The position numbers and the translations under genes were made by a program. 64,000 nt of DNA from assembly GCA_026874595.1 (NCBI GenBank), contig CM049309.1, positions 10,193,076 to 10,257,075 of the forward strand, written 5' to 3'. How positions within the stretch are numbered: position 1 is the stretch's first letter; each line of letters opens with the position of its first letter. The stretch comes from Sipunculus nudus (lineage: Eukaryota > Annelida > Sipuncula > Golfingiida > Sipunculidae). The notes beneath the pieces are model-generated. The model ran no database searches. It saw nothing but the letters and a program-made list of their open reading frames with translations, and was not told where the DNA came from. Shown in pieces: positions 1 through 64,000 of the stretch.

Positions 1-367
1 GGCGTCCATATTTGAATTCCGACAAGTCTGTAATTCGACAGGTCTGGAGCCCTTATATGTACCAATCATCCCTGTGAATTTGGGAAAGCTGCAGTATGTT
101 GTTGTTGAGTTATCACGTGCGAAAGAAAATCAGCAATTTGGCTGTGGCGTCCATATTTGAATTCCGACAAGTCTGTAATTTGATAGGTCTGGAGCCCTTA
201 TAGGTACCAATCATCCCTGTGAATTTGGGAAAGCTGCAGTATGTTGTTGTTGAGTTATCGCGTGCGAAAGAAAGTGTCACTGACAGAAAGACAAAAGGAC
301 AGAAGGACGGGAGGACGGACTGACACGGTGATCACTATTGGGCACGGCTTGTCAAGCGGGCCCTAAC
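1..367 (+). mobile_element. 3' part of a tandem-bodied repeat element (family C type), cut by the left edge
   Basis: Two direct copies of a 145-bp unit start at 1 and 146 (both begin GGCGTCCATATTTGAATTCC) and are followed by a GACGGA/GACAGA-rich tract (about 280-325). The right end is a hairpin at 338-365 with a GGGC/GCCC outer stem, a bulged A at 344 and a GCTT/AAGC inner stem, ending CCCTAA. The same terminal design, with partly different stem bases, closes the element at 61,116-62,398. The 5' end lies outside the window. No coding potential is seen. The class is inferred; see the findings on terminal hairpins. Confidence 0.6.
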
Positions 368-1378
368 TATATGAGATAAGTGATTCAGCACTTTTCAGTT
401 AGGCTATGATTCCAGATAAACCATGTGACCTAGAAAGCTGAAACCTTCACAGTCATATACATGCATTAGCAATGTAGGAGTGCAGTGGCAAGTCTGGCAG
501 CGATATCTTTAACAGTTTTTGAATAATATGCAAATTACCAAAATGTTACGTCAGCTTTTCAGCTCATCTGAGAAAACTCAAGAAGGAAGGACAAAATTTC
601 ATTTGTTTTACAGAACTATTGTTCCTTTCAAACAATTACAGGTAGATAAAACCTAACTGGGAGATTAGGAGGAGGGGAATGGGGTGGACCGGAGGGCGGG
701 GGGGGGGGGGGGCGGGTAGGTGGAGATTTATAACTGTCCCATGACAGTTACAGAAGTCTAGTTATATTTATTACTTTGTATTGTCCTTATGATCATCCTA
801 CCATCAGTGCTTCTTTTCCAGATCACCTGTATATAATGGTATTTTTTATGTTATTTCTAACACTATATGGCCACTGGAATGATAGAGAAAGATTATAAAC
901 TGAAGGATCCCTGAGGGCAGTGAGTAGGGGCACTCTATAATCATCCTTGCATATTAATACTGTAGCCTACGAGGGAGTCGACATTGATGAATCAATCACA
1001 CCGCAGGTAATGATTAAATCACTACCTCTGGTCACGCTCACAGTGCCTGTATATTAATCTAAAGGATACAGCATGATTAAACCACTCTTATCCACACCTA
1101 CCAAGTCACGCATCTATTCAGTGGTGTAAAAGTCCATAATGACCAGAACGCTAATGTCCCTGTATTATAATACAGAAAATGTCCTCCAGGTGGTGCTGCT
1201 TGCTGAATAAAGATGAAGATGTTTACTAATGAGTTTCCTGAACTTAGAACTCTATTTGCCTTGAGGTAAATGCATTTGGCCCTGGAGTGGAATTTTCTAG
1301 GCTTAAACTGTGACAGCACAATGGCCAGTAATAGAATTTCCAATATTGTCTAACATATATCAAATGATTAATATATAA
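368..1378. other. Unassigned AT-rich sequence with one oligo-G tract
   Basis: I see no supported gene. A G-rich stretch near 660-720 contains a run of 14 G at about 699-712. The only open frame of note (1098-1343, minus) starts from TTG, shows no recognisable domain and is probably chance. Confidence 0.5.
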
Positions 1379-4310
1379 AACAAGGGACCCATGGGTCACT
1401 GTGCTCAGCTGAAGTTGACCTTGAAGGTAAAATCTAAAATAATATCAAATGGAGATAAAGTGTAAGAGGAAGAGGTAATATAGGCCATGGTTGGTTTATA
1501 TGATTGGTTTATATTGATGAGCAAGAAATTGTTGCAAATAATATTTTGTGACTTGCCAATGTGTTTCCTAATGTTGAAACTGAAGCATGTGAGCAGTTTG
1601 TGAACAAATGATCTGTACTATTACCATGATCATTAGTTGGCTTTTTGATTAACTGTGACATTTCAGAAGTTTACACATTTGTTCAACTGAATCTATTTTT
1701 TCTTTGTATAATATATTATTAAATATATATGTATTTTTTTATCAAATGTTCACAGTTGAAATGTAATGAAATGCATACACAGCAAACAAAGCCTGATCTA
1801 CAATTCTATTTTTTTATTATAAGTTCATATTTCTATACATTTTCAATATAACATTTATATCTGAATATAAAAATTGATTCATAATTCTCAATTGCATCAT
1901 CATAAATCTCAATCTTGTCAGATAACACCACATCATGCATACAAATGTTTATTTATTTTTTACCACAAAAATGTATCTTTTAAACTGCAAAACAATAAAT
2001 ATCTAAAAATAATACTTGATTTAGATTTCTCAATTTTAAATTGTGTCTTTATTTATCCATAATATGCTTCATATCTTATAAATTTAAGTATACTGATGGG
2101 TTTAATTATATTTGTTAAAAATCATCTAAAAGAAAATTGATTTCTTTAAAAATGCTACATTAACATACTACATGGTATCTTCTGGATTACACCTTGAATT
2201 ACTTTTTCAAGGAAGGTTTTTGTATATTGGAGTGGAAACAGCATTACAATTAAGGAGATACAGTGAAAACAATAACAACTAGAATACGGGTAGTCGACAA
2301 GTGACTACATGTATCCGCCTAAATCAGAGTGGAACGGGTGAAGTGAGGCATGGATTGAGTGGCAAGGGGAAATAGAGTGAAGTGTTGCATATTAGCATGG
2401 ATGTCTGCAGCTGAAATGTGTATGTAGGTTGCGCCACCGACCACAGATCCAGAAAGCTGTCCAAGTTGTATACATATGCAAAATTTGAGGCAAAAGGTCA
2501 AACCACTACATGTTTATGAGTGATTTTATCCCGCAGCAGACAAACAGCAGGTGGCGCCACCAATTTTGTGTATGATTACGAGCTATGTGAGATCTATACA
2601 CATGCAAAATTTCAGGGGGATATGTCCAACCAGATATAAGCCTGCATGTCTGCAACGTTAACATAAATGTAGGTGGCGCCACCTGCCAAAAAACTGAGAA
2701 AGCTATCCAAGATGTATAAACACACAAAATTTTTTGGCAGATAAGTCAAAACACTACAGAGATAAGAGTGATTTTTGCCCACGGCAGACAAACAGACAGA
2801 CACTGTGCAAAAATGGTTGCAGGTGGCCCCTCCAGTTTTGTGTATGATAAAGAGCTATGTGAGATCTATACACATGCAACATTTTGGCCCAATCGGTCGA
2901 ACGGTTTCCGAGATATGAGACTGGATGTCTGCAGTGTAAACTAGAATGTAGGTGGCGCCACCTGTCATAAAATCAAGAAAGCTATCCAGGATGTATAAAA
3001 CTGCAAAATTTTAGGCAGATATGTCAAACCACTGCCGAGATGAGTGATATTATCCCTCGGCAGACAAATGAGATGGACAGTGTGCAAAAATGGTTGCAGG
3101 TGGTGCCACCAGATTTGCATATGATAAAGAGCTATGTGAGATATATATACATGCAAAATTTTGGCCAAATCAGTCAAACCGTTCCCGAGATATGAGCTTG
3201 GATGTTTGCAGCATGAAAGTGAATGTAGTTGGCACCACCTGTCATAAAACCAAGAAAGCTATCTAGGATGTATATGCATGCCGAATTTCAGGTGAATAAG
3301 TCAAACCACTGCAGAGATATGAGTGATTTTAACCCAAAGCAGACAAACAGATGGACAATGTGCAAACATGGTTGCAGGTGGCGCCACCATTTTTTGTGTA
3401 TGTTATAAAGCTATCCAAGGGCTACATTTGTACAAATTTTTTTACTGATCGGTCAAACGGTTCCAGAGATATGTGGGTTTATGTATGGAAATAGACGCAC
3501 AAATGGACGCTGGGCAGAGAGGAAAGGTCTGAGGTCAAAACAAAATCGGGGCGCAGCAGTTCACATGTCACCCGAACATAATCCCGGGTTTTGTAAAATT
3601 CCGCCCAGCAGTTACAGAGGAGTTCTCCGGAAACCTATGTGGCGGCGGCGTGCAACTGAAAACATAGTATCCGCAAAACTCTGAAAATTAAATCAATGGT
3701 ACTTACAGGAAAAAAATGTGCAATGGTAAAATGTGGGCAAAATTTAAGTAACTGATTTTATTTTAATGCTAATAAAAAATTTACAAATTTCAGATCTAAT
3801 TTTGGGTAAACAATTGCATCTCAGTTAAACACAGATATATACTTTGGAAAATAGACTCTAGTTTCAAAATTTTTCATGTTAAAGGAGTAATTTTTTTCCT
3901 GATATTTTTACAAAGTCCATTATTTTCTGTCCCATAACTTAAAGAAATTATACTTAAAAGACTTAATCTCTGGCATGTACATAGGAACTATATATAGAGG
4001 AATATTTATGGTAAATATGGGGAAAAACAGATGAGCAGGTTTGATATTAGGCAGTCCTGAAGTGTGAAAATAGGTTTTTAATAGAAAAAGGTTTTTCCTT
4101 AATTTCTCAAAGGAGAGAAGTTGCAAAGACCCAGTTTTCAGCTTGGTAGGAGACCTTGGGGACATCTAACATAGTGCTGAATTTTGGATTCCTAGGTCTT
4201 ACGGTTTCAAAACGTGCCACATCTATGGACCGACGGACAGACAGACGGATGGACGACGGACAATGGACCACCACTATAGCTCAGATGACTTTTAGTCAGC
4301 TGAGCTAAAA
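1379..4310 (+). mobile_element. Family A non-autonomous element, copy 1, interrupted by a nested element
   Basis: The left end carries the palindrome GACCCATGGGTC (1386-1397) followed by GCTCAGCTGA (1403-1412). The right end has a GACGGA/GACAGA-rich tract (4227-4262) and a strong hairpin at 4277-4307: 13 of 14 positions pair, loop TTT, one A/G mismatch at 4285/4299, ending GAGCTAAAA. The 5' GCTCAGCTGA is complementary to TCAGCTGAGC in the 3' arm. Positions 1379-2277 match 63,063-64,000 in the same orientation, which supports the left boundary. The body is AT-rich and non-coding. A second element (2278 to about 3690) is inserted in it. HINE/Helentron-like status is inference. Confidence 0.6.
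2278..3690 (+). mobile_element. GGTGGCGCCACC-type tandem-bodied element nested in family A copy 1
   Basis: It begins ACTAGAATACGGG and then has a hairpin, GTAGTCG-ACAAG-TGACTAC, with one G-T wobble. The same start is found at 50,863. The body is a degenerate array of roughly 270-300 bp units, each with one or two copies of the near-palindrome GGTGGCGCCACC and conserved phrases such as AAGAAAGCTATC and TCAAACCACTG. The tail near 3480-3690 (GACGCACAAATGGACGCTGG, GAGTTCTCCGGAA, ACATAGTATCCGCAAAACT) matches the tail of the 50.9-kb copy at 52,670-52,860. Family A sequence lies on both sides, so this is the younger insertion. The small frames inside are shadows of the repeat. Confidence 0.65.
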
Positions 4311-4960
4311 GTAAATATATCAGGACCCAATCAGCAAAAATAAAAGAAGAAATTCTACTACCGCCCGAAAAGAGGTTAGTCAAACAAATCTGGTAATTAT
4401 CTAACAGCAAAATACTGCTCTCCCTTGTCTCGATTCCATATGATTGATTCAAAAAGAAATATAACTGAACAGATGTACAGTCTGGTTACATTTTAGTGAT
4501 GACCTTAGCTGATGATTTTGAACTAAATGCATTTGAGGATTCATAGAGATGACGTCACACTGGTATTTCTTTATCCCACTTTTGTTTATCACACATACAT
4601 CCCTTCTTCAATATTAAATGGATAAACACAGATATGGCCACTTAAAATTATGCCATTGTTTTTGCTGTTTTGCCTCGCAAAGTAAATATATTTATTTAAT
4701 TCTTATTATAATCATCATAAATTGCCACATTGCCTTTTTTGATGAAACCTAATGTATCTGAAAAAAAAAAAATAAATTTGGAAGAAATATTGCGAAAAAT
4801 TAGGTGGACACAGATGTTAATAAGGCCTACAGGCCTAATGCGAACCTGTGCATTGGGAAATACACTAGGTATAATGCTTCAATGCTCGACCATTATTTTT
4901 CATGTATATGAACAATGCAAGTACTAAACATTTTGAATAAGAAACAATTACACAAACATC
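4311..4960. other. Unassigned AT-rich sequence
   Basis: I see no recognisable gene or repeat. A run of 11 A at about 4761 precedes AATAAATTTG, but no flanking duplication shows that it is a retroposed tail. Confidence 0.4.
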
Positions 4961-5345
4961 ACTGCTGAAATTCTGGCATGGGTGCACACAACACAAAAAC
5001 GATTGTAGCTGGCACCACCAGTCTTGTATACAACTAAGCTATCAGAGATATACACATATGCCAAATTTCAGACTGATATATCAAACCCCTCCTGAGAAAT
5101 AAGCAGGGACACACATTGTGCAAAAATTATTGTAGATGGCACCACCAGTCTTGTATACGACAAAGCTATTCGATATGTACAAATATGCCCAATTTCAGGC
5201 TGATATATCAAATTTCTCTGTAGAAATAAGCAGGCACATACACTGTGCAAAAGTCAATGTACGTGGCACAACCTGTCTTGTAAATGAGAATACCATCAAA
5301 GATGCATAGACAGGTCAAAATATCAGTCCAATACATCAAACTTCC
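4961..5345 (+). repeat. Degenerate three-unit tandem repeat related to the GGTGGCGCCACC family
   Basis: Three units of about 117 bp begin near 5015, 5132 and 5248 with variants of GTAGCTGGCACCACCAGTCT. Each continues with a CTTGTATA-like phrase, a short ATGCCAAATTTCAG-like phrase and TATCAAAC. The wording parallels the 2.3-kb and 50.9-kb elements, but no element ends are visible, so this looks like an old fragment. Confidence 0.5.
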
Positions 5346-5434
5346 TCAGAGTTTGATGCACTGGGCTGACAAGGCTTAGGTGAGTAAGGCAGTTGCCCCC
5401 GAGTGACCTGTGACAGATTGCTGCCTCAAGCTAC

Positions 5435-5695
5435 TGCACTGAGTGAATTCTTGACCTGCAACCTGGCTAGACTGAGTGAACTTTTGATCTGTACCTGGCT
5501 GCACTGAGTGAACTCTTGACCTGTTGCATAATCTGACAAAGTTGGCAGTCTGCCAAAGCTATAAATAGATTTCGGCTGATCTTTGGTGCCAAATATGATC
5601 CAGTGAGCAGTCTGCCAAAGCTATAAATAGAATGCAGCTACTGCACTGAGTGAACTCTTGACCTATACCTGGCTGCACTTCTTCTACGCTCTTTA
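5435..5695 (+). repeat. Short local tandem repeats around CACTGAGTGAACTCTTGACC
   Basis: Four imperfect copies of a CACTGAGTGAACTCTTGACC phrase occur between 5435 and 5665. Two copies of GCAGTCTGCCAAAGC followed by TATAAATAGA lie among them (about 5541-5572 and 5608-5632). TATAAATAGA resembles a TATA box but is repeated with its surroundings, so I do not call a promoter. Confidence 0.45.
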
Positions 5696-5739
5696 CACAG
5701 CGCTTTACCAATAGGCCAACAACCTATATGGTAAGTGCT

Positions 5740-6095
5740 GTTTGTTATGACCTTGTATCCTGAATCTCTACACCAGACATGAGCACTGTATTTTGGTCCA
5801 ATCAGATGAGACCATGTGCTGTAAGACAAAACAGTTTACCAGACAAGCGAGGAATACACGAAGCCAATTTTGTTCATTTTGTTTTGAGTGACAGCTCATC
5901 ACCCCGGCAACTGTTTCAGCAGGCCACAGGCTCAGAGAGAATTGCCCAACCCGTTGTTTCTGGGCGGAGCCTGATGCCTGTTGAGTGTTTGTTGACTTGC
6001 ATTTGGTTGGCTGATAGTCACATCAGCAGTTTTTTTTCAGCAGACAGGTCCATGTACACCACCTGGTGATTAAGTGCATCATAAACGGTCAAAGC
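5740..6095. other. GC-richer patch with CCAAT and GC-box-like motifs
   Basis: This stretch is less AT-rich than its surroundings and contains GTCCAATCAGATG (about 5796) and a GGGCGGAGCC motif (about 5962). A 96-codon ATG frame on the plus strand (5779-6069) has no recognisable domain and no convincing splice signals. It could be an old promoter or exon, or simply repeat-derived. I cannot decide. Confidence 0.2.
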
Positions 6096-6146
6096 AGGCA
6101 GCGGGAATTCAGTAGCTTCTTTAGAAGCGCTGGATTTCCGCTGCCT
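6096..6146. repeat. Near-perfect 51-nt hairpin
   Basis: Positions 6096-6120 pair with 6123-6146 as 24 base pairs (three of them G-T) with only A6114 bulged and a TT tip. The outer nine pairs are AGGCAGCGG/CCGCTGCCT. Pairing stops abruptly on both sides. It could be a foldback remnant or a structured RNA. At 51 nt with a tiny loop it is short for an animal microRNA precursor. Confidence 0.6.
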
Positions 6147-6149
6147 CAG

Positions 6150-7017
6150 GAGGGTACACTTCTTCCAATCCTGGCACTGTACCAAAACTATTTATAGAGC
6201 TGACATCATCTTGGCTAATGGCCAACATAAAGACACTGGCAATCTCCCAATGGTTAACCAAGTGCTGCCATCTGAACACAAAAGTGGTCCCTACTTGAAA
6301 TAACTTTGAAATTTATTTTCCCAATACAAAATACTTTTCAGCTGACTTATTATAAAAAAGAAATCAGGAATATATGTAAAATTATTACGAATGCATAGTG
6401 AATGCAAAATTAAAATACAGATATATCTCATTGATGGCAAATTTTTAATTAAGTTGAGTAGGGATACCATTAATTTATAATCCAAATACAGAGGTCTTTA
6501 TATAGCCACAGAGAGCTGAAAATCAATGATTGTAACGCTGCCTGGTATGATGAATAACTTAAATCATAAATCTAAATTTTTTAAAAGCTTTCAAAAAAAC
6601 TTTCTTGTCAATATTAACCACAGATAACCTGAAATCTGAATGTCTAGTGGCATGATGTAATAGATGCTGATAAACTGGTGCCAGGCTAGATGTAACAGCA
6701 TCACACAGCTAACATATATGGTAAAATGACTCAATTCAATCTCCATAATTCAGCCAAAAATCATTCATGTGGAACAATTAATGACAATTATTATAAGAAT
6801 TATTGTAGGAATTATTCTTGTAAAATATTTAACAAACTGTTACCCTTTAGCAAATATTATAGGTAAATTTTATATAATTTACTGTGTAAACTTTAAATAT
6901 TTCTTCTTGTAGTAGGTCATTGGTGATTATTAGTCATGTCAAAGAATATTTAGGTGATATTATATGTGAATTTTTGTATATTTTGTGTTTAATCCTTGCA
7001 TGCATTATTACCTTTGA
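6150..7017. other. Unassigned AT-rich sequence
   Basis: Nothing recognisable is seen apart from general AT richness. The short minus-strand frame at 6291-6485 has no domain. Confidence 0.4.
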
Positions 7018-7215
7018 TATTATTTTTACTATTAATATTATTATTAATATTATTATTACAGATATTATTATTTTTAACATTATTATTATTATCATTATTA
7101 TTATTACCATTATTATTTTTATTAAAACTATAATTATTATTTTTAGTATTATTATTATTAATTTAACTGTAATAATGATAATTGTTATTGTTATTATTAT
7201 TATCATTATTATCAA
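7018..7215. repeat. Imperfect ATT/TTA trinucleotide microsatellite
   Basis: The stretch is built almost entirely of ATT with occasional C, G or A interruptions. It creates matching 100-codon open frames on both strands made of Ile/Leu/Val, which are artefacts of the microsatellite. Confidence 0.85.
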
Positions 7216-7557
7216 TATTAAGAGCAGTAACTGCATTTGAAATAAGGGCTGTCAACATGAATACCAATAGGAAAGGTTCCCCGTGATCATGACACATCTA
7301 ATATCCCTCTCATCTCTTGTGTGATCTGTGGATCATCTGCTGAGCCAAATGCCAATGGCTGAATCCATCAAGCCAGCACAAATATTTAGGTATTCAGAGA
7401 ATCCATCTGGAAGTGAATAGCTATTGAATTGGAAATGCAAATAATGATCTGAGTGACTTTCCTATTCAAGCTAATAATGGTGCCATGTTTACAATGACAG
7501 CATGTTAAATTCTAACTTCCCTGATGAAGTTATTTATTTCTTTATTTTTAAAGAATA

Positions 7558-7602
7558 GGTCCATGGCCTGTTAATAGCACTACCTATTGAATGGGTATGC
7601 AT
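7558..7602 (+). repeat. Solitary relative of the 34-bp satellite unit
   Basis: GGTCCATGGCCTGTT (7558-7572) followed by CTATTGAATG resembles the first unit of the large array at 38.49 kb. The resemblance extends to the bases on its left (AAAGAATA here, AAAGGATT at the array edge). A third relative, CATGGCCTGTTAGTGGT, lies at 9283 after AAAGATAGG. This looks like part of a dispersed element from which the satellite may have grown. Confidence 0.45.
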
Positions 7603-7792
7603 GAAACAATAAGATATTAGCATGTATGTAATTATTTAGCCATTCAGCTTAAATATGCATGGGGCTTGGAAAAATCTAGAAGTCATAACCTGTGTTTGGA
7701 ACACTGAAGTGAGACTCTTTAATTTCAATCGAGATTTCAGCATTTTGCCTTTGAGTTTCTGGTGGGTATAAATGCACTTAAACTTCTACTAA

Positions 7793-8160
7793 AATGCCTT
7801 CTAGTCTAATGCCTTTTGGTCCAATGCCTTCTAGTTCCATGCCTTCTTGTGGAATGCCTTCCAGTTCAATGCCTCTTTGTCCAATATTATATTTAATATT
7901 ATGCCTTCCAGTCAATACCTTCAAGTCTATTGCTTTCCAGTCCATTGCTTTCCAGTCAAATGCTTCAAAGTCCTATGTCTTCTAGTCCAATGCCTTCTAG
8001 TCCAGTGCCTTCTGTTCCAACACCTTTAGTCCAATGCCTTCCAGTCTGATGCCTTCTAGCCAAATGCCTTCCAGCCCAACACCTTCTATTCCAATGCCTT
8101 CCAGTCAAATGCTTTCCATCTTATGCTTTCTATTCCAATGCCTTGATTGCCTTCTTGTCC
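7793..8160 (+). repeat. 15-bp minisatellite, core ATGCCTTCTAGTCCA
   Basis: About 24 imperfect copies lie head to tail, with small indels and one AT-rich interruption at about 7885. Because 15 is divisible by three, the array gives short open frames (for example a MPSSS-like frame from 7794) that I treat as artefacts. Confidence 0.85.
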
Positions 8161-8324
8161 TATACACAGTAAAATGAACTTGCATTTGGCGCAATCAGTG
8201 GCATGAAAGAAAACATAAACATAGCAACCCCCACTATTACATAAATTAAAATGGCAACCAAAGGTAAAATATTTGATGCATAACAAGTACATTTTCCTTC
8301 TTTAACTGCATGTTTTCAAACCAA

Positions 8325-8430
8325 ATACTGTAGTTCGGTTTATATTTGCGGGGTTAAATTTTGTGATTATTACTCTTTCGCGAATATAGCGAATTTGAAA
8401 CCCTCGCTAAAAGAAAGGCAACCACAGTAT
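8325..8430. mobile_element. Short MITE with ATACTGTRGTT ends
   Basis: The left end ATACTGTAGTT (8325-8335) is the inverted match, with one change, of the right end AACCACAGTAT (8420-8430). The interior holds CG-bearing phrases (CTTTCGCGAA, ATAGCGAA) that are unusual in this AT-rich DNA, and a GAAACCCTCGC phrase. Diverged relatives occur at about 25,165-25,262 and 48,480-48,590, both ending in an ACCTCAGTA phrase. Confidence 0.55.
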
Positions 8431-8439
8431 TGTATGTCT

Positions 8440-8968
8440 CGTTTTATAACTCACTGACACAACTGAGGTATTTATATTTTGTATCAGCAAAAATGAACTG
8501 ATAGTGGAAGATATAATACAACTAAATCCCTTTAAGACAAGAACATTTTCCCAATATTATTTTGATACTAGAAGGATCTGCTCATCAATGTAATAGGAAG
8601 GTAATAGGAGATTGTACCCTTCTTAAAGAAACCACATGCACTGATACATAAGATTACTGACAGAACATACCATTTCAACTGAACATCATAAAAATGTACT
8701 GAATTCATGTCAATGTCTGTCTGTTCACCTAGAACACTGTTGTATGGAAATTGATTTGTTTCAAATTGAAAAGTTTGTCTACAGATGACAAGTTTGACAC
8801 TTATTAGGACATTTTACCTGTCAGGTTTAACTGTTTTCTGGTTGGCAAATTGACACTTTACATTATTGCTACTGTTCTACATACTAAAAGCTCAATCAAT
8901 GCATTAAGACAAATGTGATCAAAGCTTCAATGTGAATTAAGTGTTCCAAATCTATGATATCCTCAAAT
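8440..8968. other. Unassigned AT-rich sequence
   Basis: I see no supported gene or repeat here. Confidence 0.4.
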
Positions 8969-9222
8969 CAGGGCTGGCTATACTGGGGTACGATCCCAAG
9001 GCAGGGGTTATACACTGCAGTCATCCGAGATCTAGTAATTGTAATCAGACCAATGAGAGCACAGTATTGCATTGTGCATCCAGGTCCAAATTTAAAACAT
9101 GCAACACCTGCTCTCATTGGTGTGATAACACTGTTTCTGGCAAAAAGCCAAGAATCAGACCAATGAGAGCAGATGTTGCATGGTAAATATTTGGAACTGG
9201 AGGACAATGTCTGATTACAATT
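8969..9222. mobile_element. Foldback element with hAT-like left end
   Basis: It starts CAGGGCTGGC (8969). Inside, AATTGTAATCAGAC (9037-9050) is perfectly repeated in inverted orientation at 9209-9222. A second inverted pair of about 30 bp centres on TGCTCTCATTGGTGTGAT (from about 9112) and ATCAGACCAATGAGAGCA (from about 9154). A related fragment at 24,290-24,392 ends GCCAGCCCTG, the inverse of the left end, so the family probably has CAGGGCTGGC terminal inverted repeats as in many hAT elements. The CCAAT motifs are part of the inverted repeat. Confidence 0.55.
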
Positions 9223-9654
9223 TAGAATTTCAGAAAATTTCTTTACAAATTATGACCATGTGTTTTTCTAAAGATAGGTATACATGGCCTGTTAGTGGTA
9301 TTGCAGCTAAAAAGTTTGTAAAAGCTCAAATTTGACAATTGTTAATTGTTTTAAAGTTGTTAACATTAAATCAGCTTAATTATCTAATGGACAGGTGGCT
9401 AGCAGATCAAAAGAGTATTTTAGCCTTAAAAAATGGACACATAGACCTAATTCTACACTGGCAGGAAACAACAGACACAAATCATCAAATGCAAAATGAC
9501 ATATAGCTAAAGTTTAGGAAGAAAAACATAACCTTACATGTTACTCTCATTGCAGTAGCAGTATTACAACTTTGAACAGTAATTCTACAAATGATCTAGC
9601 AGCGACCTATACATACCAGCTGTGATCAAGAGCGAACTAATTAGCTTGAACGGA

Positions 9655-9727
9655 AGTCAGACTCGTATTATAGTTGGAAGAGCTGTCAGACACACTTGTA
9701 TTATAGTTGGAGGAGCTGTCTGAAGGT
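9655..9727 (+). repeat. Two-copy tandem duplication, about 37 bp
   Basis: CGTATTATAGTTGGAAGAGC and TGTATTATAGTTGGAGGAGC occur one unit apart, each followed by TGTC. No function is seen. Confidence 0.6.
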
Positions 9728-9785
9728 ATACTAATCTCGCAAGTAAGTTAAAATGCCTTCAATAACATTTGCCAACTAGAATCAG

Positions 9786-10135
9786 CATTGTAATGAATGC
9801 AAGCCTCCAGCATGTGTGGGGGGGGGGGGGGGGGGGGGTGTCCCTATTGTGGGATGCTCCCCAAATGGTGTTGGCATTCACTGGGGTTCATTTGTGCATA
9901 AGTGACTGTAAATTTGTGAATATACTTGATGAAATTCCTGAATCAGGATCATGTGCCTGATCTACATCAAAACATGATTGATTTTTCATTGGCCTGTTCC
10001 CAAAATGCCCCTGAAAATTTCATGAGATTTGGTTCATTATTGTGCAAGTTAAACTGTGAAGAAACACACACATAAGCACACACATGAACGAGAATGAATG
10101 CATAACCTCCTTGAAAAGGCAACAAAAGCACAAGA
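9786..10135 (+). mobile_element. RTE-type LINE/SINE 3' region
   Basis: The order of phrases is AATGCAAGCCTCCAGCATG, an oligo-G run of 21 (about 9818-9838), TTGGCATTCACTGG, GGATCATG, TTTTCATTGGCCTGTTCCC, GAAAATTTCATGAGATTTGG, an AAACACACACATAAGC phrase and GAATGCATAACCTCCTTG. The final phrases match the typical 3' end of RTE/BovB-type elements in invertebrates. A homologous region lies at 58,530-58,920. No reverse transcriptase sequence is present, so this is a 5'-truncated LINE or a SINE borrowing an RTE tail. Confidence 0.6.
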
Positions 10136-10193
10136 TAATGCCCAAGTCACACCTGAGCCACATCAGGGCTCTGGCCAGGCTCTTGAAGAAATA

Positions 10194-10364
10194 CAGTGGA
10201 ACCCCACCTAGGGACCACCCCACAATTGCAACAACCCCCACAATTACGACCACTTTTCTTGGTCCTGAATATATATGTAACTTAGAATTTCACAAACACA
10301 ACCACCCCCTTATTATGACCACTTAGTCAGTCCCCAAGATGGTCATAATTATGGGATTCCACTG
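10194..10364. mobile_element. 171-bp pogo/Tc1-mariner-like MITE
   Basis: CAGTGGAACCCC (10,194) and GGGATTCCACTG (ending 10,364) are 12-bp terminal inverted repeats with one mismatch. TA flanks both ends (10,192-10,193 and 10,365-10,366), as expected of IS630-Tc1-mariner insertions. The interior has repeated GACCACC/ACAATT phrases and no open frame. It sits about 60 bp after the RTE-like tail. Confidence 0.75.
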
Positions 10365-10366
10365 TA

Positions 10367-11539
10367 TAGTAATTTTTAAGAGGACCTTAGGCAAAATTAT
10401 AGGAGATTATAGGAATTTTCAGGAAGAGATGCAGGAGCTTTCATTGCAGAATCATAGTTTGCAAGATAAGTTAACAGGACCATTTATCCACTAAGCAGTG
10501 TATAAAGGTCTATTTAATTGGTTTAGACTGCATCACCTATATGGATAGTTCTACAAGAAAGCTGCAAGTTTTCAATTAAAATAGGTTTATTTCACAATAA
10601 TTATTCAATATTAAAATTATAGCTAAAATATGACTGTGTAGTGAATATAAATACAGTAAAAAATATGGGAAATTCAGTCAAATTTCCTAAAAATAAAGGA
10701 AATTATAGTAGATAATTCTTTCACAGGAAAATACAGGGGAAAAAAAGGGTATGGCCTGTATAAGAACCGGTTTGTAATTCAAACACTAGAATCCAAAATG
10801 TCATGGCCACACCACACGTGCACATGACCTGCATTTCATGCCAGCTTATATCAGCTACTGCATGCACTTCAAATATCGATCAGGTTAGATAGATAAGAAC
10901 AGAGCCAAAGCACTATATAATGTTCCAAGAGGTGGAAAATACAGTCAACCTAGCCCCTAAATTTTTGCTGAATTTGCATTACCTGGTAACTAATCAATAT
11001 GAAATTCCCATGAAAAGATCCAATATGTACACACTGACACTTCCGTTACATGGTGTTATGTCCTGACACACTCATCAGACACAGGCTCTGTCCTGGCTAA
11101 TGGGCTTTTATTTGACGAGCCTTTTTAAGTTTAACGATTTGTCTATATTCTGATGGTTCAGCTGAACTCATCATCAGTAGCAGTGCAGGTCTTATATTCA
11201 TGATCTACCTGATTTAATCAATGCTACATAGCAGTTGTAGAGTACCTGCACATATTTGTTCTCACACTCTGTGGCAACTGTGGCAAATTTATACTGATGG
11301 TTTAGCAAACAATTAACATATCATGGAATCAATAGGGGTACATTTAAGGAAAGTCTCAGGAGGATTACTTTTAAAGGTTGTGTACACTGTCTGTAGTTGT
11401 GAATAGCTACTAAAAGGATAAAAGAAAGCCAGTAATAGATAATATCTTGCTAAAAAGTCATATGGATTTCTCTTTTTGTAAGACAGAGGGCTGGATAAAA
11501 TACAAAAATCATTAATTATAGTTATAGATTTTAAAGTGT
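10367..11539. other. Unassigned AT-rich sequence
   Basis: I see no gene or clear repeat. The longest frame (11,313-11,552, minus) overlaps the end of the next element and lacks a recognisable domain. Confidence 0.4.
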
Positions 11540-11992
11540 AAAAGGGGCCCAATCACCTTTCTGAACTTTATAAACTAAAGGTAATCCATTGGATGTTTTA
11601 TAAAAATAGGCCAGAAACTGTGGATATCACCACACACAGGCTACTTATTTGGTTAATATCAATATGTTTATAATAAGTCGGGGCCTGCCAAAATAATCAA
11701 AACAAATTAAACAAGGGCATCTGGCAGCAAGTCAGATAAGCCAGAGCTTTGCATATGGCGTTTTGCAATGAGTGACCTTTCTACCTCTCCATATATGCAA
11801 CTTACCACCTTAGGTTACGTGTTTTTCCCGTTTATCAATATTGCTATGATTACAAACCAGTTGTTGATAAACAAGTTCATACATCCTTCACAAAGGGATC
11901 ATAAGAACTTTATACAACCAAAATTACTCTTTCATCATGAAGCCAAATATCACTTAAATTCCTTTTCGAAAGGTAAGTGAATAGGCACCGTA
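11540..11992 (-). mobile_element. AAAGGNGCCCATTCACCT-type terminal-inverted-repeat element, copy D
   Basis: Read on the minus strand this is a near full-length copy of the family also present at 47,653, 50,079 and 54,934. It runs from GGTGCCTATTCACTTACC (minus strand) through TTAAGTGATATTTGGC and ATGTATGAACTTGTTTATCA to GGTGATTGGGCCCC. The ends are inverted relatives (GCCTATTCACTTACC and GGGGCCCAATCACC). The family is non-coding at about 400-470 bp and I cannot assign a superfamily from the ends alone. Confidence 0.7.
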
Positions 11993-13986
11993 AACTTAAC
12001 TCTCTTGAAAAGGTTTTACATATCAATGTTTAGGAAGAATAGGCTTATGGCTTGTGTGGCTGATCTGTCTATTGAAAATGTGTATGTTATTATGAAACCA
12101 TGCTGATTCCAGGTTGTACAATCATGACGCAAGGAAATATCAAGAAATCATAATCTGTAGCTAAGCAATATCAGGCCTGCCAAGGTAAATGACTGAAATA
12201 AAAGAGTAAGTGTTCTGGAATAAAAGAGTAGACTTCTTTAGATATAGAGTGAAAAAAAGAGTAAAATTAGCGGCAAATCCTTATTTTTTATCACAGACTG
12301 ACTAAAGATGTGCTTCACACACAACAAATGTGTATTTATACCGTTTCCAAAATCAGAAACATACATGGTGCATATCCTCCTGCATGAAGGGGGTTTTCCA
12401 CATATTTTGACACATGCTGAACATTTGCACACATAAAAGCAGGAGATAAGTAAATAGTTTATATCAGAATTCTTTCAATGAAAAATAGAGAGAAAATATT
12501 GAGCGCTGCTGAAAAAAGAGATAAAAAAGAGTACTTAGCATCATCTTCAGGAAGCCCTTAAAAATGTATTACACTGAATCTCTGAAGCTGTATTGAAAAT
12601 TCACCATTTTGCCTTTTGAGATGCTTGTGTGGATCAATTCAGGAACTTTCAACATCCAGCTCCAACACCTTAACAACTAGACTGGCTGGCACTGGAGTTG
12701 CAAAGGAATGAAATTCTTGTATGAAACGAGTGGACATGGCATATATTCACATCAAGTGAGCAACATTGACCACAGGGTCCACAAAACACCAGGGTTTCCA
12801 ACAATGTACCAGAGAACAAGACATTGACAACAGATGGGCTATGAGTAATGACATTATGCATTAATAAAGTCTGATCAATAAAACTCATATAGGGATCCTA
12901 AGTACATGTAGTACAGTGTAAAGGACTAGGCTTATTGACATGGACAGTCAGACTATGTGACATTGTCGCAGCTGAAGCCAAGCTTAAAATTAACACATCC
13001 ACTCAAAGCCTGGATACGCCACAGGGGTATTTGTTACAGAGCATGTGTGGGAATTGGATTAATAGCATGTGTACGAGGACTCCAAGGTATAACTGATTCT
13101 GAGGTTCTGGATTCTGAAACAAACAGAAATAGAAACAACTGGTCCCAAAAGATCCTGAATCAGGTTCATGAAATACCCAGTTCCTCAAAAGGGGAGTCAA
13201 TTAATTGTGGTGATACTGGATTTTAATGGGACTGTTCTAGTGGTAAACATCTCATGGGCTGGCAGGGGGTGGAAAGAGGACTGTAAAAGTAGATCCCTGA
13301 CTGCTATTTATGCTGATGAAGACTTTCATCAAAAGTGCAGACTTTCATCATGGTAAACACATTTTTTTTTGTCATTTACACAAGGATGGCCTGTTCTAAA
13401 ACCCTGGACATCCACAGTGGAAACAACTGTGAAGAAAAAAAATATGAAAAAATATAACTGTTCTAAGAAACACTCAAGTTGCCTATTTTTATGTTTCCTT
13501 TGACTCAAAATCTCTGAATGTGCATTTTCTAAATAAATGTCCCTCAACCAGTTAAGGAATATTGGATTTTCTCTGATTTATTTATCAGTTTATCACTTGG
13601 GCCAAATCTAAAACCTAAAACCTTAGCTTTTCTCTTTAACATTCAACCTTTCATCACTTTTTTAATTCAGAAGTATTAAATTGTTCAAATAACCCACCCA
13701 GTATCAATGCATGAGTGAAAATATGCTGAGTCCTGATAAATGTTTCATACTTGTACCAAATATTTTTTCTGGGGTCCGTCAAAAATCTGCCCACCATGTT
13801 TTAGGAAGTTTCTCCATATCAAACAAAAAGCCTTAAAATTCCTTTTTATTCAAACAAGTTTTTCCCATTCCATTTGGCAAGTTTTAGTCTCTTAACTGTA
13901 CATTTCAATACCATGGTATCCCAATGGTATTTAATCTAAACTTCTTAAAGATTTCTAGTGGATTTGTCACCTTATCCTTTATAATG
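11993..13986. other. Unassigned AT-rich sequence
   Basis: Nothing supported is found. Frames at 12,957-13,226 (plus) and 13,003-13,200 (minus) overlap each other and show no domain or good splice context. Confidence 0.35.
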
Positions 13987-14918
13987 CCAGGGGTGGATCC
14001 AGGATTTAGGAAAAGGGGGAGTTCTAACCCAAGAGGATTAATGACAAAGCCTAAACTAGAATATCAGCAGAAGCTGACAAAAGCCCTCAGCCAAAAGAAC
14101 AGTGTTTAGGGGTGGTAACAGTAACAAGTACTAAATATCTGTTCTCACATGGATGTATATCTGTACATGTCTCAGTTATAAATTTAAAATGGAGAGGTAT
14201 GTACCATGATTCATAACAATCCACCAAATGCTTCCTGAAAAATAAGCTTCTCAGTTTTATTCTATTATAAGCTCTGTGACCTTGAAAAGTAGGTCAAGGT
14301 CACCCATCTTCGAACATGAACAAGATTTTTGTCGATATACATCTTCACCAAAGAAATAAAATTCCTATTGTGAATCCTTTTAGAGATATCCCGCTCACAA
14401 GCCCAAAGTTGAAAAATCAAAGAAAAATTCAATAAAAAATCAGAAATTGCAGGTGGCGCCCCCAAACTTGTGCAGCAGTTACAGACCATCAGTCCCTATG
14501 ATCATAGTAAATATTGTGAAAATCCACCAAATGGTTCCTGAGTAATAAGCATCTAAGTGTTTTTCTATAATCAGCTCTAAAATGTAGAAAAATTGGTCAA
14601 GGTCACCCATATTCGAACTTGACTGAGATTTTGTCGATATACATCTTTACCGAGGAAATAAAATTCTGACGGTGAATCCTTTTCAAGATATCCCGCTCAC
14701 AAGGTAAAAGTTAACGGACGCCGGACGGACAGACGGACAGCTTGGGTGACGACAATAGCCCATCAGCCTAAGGGCTGAGGGCTAAAAAGGCCCTAAGGTC
14801 CAGTAAGGGGTGGGGGGGGGGGGGGTCCAGGCTGAAAAAATTGGTCTGAAGCCTTTAAATAAAGGTGTGTGCAGCTGAAAAAAGCCCCCCCCCCCCCCAT
14901 GAATCGGCTTCTGAATGC
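13987..14918. mobile_element. Outer element split by family B copy 1
   Basis: The left part (13,987-14,053) reads CCAGGGGTGGATCCAGGATT and then an AAAAGGGGGA run. The right part (about 14,789-14,918) has an oligo-G run (about 14,811-14,825), an oligo-C run (about 14,885-14,898) and ATGAATCGGCTTCTG. The two ends look like diverged inverted repeats (GGATCCAGGATTT against GAATCGGCTTCTG). I read this as a GGGGTGGATCCAGG-type invertebrate repeat cut by the 14,055-14,785 insertion. Confidence 0.45.
14055..14785 (+). mobile_element. Family B tandem-bodied element, copy 1 (two internal units)
   Basis: It begins ACTAGAATATCAGCAG and carries AGCCCTCAGCC at 14,082-14,092. Two diverged internal units of about 290 bp follow, each with GGTCAAGGTCACCCAT, TTTTGTCGATATACATCTT and GTGAATCCTTTT. 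The end is CGGACGCCGGACGGACAGAC, GGTGACGACAATAGCC and a hairpin at 14,756-14,784: 12 base pairs, a single bulged A at 14,762, loop TAAG, ending GGGCTAAAA. The 3' arm GGCTGAGGGCT is perfectly complementary to the 5' AGCCCTCAGCC. Copy 2 at 20,995 has the same two ends, which fixes the boundaries. Confidence 0.75.
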
Positions 14919-15439
14919 CATACTTGATCTAACATCTAACACCTGTTAAAGAACTTTTGAATACAGTTCCTTCTTTGTGCCTATATATAACCTTTATAAG
15001 GGTGTGGGTTGACACTGCAAAGGTGTTACACAGAGCCAGCGAATTCCTTTTTTAATATACTCCATCAAAACCAATTCATCCAGCTGAGACTGACCCAACT
15101 GATTGCACATACTGTCCTCTCTTATATCTGAGTGTATATTTCCAGGCCTTTACATTCAAGGAACCGAAAGATCTTAGCTATCCTCTTAATGTTTTATGGT
15201 TTCACCGAAGGCCCAGAATCAACCAGTACTGCCAGTACAGACATGAGGCATGCTAGGCACACAGCTGTACTTGTTTTGGACAAAACTTAGCTACCTTACG
15301 AGCTCAACTTGACTTTGCAAAAAGTTTACTAGCTTCAAATGGTTTGAAAGAATGCATATTATTATGGTGATGTCAAAAAGTATCTACTTTTTTTGTTGGG
15401 TAACCACCTCCTTTTATTTTTCCAGTATTGGACGTTTTT
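14919..15439. other. Unassigned sequence
   Basis: I see no supported gene. The frames around 15,352-15,619 run into the adjacent SINE. Confidence 0.35.
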
Positions 15440-15690
15440 TTTTCCTGTTGTTACACAGGCCCATGGACGACTGCACCTGTTGGTCCTGGGTTTGTATTCG
15501 CCCCTCGTTGCTGGGTCCTACCACTGAGGAACTCCCGAAAGGGGCACTCATTTGTTAGTGAAACACTGCATTTGGGCACGACCTTTCCATTTATTAAGTC
15601 TGCAGCGCCCTCATCCTAGGTGAGGGCTTCGGCTGAGATTCAAACTCACAATCGCCCCGCTTAATCCTGTGCTCTACCCCTGAGGTAATA
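15440..15690 (-). mobile_element. tRNA-derived SINE
   Basis: On the minus strand the head carries an A-box-like TTACCTCAGGGGTAGAGCAC (about 15,670-15,689) and a B-box-like GAGTTTGAATCTC (15,635-15,647) at normal tRNA spacing. Downstream is a GC-richer body (AGGGCGCTGCAGACTTAA, GGGGCGAATACAAACCC on the same strand) reaching about 15,440. The frames at 15,352-15,619 are shadows. The exact tail is not resolved. Confidence 0.6.
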
Positions 15691-15849
15691 GATGTACTTT
15701 AGTTATATCAAATTTATCTTTTAAGTTTTATAGATTTTAATATTTATCATAGGATATTTGTCAGCCATCTCACATTAGATTGTACAGGTCTATTTGTGCA
15801 TTTTATCTTTTTGATAACCACATTTTTTAATCATATCCAACAATAATGT

Positions 15850-16100
15850 ACAAACTCAGCTCACTTCAGCTTAGACAATGATGCATATACTCAGCTCACT
15901 TCTGCTTAGACAATGATGCAGAATCTCAGCTCACTTCAGCATAGACCATTTATCATGCACAAACTCAGCTAACTTAAACTTAGACAATTATGCACAAACT
16001 CTGCTCACTTCAATTTAGACAATGATGCACAAACTCAGGTTACTGCAACTGAGACAATGATGCATAAACTCAGCTTACTTCAGCTTAGTGAATGTATGGC
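15850..16100 (+). repeat. 35-bp tandem repeat, about seven copies
   Basis: Units start at 15,854, 15,889 and 15,924 and onward, with core ACTCAGCTCACTTCAGC followed by TTAGACAATGATGCA. Copies are 75-95% alike by eye and fade out near 16,120. Confidence 0.8.
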
Positions 16101-16129
16101 AAGGACTGTGAGTAAACTCAGCTCCGTTC

Positions 16130-17118
16130 CACTTGAGCCTGTCTTTGTGAGCATGAACTCAAAGTGTTTCTGAGGTCTTCTACTGAGTATCAAATAACAT
16201 AACTTATCATCCTAATTTAAAGTGAAATGTCTCAACTTGTTTCAGGACAGTGCCAAAATGACTCTAAATAGTCATTTTCATATGACCACTTGAAAATTTA
16301 AGACTGGGCCTCAAATCTACCAATAAAAGACCAGTTAAATGAGTGCAGTCTAATTATATAAGACAAGGGTAGAATTATTTAGCAAGGCAATCAGCAGTGA
16401 TTTTATTTTGATCAGCTTCTTGAGTATATGAGAACCACAGCATTCATAGTACACAAATTTTAAGAGGGTAAGCAATTTGGCTCAGATTAACCCGCTGGTA
16501 AATACGCTGCAATTTAATTTCTCTAGTTCATTCTCCACATTGCTATTTGTGAACTAATGACCTTTTTATCAGAATATTTTAAATTCACTGTAAGAATGAA
16601 AACATATTACGCTTCTAATTTCAAAGGCTGTAAAATGAAAAGTTGTAAAGGTCAACACCACATGGAAGAAGACAAATTAGAGAAATTATGGGATAGTCCC
16701 CTAGAAATGTGCGTGGAGGGCAGCAAAGGACAAAGGACAATGGAGAAAGATCACAGAGAATTAAACCCAATGAAGTAAAAGGAAACCATGGCGATATCAA
16801 AACAAGAACCCTAAATGGTATAATGATTACATGTAATTAACTGTTTTAGGGATCTTAACCATTTCACTGACATGTAGCATATACAGACCATGGTACACAA
16901 TTTTAGACATTATAAATTATTTGACAAATGTATGATCTCAACTAGGGGTAAGAATTCTCAATCTTTTGATGAAAGTTTGTGACCACGGAAATACTGTATT
17001 TATAAAGCATACTGAACTGAATTTATTCATCATATTTTTTTACTAGACAGATGTATGAAGTGCCATTCTGGTCCACTGCATAGAGATACAGAACAAGAAT
17101 ACACAGAATAAGTGAGAT
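16130..17118. other. Unassigned AT-rich sequence
   Basis: A 74-codon plus-strand frame (16,557-16,778) has no recognisable domain. Nothing else is supported. Confidence 0.35.
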
Positions 17119-17120
17119 CA

Positions 17121-17196
17121 CCCTGTATGGGAATCGAACCCATGAACCTCCGATTGCCAGTTGTCTGATCTACCACTGAGCTAACATGGATCCCCA
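17121..17196 (-). tRNA. tRNA-like sequence (SINE head or tRNA pseudogene)
   Basis: On the minus strand it has an A box (TTAGCTCAGTGGTAGA) and a B box (GGTTCGATTCC) at normal spacing. The T stem is perfect (ATGGG/CCCAT), the D stem has three of four pairs and the acceptor about five of seven. The anticodon stem does not pair well, so no amino acid identity is assigned. It is either the head of an old SINE or a decayed tRNA copy, and unlikely to be a working gene. Confidence 0.5.
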
Positions 17197-17199
17197 ACC

Positions 17200-18700
17200 C
17201 CTCTGTGTATCAGCATATTTTTTTACTGATATTTTTATGACAAAATCTTCCATATATTTCATTTAAGTAACTGTCTGGCAGCCACTCAGCCACTCAGCTG
17301 TCATAGAAAAAGTAAAAAATTGTCTTGATTAAGGAAAAAAAAAGGTTTAAGGTTTAATTATACTTAATTTTGCCTTGTAATAGAGACCTTTGTATCTTTA
17401 ATTGAAATATTACTATTTGATAATGAAGAGTCTAACTACCATTTTTGTTTTCTATACTAGTTTAGGCCAATTGTCAGAGCCATCACTGATCATATCAATT
17501 ATTAATACATAAAAATAGATACACTGATCCTATTCACATCCGTTCATAATTACCATGATTGAGAAACAATGACTACATAAAAATAAATATAAACAATAAA
17601 ACTGAAAATAACTGATGTAATTATAGTTAATGATAAGCAAGCAGGTGAGATATCAGTTATTTTTAATGATAATTTACACAATGAATTTAATTAACTACAA
17701 TTCACAGTCTAGTGGTTTTGATTTTTTTTTTCTGCTCAATGAATTCAATTGGTGTATTTACACAAATGAGTTTCATTAGGCTCAGCAATTAAGTGGGCCA
17801 CTCATAATCACCCAGCATTTAAGTGTGCAGATTAATTTAGAAATCACCCCATACAGGTTTTGATTTGCCTGACATCAATCAACTTGAAGCTATGTTTGCC
17901 ATTTATTGCTTCAGACAAGAGATTTCCTTTTAGTTTTTGTTATTTTCAATGATACAGTTGAATAGTGTAGGAAATGACAATTTGTTTGTGCCTCCATTAC
18001 AAGTTTCTGTTGTAGCAAACAGTAGCTTAGAAAATCATCATAGATTCATGGATTTTGGTGATGTTCCAAAACTGTGAATTAGGGTTCAGACAATATCAGT
18101 TTTTATATCATAATAATTATGTCAAATTCATTGCAGTATAGTTTGATATTGTAATATCAGTATCTAACACAGGAACTCCAGCATTTGTCATCATATATAT
18201 ATATATCACAATTGCCAGTACTTTTGAGCTAGCAAATCCCTAGAGTTTTCACAGAATGTGATTCTGTCAGTTGTCAATTTTTTTTATACTTAATACTTCA
18301 ACACAGAATTTTGATAAAATAAATGATATATCCTTAAAGGGTATTTTGTTTTTTTAAACAGAAAGACCCTGGTAATGACATTATTGTTAGGTAATAATCC
18401 TAACAGGGCATGTTGTGTACCAAAAGTATGGACAAAAATGCATACTGGTATCATGATATCAGGATAATAAGCAAGTTAACGATACAATTATCTGTCAGAT
18501 GTCAGATATCTTGATTATCCCAGACACTGATTATCATTCCAACCCTACTGTGAATACATCAGGACATATTGGTATTGTCACAGGAATTGTAAAAACAATA
18601 GTATAAAATGAAAACAAATGTCAGGTTGAAGCAGTGGACTAGGCAATCGCAGACAATGGCAGTGTTTGTGATGTGTGACTGGTCATCCTTTCCTGGGATT
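17200..18700. other. Unassigned AT-rich sequence
   Basis: No genes or clear repeats are seen beyond short A runs and a TATATA run near 18,196. Confidence 0.4.
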
Positions 18701-18701
18701 C

Positions 18702-19193
18702 TTTAAAGGAACATAATCAGGAGTAATATTTTGCCTACATTTCCACACTAACAGTTCAGTTTTGCTTTATACAAAAGTTTACCAGCAAATATCTTCCAGC
18801 ACACAGGCACAGTACCTCGAATACAGCAGTTTAGCACCTTGTTATGGCTCTGAGTGTTGGTAAACACAGTCCACATGTGTTTGTTTACCAAAACAATCCT
18901 GCATGACCGGAAGTCCGAATGTGAGAAGCAACACATGATGTTTCAGCCAGCAGGAACATATATATTTCATTTTTTTGGCCAAGAAGTCAAGGAATCTCAA
19001 GACTGACACGTGTTGTAGCATGCACTGTGTTTATGTTTACACCTGTGATCGCGCCTGGTCCACTGTTTTTAACGCTAGTTAACTGGAGTAAGCAAACGGT
19101 TACAGGGCAATAGTTTACCAATTCATTTTAAAGTGAAGAGGCTATTTTTCGTGTTAATTCAACATGCTTATAGGTGATTGGGCTCCTTTAAAA
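18702..19193. mobile_element. Probable diverged terminal-inverted-repeat element
   Basis: The left TTTAAAGGAACATAATCA (about 18,702) and right AGGTGATTGGGCTCCTTTAA (ending about 19,192) are imperfect inverted relatives. The right end resembles the GGTGATTGGG end of the family at 11.5, 50.1 and 54.9 kb, but the interior is too diverged for me to align confidently. Confidence 0.4.
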
Positions 19194-19400
19194 CTGTGGC
19201 AGGAAATTGTTAGAAATAAAGCAAACCATAGACGGCCTGGCATAGGCAAAAAAAAAAAAACTTCTATTGTGCACCATGCTGCCTTTTTATATAGGCACTT
19301 GCAGATTTCAAATCTGGAAGGGAAGGTCCAAAGTCTAACACCTCTGAAACCAAACCAGAGTGTGTCCGATCCCCTCTTGAAGCACAAACAACATCACCCA

Positions 19401-19477
19401 GGCAAGTAGCTCTCTGTACACTCAGAAACGAACAATATCATACGGGCAAGTAGCTCTCTGTACACTCAGAAATACAA
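19401..19477 (+). repeat. 44-bp tandem duplication
   Basis: GGCAAGTAGCTCTCTGTACA followed by CTCAGAAA occurs at 19,401 and again at 19,445, almost unchanged. Confidence 0.75.
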
Positions 19478-19479
19478 AC

Positions 19480-20400
19480 TGATATTCTAGCTGCTCATGA
19501 AGTTAACACAAATTCCTAATTATGAACAAAATCTGGTTAAATATTTGTAATTAAAGCCTTAAATGTTACCTTAATACTAAAATGCAAAACTGTTTAAAGA
19601 TGATCATTGAGTCATAGCAATATAATCATAACTGCTACTCTTGCATAAAAGATGTAAAACTATCTCAAAATACAATACAGTCTAAGCTAGTATCAAGTGT
19701 GCAGTTGATTTTGAATAACAGGAACAAATTACTAGAATAAGCATAATATGCATAAAATTCTTTTTTTCTGTGATACCCTTCAAAAATATTATAAAACTGG
19801 TTTAATATCACTGCTATGTATGCTATACCTAATTCTGCCCAACATTCCTCTATATCACACAGATCTTTTATTCTTAATTCTCTTGTATATGACAAATATT
19901 ATCATGTATGCTGTTGTAATCCACGGAAACCTTAACTTTAGTATGACCCAAATGAACTTAGAATTTGAACTTAAAACCCAAGTTCAAATCTATATGATGG
20001 AAACCATAATAAAACTCCAGGAAATTATATTGGTGAATTTATGACCTGTGTGACCTGTAACTCTATATGCCACTTAACTGTAAATTAGACAGTCCATGAT
20101 AGAACATGACTATCATTTTAGTCAGTAATGGCTGGGTGAAGAAATACTTAGGGGAGGAATTCAGTGGTGTAATTGCATACACACATACAGCGCGAGTATG
20201 TAATCAATACCATTTGTATTTACATGAGAAAGTTAGCTCAACTCACTGACAGGATAGTGTTTAAACACCATCACATTAGCTACCATCTAAATCAATACAA
20301 TTTGTGTCTTATTGTATAAGGGTTAATACACAAACAGTGAAATAAGGCAGCTAGGGAAATTCCAAAAGTATGTACAGATATAAACACAGAGTGGAAAACT
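19480..20400. other. Unassigned AT-rich sequence
   Basis: A 98-codon plus-strand frame (19,748-20,044) encodes a hydrophobic, low-complexity stretch (FLILLYMTNIIMY) typical of AT-rich chance frames. No gene is called. Confidence 0.35.
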
Positions 20401-20403
20401 TAC

Positions 20404-20600
20404 CTCGCTGTCAGGTGAGTCCTCTCCCATTGAGAAGCCTCTTCATCTACAGGTTCCTCTGACTCGCAGCAGCAGCCCACCAGGTGAGGAGATCAATATC
20501 TCACAGCTGCCACTGCCAAACTAAGCAGCCCAAACTAACACTTCTGCTGGCTTCATAATTCCGATTTTACGATGCTGAGCCGAGGTGCAAAAGTCAATGC
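20404..20600 (-). other. Candidate first exon of a minus-strand gene
   Basis: This stretch is clearly less AT-rich than its flanks. Read on the minus strand it ends in AGCGAG followed by GTAAGT (intron from 20,403 downward), a full-consensus 5' splice donor. An ATG at 20,430 opens the nine-codon start MGEDSPDSE, in phase with the splice site, with an in-frame TGA 12 nt upstream. A second frame reads GCCCESEEPVDEE but has no ATG. No downstream exon could be recognised to the left. It could be a real 5' exon or a chance donor. Confidence 0.3.
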
Positions 20601-20994
20601 AGGCACGCGATAGACTTGTGTTGACTCCCCCACCTTGTTTCTGGAACGAGATTTATGATAACTTTGTAAGTCATCTTCTATTACTATTCATACATGGTTT
20701 CATCCCTTCATCCCAAACCCCTTATCTGTCTGTTGAGATAGCGGCATGTGGCAGGTACTATCATATTTCAGGTGTGTACCAACCTAATTTTCTTTCTGAT
20801 TACAAGAATATAGTAAAAATAAATGAGTGCTTATACATCAATGATGTTTAGTTAACAACTAAGTTCAAACACCTGAGTCTGGTATATGGAGGGATGGTAT
20901 AGTTAAGGTGTTTTTTTTCATATAAATCTCTTTATTTATCTTGAGATAACTAGCTTAATCACCCTCAATATATGAACAAATAATTGTAATACTA
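20601..20994. other. Unassigned sequence
   Basis: The 88-codon frame at 20,585-20,851 (plus) has no recognisable domain. If the minus-strand exon just to the left is real, its promoter would lie here. Confidence 0.3.
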
Positions 20995-21995
20995 ACTAGA
21001 ATATCAGCAGAAGCCAAAGGAACAGTGTTTAGAGGTGGTAACAGTAACAAGTACTAAATATCTGTTCTCACATGGATGTATATCTGTACATGTCTCAGTT
21101 ATAAATTTAAAATTGTTTTACCATGATTAATAACAATCCACCAAAAGCTTCCTGAAAAATAAGCTTCGAAGTTTTATTCTATTATAAGCTCTGTGACCTT
21201 GAAAAGTAAGTCAAGGTCACCCATCTTCGAACTTGATCGAGATTTTGTCGATATACATCTTCACCAAAGAAATAAAATTCCTATTGTGAATCCTTTTAGA
21301 GACATCCTGCTCACAAGGCCAAAGTTGAAAAATCCAAGAAAAATTCATTAAAAATCAGAAATTGTAGGTGGTGCCCCCAGACTTGTGCAGCAGTTACAGG
21401 CATCAGTCCCTATGATCATAGTAAGTATTGTGAAAATCCACCCAATGGTTCCTGAGAAATAAGCTTCTAAATGTTTTTTCTATCATCGGCTCTAAAACGT
21501 AGAGAAAAAGGTCAATGTTACCCATCTTCGCACTTGACCGAGATTTAGTCCATATACATCTTCAGCGAAAAAATAAAATTCCTACGGTGAATCCTTTTAG
21601 AGATATCCGGCTCACAAGGCCAAAGTTGAAAAATCCGATTAAAATTCATTAAAAATAAGAAATTGTAGGTAGCGCCACCAAACTTGTGTAGCAGGTACAG
21701 ACAATCAGTCCCAATAATCATAGTAAGTTTTGTGAAAATCCACCAAATGGTTCCTGAGTAATAATCATCTAAGTGTTTTTCTATAATCAGCTCAAAAATG
21801 TAGAAAAATAGGTCAAGGTCACCCATCTTCGAACTTGACCGAGATTTTGTCGATATACATCTTTACCGAGGAAATAAAATTCTGACGGTGAATCCTTTTC
21901 AAGATATCCCGTTCACAAGGTAAAAGTTAACGGACGCCGGACTGACAGACGGACAGCTTGGGTGACGACAATAGCCCTAAGGGCTGAGGGCTAAA
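20995..21995 (+). mobile_element. Family B tandem-bodied element, copy 2 (three internal units)
   Basis: It starts ACTAGAATATCAGCAGAAGC and ends GGGCTGAGGGCTAAAA, as at 14,055-14,785, but holds one more internal unit of about 290 bp (GATCATAGTAAGTATTGTG-type phrases near 21,414 and 21,716). The terminal hairpin lost seven bases of its inner stem but keeps the outer TAGCCC/GGGCTA pairs. The GACGGA tract is CCGGACTGACAGACGGACAG. Confidence 0.75.
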
Positions 21996-21999
21996 AATC

Positions 22000-22560
22000 A
22001 ATAATACAACAGTCTTGATATTTCCACCAATCAAATTATTGATCTCAAACTATATATCACAGACCACAGTGTGATATCAATATGTTATATTTTTCATTTT
22101 GTTACATTTACATCTGTTAAACATCATCTGATTGGATAAAATACTAAAGAGTTTAAGGTTCTTATGCCGTCTTGATTATTTCCACCAATCAAATTATTTA
22201 TCTCAAGCTATATATCACAGACCACAGTGTGATATCAATATGTTATATTTTTCATTTTGTTCCATGTACATTTGTAAAACATTATCTGATTGGATAAAAC
22301 ACTAGAGAATATAAGGTTCTTATGCTGTCTTTATTATTTCCACCAATCAAATTATTAATTTCAAGCTTTATGTCACAGACCACAGTATGTATCAATTTGT
22401 TATATTTTTCATTTTGTTTCATTTACAGCTGTAAAACATCATATGATTAGATAAAAGACAATTTGGTTCTAATGCTGTCTTGATTATTTCCACCATTCAA
22501 ATTATTGATCTCAAGCTATATGTCACAGACCACAGTATGGTATTAATATGAAACCTGGTA
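22000..22560 (+). repeat. 158-bp tandem repeat, four copies
   Basis: TTTCCACCAATCAAATTATT begins units at 22,021, 22,179, 22,337 and (diverged) 22,487, giving periods of 158, 158 and 150. Each unit holds TCACAGACCACAGT and TTATATTTTTCATTTTGTT. The array starts about 10 bp after family B copy 2 ends. Confidence 0.85.
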
Positions 22561-23230
22561 AAACATTTTACTGCCAGTAGATAAAAACAAACTATAACAT
22601 TCACCATTATCAAATTTTTTTGTTCTGTTCTGGAATTCAAATCACAGTCACTGTTCTTATAATGGGTGACTTCACTAGACAATGCAATAACCATATGACA
22701 AAATACTCACTCAATTTTATGAGCTGATAAGTCAGGAATTAGGATTTTTAATAAACCATATACCGGTAATAAGGGAACAGGAGAGTCAATCTGGTCAATC
22801 ATGGAACTCACAACTAACTCAATCAAATAATATTTATCAAATTATAGTGATGGAAAAAAAACAGGACACAGATGAAAACATAACCTACTTGAGAGAGGTT
22901 AATAGTTTTAAAGTATAAAACAAGTCTGCAACTTTACTTCTCATCAGACTAGGTCAGAAAAAAAGGAAATTTAAATCAAAATGCTATGAATAATCAAGAA
23001 CTGATGTGGATTAAGGCAAACAAACACAGATTGCTAGACACTGTCTTGATTAAATGCAGCTCTAACCGAAAAAAAGTCAAGATTGTTATTTGATGCATGT
23101 GTTTAATAAGTCTTGAACGAGCCACTATGTTAATCATCTTGGTTTCAGAAAAAGAAAATATTTATATTTAGACAAGTAGACTTGCTGACTGCCTGTTCAA
23201 ATTTTATACATTGAGCTTTCATTTAGTCAT
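22561..23230. other. AT-rich sequence with a possible RTE tail remnant
   Basis: GATGAAAACATAACCTACTT at 22,871-22,890 matches the last bases of RTE-type elements. The sequence before it is too degraded to call. Nothing else is recognised. Confidence 0.35.
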
Positions 23231-23231
23231 A

Positions 23232-23560
23232 ACTAGAATAGCTTGTTTCCGCACTTGCAAAAACAGATGTCCCCCCCCCCCCACTTTGCATATAGTTTAA
23301 ATCAAAGAAGACATGGCAAGAGATCCGACCCTGTGAGGTCACCAGGTTTCAAACTCATCTAAGCTATTGATAGGAACAATCTGTGTTTTAAATTTTGGAG
23401 GAAAATATCCAATCCTTCAAATGTTTATGCTTTCACAAGACAATAACTATAATTTGGCTGATTTTACCTTGAAGATATTGGTCAAGGTCACCAGCTTTCG
23501 AACTCCTTCGAGACAATGTCTCCCTTGGAGGGGGGGGGGGGGGGGGAGACATTATTAGTG
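23232..23560 (+). mobile_element. Short repeat bounded by inverted oligo-C and oligo-G tracts
   Basis: It begins ACTAGAATAGCTTG, followed by ATGT and a run of 13 C (about 23,269-23,281). The right end has a run of about 17 G (about 23,530-23,547) followed by AGACAT, so ATGT-Cn and Gn-AGACAT form an inverted pair. Between them are two related phrases, GAGGTCACCAGGTTTC and AAGGTCACCAGCTTTCG. It looks like a small relative of the tandem-bodied elements. Confidence 0.45.
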
Positions 23561-24289
23561 GTGTGCCAATTAATTGATTATATCAATAATTGGTTGGTTT
23601 TTTTTTATAATTGATAAACTGATAGCATTTTGACATTTGATTATAAACAATTATGTATTTGCATCCAAAGAAGTCAAGAACACACATCCACAGCCACACG
23701 TCCAGATACATATCCCAGACACATTCACATCCAAAGAAGACCTTGTGCAATGAATAAGTGTCAACAACCTGGCCACTTTCACTTTTATCTTTCAGCGTGA
23801 TTTACAAGTTAGACTGAATTTACTTGATAAAATTTTTTTTAGGAATAATACTAAAAAGCACATTTCATGGTTATTTAGACTGTACCTAAAATAATCCATA
23901 AATAATTGATCACTGGTCATTTCTAATATTTCAATCATCTATTATGATTTTACAACTGTGTCTTCCACTACCTAGTTAAAATGTCTAATCAGCTCTTTTC
24001 AAGGCCTCTCGCACTCTGGTTTTACTGTTTAAACTATAATACACATAATTTGGAAAGGTTTTAACAATGTTCAAGTTTCCAGTGTAAAATAATTTTACCA
24101 TGCACTTAAAAGTCCAATTAATGACCTTCAAGTACCCATTAAAATCAGCTGACTAATGATAAATGACAATGATAAACTTTCATACCTTTTTAAACACCTG
24201 AATATTAATTACTTACAATACAAATAAAAAAGATTCTTATTAATTGTGAAAGCAGCTACTTTTTATTCACAGAATGAACACCAGAAATG
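23561..24289. other. Unassigned AT-rich sequence
   Basis: Nothing recognisable is seen. Confidence 0.4.
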
Positions 24290-24392
24290 AAAGCACGGTG
24301 TCCCATTGTGCATCCAACTCCTCAGTTTTAAACCAATCACATGCAGCTCTCATTGGTGTGATAACATATTTTTTGGCCCTGTGCCAGCCCTG
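24290..24392. mobile_element. Right-end fragment of the CAGGGCTGGC (hAT-like) family
   Basis: CATTGTGCATCCA and GCTCTCATTGGTGTGATAAC match the foldback element at 8969-9222 in the same orientation. The fragment ends GCCAGCCCTG (24,383-24,392), the inverse of that element's left terminus. Confidence 0.5.
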
Positions 24393-25164
24393 GTGGTGAA
24401 ACCCTGAAATACGTTTTACACTAAGCAGCAATTAATACAAAGAAGACACAGAATGACTGCAGTCAGATTATAACCTCTGCATGAGTTGTATTCAATATAT
24501 GTTGTTTTGATGTATGCTATACATAAACAACTAGAAAACACAGACAGAAGGCCAGAAAGACAATGGTCTTAATATGGTTACTTATCTTGTTAAATGGGAA
24601 ACAAAAACAAGCAAACAGATAAACACCCAGACAAACTGACTAAAGGACAGTAAAAATACGGGTGCACTGGTAAATATAACTTCTGAAAGACATTGCTGGC
24701 AGAAGTAAATAAGTCACAAGAGTCTCTTGGGCAGCAATATCCTGATAGAATCTTCCTTGGAGCCTGGTTGGGGTTTTATGACAGAGTAACTGACAGTGTG
24801 TGTTTGTTAGGGTAACCAAGCATTGTTCCTGCTTGTCATATGACTAAGAATGGATTAGATGCAGGTCTGATCCAGAATGATGAAGCATTCACAAAGGACT
24901 GTTGGCTTCACATTTGTGGTGCTAAATTTTGATGATTCTAACTTTTTCAGTGTTTCACTAGTGTTCCATTTTCATGATATCACCATACACTAAGTATATC
25001 CATTATCATGTGATTTATTCATATTGAGCATCAAACAAGTGGATTTTCTTTTATTCAGTGTTGGCAGATAATGCTAAAGATCTATTGACTGTCAATGATA
25101 CACACAGTAAAAAGCATGAATAACGTACACAAGGTGCCAATGAGTATACAAAATAAATGACCCA
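24393..25164. other. Unassigned AT-rich sequence
   Basis: A phrase near 24,900-24,960 (TTGGCTTCACATTTGTGG, AACTTTTTCAGTGTTTCAC) faintly resembles 48,195-48,245. No gene is seen. Confidence 0.3.
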
Positions 25165-25262
25165 TGTGGAAGGGATGTTTCATTCACAAAGGTTTAATTT
25201 TCATGAAAATTTAACTTTTAAAAATATTGTGAATGTGAAACCCTATTAACAAAAAGCCAACC
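25165..25262. mobile_element. Diverged copy of the ATACTGTRGTT MITE
   Basis: GTGAAACCCTATTAACAAAA and CCAACCTCAGTATAC align with the right half of the element at 8325-8430. The left end is decayed. Confidence 0.4.
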
Positions 25263-25369
25263 TCAGTATACTGATAGAGTACCAAAAGGAAGATGGTAGC
25301 TAGCAGATCAACTGCCAGCCTGGTGTTACATAAAACCCTGATCATATTCATGACCAACAAACCACTGAA

Positions 25370-25740
25370 CTCTGCTCCATCAACCTGCGTCAAAATAATT
25401 TGGATGACTTCCTTAACATCATACATTTTGGAATGATTATATTAAATGTGGCAATAAAAACTGATAATGAAATCCTCATAAACATGTATATCTTATATTT
25501 GGCTTTTCTCCATGATCTGACAACTGATACATACTGCATGAGTACGCAAGCCATTTTTAATTGTTTCAGCTGGTTATGCTTTTGTCAATAGTTACATGAA
25601 TATCATCCAATCTGCTGCTGTCATACATAGCTTTTACTGTTTTGACTGCCTTTTAGTTGGTTAAAAATTGTTAATCACAGAGTTTTTGAAAAATTTGGAA
25701 TGTGGAAGGTGGTGATTTGTTTCACTTACCATAAATTAGG
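25370..25740 (+). repeat. Dispersed repeat, copy 1
   Basis: GAACTCTGCTCCATCAACCT, GCATGAGTACGCAAGCC and ATCATCCAATCTGCTGCTGT occur in the same order as their counterparts in 30,300-30,600. Spacing is similar, so the two are homologous. Ends and class are not resolved. Confidence 0.45.
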
Positions 25741-25904
25741 TATTGCCTCAAGATTCCCTTGTCTTTTCACTTTCTAGATGAAGAAATATTTTCCAAAAAC
25801 ACATTTTTCACTAAACTTTCATGACTCTTTCATAAAATTTGGTTGAAAAACATTAGTATTCTAGCTAATAGGCTGATAAGCACATAAAATATAAACCAAC
25901 AAGT

Positions 25905-25942
25905 ACTGATGAAAACATAACCTCATTGCCAGAGAAATTTCT
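25905..25942 (+). mobile_element. RTE-type 3' tail remnant
   Basis: GATGAAAACATAACCTCATT followed by GCCAGAG is the typical terminus of RTE-type elements. Upstream sequence at about 25,825-25,900 (AAAATTTGGTTGAAAAAC) fits a decayed 3' UTR. Confidence 0.45.
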
Positions 25943-26442
25943 ATTCGACAAAGGATATAACATTTCCATCCAGCAAAGTGAGATGCATCTCCTAATATGG
26001 AAATAGTAAGCTCTTATACACATCACATAAAAATAATACACTATCTTTGTAAAGGGTTTTATATAAATATACAGATAACATCATGATTTATTTGTGTTGG
26101 AAATTGCTTAGGTGCACCACATTACAGCTTTGATGGAAGCCATGTTTCTCTTTGAAGTCTCTCATAACCACAGTGGAAATGCAATTGTGTCCGCTCTGTC
26201 CATAAGTGGTGGATACACTTTACACAATACAAAAGAAGAATGAACCCATAGTGCCTACCGATTTTCAATCAGCCAGAAATATATTCTCTGAACCATGCGT
26301 GACAGGATTCATAATGGTCCTGAGACCAATTTTTGGTTAAAGGTTTTAAATGCTTAAAAAAAATATCTATTATTATTATTTATAAGACAAATTTTCCTTA
26401 ATTCTTCAATCATTATCATTATATGTGAGATTTTCACCAAAA

Positions 26443-27260
26443 AATAAACCTATATTTAAGGTCAAGGTCTTTGTCATAATAGAGGTCATGAAAAATTAAA
26501 ATATGCTTAGTCCTCTCGCCCATATCTATCAACCCGCTAAGTTTGAAAAAGAAATATGAAATATTTTTTGGGCAACCATTTCAGTGTACAAAAATTATCT
26601 AAGGTGGGAGCTTGACCATGCTGAACCAACACTGTCCAGGCCTTCTCCACTGTCCCCGCCATCTCTACTGTCCCCACTTTCTCTCTCAGTCTGAGGATAA
26701 AAAAATCACAGCAATTATACCAAAAAGAAGTCTGGTGACATCTGACCTCATTAAATATGCATGGTTTTTACACAGAATCAAACATTGGTTAATTATTCTG
26801 TTTTCTTCAAAACCATCATATTGATGGAAAGTGATCATGCCGAAGTGGCACAAAGACGTCGGGTGACCTCTAACCTCAATAAATGTGTGGATCTATGTTG
26901 AGAATTTAATTCAGGTGAGACACTATGGGTAAATACATATAATGGATTTCATGAAAATCTGTAAGACTTTTGGTAAATTATCATGGTACCACTGAAGTCT
27001 GGTGACCTCTGTCCTCATTAAATAACTGAATTTTTGGGGAATCAAACTTTTCATGAGATATTAGACAAAAAAGATTGGTGACTTTGCAGCTCACAAAATA
27101 TGCCTCAATTTCACATAAAATTAAACTTAATGAGCTAGTCTGTTGTTAAGTATACAGTAAGATTCATGGAAATATTAAATAATCAAAGCCCTGGTAAGTT
27201 ATCCTGCCAACACTAAAAGTTAATGGATGGATGGGCAGATGGTACCATGAAATGCTATAA
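26443..27260 (+). repeat. Degenerate tandem-bodied repeat
   Basis: Phrases like GTCTGGTGACATCTGACCTC followed by ATTAAAT recur at about 26,729, 26,862 and 26,998 (spacing 133-136 bp). The right end has TGGATGGATGGGCAGATGG, like the GACGGA tracts of the other tandem-bodied elements, but no clear terminal hairpin. Confidence 0.4.
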
Positions 27261-29039
27261 TATGTACCATTTAAGACAGGCATCTTAAATAAATATGTTG
27301 CCAAGTTCTCCACAATTACCATAAAAAACCTGCATGAAACTTGCCAAACTAGTGAAAAACACTAACCAATCAATGACAGGGCTGGCATCATGCAGGTCTT
27401 CTATGAAACTGGGCATCTTTTGTTAACTCATGTATAGGCACATATTGTGTTCAGGGTAAACCATAGTTCTGGATACAAAATCTGATATGAATCAATATTT
27501 AATTTTCGTTTTAATAATGTCCATTGATTAATTCTCTGCTCGCTCAAAAATGCACCTGGAGATATCATGCTGTTTCTGATTGATATTTCTCATAGCATAC
27601 ACAATGTGTGTTAAAAATGTTGAATACAGTGATGAGGGGTTGGAAGATCAGTTGTTTGAATTTATTCAACATTCATTTCTACTTTAAATACACAGTTTTA
27701 GAGCATCCTTCCAACATAAATCATTTCTACTAGTAATGAACCTCTTGCTGACCTAGGCACTGGGGGATGACTTGGACCACTTTTATCAACTGTCACACTT
27801 TAAAATCAAAATTTGTTACATTTCAAAGAATCACCTTAGAACTGTAACATTTCACATGCACATGCTTAAAAAATATTATTAACATTCTGTGAAATCCTTA
27901 CCACAAAACCACCTATGTTTATGTCATTTAAATTTGAAATAATTCTTAACTAATTTCTTGAACAGACTACATTACCCTCTTAACTACAAATATACCTATG
28001 CCATTGATGTATTTAGAATGTCGGGTGAATGGTGGGGTAATATTGTGATGCCCGTAAACTCTTAACAGCAGAGACATACTCTTGTGAGTCCGATTCTGTG
28101 CAGTGTAATTTTTAGGACTGAATGAAACTCAGAAATATGGAAAGCATGTCTAGCATGAGCTTTCTCCAGTCTTAATAGAATACCAGAGTCTTGAAGTTAA
28201 TCATAAAGACACCAGAGATTTGCAATTTTGGTGAAGTTAATACAAAAAGACGATGGATGATCTCCCTGACGGATGGATTATTACAAAACACATAGCATAT
28301 GTGATGAAAAATGCTGCAAAACACTGTACTTTGCAAGGTGAGAATAGCTAATCAGTCAATATGACGAAAATTATATACAACAGAATGATTTCCTTGGTTA
28401 ATTATAAACATCAATGTGTTTTCTTGAGTTGACCACACAGAAAATCAATAACATTAGCTAACTGTTCAGTCTCCCTTTTATTAACATTTCAGTATAAATG
28501 AAAAAGGGCAGTACATATGGTAATTGGTATTTTTAATGCATAAAGAGGATGATATACACCAGTTGTTTAATATATATCTACATTAATTATCATTATAATA
28601 AATTATATAAATTAAGCCTGGAAAATGCTTGACTACTTATCAGTGTCTTTAAGTATTAAACCTCTTTTATTAACATAGGCACTACAAGTTATCAAACACA
28701 ATTAAATAAATCAATTTTAATCCCAGAAAGCAGAAGACAAATACCACTACATTTTATACAATATTTATACTGGAACATTTTGTACATCAAACTTGAAAAC
28801 AGATGCTATCAGTTTCTGTGTTAATCTGATAGAGCTATATAATTGACTAGAAGAATCAACATATTTGATAATATATCAGTTCACATTCTATATAGCAGAA
28901 GTTATAACAGAGTGTTTAAAGAAACCTGAGTGGCTGGGGTCCATACATACTTGAGTTATTTTATATCACATGTCCCTATAAAGACAATATCAATAGCAAA
29001 TTGAGGATTTCTATCAAAATTACCCTGACAAGATGCAAT
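27261..29039. other. Unassigned AT-rich sequence
   Basis: I find no gene or repeat that I can support in this stretch. Confidence 0.4.
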
Positions 29040-29376
29040 TTTGCTTCTGGGAGGGGTTTCAGCGAGGCTTGGTGCGATCGCAAACATCTCCAGTGGACAA
29101 TATTAAAGCCTCTCTGATTCATACGAACGAGTTTTCTGTCAATATGTGAAGACTGATGAGACCTAGTGGCCCGCCATGAAGGTCTTGGCAGTCACAGATC
29201 ACCGACCAATCACACCGCCACAGATGCACTTTCCGTTATTACCACTCCCCCGTCGTATTTTCATCTCTCGGTCTTTCAGCCACATTTCATTGGCAATGAT
29301 TTTTTTGGAAGTTGCGTCTTTCAAATGTAAAGGAACACTTGCTTTTACCAAGCCAGCCCAGCTGTTTACTTGCTAA
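29040..29376 (+). other. GC-richer patch with a short ORF in good start context
   Basis: The patch has GACCAATCACACC (CCAAT-like) and an ATG at 29,176 preceded by CCCGCC, a strong animal start context. It opens a 66-codon frame (MKVLAVTDHRPITPPQ and onward) ending at 29,376. I recognise no domain and see no clear donor site. It could be a promoter or first exon, or chance. Confidence 0.2.
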
Positions 29377-30299
29377 AATATCAATAATCACCAAAGTTAT
29401 GACTGGTGTAGATGATTCTAAAACTAGCTATGTTGTGGACCGGTAAATTACATCTGCAATGTCTGTAACTTCCATTAAAAGTTCACACAAGCTGACAAAA
29501 GCAGACACAGCATGCAGGACTGCTAGTCATCTGTAAATAATAACTGTGATGCCCCTAAGAACTACATCTTTGGTTACAAGGTAATAACAGCTGATATAAG
29601 GCAATTTGAGTTCAAAGACTCCTAGTAAATAACATATGAAATGTCTGAAACAACTGCAGCTTTTCTTCAAAATTAAACTGAAGCTAATAAATGTAGATAT
29701 GTGTTAGCATATTGCAAGCACAATAGAGTTTAAAGTGTGTCTGGAAATATAAAAAAGGGAAAATTTAAATTATTTATTATATAAAATGAGCCATGTCAAA
29801 TATTTCTGTGCAAGCATAGGTACAACACAAGTGGAGTTGATTTGATATATTTGTTGATTTGATATATTTTAGGAAAAATAATCTGACCTGACTTTGTGTG
29901 CTAAAGCATTATTTTAAATGGATAACAATAAAATGATGTGACTTGGTCATGATTCACTCAATTAGCTGGCAAATATCAGTTACAATACATGAGAAAATGA
30001 ACTGAAAATTTTCAGGGATAAAATCTGATCTGTATTTGTGAAATGAATAATCATTGCATTTGAAGGCTCACTGTGTGAAAAAAAGTGTTTGCCAGTTATA
30101 ACTAATTGTGCCAAAAACCCTTGAGTGGCAAATAGCATACAAGTCTATAGATTAATATCAAGACATCAGGCTAAATAAAACAAGGATGTGATGACCTTCA
30201 TTTTGTTAATGTGACCTCTATTTTTCTATATGGCAGTAGCTGATATTCAAACATTTATCTCTGGTGAAGGGATCAGTGTGTTTTAAATTTGTGAGGTTG
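29377..30299. other. Unassigned AT-rich sequence
   Basis: Only a small duplication (GATTTGATATATTTGTT, near 29,841) is noted. Confidence 0.4.
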
Positions 30300-30600
30300 C
30301 TATACTCTGTTCTACCAACCTGTGTCCACCTGGGTTATTTTTAGGTAATTTTCTTCAAAGTTTATGTTTCACAACTTTTTGTTCTCTTCAGATTGATCTT
30401 GCAGATCAGATGTGTCCCTGCATGAGTAGCCATCTTTTTTTCAGTAGTTATTTATTTTTTAGAGTGTTTACATGACATCATCCAATCAGCAGCTGTCTTT
30501 TGATGCTGTTTTTGCATGTGACCAATGACCTTGACTGCTGTCTGATATTTTGTAAAATGTAGACTGATTTCTCATATTTAAAAATAATTTTGTGTCTTGA
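30300..30600 (+). repeat. Dispersed repeat, copy 2
   Basis: ATACTCTGTTCTACCAACCT, CTGCATGAGTAGCCATC and ATCATCCAATCAGCAGCTGT align in order with copy 1 at 25,370-25,740. Confidence 0.45.
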
Positions 30601-32020
30601 AAAAAGTGTAAGATATGTATTTATTTACCTTCTTGAAAATGAGGCCCTTTAATCCTGTACCTACACTAGAGAGCATGAGGCGATGAAAGGGACTATGATC
30701 ACAGTGGTAACAAAATATGTCACTGCCAGATGGACAAACACTGTTATGAAATATGACAGTGCTAGATGGACAAACACTGTTATGAAATATGAGAGTGCCA
30801 GATGGACAAACACTGTAATGAAATATGTCAGTGCCAGATGGACAAACACTGTTATGAAATATGTCAGTGCCAGATGGAAAAACACTGTTATGAAAGATGT
30901 CAGTGCCAGATGGACAAACACTTTTATGAAATATGTCAGTGCCAGATGGACAAACACTGTTATGGAATACATCAGTGCCAGATTGACAAACACTTTTATG
31001 AAATATGTCAGTTCCAGATGGAAAAACACTTTTATGAATATGTCAGTGCCAGATGGACAAACACTGTTATGAAATATGTCAGTGCCAGATGGACAAACAC
31101 TAATGAAATATATCAGTGCCAGAAGGACAAACACTGTTATGAAATATGGCAGTGCCAGATGGACAAACACTGTTATGAAATATGTCAGTGCCAGAAGGAC
31201 AAACACTGTTATGAAATATGTCAGTGCCAGATGGGCAAACACTTTAATGAAATATGTAAGTGCCAGATGGACAAAGACTGTAATGAAATATGTCAATGTC
31301 AGATGGGCAAAGCACTGTTATGAAATATGTCAATGTCAGATGGGCTAACACTGTTATAAATATATTTCAGAGCCAGATGGACAAAGACTGTAATGAAATA
31401 TGTCAGTGCCAGATAGACAATCACTGTAATGAAATATGTCAGTGCCAGATGGGCAAATACTGTAATGAAATATGTCAGTGCCAGATGGACAAACGCTTTT
31501 ATGAAATATGTCAGTGCCAGATTGACAAACACTGTTCTGAAATATGTCAGTGCCAGATGGACAAACACTGTTATGAAATATGTCAGTGCCAGATGGACAA
31601 ACACTGTAATGAAATATGTCAGTGCCAGATGGGCAAACACTTATGAAATATGTCAGTGCCAGATGGACAAAGACTATTATGAAATATGTCAGTGCCAGAT
31701 GGACAAACACTGTTATGAAATATGTCAGTGACAGATGGAAAAACACTTTTATGAAATACATTTAAGTGCCAGATGGGCAAACACTGTTGTGAAATATGTC
31801 AGTGCCAGATGGACAAACACTGTTATGAAATATTTCAGTGCCAGATGGACAAACACTTTTATGAAATATGTCAGTGCCAGATGGACAAACACTAGTATGA
31901 AATATTTCAGTGCCAGATGGACAAACACTTTTATGAAATATGTCAGTGCCAGATGGACAAACACTGTTATGAAATATGACAGTGCCAGATGAACAAACAC
32001 TGTTATAAAATATGTCAGTG

Positions 32021-35000
32021 CAAGATGGGCAGAACCTTTATGAAATATGTCAGTGCCAGATGGACAAACACTTTTATGAAATATGTCAGTGCCAGATTGA
32101 CAAACACTTTAATGAATTATGTCAGTGCCAGATGGACAAACACTTTTATGAAAAATGTCAGTGCCAGATGGACAAACACTTCTATGAAATATGTTAGTGC
32201 CAGATGGACAAAGACTGTAATGAAAAATGTCAGTCCCAGATGGACAAACACTGTTATGAAATATGTCAGTGCCAAATGGACAAACACTGTTATGAAATAT
32301 GTCAGTGCTAGATGGGCAAACACTGTTATGAAATATGTCAGTGCCAGATGGACAAACACTTTCATGAAATATGTCAGTGCCAGATGGAAAAACACTGTTC
32401 TGAAATATGTCAGTGCCAGATGGACAAACACTGTTATGAAATATGTCAGTGCCAGATGGACAAACACTGTAATGATATATGTAAGTGCCAGATGGACAAA
32501 CACTGTAATGAAATATGTCAGTGCCAGATGGACAAACACTGTTATGAAATATGTCAGTGCAAGATGGGCAGAACCTTTATGAAATATGTCAGTGCCAGAT
32601 GGACAAACATTTTTATGAAATATGTCAGTGCCAGATGGGCAAAGACTGTAATGAAATATGTCAGTGCCAGATGGGCAAAGACTGTAATGAAATATGTCAG
32701 TGCCAGATGGGCAAACACTGTTATGAAATATGTCAGTGCCAGATGGACAAACACTGTAATGAAATATGTCAGTGTCAGATGGACAAAGACTGTTATGAAA
32801 TATGTCAGTGTCAGATGGACAAAGACTGTAATTAAATATGTCAGTGCCAGATGGACAAACACTGTAATGAAATATGTCAGTGCCAGATGGGCAAACACTG
32901 TTATGAAATATGTCAGTGCCAGATGGACAAACACTGTAATGAAATATGTCAGTGTCAGATGGACAAACACTGTTATGAAATATGTCAGTGCCAAATGGAC
33001 AAAGACTGTAATGAAATATGTCAGTGCCAGATGGACAAACACTTTTATGATATATGTCAGTGCCAGATGGACAAACACTGTAATGAAATATGTCAGTGCC
33101 AGATGGGCAAACACTGTAATGAAATATGTCAGTTCCAGATGGGCAAACACTGTAATGAAATATGTCAGTTCCAGATGGACAAATACTTTTATGAAATATG
33201 TCAGTGCCAGATGGATTAACACTGTTATGAAATATGTCAGTGCCAGATGGACAAACACTGTTATGAAATATGTCAGTGCCGGATGGACAAACACTGTAAT
33301 GAAATATGTCAGTGCCAGATGGACAAACACTTTATGAAATATGTCAGTGCCAGATGGACAAACACTTCTATGAAATATGTTAGTGCCAGATGGACAAAGA
33401 CTGTAATGAAAAATGTCAGTGCCAGATGGACAAGCACTGTTATGAAATATGTCAGTGCCAAATGGACAAACACTGTTATGAAATATGTCAGTGCCAGATG
33501 GGCAAACACAGATGGACAAACACTTTCATGAAATATGTCAGAGCCAGATGGATTAACACTGTTATGAAATATGTCAGTGCTAGATGGGCAAACACTGTTA
33601 TGAAATATGTCAGTGCCAGATGGACAACACTTTTATGAAATATGTCAGAGCCAGATGGATTAACACTGTTATGAAATATGTCAGTGCCAGATGGACAAAC
33701 ACTTTTATGAAATATGTCAGTGCCAGATGGACAAACACTGTTATGAAATATGGCAGTGCCAGATGAACAAACACTGTTATAAAATATGTCAGTGCAAGAT
33801 GGGCAGAACCTTTATGAAATATGTCAGTGCCAGATGGACAAACACTTTTATAAAATATGTCAGTGCCAGATTGACAAACACTTTAATGAAATATGTCAGT
33901 GCCAGATGGACAAACACTTTTATGAAATATGTCAGTGCCAGATGGACAAACACTTTAATGAAATATGTTAGTGCCAGATGGACAAAGACTGTAATGAAAA
34001 ATGTCAGTGCCAGATGGACAAGCACTGTTATGAAATATGTCAGTGCCAAATGGACAAACACTGTTATGAAATATGTCAGTGCTAGATGGGCAAACACTGT
34101 TATGAAATATGTCAGTGCCAGATGGACAAACACTTTCATGAAATATGTCAGTGCCAGATGGACAAACACTGTTCTGAAATATGTCAGTGCCAGATGGACA
34201 AACACTGTTATGAAATATGTCAGTGCCAGATGGACAAACACTGTAATGAAATATGTCAGTGCCAGATGGACAAACACTGTAATGAAATATGTCAGTGCCA
34301 GATGAACAAACACTGTTATGAAATATGTCAGTGCAAGATGGGCAGAACCTTTATGAAATATGTCAGTGCCAGATTGACAAACACTTTTATGAAATATGTC
34401 AGTGCCAGATGGACAAAGACTGTAATGAAATATGTCAGTGCCAGATGGGCAAAGACTGTAATGAAATATGTCAGTGCTAGATGGGCAAACACTGTTATGA
34501 AATATGTCAGTGCCAGATGGACAAACACTGTAATGAAATATGTCAGTGTCAGATGGACAAAGAATGTTATGAAATATGTCAGTGCCAAATGGACAAAGAC
34601 TGTAATGAAATATGTCAGTGCCAGATGGACAAACACTGTAATGAAATATGTCAGTGCCAGATGGACAAACACTGTAATGAAATATGTCAGTGCCAGATGG
34701 ACAAACACTGTTATGAAATATGTCAGTGCAAGATGGGCAGAACCTTTATGAAATATGTCAGTGCCAGATGGACAAACATTTTTATGAAATATGTCAGTGC
34801 CAGATGGACAAAGACTGTAATGAAATATGTCAGTTCCAGATAGGCAAAGACTGTAATGAAATATGTCAGTGCCAGATGGGCAAACACTGTTATGAAATAT
34901 GTCAGTGCCAGATGGACAAACACTGTAATGAAATATGTCAGTGTCAGATGGACAAAGACTGTTATGAAATATGTCAGTGCCAAATGGACAAAGACTGTAA

Positions 35001-37750
35001 TGAAATATGTCAGTGCCAGATGGACAAACACTTTCATGAAATATGTCAGTGCCAGATGGGAAAACACTGTTATGAAATATGTCAGTGCCAGATGGACAAA
35101 CACTGTAATGAAATATGTCAGTGTCAGATGGACAAACACTTTTATGAAATATGTCAGTGCCAAATGGACAAAGACTGTAATGAAATATGTCAGTGCCAGA
35201 TGGACAAACACTTTTATGATATATGTCAGTGCCAGATGGACAAACACTGTAATGAAATATGTCAGTGCCAGATGGGCAAACACTGTAATGAAATATGTCA
35301 GTTCCAGATGGGCAAACACTGTAATGAAATATGTCAGTTCCAGATGGACAAACACTTTTATGAAATATGTCAGTGCCAGATGGATTAACACTGTTATGAA
35401 ATATGTCAGTGCCGGATGGACAAACACTGTTATGAAATATGTCAGTGCCGGATGGAATAAAAACACTGTAATGAAATATGTCAGTGCCAGATGGACAAAC
35501 ACTTTATGAAATATGTCAGTGCCAGATGGACAAACACTTCTATGAAATATGTTAGTGCCAGATGGACAAAGACTGTAATGATATATGTCAGTGCCAGATG
35601 GACAAGCACTGTTATGAAATATGTCAGTGCCAAATGGACAAACACTGTTATGAAATATGTCAGTGCCAGATGGACAAACACTATTATGAAATATGTCAGT
35701 GCCAGATGGACAAACACTTTCATGAAATATGTCAGAGCCAGATGGATTAACACTGTTATGAAATATGTCAGTGCTAGATGGGCAAACACTGTTATGAAAT
35801 ATGTCAGTGCCAGATGGACAACACTTTTATGAAATATGTCAGAGCCAGATGGATTAACACTGTTATGAAATATGTCAGTGCCGGATGGACAAACACTGTT
35901 ATGAATTATGTCAGTGCCGGATGGAATAAAAACACTGTAATGAAATATGTCAGTGCCAGATGGACAAACACTTTATGAAATATGTCAGTGCCAGATGGAC
36001 AAACACTTCTATGAAATATGTTAGTGCCAGATGGACAAAGACTGTAATGATATATGTCAGTGCCAGATGGACAAGCACTGTTATGAAATATGTCAGTGCC
36101 AAATGGACAAACACTGTTATGAAATATGTCAGTGCCAGATGGACAAACACTATTATGAAATATGTCAGTGCCAGATGGACAAACACTTTCATGAAATATG
36201 TCAGAGCCAGATGGATTAACACTGTTATGAAATATGTCAGTGCTAGATGGGCAAACACTGTTATGAAATATGTCAGTGCCAGATGGACAACACTTTTATG
36301 AAATATGTCAGAGCCAGATGGATTAACACTGTTATGAAATATGTCAGTGCCAGATGGACAAACACTTTTATGAAATATGTCAGTGCCAGATGGACAAACA
36401 CTGTTATGAAATATGTCAGTGCCAGATGGACAAACACTGTAATGAAATATGTCAGTGCCAGATTGACAAACACTGTTCTGAAATATGTCAGTGCCAGATG
36501 GACAACACTTTTATGAAATATGTCAGAGCCAGATGGATTAACACTGTTATGAAATATGTCAGTGCCAGATGGACAAACACTTTTATGAAATATGTCAGTG
36601 CCAGATTGACAAACACTGTTATGAAATATGACAGTGCCAGATGAACAAACACTGTTATAAAATATGTCAGTGCAAGATGGGCAGAACCTTTATGAAATAT
36701 GTCAGTGCCAGATGGACAAACACTTTTATGAAATATGTCAGTGCCAGATTGACAAACACTTTAATGAAATATGTCAGTGCCAGATGGACAAACACTTTTA
36801 TGAAATATGTCAGTGCCAGATGGACAAACACTTTAATGAAATATGTTAGTGCCAGATGGACAAAGACTGTAATGAAAAATGTCAGTGCCAGATGGACAAG
36901 CACTGTTATGAAATATGTCAGTGCCAAATGGACAAACACTGTTATGAAATATGTCAGTGCTAGATGGGCAAACACTGTTATGAAATATGTCAGTGCCAGA
37001 TGGACAAACACTTTCATGAAATATGTCAGTGCCAGATGGACAAACACTGTTCTGAAATATGTCAGTGCCAGATGGACAAACACTGTTATGAAATATGTCA
37101 GTGCCAGTTGGACAAACACTGTAATGAAATATGTCAGTGCCAGATGGACAAACACTGTAATGAAATATGTCAGTGCCAGATGGACAAACACTTTTATGAA
37201 ATATGTCAGTGCAAGATGGGCAGAACCTTAATGAAATATGTCAGTGCCAGATTGACAAACACTTTTATGAAATATGTCAGTGCCAGATGGACAAAGACTG
37301 TAATGAAATATGTCAGTGCCAGATGGGCAAAGACTGTAATGAAATATGTCAGTGCCAGATGGGCAAACACTGTTATGAAATATGTCAGTGCCAGATGGAC
37401 AAACACTGTAATGAAATATGTCAGTGTCAGATGGACAAAGAATGTTATGAAATATGTCAGTGCCAAATGGACAAAGACTGTAATGAAATATGTCAGTGCC
37501 AGATGGACAAACACTGTAATGGAATATGTCAGTGCCAGATGGGCAAACACTGTTATGAAATATGTCAATGCCAGATGGACAAACACTGTAATGATATATG
37601 TCAGTGTCAGATGGACAAAGACTGTTATGAAATATGTCAGTGCCAAATGGACAAAGACTGTAATGAAATATGTCAGTGCCAGATGGACAAACACTTTTAT
37701 GATATATGTCAGTGCCAGATGGACAAACACTGTAATGAAATATGTCAGTG
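32021..37750 (+). repeat. Higher-order blocks inside the 36-bp array
   Basis: A rare unit variant CAAGATGGGCAGAACC occurs at 32,021, 32,560, 33,795, 34,334, 34,729, 36,673 and 37,212. Three of the gaps are exactly 539 bp (fifteen units minus 1 bp): 32,021-32,560, 33,795-34,334 and 36,673-37,212. Neighbouring variant order is also shared, so a block of at least 539 bp was copied within the array. Confidence 0.8.
35491..36301 (+). repeat. 469-bp recent tandem duplication in the 36-bp array
   Basis: The segment 35,491-35,832 recurs at 35,960-36,301. The 113-codon plus frames and the 102-codon minus frames of the two copies (35,481-35,789 and 35,950-36,258) have the same translation. The offset is 469 bp, thirteen units plus 1 bp. 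Confidence 0.85.
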
Positions 37751-38053
37751 CCAGATGGGCAAAGACTCTAATGAAATATGTCAGTGCCAGATGGACAAAC
37801 ACTGTAATGAAATATGTCAGTGCCAGATGGACAAACACTTTTATGAAATATTTCAGTGCCAGATGGACAAACACTGTAATGAAATATGACAGTGCCAGAT
37901 GGACAAACACTGTTATGAAATATGTCAGTGCCAGATGGGCAAACACTGTTATGAAATACATCAGGGCCAGATGGACAAACACTGTTATGAAACAGGTCAG
38001 TGCCAGATTGAAAAACACTGTTATGAAATACATCAGTGCCAGATGGACAAACA

Positions 38054-38488
38054 GGAAGGTCATAGCTTTACCTTAGCTGAGCTTAAGTCAGCTAAAACTT
38101 GCAAAACTTTGGTGAATATAGAACCACTTCCCAGCAGTAATGTAACAAAAAATTAGCACAAGACAAAGAAGTTTGGTTTGAACCAGCGGGTACTGTAAAT
38201 GTGATACCATGGAACACTGAGGCACACTCAGGGACCATCTGTTGTTTTTTATCTTGAGATGGGTATATGTTTCTCTGTCTGGTAAACATTAGCATACATA
38301 TAATCCCACCTCTTATGAATGTACATGACATTAATGTATACAGATGGTGAATGTTAACCGGAAAAGCAGACCCATGGATGGTAAAATGGTAAACATGTGA
38401 GACATGTTCCACATTAAACATGAGAGTTTAGTTTCAAAACCACTTAATCTGCACAATTAGCCAGACTTTCAAACTGATTGTAAAGGAT
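38054..38488. other. Spacer between the two satellites
   Basis: 435 bp without either unit. No gene is recognised; the minus-strand 109-codon frame (38,092-38,421) has no known domain. Its right edge (TAAAGGATTGGTCCATGG) resembles the solitary motif at 7550. Confidence 0.5.
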
Positions 38489-41400
38489 TGGTCCATGGCC
38501 TGTTGTTGGTGCTGTCTACTGAATGACAGTGGCCTGTTGTTGGTGCTGTCAACTGAATGTCTATGGCCTGTTGGTGCTGTCTACTGAATGTCCATGGCCT
38601 GTTGCTGGTGCTGTCTACTGAATGACCATGGCCTACTGCTGGTGCTGTCAACTGAATGTCCATGGCCTGTTGCTGGTGCTGTCTACTGAATGTCCATGGC
38701 CTGTTGGTGGTGTTGTCTACTGAATGTCCATGGCCTGTTGTTGGTGCTGTCTACTGAATGTCAATGGCTTCTTGGTGGTGCTGTCCACTGAATGTCCATG
38801 GCCTGTTGGTGGTGCTGTCCACTGAATGTCTATGGCCTGTTGGTGGTGCTGTCCACTGAATGTCTATGGCCTGTTGGTGGTGCTGTCTACTACATTAAAA
38901 TGGCCTGTTGGTGGTGCTGTCTACTGAATGTCCATGGCCTGTTGGTGGTGCTGTCCACTGAATGTCCATGGCCTGTTGGTGGTGCTGTCCACTGAATGTC
39001 TATGGCCTGTTGGTGGTGCTGTCTACTACATTTCAATGGCCTGTTGGTGGTGCTGTCTACTGAATGTCCATGGCCTGTTGCTGGTGCTGTCTACTGAATG
39101 TCCATGGCCTGTTGTTGGTGTTGTCTACTGAATGTCCATAGCCTGTTGGTTGTGCTGTCTACTAAATGTCCATGGCCTGTTGTTGGTGCTTTCTACTGAC
39201 TGTCAATGGCTTCTTGGTGGTGCTGTCCACTGAATGTCCATTGCCTATTGGTGGTGCTGTCCACTGAATGTGCATGGCCTGTTGCTGGTGCTGTCTACTG
39301 AATGTCCATGGCCTGTTGTTTGTGCTGTCTACTGAATGTCCATAGCCTGTTCGTTGTGCTGTCTACTGAATGTCCATGGCCTGTTGTTGGTGCTTTCTAC
39401 AGAATGTCAATGGCTTCTTGGTGGTGCTGTCTACTGAATGTCCATGGCCTGTTGCTGGTGCTGTCTACTGAATATCCATGGCCTGTTGGTGCTGCTGTCC
39501 ACTGAATGTAAATGGCCTGTTGATGGTGTTGTCTACTGAATGTCCATGGCCTGTTGTTGGTGTTGTCTACTGAATGTCCTTTGCCTGTTGCTGGTACTGT
39601 CTACTGAATGTCCATGGCCTGTTGTTGGTGCTGTCTAATTTCAATGGCCTGAAGGTGGTGCTGTCTACTGTATGTCCATGGCCTGTTGTTGGTGCTGTCA
39701 ACTGTATGTCCTTTGCCTGTTGCTGGTACTGTCTACTGAATGTCCATGGCCTGTTGTCGGTGCTGTCGACTGAATGTCTATGGCCTGTTGGTGGTGCTGT
39801 CTACTGAATTTCAATGGCCTGTTGGTGGTGCTGTCGTCTGTATGTCCAAAGCCTGTTGTTGGTGCTATCAATTGAATGTCCATGGCCTGCTCATGGAGCT
39901 GTCTACTGAATGTCTAAGGCCTGTTTTTGGTGCTGTCCATTGAATGTCAATAGCCTGTTGGAGGTGCTGTCTACTGAATGTCCAAGGCCTGTTGGTGGTG
40001 CTGTCTACTGAATGTCCATGGCCTGTTGGTGGTGCTGTCTATTGAATGTTTATGGCCTGTTGTTGGTGCTGTCTACTGAATATCCATGGCCTGTTGGTGC
40101 TGCTGTCTACTGAATGTTTATGGCCTGTTGATGGTGCTGTCCACTGAATGTTTATGGCCTGTTGGTGGTGCTGTCTACTGAATGTTTATGGCCTGTTGAT
40201 GGTGCTGTCCACTGAATGTCCATGGCCTGTTGTTGGTGCTGTCCACTGAATATCCATGGCCTGTTGGTGGTGCTGTCCACTGAATGTCTATGGCCTGTTG
40301 GTGGTGCTGTCCACTGAATGTCTATGGCCTGTTGGTGGTGCTGTCTACTACATTTCAATGGCCTGTTGATGGTGCTGTCCACTGAATGTCCATGGCCTGT
40401 TGTTGGTGCTGTCCACTGAATGTCCATGGCCTGTTGGTGGTGTTGTCCACTGAATGTCTATGGCCTGTTGGTGGTGCTGTCCACTGAATGTCTATGGCCT
40501 GTTGCTGGTGCTGTCTACTACATTTCAATGGCCTGTTGGTGATGCTGTCTACTGAATGTCCATGGCCTGTTGGTGGTGCTGTCCACTGAATGTCTATGGC
40601 CTGTTGGTGGTGCTGTCCACTTAATGTCTATGGCCTGTTGGTGGTGCTGTCTACTACATTCCAATGGCCTGTTGGTGGTGCTGTCTTCTGAATGTCAATG
40701 CCCTGTTGATGGTGCTGTCTACAGAATGTCAATGCCCTGTTGGTGGTGCTGTTTACTGAATGTCCATGGCCTGTTGGTGGTGCTGTCTACTGAATGTCCT
40801 TGGCCTGTTGTTGGTGCTGTTTACTGAATGTCCATGGCCTGTTGATGGTGCTGTCCACTGAATGTCCATGGCCTGTTGTTGGTGCTGTCTTCTGAATGTC
40901 CATAGCCTGTTGTTGGTGCTGTTGACTGAATGTCTATGGGCTGTCGGTGGTGCTGTCTACTGCATTTCAATTGCCTGTTGGAGGTGCTGTTTACTGAATG
41001 TCCATGGCCTGTTGGTGGTGCTGTCTACTGAATGACCATGGCCTGTTGTTGGTGCTGTCTACTGAATGTCCTTGGCCTGTTGTTGGTGCTGTCTACTGAA
41101 TGTCCATGGCCTGTTGTTGGTGCTGTCAACTGAATGTCTATGGGCTGTTGGTTGTGCTGTCTACTGCATTTCAATTGCCTGTTGGTGGTGCTGTCGTCTG
41201 TATGTCCATGGCCTGTTGTTGGTGCTGTCAATTGAATGTCCATGGCCTGCTCATGGAGCTGTCTACTGAATGTCTTTGGCCTGTTTTTGGTGCTGTCCAT
41301 TGAATGTCAATAGCCTGTTGGAGGTGCTGTCTACTGAATGTCCAAGGCCTGTTGGTGGTGCTGTCTACTGAATGTCCATGGCCTGTTGGTTATGCTGTCT

Positions 41401-44400
41401 ACTGAATGTTTATGGCCTGTTGTTGGTGCTGTCTACTGAATGTTTATGGCCTGTTGGTGCTGCTGTCTACTGAATGTTTATGGCCTGTTGATGGTGCTGT
41501 CTACTGAATGTTTATGGCCTGTTGGTGGTGCTGTCTACTGAATGTTTATGGCCTGTTGATGGTGCTGTCCACTGAATGTCCATTGCCTGTTGTTGGTGCT
41601 GTCCACTGAATGTCCATGGCCTGTTGGTGGTGCTGTCCACTGAATGTCTATGGCCTGTTGGTGGTGCTGTCCACTGAATGTCTATGGCCTGTTGGTGGTG
41701 CTGTCTACTACATTTCAATGGCCTGTTGGTGGTGCTGTCTACTGAATGTCCATGGCCTGTTGGTGGTGCTGTCTACTGAATGTTTATGGCCTGTTGATGG
41801 TGCTGTCTACTACATTTCAATGGCCTGTTGGTGATGCTGTCTACTGAATGTCCATGGCCTGTTGGTGGTGCTGTCCACTGAATGTCTATGGCCTGTTGGT
41901 GGTGCTGTCCACTTAATGTCTATGGCCTGTTGGTGGTGCTGTCTACTACATTCCAATGGCCTGTTGGTGGTGCTGTCTTCTGAATGTCAATGCCCTGTTG
42001 ATGGTGCTGTCTACAGAATGTCAATGCCCTGTTGGTGGTGCTGTTTACTGAATGTCAATGCCCTGTTGGTGGTGCTGTTTACTGAATGTCCATGGCCTGT
42101 TGGTGGTGCTGTCTACTGAATGTCCTTGGCCTGTTGTTGGTGCTGTTTACTGAATGTCCATGGCCTGTTGATGGTGCTGTCCACTGAATGTCCATGGCCT
42201 GTTGTTGGTGCTGTCTTCTGAATGTCCATAGCCTGTTGTTGGTGCTGTTGACTGAATGTCTATGGGCTGTCGGTGGTGCTGTCTACTGCATTTCAATTGC
42301 CTGTTGGAGGTGCTGTTTACTGAATGTCCATGGCCTGTTGGTGGTGCTGTCTACTGAATGACCATGGCCTGTTGTTGGTGCTGTCTACTGAATGTCCTTG
42401 GCCTGTTGTTGGTGCTGTCTACTGAATGTCCATGGCCTGTTGTTGGTGCTGTCAACTGAATGTCTATGGGCTGTTGGTTGTGCTGTCTACTGCATTTCAA
42501 TTGCCTGTTGGTGGTGCTGTCGTCTGTATGTCCATGGCCTGTTGTTGGTGCTGTCAATTGAATGTCCATGGCCTGCTCATGGAGCTGTCTACTGAATGTC
42601 TTTGGCCTGTTTTTGGTGCTGTCCATTGAATGTCAATAGCCTGTTGGAGGTGCTGTCTACTGAATGTCCAAGGCCTGTTGGTGGTGCTGTCTACTGAATG
42701 TCCATGGCCTGTTGGTTATGCTGTCTACTGAATGTTTATGGCCTGTTGTTGGTGCTGTCTACTGAATATCCATGGCCTGTTGGTGCTGCTGTCTACTGAA
42801 TGTTTATGGCCTGTTGATGGTGCTGTCTACTGAATGTTTATGGCCTGTTGGTGGTGCTGTCTACTGAATGTTTATGGCCTGTTGATGGTGCTGTCCACTG
42901 AATGTCCATTGCCTGTTGTTGGTGCTGTCCACTGAATGTCCATGGCCTGTTGGTGGTGCTGTCCACTGAATGTCTATGGCCTGTTGGTGGTGCTGTCCAC
43001 TGAATGTCTATGGCCTGTTGGTGGTGCTGTCTACTACATTTCAATGGCCTGTTGGTGGTGCTGTCTACTGAATGTCCATGGCCTGTTGGTGGTGCTGTCT
43101 ACTGAATGTTTATGGCCTGTTGATGGTGCTGTCCACTGAATGTCCATGGCCTGTTGTTGGTGCTGTCCATTGAATGTCTATGGCCTGTTGGTGGTGCTGT
43201 CTACTACATTTCAATGGCCTGTTGGCGGTGCTGTCTACTGAATGTCCATGGTCTGTTGGTGGTGCTGTCCACTGAATGTCTATGGCCTGTTGGTGGTGCT
43301 GTCCACTGAATGTCTATGGCCTGTTGGTGGTGCTGTCTACTACATTTCAATGGCCTGTTGGTGGTGCTATCTACTGAATGTCCATGGCCTGTTGGTGGTG
43401 CTGTCCACTGAATGTCTATGGCCTGTTGGTGGTGCTGTCTACTACATTCCAATGGCCTGTTGGTGGTGCTGTCCACTGAATGTCTATGGCCTGTTGCTGG
43501 TGCTGTCTACTACATTTCAATGGCCTGTTGGTGGTGCTGTCTACTGAATGTCCATGGCCTGTTGCTGGTGCTGTCTACTGAATGTCCATGGCCTGTTGTT
43601 GGTGTTGTCTACTGAATGTCCATAGCCTGTTGGTTGTGCTGTCTACTAAATGTCCATGGCCTGTTGTTGGTGCTGTTTACTGAATGTCCATGGCCTGTTG
43701 GTGGTGCTGTCCACTGAATGTCTATGGCCTGTTGGTGGTGCTGTCCACTGAATGTCTATGGCCTGTTGGTGGTGCTGTCTACTACATTAAAATGGCCTGT
43801 TGGTGGTGCTGTCTACTGAATGTCCATGGCCTGTTGGTGGTGCTGTCCACTGAATGTCTATGGCCTGTTGGTGGTGCTGTCCACTGAATGTCTATGGCCT
43901 TTTGGTGGTGCTGTCTACTACATTCCAATGGCCTGTTGGTGGTGCTGTCTTCTGAATATCAATGCCCTGTTGGTGGTGCTGTCTACAGAATGTCAATGCC
44001 CTGTTGGTGGTGCTGTTTACTGAATGTCCATGGCCTGTTGGTGGTGCTGTCTACTGAATGTCCTTGGCCTGTTGTTGGTGCTGTTTACTGAATGTCAATG
44101 GCCTGTTGATGGTGCTGTCCACTGAATATCCGTGGCCTGTTGTTGGTGCTGTCTACTGAATGTCCATAGCCTGTTGTTGGTGCTGTCTACTGAATGACCA
44201 TGGCCTGTTGTTAGTGCTGTCTACTGAATGTCCTTGGCCTGTTGTTGATGCTGTCTACTGAATGTCCATGGCCTGTTGTTGGTGCTGTCAACTGAATGTC
44301 TATGGGCTGTCGGTGGTGCTGTCTACTGCATTTCAATTGCTTGTTGGAGATGCTGTCTACTGAATGTCCATGGCCTGTTGGTGGTGCTGTCTACTTAATG

Positions 44401-44434
44401 ACCATGGACTGTTGTTGGGGCTGTCTACAGAATG
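38489..44434 (+). repeat. 34-bp satellite array, about 175 copies
   Basis: The unit is 34 bp with core CATGGCCTGTTGGTGGTGCT followed by GTCTACTGAATGTC. It is GC-richer (about half GC) than the surroundings, with a strong G+T bias on the plus strand. Because 34 is not divisible by three, each frame cycles through three units in 102 nt. This gives a 34-residue peptide period (MACWWCCLLNVHGLLVVLST-type) and many identical 67-codon frames ending at the same relative stop. These are artefacts. Confidence 0.95.
39891..43130 (+). repeat. Higher-order blocks of about 39-40 units in the 34-bp array
   Basis: The rare unit with TCATGGAGCT occurs at 39,891, 41,251 and 42,577, spaced 1,360 bp (40 units) and 1,326 bp (39 units). 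Flanking variants follow in the same order; for example 41,025-41,300 and 42,351-42,626 give identical translations. One extra unit near 42,050 explains a shift from 1,292 to 1,326 bp between copies. Confidence 0.85.
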
Positions 44435-47213
44435 AGTACCAATTAAGGTTACCATACAATTAAGAATGATATGTGATTTTTTATCCCTTCAGGTTTTATG
44501 TGCACAGGTTCAGGAATAATCCATAAATGATAACCTGTCAATTTTGTTATCAGCTTGTATGTAAACCAGCTCAAACACCTCACACAGAAAAGTTATAAGA
44601 ATTTCTCTGAGCAGGACTTACCTGGAGTTCATTAATATGTACAAAGAGTATACCAGAAATCACAGAAATTCTACAGAACAGACAGGTGTATAGCTAGCTT
44701 TAACAAATGTTGAGGCATATTTAGAACTGGTACCAAGTAGTAACCATTGACCTGGATCAAGCAGCAGTTTCAATATACTTTACATTAATTCATCATTCTT
44801 TCAAATGGATCTCATTGGTGGTAATTTGCCTGATTCTCAGTTCCTTTTACAAATTAAAGGTCCAATAACATTTGCAAATAATATTTGTGTCAATTATATC
44901 ATGCTGTTAGTTCATTTTGGCAGAATATAAAAGATTCCCAGCAAAACCATCCCAGCACACAGATTTTCTCACTCCATTTCACCTCTTTTATATATGTTGT
45001 TATGTTTCTGCCTATGAGTGTGAACAGTCCATGTGTGTGTGTGTTTACCATAAAAAAGACTGGGTAACCCAAGGTGCAATCTTGCGCATGCATGACAACT
45101 CCCAAACAAAATGAAGAACATGATAGAAGAAACATAGAAGAAACATGGGTTGGTAGCATGAAAAATCTTGATCTGTTAAGACAATCTCTTGCTATGGACG
45201 TATAAGTTTGGCACCACTGATCACACCTGGTGCAAGTTTATTTCCACTTGTTTTGTGCCACTGATCACATCTGGTGCAAGTATATATCCACTTGTGTGCA
45301 ATATTAAGCAAATGGTTTTAGAATGTAATATAAGCAGTTATCATAATATTTCAAGGAGAAAATATATAATACTTCAAATACATTTAACATACCTGGTATG
45401 TGAATTGATCCCTTTAAATAACACCTAAACCAAATTATGAATTGTGTTAGATAGGGTAAAGAAAGTCCATAGGGATAATTTATTGTGATCATTTGTGATC
45501 ACTAGAAGAATAAATGGCCCGCACACACACTCACTGTGACACAAATGAACAGACCTGGCTCAGAAGAGTACAGAGACACAAAATGCAATCACAGGAATGT
45601 AATAATCCCAGAAGGCATGATCAGAAGGCCCCCGGGGAAGTGAACGATGTGCGTATCCACAAAGGAGTCACCATAAAAACGCAAAGCCTACTGTGCTGAA
45701 ACAGACAAGTCTGGCATGTCAGGTTTTATGCAGAATGCAATTAATCAATTTTATCTCCATGACTGTCAAATCTGAATTTTACAAACCTAATTGACAACTG
45801 GCACTCAATACATCTCTGTGCCCAATATTCACTTCCTATCAAGATGAAATGTGATGAAATTACTCACAGTTTTGTGTCAATTTTTTTTAAAGATCTATCA
45901 AGACAAATACAAAACTTTATCACTCGAGCTGATATTTGTATATTATGACACACTTCTCACTACTTACAGTGATTAATGCTAATAAAATTAAAATTTGCAA
46001 AATTTTCAAAAAATAATAAAAATTTTAGACTGTTCCCATGCACTTTTTCTCAAACAGAATTGAGAGCTAATACTGAGAACCTACATTCATAGTAATAAAT
46101 ATTGTCTTCCATATTAAAATCATATGGTGATTTATATTCTTTTATTATTTACAGACCAACCTCAATTGCTTAGCACTGCCATCTAGTGTACAGTTGAGGA
46201 AATACTGTAAATCTAAGGATGATGCTCATAAGGATGAAGTCATTCGAGAAGTTTCATGATCATTAAATTTAATTTCCCAGTAATAAGTAAACTGAGGTTC
46301 TTTAGGACATAATAATTCATGAAATATTCATAATATTTTAGTGTTCATTAGCATTTGGGCTCTTGAACTAAGCTATCTTATCTGCTTTTCATGGGTGGAA
46401 TCCATGTACCGGTATCTTATCTGCCATTACAGCTTTTGCTATACTTTGAAGATTCACGTTTTTATTCTGTTATCATATGTCGTAGATTATAACAGCCTCG
46501 GCTGCCAAAACCTACTGGATCACACTGCTATCTTATAACCATGAATAACCACCACTACCCAATCTACAGGGATTAATATGATGCTGTTAAACCCGAAGGG
46601 CTCTGGATGTCTAGACTTTGCAGTATTATATTCTGTTGACTGGACCTCAAGGATGTGTTAATAACTGAATCAGTCTGTGTTGGCCCTCTCTGTTCCGATT
46701 CATTTATTTCCAACCATACCTCTGTTAACATTATCGGATATGGGGATACTTGAACAAAACATGCTTCACACCTACAAGCTTATTTTGTAAAGAGACATCA
46801 ACCAGAAGAGCATGGAGCAAATGCCACAGCCAAGGCTCAACATCCTATCCTATGTAAAAAAGAACTGGATCATGATTTTGTCAAAATTTTTTTCCCCTCC
46901 GTTAAACACCTCTCTTAAGCCCATATTATCACTTCACCACCATGTTGGATTGGAAGAACTTTAAGTCACCTGGTTGGTCCAGCTGACCATGCTTGCACTC
47001 TTCTAGACTGCCGCCAGGATTTAAATCTGAAACAAGTGGAGTTTTTATGACAGTTTTTGTCCTTTCGTATATATGACATGAATAAATTAATTTTTGCTTG
47101 TTTCAACTATTTTCAAATTTTTGGTCCATATGTGACTGTGAGCTAGATATTGACATGCCACATACCAGTTCAGATGCTTTCATAACTTATAAAATTTATT
47201 TGATAATGTGACG
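44435..47213. other. AT-rich sequence, mostly unassigned
   Basis: A two-copy tandem duplication (CACTGATCACACCTGGTGCA and CACTGATCACATCTGGTGCA, spaced about 44 bp) lies at about 45,213-45,298. Short frames elsewhere have no recognisable domain. I see no gene. Confidence 0.4.

Positions 47214-47290
<77 letters not shown>
47214..47290. repeat. (TA)n microsatellite, about 38 repeats
   Basis: Uninterrupted TA dinucleotides run from about 47,214 to 47,290. The Tyr-Ile frame across it is an artefact. Confidence 0.95.
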
Positions 47291-47294
<4 letters not shown>

Positions 47295-47652
47295 TGCAAT
47301 AATTTAGTTAACAGTTTACTGTATAAAATATAACAATCTATGCTGCAATTGTACCAAAATGACAAATGACACTTCTATTAATTAAAGATATAAGGCCAAT
47401 AACAACTTAATAAATTGTGTACATTTAAAGTAATAACTATTATTGCTCAACTAATCAGTAAAGTCTTTAGAAATTAATTTAATGATACTTTCAATTAATT
47501 TAAAGAGCTGTTTCTATGGGTGGCAAGTTTTGGCTAACTAAAGTAATTTAATAATTTTTTATGTGCTTACCTCATCATCCTGAAGTACTTGGTGCTGATG
47601 CACTTATAATGATAACAAACAAAACTCAAACTAAAACCATACTAAAGCCAGC

Positions 47653-48045
47653 TTAATTCACCTGCCTTTTCTACAGAATTTATGTGATTTCTGGCTTACT
47701 CTGTTTACATTTGAATTAACTCTAGGACATTCCTGTGACTGTTTATCTGTAAGCTGTTGGTAAACAAAGTGATGTTGAAAATGGAAAGACCATATAACTT
47801 AATGTGGCTGGTGCATATATGCAAAGTTGAACATTCATTAGTTGCAAAATGCCTTTGCAAAACTCCAGTTTGTCTGACTTGCCGCCAGATGTCCTTGTTG
47901 AATGTGTTTGGCGGCCCCCACCCCCATGTTATAAACATGGAAATATAAACAAAATGAACATCCTGTGTGCAGTGGGATCACCATTTTCTGGCCTATTTTT
48001 AGTAAAGGTTCAAGAGATAATATTTAGTTAATAGACCTCAGATAT
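47653..48045 (+). mobile_element. Terminal-inverted-repeat element, copy C (diverged)
   Basis: TTATGTGATTTCTGGCTTAC, CAGATGTCCTTGTTGAAT and TTTCTGGCCTATTTTTAG follow the order seen in the copies at 50.1 and 54.9 kb. The ends are eroded (TTAATTCACCTGCC on the left). Confidence 0.6.
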
Positions 48046-48479
48046 CGGAAAAGGCTTTCTAAGAATACAAGTTATTGTCCTAACAGCTGATACAGTTAAG
48101 ACAGCTTGAAAAATTCAATAAGTTTTCAGAGATGATTTTGCCATTTTTATGATGAACTGAAGTCTTATTTGATAGCAAGGGTATTACTGTGGTTGGCTTG
48201 ATATTCATGGAGTTAAAATTTTGCAATTTTCATTTTTTCAGTGTTTTGGGAGGGTTCTATTTTTGTTATCTCACAAAACAAAAGACCTCAACACAGAATA
48301 TAACCAGTATTATGTGAATTACTTATATTAAATACTATGTGCACAAAATCTTACTGCCAAACAATATTGTTTGTTAATGGCAGACAACTGGAAAAATATG
48401 ATATCATTTAAAATATCAATCATTGAACAAACACAATCAATTTTTATTTATAATGTACTTTTTACTTTTCAACTTTGCA

Positions 48480-48590
48480 TTCAATGATTGGCCCCCTTTT
48501 CACAACAGTTTTATTTTTGTGACAATTCCCCTTTTTCATGAATATCGTGGATTTGAATCCCTCACAAACAAAAACACAACCTCAGTAACC
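48480..48590. mobile_element. Diverged copy of the ATACTGTRGTT MITE
   Basis: GTGGATTTGAATCCCTCAC and CACAACCTCAGTAAC parallel the right half of the 8325-8430 element. Confidence 0.4.
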
Positions 48591-49019
48591 TTATAGATAT
48601 ATACTATAAAGCTTTGTGCACCTGTAATCAATACATGCGTTTACATGTGTCAGTAGCACCAGAGTATAATGCTGGTCAGCATGGGAAACTCTCAATAACA
48701 TCACTGTATGTGATACAAGTGTACCAAGGTGTGTGTGAACATTTGATCTGGCTCTATGGGTGACCATGTGGGAAAACATATGTTGTGTGGTTTGTATGTA
48801 CACATGTTCACCAGGCCACCTGTCTTTGATAATCTGCTTGGTGGTGTGTAACTGCCTGTCAGGCTCTGAGGTTCACAGACTGGTACCCTGCATGTCTTCA
48901 AAAAACATATTCATGTTAAAATTTAGTGAGAGAACCCAAGCCCTAATGATAACTTTAATGATGCAGAGAAACATCATCCTTTCAAATGTGGATCTCTTCC
49001 AATTTTTCACCTAAAACTA

Positions 49020-49200
49020 ATTTTTTGCCTGCGCCAGGAGTGTGTGCCTTCATTCATATTTGTGTGTGCGTGTTTGTTCATGCACCAAAGAACCTGGGAA
49101 TATGAACCAACTGGTAAATGAAAACAAGGGTTGCAGAGTACCCCAAATTAAGGACTGCCCACATTGGGAAGGCCTGCATTCATGAGAATGCATATTTCTG
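49020..49200 (-). mobile_element. Fragment of the RTE-tailed repeat, inverted
   Basis: GAACCTGGGAATATG, AATGAAAACAAGGGTTGC and AAGGCCTGCATTCATGAG are the inverse of the matching phrases at about 58,530-58,630. This copy therefore lies on the minus strand relative to that one. Confidence 0.55.
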
Positions 49201-49339
49201 GTTTAACATAAAACCTGTTTGCCTCAAAGTGTATATTGAATATTAGATCAATAAAATGTTAAGGAGCATTTAAAATTTCTTTTAAATGTATGTGCACCAA
49301 ATCTACATTTTAAAAATGTTTGCTGGTAGACCACTCAGT

Positions 49340-49555
49340 TCACATAGAAACATAAGTGGTCGCAACAAACAGGGGGAAGGTACATTTTACTTTTAATTGC
49401 AGAAATTTACTATCATCCATCTGTATTTACTTTTATTTTTTTTTAATGTGAAATTTGGTACTTAAGTAAGAACTGAATGGAGAATTGAATAAAAGGTAAA
49501 GAATCCATTATTAAATCGATTCAAAGGGCCCTCACAATACACAGGCCTACTAACC
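49340..49555 (+). repeat. Dispersed repeat, copy 1 of a pair
   Basis: AACAAACAGGG, AAATTTACTATCATCC and AAGTAAGAACTGAATGG followed by AATTGAAT align in order with 60,250-60,465. Class is unknown. Confidence 0.45.
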
Positions 49556-49745
49556 AGCCACAGGGCTGGGGATTCCTCTCAGAGACTGTTACAGTCCCTG
49601 GATGATCTGTCTGTCTCTGCTCTATAAAGCTGCTCACACCTGGGGGTTCCAGCGCTGTGACAGTTACATCCCAGGTGTCCTTCTGCCTCTCCCGGACTGT
49701 CACGCTGGCTGGGTCTGTTTATCACAGGCTGGGTGACTGGTGTTT
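49556..49745 (-). other. GC-rich patch, possible exon remnant
   Basis: The region is markedly GC-richer than its flanks. A minus-strand frame stays open from 49,703 to 49,521 (TVRERQKDTWDVTVTALEPP and onward) but starts at GTG. I recognise no family and the splice contexts are weak. It could be an exon, a pseudogene fragment or a repeat. Confidence 0.2.
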
Positions 49746-50078
49746 ATTCAGACTTCTGTTATCACCACCAACAAATTGTACACTAATCATTCACTGAAAC
49801 ATCTGTATCTTGAATTCAAAGACTACCATACTTCAGGTATATGTTCTAACTAGAATTTTCTGTGGACCATAAGAATGGATTATCCTAAGTTCAACAAAGA
49901 ACTGAGAGAGATCTAATCCCATAAATTTCTATTTGTTATGTAAAATGCTTTACCCTATCCTTGAAAATTTTTCAGTTTCACACATATGTCAGTTAAGTTT
50001 TATCAGCAAGGGGTATGAAACAGCCTCATGGTTCAGGCTTTGGAGGTATTTAATAGTGGTGGGCTGACTGATCAATTA

Positions 50079-50549
50079 GAAGTGCCCATTCACCTATCTT
50101 TTGAAAAAGAATTAATGTGATTTCTGGCTTCCTCTGTGTATATATTAATGATCTAAGGGTAATTCTGGTTGTGTAAAGTTCTTATAACGCCTTCGTAAAG
50201 AATGTATGATCCTTTTTATCAACAACATGTTTGTAAACACAGCAATGTTGACGAACAGGAAAAACATGTAACCTCAGGTGGTAGGTGGCATATATATGAA
50301 GGTAGAAAGGTCACTTGTTGCAAAACGTCATTTGCAAAGGTCTTGCTTATCTGACTTGTAGCCAGATGTCCTTGTTGAATTTGTTTGGAATATTTTGGCA
50401 CGGCCCTACATATTATAAACATGTTGATATAAGCAAAACAAGCAGCCTGTTTGCCGTGATATCAACGCTTTCTGGCCTATTTTTTATAAAAGCTCCAAGG
50501 TATTACCTTTAGTTTATAAAGGTCAAATAGGTGATATGGCCCCTTTAAA
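50079..50549 (+). mobile_element. Terminal-inverted-repeat element, copy B
   Basis: The left end AAGTGCCCATTCACCTATC and right end GGTGATATGGCCCCTTTAA are inverted relatives. The interior matches copy A (ATGTGATTTCTGGCT, CAACAACATGTTTGTAAAC, CACAGCAATGTTGAC, GATGTCCTTGTTGAATTTG). The frame at 50,219-50,422 (minus) is non-coding shadow. Confidence 0.75.
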
Positions 50550-50862
50550 CTGATGATTGGTCATATTCTTTAAAATCAATTTAATTGATTGCATTTTTTG
50601 CATAATTAATTAAAAAGATTATGTATGCACATGCAAAGAATCTAATCCTAGCTGCCAGAGATATACAAACATAGAGTAACTAACAGCTTAAAAACAGAAC
50701 CTTGCACAAACAACAATCAGCTGACGCCAAGTCCACCTTGGATGTAGGCAGACTAATGGTTTCATTACGAATACCAATGTGCAAGTCAGACTATTTACTG
50801 GGGTTTAATATATTCAGTATGAGTATACAGCAGATTTCAAGGTAATATAAAAAGTACATAAA

Positions 50863-52880
50863 ACTAGAATACGGGTAGTCGACAAGCGACTACGTGTATC
50901 CGCCAAAATCAGAGAAGGACGGGTGAAGTAAGGCATGGATTGAGTGGCAAGGGGATATAGAGTTACATGTGTTAAATATTAGAATGGATCTCTGCCACAT
51001 AAACATGATTGTAGGTGGCCCCACCTGTTATTTGAAACTATCCAAGATTTATACACAAGCAAAATTTCATGTGGAAAAGTCAAACCACTGCAGAGATATG
51101 AGTGATTTTATCCCACAGCAGACAAACAGAAGGACGCTGTGCAAAAATGGCTGCAGGTTGCGCCACCATTTTTGTGTATGTTATAAAGCTATCCAAGTGC
51201 TACATTTGTGTAAAAAAATTTTCCTGATTGGTTGAATGAGTCCGGAGATAAAAGCATGGATGTCTACAGCGTGAATGTGAATGTAGGTGGCACCACCTGT
51301 CATAAAATCAAGAAAGCTATGCGGGATGTATAAGCATGCTGAATTTCAGGTAATTTGGTCAAACCACTGCAGAAATATGAGTGATTTTAACCAAAGGCAG
51401 ACAAACAGATGGACACTGCGCAAAAATGGCTGCAGGTGGAGCCACCATTTTTGTGTATGTCATAAAGCTATCCAAGGGCTACATTTGTGTAACATTTTTT
51501 TCCTGATTGGTCAAACGGTTCCCGAGATATGAGCTTAGACGTCTGCAGCGTTTACTTGAATGTAGGTGGCACCACCTGTCATAAAATCAAGAAAGCTATC
51601 TAGGATGTACAAGCATGCCGAATTTTAGGTGAATTAGTCAAACCACTTCAGAGATATGAGTGATTTTAACCCAAGGCAGATGAACAAATGGACACTGTGC
51701 AAACACGGTTGCAGGTGGCGCCACCTTTTGTTGTGTATGTTATAAAGCTATCCCAGGGCTACATTTGTGTAACATTTTTTTCTGGATCGGTCAAACGGTT
51801 CCCGAGATATATGGGTTTATGTGTGGAGCGTTAACGTGAATGAAGGTGGCGCCACCTGTCATAAAAACAAGAAAGCTATCTAGGATGTATATGCATGCCG
51901 ATTTTTAGGTGAATTAGTCAAACCACTGCAGAGATATGAGTGATTTTAACCCCAGGCAGATGAACAAATGGACACTGTGCAAACATGGTTGCAGGTGGCG
52001 CCACCTTTTGTTGTGTATGTTATAAAGCATTCCCAGGGCTACATTTGTGTAAAAATTTTTTCCGGATCGGTCAAACGGTTCCCGAGATATAAGGGTTTAT
52101 GTGTGGAGCGTTAACGTGAATGTAGGTGGCGCCACCTGTCATAAAATCGAGAAAGCTATCTAGGATGTATATGCATGCCGAATTTTAGGTGAATTAGTCA
52201 AACCACTGCAGAGATATGAGTGATTTTAACCCCAGGCAGATGAACAGATGGACACAGTGCAAACATGGTTGCTGGTGGCGCCACCTTTTGTTGTGTATGT
52301 TATAAAGCTATCCCAGGGCTACATTTGTGTAAAAATTTTTTCCGGATCGGTCAAACGGTTCCCGAGATATATGGGTTTATGTGTGGAGCGTTAACGTGAA
52401 TGTAGGTGGCGCCACCTGTCATAAAATCGAGAAAGCTATCTAGGATGTATTCGCATGCCGAATTTTAGGTGAATTTGTCAAACCACTGCAGAGATATGAG
52501 TGATTTTAACCTCAGGCAGATGAACAGATGGACACTGTGCAAACATGGTTGCAGGTGGCGCCACCTTTTGTTGTGTATGTTATAAAGCTATCCCAGGGCT
52601 ACATTTGTGTAAAATTTTTTTCCGGATCGGTCAAACGGTTCCCGAGATATATGGGTTTATGTGTGGAAACAGACGCACAAACGGACGCTGGGCAGAGACG
52701 AAAGGTCAGAGGTCAAGGTCACTTGGTTAGGCACCAGTTCACATGTGACCCGATAATTTGTGTAAGTTTCGGAAAAATCTGTCAAGTAGTCTCAGAGGAG
52801 TTCTCCGGAACGCGGCGGCGGCGGCGGAACCCGGTCAAAAACATAGTATCTGCAAAACTTCGTTTTGGCGGATACAATTA
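50863..52880 (+). mobile_element. GGTGGCGCCACC-type tandem-bodied element, long copy
   Basis: It begins ACTAGAATACGGG with a 5' hairpin GTAGTCG-ACAAG-CGACTAC (perfect seven-pair stem) and GTATCCGCCAAAA. The body is about six units of 270-300 bp, each with paired GGTGGCGCCACC palindromes and the phrases CGGTCAAACGGTTCCCGAGA and TGTGTGGAGCGTTAACGTGA. The units from 51.8 to 52.6 kb are the most alike. The tail has GACGCACAAACGGACGCTGG, a GCGGCGGCGGCGG run and GTTTTGGCGGATAC, whose last 13 bases are the exact inverse of the 5' GTATCCGCCAAAA. The 134-codon frame at 52,528-52,932 lies in the repeat. Confidence 0.7.
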
Positions 52881-52889
52881 TGGATTTAT

Positions 52890-53335
52890 AATCGATCATC
52901 AGTTGCTTTTATTTTTCAGTCATTGGTTATGATTTTAAAACCAATTCTTGCCACTAGTATTTAGGCCAAACTCCACTTGTTTTTGAAGCAGGGGAATATT
53001 AACCTGTGAAGGGAATCATGGGAATATTAATTTATCTGGTGTCACAGGAATATTAATTCATTTGACCGTAGAGTCTAGGGAATATTAGTTTGTACAAAGA
53101 GGCCAAGGATTATTAATATGTCCAGAGAGCAAAGGGAACATTTATTTGTCTGGAGACCTGAGGCAGTATTAATTGGTCCATAAGTTCAGCGAGTATTATT
53201 TTGCTCTGGTAGCGTTCCTTTGCTATATTTCTAAAGTGTCCTCCACCTTCAGAACCAGATAACTAGTAGAGAACATAACCTGCTGTATTCAAAATTTTGA
53301 GTAGCTAATACCAAATATTCCTCCAACTTTACAAC
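52890..53335. other. Local GGAATATTAA-type repeats
   Basis: GGAATATTAA, GGGAATATTA or close variants recur about every 35-45 bp from 52,992 to 53,200, each preceded by a short GTC- or GAG-bearing phrase. This looks like an old degenerate minisatellite. No gene is seen. Confidence 0.45.
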
Positions 53336-53338
53336 TAA

Positions 53339-53673
53339 GGCCAATAAAAATTTAAGGTATGGTTCTCAGGCACCGCCCACATCAATTTTAAACCCCCGCA
53401 TCAAAAATTTTTATTTTGATTTTCCAAAGAAACTTTCCAATTTTGAGCTGCTGCAGCTCTGACACTTCTTTCAAGAAGATAAACCATACAATTTCTTTGG
53501 TTTTGTAGTGCTTTTACTTATTTAGCAAAATAAATCTGTTATTTTCATGCTTTTCCCTTATCATTTGACATTTTTGTCGAAACACACCAAAAAATTTAAA
53601 ATAAAAAAGCGCCCGCCCACATTGATTTCTGAAAAAAAGTGCCTGAGAACCATACCTTTTTTTTATTTTGGCC
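53339..53673. mobile_element. 335-bp PIF/Harbinger-like MITE
   Basis: AAGGTATGGTTCTCAGGCAC (53,354-53,373) is perfectly inverted at 53,639-53,658. The inverted repeats extend imperfectly outward through an A-rich stretch to GGCC at both tips (53,339 and 53,673). The element is flanked by TAA on both sides (53,336-53,338 and 53,674-53,676), a three-base target duplication of the kind made by PIF/Harbinger. The interior is non-coding. Two direct CGCCCACAT phrases lie just inside the ends. Confidence 0.8.
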
Positions 53674-53679
53674 TAATTA

Positions 53680-54930
53680 TTCTATTTTGTCTTTCATGAA
53701 AAGCTGCATGATTATCTCATGGATGAAAAGTAGGAGAAAAATTATCAAAGGATTTCCTCAGGATTTTCACTTTCTGCAAGCCTTCTGTACCACTGGGACC
53801 TCCCAGATTTTTCAAGGGTCTTTAACAGAGTTTGATAATTTTTTTTTATGTGATGTGAATCCACATTTGAGTCTATGAAGCATGGTGCTGGACTTGGGAG
53901 TACAAGGTTCTGGGTTTGTGCCACGTTATGACTGTCCTCTGCATTTAGACCAGTTGCAAAATCTTTACTATAAAAGTGTACCCTGTCCACTGAGGAATGA
54001 ATGAATACTACTGGTCATGGTTAGAAGGGGAAAAAAAGAGACTACTCCTCTAGTGTCTATTAAGGCTGTTTGACTTGCATGCTCCCCAGGGAGCTGAGAA
54101 AAGCTACAAGAATGAACAAATCTGAAAGACCATGAAGGCAAAGTGTCTAGTAAGATGGGACTGACATCATCAGTGATATGGGACAGCAAATCCCAAGCTT
54201 TAATACCTTAATTTGTAATGAGATTTGTGAACTATGTGGCATGGTTTTTGTTATGGATATAAACAGATTCAATTTTGTATATTTATTTTCAGCCTCTTGT
54301 GAGATTGCTAAGAAACCTAAGTTTGATCAAAGGTGAACTTGTATGAAATGTCACTGCAGTGGATTGCAGGGTAAAACACCAATAGTCATGTGTAATGTCA
54401 AAGACATTGGAAGTGACAGACAGCTGAGAGTGAGTGAACAAGACAACATCCAACTACACTCAAGAGAGAATTAGTCAGCAAACACTGGGAGCTTCATTAT
54501 TGGTCCTGAAAACCTCATAACAAAATCACACAATTACAAATGACAGATCCCTGTAAGCATGACTTAGTTCACACCCTCCAATATTCAATTAGTATTTTGC
54601 AAACACCAGTAGTTTTCATCAGTAAACAGCCAATTTGAATGTCATCTTTAATTTGCTTCCGTATCACACCTCTGATTTTTCTTTTGTCGTCTTGGATTCA
54701 TGACTGAAAGATCATTTTCTTATTTACCATAACATGTTTGTCAAATAAGGGCACCAATAAAGGTTTCTATGTATCTAATTAGGAGCAGGAAAGAAGTGCT
54801 GTACCTGGCGTTAAGACAATGGAGCACATCTCTGAGGTCATACAGAGATTTCCTCAAATTACTGCAGAGGCAGTCACTGAGGTTGACTCAGGGCTGTTCA
54901 GTTCACAGTCCATTCCCATGAGACTTTACC
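53680..54930. other. Unassigned AT-rich sequence
   Basis: Frames at 53,639-53,878, 53,745-53,990 and 53,968-54,189 have no recognisable domain. No gene is called. Confidence 0.35.
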
Positions 54931-54933
54931 CTT

Positions 54934-55369
54934 AAAGGTGCCCATTCACCTACCTTTTGAAAAAGAATTTATGTGATTTCTGGCTTTCTCTGTGTATATA
55001 GAAATGATCTAAAGGTAATTTTGGTTGTGAAAAGCCTTGCTGCAGGATGTTTGAATTTGTTTATCAACAACATGTTTGTAAACACAGCAATGTTGACAAA
55101 CAGGAAAAACATGTAACCTAAGGTGGTTGGTTGCATATATGCTGAGGTAGCATATGCAAAGCTTGGGTTTATCTGACTGGCTGACAGATGCCCTTGTTGA
55201 ATTTGATTTGATTATTTTAGTGGGCCCCCACATATTATAAACACATTGATATAAACAAAACAAGCAGCCTGTGAATGGTGATACCCATGTTTTCTGGTCT
55301 ATTTTTATAAATGCTCCATTGGATTACCTTTAGTTTATAATGGTCAGACAGGTGATTGGGTCACTTTGA
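54934..55369 (+). mobile_element. Terminal-inverted-repeat element, copy A
   Basis: The left AAAGGTGCCCATTCACCT and right AGGTGATTGGGTCACTTT are inverted repeats with three differences. The interior matches copies B, C and D. The 84-codon minus frame at 55,009-55,263 falls inside and is not supported as a gene. Confidence 0.75.
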
Positions 55370-55602
55370 TGTTGAAAAGAACTGGTGTACTTGTTCCGAA
55401 CAAACATCTGTTCTGTTCAATGACAACTGCAAATGCTTGAAAGACATTGTAAATCTATCTTTTAAAGGTAAGTACTTCATGCATTAGTTCAAGGAGTCAT
55501 CTTGTGTACATCTGCATGAAGATAGGTGGTGCTGACTGTAAATTTTCACAGCCTCACATCAGACTCAGTTCTCAAGCCTAATGCCACACACGTTAACATA
55601 TA

Positions 55603-56983
55603 AAGTGAAACTCCTACTTGTGGACAACTCAGTAAGGCGGACAACTCACTAAAGTTGTGTTTCCATTAATCCCTAAATCTCGTACGTCTCGTATGCAAAA
55701 AAATTGGATCCCTAATTTAAGATGATCTGTTTCCATATGTACGTTTTAACGTGCTCAGCATGCGTATCCGCAAAAACGGACAGCATCGAAATGGATCGGT
55801 GAGCGATTCATCCGTTTTTACGGATGGCAAAAATGCCAATATTTCCCAACAGTGCCCCAGCGCCAGGTGAGATGAAACATATTGACCTTCTTCCCACCTG
55901 TCGTCCTTGCAGTTTCAAAAGAGGCACGTGAAAGGGTACCCGCAAGAAAAACGTACGTACTTATGGAAACAGTTTTGACCGACTGTGCACTAGGGAACGT
56001 ACGTACGTCATTTGCAGATACGATTTTTACGGATACATGGAAACACAGCATTATGTGGACACTAAATCTTAGTCCCTTCATATTTCCCTCTGTAAACTCA
56101 GTAAAGCGGACAACTCACTATCCCGGACAATGGACAAACTTCACATCCTGCCAGCATATCCAGTACATATTTCAACCCTCTAAAGCGGACAGACATCGCG
56201 AGTTCTATTCTTGTTCATATATTTGCAGGGAGATGGCGCTCTGAGGTCATGACCTCTTATGACCTGTTTTGGCCAAAGCAACAGCCAGGGGACAAGCATG
56301 ATGTATTGAACCATTGGAATGTTATATGTAAATATACAGTATCGAAATTGTTGTTTATTTCTATAAATGTGTTGATAACACAATCATTATTAAATTAAGA
56401 ATGGCAGGTCAAAAAGGAAAAATAAGCTCTCAAACTGAAACAGCTTTTCATTTGACAAGATCACCATCAAAGACTGCCATTCGTCTTTGTGCACAGTGTG
56501 CCCCGGAGAGCCGTATTTATAGTTTGCGACAGTTTGCTCTTAGTTAAGGTGAATGCATGGTGGAAACTATCCTTTAACAAATAACCATGCTATCTGGATG
56601 CTGTCAATAATAAATCTTCAATATGCCTTATGCAACCATCCATGAACTGCCGCTTGCTTTGAAGCTGAAGCATGGTACATCGAAGTGAAACTGCCAAGAT
56701 TAGTTTGCGAGGCCTAGTTATAATAATAATTATAACTATATATTGCAATATATTAATTATATTTTATATATTGCAAGTGCATATTTAAGCTATTTTATAA
56801 ATGATTAAATTCAAATTTATGTGGCCTATTTCAAATTATGTGTACATTTAATGAAATCATAGGATATCAGAAACATCCAATGATGAATTGACGCAATAAG
56901 CCAAACTCCTCTAAAAGGACAACTCACAAATACGGACAAAATCCTCCAGTCCCTTGAGTGTCCGGCTTAGGGGAGTTTCACTG
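55603..56983. mobile_element. 1.38-kb pogo-like element with TA target sites
   Basis: The left end AAGTGAAACTCC and right end GGAGTTTCACTG are inverted repeats (one difference), with TA outside each (55,601-55,602 and 56,984-56,985). GCGGACAACTCACTA phrases recur near both ends and at 56,104. No transposase frame is seen; the 120-codon plus frame at 55,882-56,244 crosses a nested insertion. The interior right half is AT-rich. Confidence 0.65.
55654..56049. mobile_element. About 396-bp element nested in the pogo-like element
   Basis: GTTGTGTTTCCAT (55,654) and ATGGAAACACAGC (ending 56,049) are 13-bp inverted repeats with one mismatch. The interior is CG-rich for this region, with repeated ACGTACGTA palindromes and CCGTTTTTACGGAT. 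Pogo-like GGACA phrases lie on both sides, so it inserted later. The target duplication is not clear, so the superfamily is left open. Confidence 0.65.
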
Positions 56984-57189
56984 TATATGGTATAGAAACT
57001 TTGGAAGTTGAAAGAAAGTGGATTATATTACCAAGAGACAATGTCTGCACTTTAGTATCGAGTAATCCCTTGATAATATCCCAATCATGTCTGACATTTT
57101 TAATAAGAGGCTTAGGATCATTTTAAAATATAATCATACATGTAAAACATTTATTTGTGCCAGGTTAACATGAAAACAAAGAAACTGAG

Positions 57190-57259
57190 TTGATATTGTA
57201 CTTGTTTGTACTTTACCTGAATCGAATAAAAGCTTCATTAAAAAAAAAAAAAAAGAAAA
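57190..57259 (+). mobile_element. Tiny poly(A) retrocopy with 12-bp target duplication
   Basis: AAAGAAACTGAG occurs at 57,178-57,189 and again at 57,260-57,271. Between them is about 50 bp ending in AATAAA (57,225-57,230), nine further bases and 15 A, then a G and more A. This is the layout of a severely 5'-truncated mRNA or LINE tail copied in by target-primed reverse transcription. The source transcript is unknown. Confidence 0.7.
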
Positions 57260-57606
57260 AAAGAAACTGAGGTACCGGTAACACAGACTTAACCAAATGT
57301 CAGTTTATATTATATCATATATATATTTATGTGTGTGTGCATGCATTTGAGTAGACAAAAAACATAAGTGCTCCAATGAATTATTTAAGAGACTAGATCG
57401 GTCACAGGAGACTGATAACAATACACTAGACACTTAAAACTTCAGCGTGAGTACTCCCGAACGGCACTCTGTATTGTAGTGCAAGTACAAGTGGTAATTA
57501 AAATCTAATCAGAATTCTAAATGTTCTCGAACTGTTTCATGACAAGTCTGGGCCAGAGGGACTTGAAAAATCAAATCCTACTCAGGTTCAGTGCATTAAA
57601 CATGAG

Positions 57607-57620
57607 GTTGCTATGGAAAC
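57607..57620. promoter_or_regulatory. RFX X-box-like site
   Basis: GTTGCTATGGAAAC matches the RFX X-box half-site pair closely (two changes from the symmetric GTTGCCATGGCAAC). It lies 36 bp upstream of the ATG of a 91-codon frame at 57,656. Such sites occur by chance, and the link to the frame is only positional. Confidence 0.3.
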
Positions 57621-57655
57621 CGTCTTTGTAATGATTCAGTGCAACTCAATCTGAG

Positions 57656-57931
57656 ATGTTTAAGAGAAGTTCAGTGATCAATACAACTGGTGGCAAGTTG
57701 TGGAGTCTGCTGAGTAAAAACTTTTCAAACATCAAACATGTCATCTTAAAAGTTTATAATGGGAATTATATCAACAGTTGTTCCCTCTGGCTGGAAAATG
57801 TCTTCTTGTTATTGTGGATTATTGTAATCTGGGTGGAAGTACTTATTTCCATAAATAACCAGAGACTCAGGACCAAGTTGCTCAATTCATTGTTGAAAAG
57901 TGAAGACCCATTGCAACACTACATGGATTAA
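57656..57931 (+). CDS. Hypothetical 91-codon ORF, unproven
   Basis: The frame starts at ATG and encodes a small protein with one strongly hydrophobic stretch (about residues 46-65, VENVFLLLWIIVIWVEVLI-like) and a charged end (SLLKSEDPLQHYMD). I do not recognise a family. It does not lie in an identified repeat. Composition is AT-driven, so chance is a real possibility; the X-box-like site upstream is the only supporting context. Confidence 0.15.
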   Translation: MFKRSSVINTTGGKLWSLLSKNFSNIKHVILKVYNGNYINSCSLWLENVFLLLWIIVIWVEVLISINNQRLRTKLLNSLLKSEDPLQHYMD

Positions 57932-57934
57932 TTC

Positions 57935-58529
57935 TAATTGCTATTCATAATAAGCTGTAATAAATTACTTTTTTCACATTAGTTGTAATTGATAACATTA
58001 ATTTAACAGTTATGCCCCACTGTAATGAAAATCATTAAAGTTACAACTTAGATAATCTCAGTTATGTTTGATTATCATTAAAAGTTATAAATTTAATGCA
58101 ATTATTGCCATACTGATAAATCACATGGCAAAGTCAAACTATTTTGAAAAAAGTTTAAACTGTTTGTGTATCTGTGTGGTAATTTAAATCAGTTAGTATC
58201 TAGTCAAATTAAAACGTGAAAAAAAGCTCAAAGAGTCCATAAGATTATTTAACTGATCAGTAGAAATGATTTGTATATATGTGTGAACACTCCCTTTTTG
58301 TCACATGTCCTAAAAAGTAAATTGTCCAGTGTAGACATGATTGCTGTATATCAGCATGTTTCTCCAAAGATGAAATGCACATTTATGTACATTTCATGTA
58401 CATTTCATGTACATTCATCTTGTGGGTCTGAACAAATCATTCTTATTATATAGTTACCTTCATCCATATTTAATAGACAGTACTATCATCAGCCCAGGGA
58501 CCTATCTTTAAAACTAGAAATATGCACAC
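57935..58529. other. Unassigned AT-rich sequence
   Basis: A short triplication of ACATTTCATGT lies at about 58,377-58,413. No gene is seen. Confidence 0.4.
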
Positions 58530-58920
58530 TCAGGAATGCAGGCCTCTGCCATATGGGTGAACTTTAATATGGGGTACTAAGCAACCCTTGTTTTCATTCT
58601 CTTATTGACACCATATTCCCAGGTTCATTGCCACACAAGTTCCCCAAATAAATGTTTGCATTCACTGATTCGGCCCATGTTCCCATGTTCTAACGTGCGT
58701 ATGTGACTGCACACTTGAGAATATTGCTGGAAGAGCCTTCCTGGTTCCGGATCATGAGCTGTACCCACACCAAAATCTAATCAGTTCTTCATTGGTCTAT
58801 TCCTGAGGTGCCCTGGAAACTTAATTTGGTTCTGTTAATGAATGTAGGAGTTATATTGTGAACAAACACACACACACAAACACGAATGAACGCATACCCT
58901 TCTGGCAAAGACAAAAATAT
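58530..58920 (+). mobile_element. RTE-type LINE/SINE 3' region
   Basis: AATGCAGGCCTCTGCCATA, TTTGCATTCACTGATTCGG, GGATCATGAGCTGTACCCA, TTCTTCATTGGTCTATTCC, a CACACACACAAACACG run and GAACGCATACCCTTCTGGC follow the order seen at 9786-10,135. The tail is of RTE/BovB type. No reverse transcriptase is present. Confidence 0.6.
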
Positions 58921-58999
58921 CTCAAACCACATATCACTGCAGTCAAGGCAATAAAACATACCTGTAAATCTCTGTAGCATCCCTGGCTTGTCCACTTTA

Positions 59000-59072
59000 G
59001 CTGGACTTGAACCTAGGACCAGCAGACCATCAGTCTAACACTTTATCCACTGGGCTATATAATACAGAACTC
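59000..59072 (-). tRNA. tRNA-like SINE head
   Basis: On the minus strand it has an A-box-like TAGCCCAGTGGATAAAG and a B box GGTTCAAGTCC. The anticodon arm keeps four pairs around loop CTGATGG, which would read GAT. The acceptor stem does not pair, so this is a SINE head or pseudogene rather than a working tRNA. It faces the RTE-type tail at 58,920 in opposite orientation. Confidence 0.5.
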
Positions 59073-59079
59073 TTTTCAG

Positions 59080-60249
59080 GTTCCAGCTCTGTTTTAACTG
59101 CTACTTAGTATACAAGAATTCAGCACAAATACCCACATAATAATGGAGAATGTTTTACATATTTGCACGATATCCCTACACAAATCAAGAGTCCCGTCTG
59201 CTTGCTGTTTTTAGGTGATCCAGGGCCCCCACCTAGTTTTAGATTAATGGAAAAAATGTAAATTACCAAGATGTGTCATTTTATTTCCTGTCTGCCCTTC
59301 AGCCACTGGAGCCATTGTTAATTTAGAGCCAGTAGTTAAACCCAATAACACGAGTGGTAACGTTTGCTATCAGTCCATGCTGACTATATCAGGTCTGCAG
59401 CAGTCAAATTATACATCCCAAAAGCCAGATTAGACGTAGTTCTTTCCTCTAATGGAGAAAAGTCCTAAATTTAATCAAAAGAAAAATTTTGAGCATTGAT
59501 TTTTTTCTTTCTTCAACTGTCTGGTCTATATATGTGCAATAACCCAACCATGTCATTACACATGACATCTATTTATTCCAGGACTGGTCACCAACTGTGC
59601 TCTTGTTGCTTTCCGCAAAAAACCATAACAATCATTCAAGGTGCATCATATGATATGTACATTTCAAAGGCCAGTAAAATTTAAAATGCTTAAAGGATTA
59701 TTATTTTTTTTTTAAAAAGAATTTTCTTTGAATCTGATAAATAAACGGTGTCTGACCTTTGGATTTACAATTGAAATTGCAGTATGCTGCTGATAAACAC
59801 AAAAAGTTTGACTAAGAACTCTAAAATTTTTGTAATATATTTTGATGTGATACTTGAGAAATAATGATCAATAGCAAAAATCTCTCACACATACCACAGT
59901 TTCATAAGTAATAAGAAAATTAACAAAAAAAATTTAAAAAAATCATAATTTATAAAACACCCCCATTCATACATGTTACTAGTAAATATAAATATATATA
60001 CAAAATGATTTTTTATCTTATAAATCGGGTGATTTTCACTGGCCAATATTGTCATTATTTGAGGTGAAAAATGCATCACAAAATTGATGCATTAAATTGC
60101 AACTCCTCAATTAAATGTAACCAATTATATTAACATAAGAATTGATTTGTTTCTATTGTTATCTTATGCTTCAACTCTGATACCATTTATTGTGTAATAG
60201 GGCTCCACAGTATAGATTAGGTGGTAATTTTTGTTTTTGCTTCACTTGC
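59080..60249. other. Unassigned AT-rich sequence
   Basis: Only AT-driven short frames are seen. No gene or repeat is supported. Confidence 0.4.
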
Positions 60250-60465
60250 ACAGAAACAAACAAAAATGGTGGTGATAAACAGGGCAAATTAAGCTCAATT
60301 TTATTGTTTACTTACTAAAATTTACTAACATCCCTTGTGTAAAATATTCTTTTTTCATTTAAAATATAGTATGAAATTTTAATAAAGTAATAACTGAATT
60401 AATTATTGAATTGAAAGTATAAAGGCCTGATTAACTGAAGACACAATTCACAGGCCTATAGTCAT
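60250..60465 (+). repeat. Dispersed repeat, copy 2 of a pair
   Basis: AAACAGGGCAAATTAAGC, AAATTTACTAACATCCC and AAAGTAATAACTGAATT align in order with 49,340-49,555. Confidence 0.45.
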
Positions 60466-61115
60466 CATTTTAGAAAAAGGCACCAAGTCAACGACCAATA
60501 CTCCTACCCATGGGGTTGACAGGAAGGTGAGATACAAAAATATGACACCCCTTCTGGTATATGCCCTATATATTTTGTTGATTTACAGCAAGCACCTCTG
60601 TCTTCAGCACTGCAGCTGTTGACAAGTATCAAGGGGCTGATTCCGAGCTGGCCAGACAGCACTGCATGCAGGGTTATGACTGTGTTTATGACTGCTGTGT
60701 TTAGTTCCAGTACTGGAATTTCTTTGAGCAAAAGATAGTGGCACTGCAGCGGGCATCTGAAGTAACATCTTGATCTAACAACCACTGTCTGTCAGATGTC
60801 TGCCCAATTTGATAGTGCAGCAGTTTTCCTTCATTCTTTCAGTCATTGGATATTGGAATGTACAGTACAACATCTTCACATGCACTTTTAAATTTGTTTA
60901 AATCATGAACTGGATCCACAAATCATGAGAGTCTCTCTCGGGCTAAGATTCTCAACAGATACAAGAAAGCAGTCAGAGACCGCACACGTTCCTCCACCAA
61001 CATTCCAGTTCAACAGATCTGGAATTATTTCCAGGATCTTGATTAAACTTTGGTCTTTGCTACATAAGTACAGGGAATAAGTGAATCCTAGCTGAGAGAT
61101 GTGTGTTAGGGTTTA
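60466..61115. other. Unassigned sequence
   Basis: A 94-codon minus frame (60,504-60,785) is moderately GC-rich but starts at an alternative codon and shows no known domain. No gene is called. Confidence 0.3.
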
Positions 61116-62398
61116 ACTAGAACACGGAATGGTCAAGAAGTGTCCCCCGCAAAAGGCCCAAAGACTTCTAGTGTGGGCTGAGTGTTAAATAAGTGATAAT
61201 AAAAGACCTACATGCAGAAGCAGAGCTAGGGAACTGACGCAAAACAGTATTAAAACATCTGAACAAAGATGTTACTGTTTGAATCAGTGAAAGTCTTATA
61301 TGAAGGTGTAGGAGTGGAGCATTCCAAGCAATACAGGCATAATTAAATCAGATGTAATTAAACTGTAAGCCTGCTCAGCATTTAAATCAGTATGATGATC
61401 CTGTGACTTTGACCTTTGAACTTGTGATGTTGAAATCAATATGGTTCTTCCTGTATTGTAAGGTAATCCCAAAGTGAAAGCCTCCACACTCTTAAGATGT
61501 GTGTCCTGTGACCTTCGGATGTGACCCCTTGACCGGAAATCAAAATGGTTCCTACTTTAGTATTAGGCTATTATTAAATCAAGTTTGAAATCCATATGTA
61601 AATTCAAACTGGAAACAAATTTGAGGACAGATGGTTCATGTGACCTTCACCTTTGACCTTGTGACCCAAAAAACAACAGAAATCTTTTTCAGCAGGTCAA
61701 CTGTAGGAGCAAGATGGAAAGTTTTGGATGAAAAGTTTGACTTGAAATGCATCCACAATCTTTTTAAAGATTTGGGTGCTGTGCCTTGACCTTTGACCCC
61801 AAAACCTAGAGCGTTCTCATGTCAGTGGTGGGCATAGAAGTCCAGTATGAAATCAAAATATCAGTTCATACTGGAGTTATCATCTGGAAATTAATTTTTG
61901 ACAGACTGTTCCTGTGATCTTGGCCTTTGACCTTGTACCCTATATCACTAGGAATCTTTTTTATTAGTAGGTGAGCTGTATTTGCAAGATTGAAAGATTT
62001 GGAAGAAAATATTGCTTAAAATGCATCCACAAACTATTTAAAGATTAGGGTCCTGTGCCATTGACCTTTGACCTCATGACCCCAAATGTTGGAGGGTTCT
62101 TACTTTAATTCTGGGTCATATATAAGTCAAGTTTGAATTCATATCTCAACTAAACTGGATTTATCATCTGGAAACTAATTTGTGGACACATTGCCCCTGT
62201 GACCTTGACCTTTAACCTCATGACACCAAAATCTACAGGGTTCTTGCTTTAGTGATAGGCCATATATACTCTACGTTTGAAATCCTTACGTCAATCCAAA
62301 CTGGAGTTATCATCCTGAAAGAAATTTCTGGACTGACAGACGGATGGACAGACAGCGTGACTACTATAGGGCACCTGGTTACTCAAGCAGGGCCCTAA
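61116..62398 (+). mobile_element. Family C tandem-bodied element
   Basis: It begins ACTAGAACACGGAATGG and GTGTCCCCCGC. The body is about four to five degenerate units with TGTGACCTTGACCTTTAACC-type phrases, GAAATCAAAATGGTTC, and TGGAGTTATCATCTGGAAA at about 61,872 (repeated with changes near 62,158 and 62,303). The end is a GACAGACGGATGGACAGACA tract, GCGTGACTACTATAGGGC and a hairpin at 62,367-62,397: TAGGGC, bulged A at 62,373, CCTG, loop, CAGG, GCCCTA, then A. Confidence 0.65.
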
Positions 62399-62399
62399 T

Positions 62400-62655
62400 T
62401 ACCAACTTGATAGTGGCATACATGAGAGATTGTCTACTAGACTGTACATTCATATCATTTAGAAATCTGCATTTAAAGTTCCCCTAATACCCGTGAATAA
62501 TGGTGTCCTCCATGGTAGAGAGCCATTTAGACAAAAATATATTACCTAAAAATATTTAATGGACTAGCTATCCTTTATTCTTACCCTGTTAAAAAATTTA
62601 TAAATTTACATTCATAACTTTCTGAGGAAAGTTGCTAACAGAAAAAGCCAACACC
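62400..62655. other. Unassigned AT-rich sequence
   Basis: Nothing recognisable is seen. Confidence 0.35.
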
Positions 62656-62905
62656 AGCTTCTTGTGTTCTTCAAGTAGAGCACAATACTCAAAGTCATGG
62701 GTTCAAACTCAGCCCCAGGTCGCTGAGATTTTTCATGGTTGGCACCCAACCAGATTGAGCAGTATGCAGGCTTAATGGGAAGGCTGTGCCCCACAGCCGT
62801 GTATTGCTCACAAAACAAGTACACTTTTGAGAGTTACTCAGGAGTGATTGAACATCCATGACACACAAGTGTGGTAAACACAGGGCCTTCGTGATATAAG
62901 AAAGT
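62656..62905 (+). mobile_element. tRNA-derived SINE
   Basis: A degenerate A box (TGTTCTTCAAGTAGAGCAC) is followed at tRNA spacing by a B box GGGTTCAAACTC (62,699-62,710). A body with GCACCCAACCAGATTGAGC, AGGCTGTGCCCCACAGCC and GTGTATTGCTCAC follows. The 124-codon minus frame at 62,695-63,069 runs antisense through it and is a shadow. Confidence 0.55.
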
Positions 62906-63062
62906 AAAATAAAATGACAGGAAGCAAATGCTACCACCCTGTCATCTCCAGTGTCATGTATTTCAATATCAAAATGGTACTCGGTAGATGTACATTTTAA
63001 GGTTGAGAAATGACAAGTCAGCATTAAACAAATAATAGCGGATACCCCCAACCAAAATATTA

Positions 63063-64000
63063 TAAACAAGGGACCTATGGGTCACTGTGCTCAGCTGACA
63101 TTAACCTTGAAGGTAAAAATCTAAAATAATATCAAATGGAGATAAAGTGTAAGAGGAAGAGGTATAAAGGCCATGGTTGGTTTATATGATTGGTTTGTAT
63201 TAATGAGCAAGAAATTGTTGCAAAAAATATTTTGTGACTTGACCATGTGTTTCCTCAAGTTGAAACTAAAGCATGTGAGCAGTTTGTGAACAAATGATCT
63301 GTACTATTACCATGATCATTAGTTGGTTTTTGATTAACTGTTGACATTTCAGTAGTTTACACATTTGTTCAATTGAATCTATTTTTTTGTATAATATATA
63401 TTATTAAATATATATATATTTTTTTATGAAATGTATACAGTTGAAATATAGCTAATAAACAACATAAAACAGGGCAAACAAAGCCTGATCTCAAATTCTG
63501 CTGAGGCAGGAAAATAATGAACAAATGTTTGTATTGAATCCATATTTTTTTATCACATCAATTATTTTCTAATTTAAGTTTATATTTCTATACATTTCCA
63601 ATTTAACATATATATCTGAATATAAAAGTTGATTCATAATTCTCAATTGCATCATCATAAATCTCAATCTTGTCAGATAACACCACATCATGCATACAAA
63701 TGTATATTTATTTTTTACCACATATATATCTTTTAAATCTGCAAAACAATAAATATCTAAAAATAATACTTGATTTAGATTTCCCAATTTTTAATTGTGT
63801 CTTTATTTATCCATAATGTGCTTCATATTTTATAATAATTTAAGCATACTGATGGGTTCAATTATATTTGTTAAAATCATTTAAAAGAAAATTGATTTCT
63901 TTAAAAATGCTACATTACACAACATTGCATCTTCTGGATTACACCTTGAATTATTTTTTCAAGGAAAGTTTTTGCATATCGGAGTGGAATCAGCATTACA
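63063..64000 (+). mobile_element. Family A element, copy 2, cut by the right edge
   Basis: It begins AACAAGGGACCTATGGGTCA with GCTCAGCTGA just inside and stays colinear with 1379-2256 to the window end, with many small indels. The nested 2.3-kb insertion of copy 1 would lie just beyond the cut, so its absence or presence here cannot be seen. Confidence 0.7.

Follow-up and report, generated by a model that had tools for sequence, protein, structure and literature searches.

Terminal hairpins of repeat families in Sipunculus nudus and their probable identity as non-autonomous Helentrons

Among the Helitrons, the Helentron/Helitron2 branch comprises the closest described relatives of the repeats reported here. 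DINE-1/Helentron elements of Drosophila, a mite and Culex carry subterminal repeats of 12–15 bp, a palindrome at the other end and a (CCGT)n(CTGT)n microsatellite, and in Drosophila also an inverted copy near the outer repeat. According to the cited passages they insert into T-rich targets without duplication, have a Rep-helicase-endonuclease partner, at times with an OTU protease, and occur as several families per genome (PMC4067079, PMC2374699). For Helitron2, which has asymmetric terminal inverted repeats, it was proposed that pairing of the distant repeats destroys the terminal hairpin and sets the end point of replication (PMC3627910). The Rep-Hel gene is found in either orientation relative to the ends (PMC3627910, PMC4067079, PMC5148889), and published convention, as cited here, puts the hairpin at the 5' end of the element.

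Here, we describe repeat families in a stretch of 64,000 nucleotides from Sipunculus nudus (the window) and in the remaining genome. They resemble the DINE-1/Helentron elements in the features listed above for these, while their sequences differ from those elements; the mite HINEs, as described in the passages cited (PMC4067079, PMC2374699), have no near inverted copy, unlike the families here.

Hairpins and distal ends of the elements

The elements of families A to E in the window are collected in Table 1. A sequence-only reading of this DNA had proposed that different repeat families end in a hairpin of one common plan. The hairpins were indeed found at every position it had given, and family A has the A.G mismatch instead of a bulge that it described.

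Table 1. Elements of the repeat families in the window and their end features
Feature	Positions	Strand	Particulars
Family D element, right part only (remainder left of window)	1–366	+	145-bp tandem units 1–273, GGAC-rich tract, hairpin 338–365, end CCCTAA
Family A element, left end approximate	1375–4310	+	palindrome GACCCATGGGTC, distal repeat CTCAGCTGA (1404–1412), GGAC tract, hairpin 4277–4307; nested family E inside
Family E element nested in A	2278–3678	+	starts ACTAGAATACGG; hairpin end cut off, part of A absent to its right
Family A terminal hairpin	4277–4307	+	8 + 5 pairs with A.G mismatch; fold from commoner sequence
Family B element, copy 1	14055–14788	+	ACTAG distal end
Family B distal repeat AGCCCTCAGCC	14082–14092	+	complementary to hairpin 3' arm
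Family B terminal hairpin	14756–14784	+	two runs of 6 pairs with a bulged A between them
Family B element, copy 2	20995–21997	+	301-bp tandem core; hairpin 21972–21993, 7 nt shorter
Family E element	50863–52880	+	280-bp tandem core; hairpin 52846–52875; palindrome GTAGTCG/CGACTAC; repeat GTATCCGCCAAAA (50896–50908); CGG run before hairpin, no GGAC tract
Family C element	61116–62398	+	ACTAG distal end, GACAGA tract, hairpin 62367–62397 with bulged A

The window was scanned for TAG...CTA hairpins with an outer run of at least six pairs and at least nine pairs in total, one bulge or small mismatch being permitted. Six distinct places pass, each on both strands (12 matches), compared to 0–6 matches (mean 2.2) in ten Markov-1 shuffles of the window. 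Four of the six places are the element hairpins of A, of both B copies and of C given in Table 1; the others lie at 56715–56738 (A/T-rich) and at 38074–38094. The latter, TAGCTGAGCTTAAGTCAGCTA with AAAC behind it, looks like a family A hairpin that has been shortened and sits between two very long tandem arrays lying side by side (30713–38053, 36-bp units, about 204 copies; 38491–44434, 34-bp units, about 175 copies). The left-edge family D copy fails the scan: it reads TTGGGC...GCCCTA, and its second outer pair is T.T. The stem TAGGGC/GCCCTA ascribed to it earlier is that of most family D copies, but not its own. A tRNA-like match at 17119–17190 on the minus strand (32.1 bits, E 0.0086) barely passes the Rfam gathering score.

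Across the source genome (1.43 Gb), the pattern GTGAYNACWATAGN{14,40}CTAA gives 5,495 exact matches, about the first 100 of which were listed, against 97 for the reversed control. In the copy searches the best 40 per family were scored, out of 1,888 candidates for B, 2,850 for C, 3,536 for A, 2,912 for D and 1,773 for E. An end alignment was made from 84 rows, two loci being entered twice: A, C and D contribute 20 copies each, B contributes 23 (21 distinct), and the window B copy was added. In the 82 distinct loci the flanks diverge, as judged by eye, right where the hairpin and the short run of A behind it stop; the length of this run in A and B is perhaps overestimated, as the best matches were chosen. 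Sharp ends are seen for A, C and D (20 copies per family) and for B (22 copies). The hairpins are real and are placed at true element ends. The term 3' end used for this side in the sequence-only reading is right about a true terminus, but published convention would name it the 5' end.

GGAC/GACAGA tracts, which read as a GTCY microsatellite on the other strand, adjoin the hairpin in A–D and in the enzyme-coding stretch X3 (see below), and A–D also share a phrase before the hairpin. Such a tract had been noted before the hairpins of A–D. The fifth family, E, has a CGG run; beside the hairpins of families E and H (ACAAACAG) the GTCY-type microsatellite is absent. Family E ends in GGATACAATT.

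The distal end was located for 22 of 64 rows of B, C and D, which were retained by distal-end match, many stretches being too short to reach it; 17 of these 22 start exactly with ACTAG. Family A starts with (A)TAAACAAGGGACC in all three extended copies, and the left end of the window element agrees with copies A30, A31 and A32, while family E starts with ACTAGAATACGG in both of its window elements. Behind the distal start follows a palindrome with stems of 4–7 bp in all seven sequences considered (A, B, C, D, E, and H1 and H2 of family H). Family H palindromes include variants changed on both sides (GACC/GGTC, AACC/GGTT, GCCC/GGGC); other copies among those listed have unpaired changes.

After the palindrome comes a distal repeat that is complementary to the outermost arm of the hairpin in families A–E and H. 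The elements thus carry subterminal inverted repeats, one at or near the terminus and its partner tens of nucleotides inside the other end, and a near inverted copy of the outer repeat, which forms the hairpin, is present in all seven sequences. The longest unbroken complementarity between distal region and 3' arm is 11 nt in A, 11 in B, 8 in C, 10 in D, 13 in E, and 11 each in H1 and H2, whereas the identity of the distal region to the 5' arm reaches only 5–8 nt. By DNA folding, the distal duplex (−14.2 to −17.4 kcal/mol) is predicted to be stronger than the local hairpin (−6.8 to −13.3 kcal/mol) in seven of seven sequences, although these energies are rough and set a two-strand against a one-strand reaction. 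For family C, hairpin and distal end were taken from different copies in both comparisons.

Differences between families and the interrupted helix

In the set of A, B, D, E and H2, pairing is seen in 38 of the 40 cells given by the outer eight hairpin positions, counting G-T as a pair. When the arms were re-dealt among the families, the mean was 22.4 and the next-best order reached 35. The summed distal complementary runs amount to 56, against a permuted mean of 19.6 and a next best of 47. In both cases only the true order out of 120 reaches the observed value; with one sequence for each of five families, 1 in 120 is also the floor of this test. Family C was left out because its outer stem is the same as that of D. 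The permutation is biased towards pairing, since possession of a hairpin was what the families were chosen for; copy boundaries, without use of the hairpin, gave the distal end only for B, C, D and A. The earlier observation that outer stems differ while their pairing is kept therefore holds between families.

Covariation within the copies of each family, which the sequence-only reading had named as the support to look for, did not appear. Own pairs were no better than shuffled partners in A (0.996/0.996), B (0.992/0.992), C (0.869/0.873) and D (0.900/0.905), using 20, 21, 20 and 20 copies, respectively, the window B copy and the repeat entries of two B loci having been left out. This is expected if copies decay after insertion. 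Hairpin, distal repeat and palindrome differ jointly between families only.

A bulged A had further been described as kept in B, C and the left-edge element. DNA folding gives such a bulge for B and C; A and the usual form of D have an A.G mismatch instead, and H2 has an A.C mismatch. E has no unpaired A, and here as well as in the X1 hairpin (H1, family H) the unpaired base lies on the other strand, as a bulged G and a bulged C, respectively. A fixed bulged A as a signal was therefore rejected. In family C the unpaired A is present in 20 of 20 copies, which says little for copies no longer mobile. What recurs in all seven sequences is one break of the helix after 6–9 pairs, while its kind varies.

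It is conceivable, if rather doubtful, that this interruption is a selected part of a switch in which the near partner is broken and the distant partner unbroken. The interrupted hairpin would stay weaker than the end-to-end duplex and would yield on arrival of the far end, which would fix the end point of replication; the kind of defect would be free to vary provided that the helix breaks after 6–9 pairs. The switch dates from a 2013 proposal (PMC3627910), and a selected defect would be new with regard to the passages cited; among the open-access titles and abstract openings listed, none presents a break in the helix as required. In Drosophila the near inverted copy is described as partial and/or interrupted (PMC2374699). 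In PMC5148889, the two Fusarium hairpins given appear uninterrupted, and this argues against interruption as a universal rule.

Rep-helicase-endonuclease loci and insertion sites

The source genome contains at least 143 matches to the Pfam domain Helitron_like_N (150 of 195 candidates scored), seven of them in open reading frames (ORFs) of more than 2,200 aa. Five loci were grouped. Group 1 comprises H1, H2 and H5, and the H1 ORF carries DUF6570, OTU, Helitron_like_N, PIF1 and Exo_endo_phos domains. Group 2 comprises H3 and H4, and the H4 ORF carries a Herpes_teg_N type domain, DUF6570, Helitron_like_N, PIF1 and Exo_endo_phos_2. The Pfam scan covered H1 and H4, whose domains exceed the curated cut-offs; H2 is 93% identical to H1 over 7.2 kb, and H3 93% to H4 over 6.0 kb. 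The protease-like N-terminal domains differ by group (Herpes_teg_N type, L091 1354–8613; OTU, L085 2100–8849).

The sequence-only reading had also suggested a search for an autonomous relative with the same end, and two such loci, H2 with its own repeat and H3 with family A ends, were found. The clean copy is X2 (contig C4, locus H2), whose 30.5 kb contain a single ACTAG distal end (785) and a single terminal hairpin (24780–24810), with an intact ORF of 2,229 aa between them. These ends are 24 kb apart and follow the plan of the window families with a repeat of their own, GCTTGCCGG. X1 holds two hairpins 75 nt apart, and hence the ends of H1 are ambiguous. The X1 and X2 ends were recognised by eye where the match between X1 and X2 stops, and were then confirmed. 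Short and long elements of family H carry a common repeat (X1, X2), and the start motif of this family has 1,577 exact matches genome-wide, against none for the reversed pattern.

In X3 (contig C17, locus H3), an intact ORF of 2,342 aa is preceded by a family A hairpin at 4640–4668 and a second one at 5364–5392, which makes the exact left end ambiguous, and followed by a family A distal repeat at 19490–19525, about 15 kb from the hairpin. X3 and its relative X4 match from this hairpin end onwards (4634/2557). TAGCTCAGCTGACT and GTCAGCTGAGC are identical between family A and X3, i.e., the repeat identity of at least 11 bp by which a non-autonomous partner is recognised, while the ends as a whole are only 78–86% alike. 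X4 has no recognisable distal end, the best candidate showing 5 mismatches in 20. The Rep-helicase ORF heads towards the hairpin in X2 (785–24810) and away from it in X3 (4634–19525), with ends of the same plan. As it is opposite in the two, ORF orientation is not decisive for polarity.

Repeats of B, C, D or E were found at none of the five Rep loci examined, out of the at least 143 matches in the genome. The first stretches of these five loci (14.4–14.5 kb each) contain no TAG...CTA hairpin; a search for a hairpin with a third copy returned one chance match there, inside the H4 ORF, and no convincing match over the wider X1 and X2 stretches. For H5, covered by its first stretch, no ends were recognised.

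Tandem read-through copies without terminal hairpin were considered as a sign of polarity and rejected, since the X1 element at 24419–27223 is nested in the microsatellite of another one, whose hairpin follows. At 24419–30501 of X1 (L095+L085+L086+L096) there is a repeated 4,096-bp unit that combines a nested family H element with a Helentron tail; its second occurrence is identical over the available 1,987 bp. Contig C1 shows dense family H start motifs at about 64–66.3 Mb (among the matches listed, on C1 only) together with several Rep matches, as if this region were largely built from Helentrons.

One paralogous empty site documents an insertion. At L004, a local repeat carries a B element in one of its units; the adjacent unit, with a likeness of 81% on one side and 74% on the other, lacks the element and reads CAAG|AAAAGG, without target duplication. 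The family H element of X1 is likewise inserted in the microsatellite of another without duplication. Flanks are mostly A/T-rich; at the L004 empty site the A/T run hides a base, such that the exact T-T position is ambiguous. The E element nested in family A was rejected as an empty site, as it lacks its hairpin end and about 280 bp of A have been lost as well. Window B copy 1 and the A32 copy occupy the same place in similar host sequence.

Identity of the families and known systems

The shared end plan, the pairing kept between families and the Rep loci with ends of the same type argue for one type of machinery, that of Helentrons. Families A, B, C, D and E are very probably non-autonomous Helentrons of the HINE/DINE-1 type, within the Helentron/Helitron2 branch. 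In their terminal hairpin the outer subterminal inverted repeat pairs with an inverted copy close by that is slightly imperfect, and the outer repeat also has an uninterrupted complement in a third copy some 20–40 nt inside the other end, beside a small palindrome. The Rep-helicase-endonuclease of an autonomous Helentron would replicate the elements as single strands and insert these into A/T runs, leaving no target duplication. The hairpin would be opened, and the end point of replication set, when the two distant repeats pair, following the published model. We infer that such proteins move families A–E, and the Rep part would presumably recognise the hairpin.

A canonical Helitron1, with 5'-TC, 3'-CTRR and a hairpin some 10 nt (10–12) before the end, is a very improbable source of these ends. 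Helitron-type enzymes are present in the genome, and most ends of A, B, C and D read CTAA, which is compatible with CTRR; however, the starts are ACTAG or TAAACAAGG instead of TC, the hairpin is terminal and includes the CTA, and family E ends in GGATACAATT. The families' ends therefore do not show the combination of 5'-TC and a hairpin 10–12 nt before 3'-CTRR, and a distal complementary repeat and a second palindrome are present in addition.

Even less credence is given to MITEs of a cut-and-paste DDE transposase, in which the hairpin would be the remnant of a terminal inverted repeat. The non-coding nature of the families, their many copies and the inverted repeats near both ends would fit, but the single empty site examined has no target duplication, the repeats are positioned asymmetrically, and two of the end sets are common to Rep-helicase loci. 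Equally remote is a function of the pairing in RNA, e.g., as a SINE 3' end or a known RNA family. A sharp end that carries a hairpin is SINE-like and a phrase before the hairpin is common to families A–D; against this, the sole match above the Rfam gathering score in the window is the tRNA at 17119–17190, the distal repeat varies between families jointly with the hairpin, and two end sets surround Rep-helicase ORFs.

With the Helentron assignment, the proposal of the sequence-only reading that different families are mobilised by one transposition machinery is largely borne out, whereas neither the fixed bulged A nor the novelty holds. Machinery of this type, the hairpin and the compensatory changes had already been described in the passages cited (PMC3627910, PMC2374699, PMC4067079, PMC7492417). 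The anatomy of such families, their compensatory changes and the switch model are in print there. In the published accounts cited, end choice by Helentrons is a proposal without biochemical proof. The present genome offers about five distinct repeat sequences on one plan together with intact enzyme ORFs, and arm swaps between families could test the published switch model as well as the role of the hairpin defect.

As far as the cited passages go, the resemblance to Helitron2 extends to the hairpin formed by the terminal repeat, to the distal copy beside a second hairpin and to compensatory changes in two related elements, comparable to those between the families here (PMC3627910, PMC5148889). 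PMC5148889 separates Helentrons from Helitron2 by the endonuclease domain, and such a domain is present here; the long Helentron copies measure about 15 and 24 kb. The Pacific oyster element Cg_HINE and Pearl, the latter as cited in PMC7492417, are like the window families in having an outer repeat of 11–12 bp with a close inverted copy, a GTCY/GTCC microsatellite, a satellite-like tandem core, a distal repeat with a palindrome, and several sequence-unrelated families in one genome. This likeness concerns the described features. The passages of PMC7492417 on Cg_HINE and Pearl describe no enzyme-coding partners, whereas enzyme-coding loci with ends of the same type are present here.
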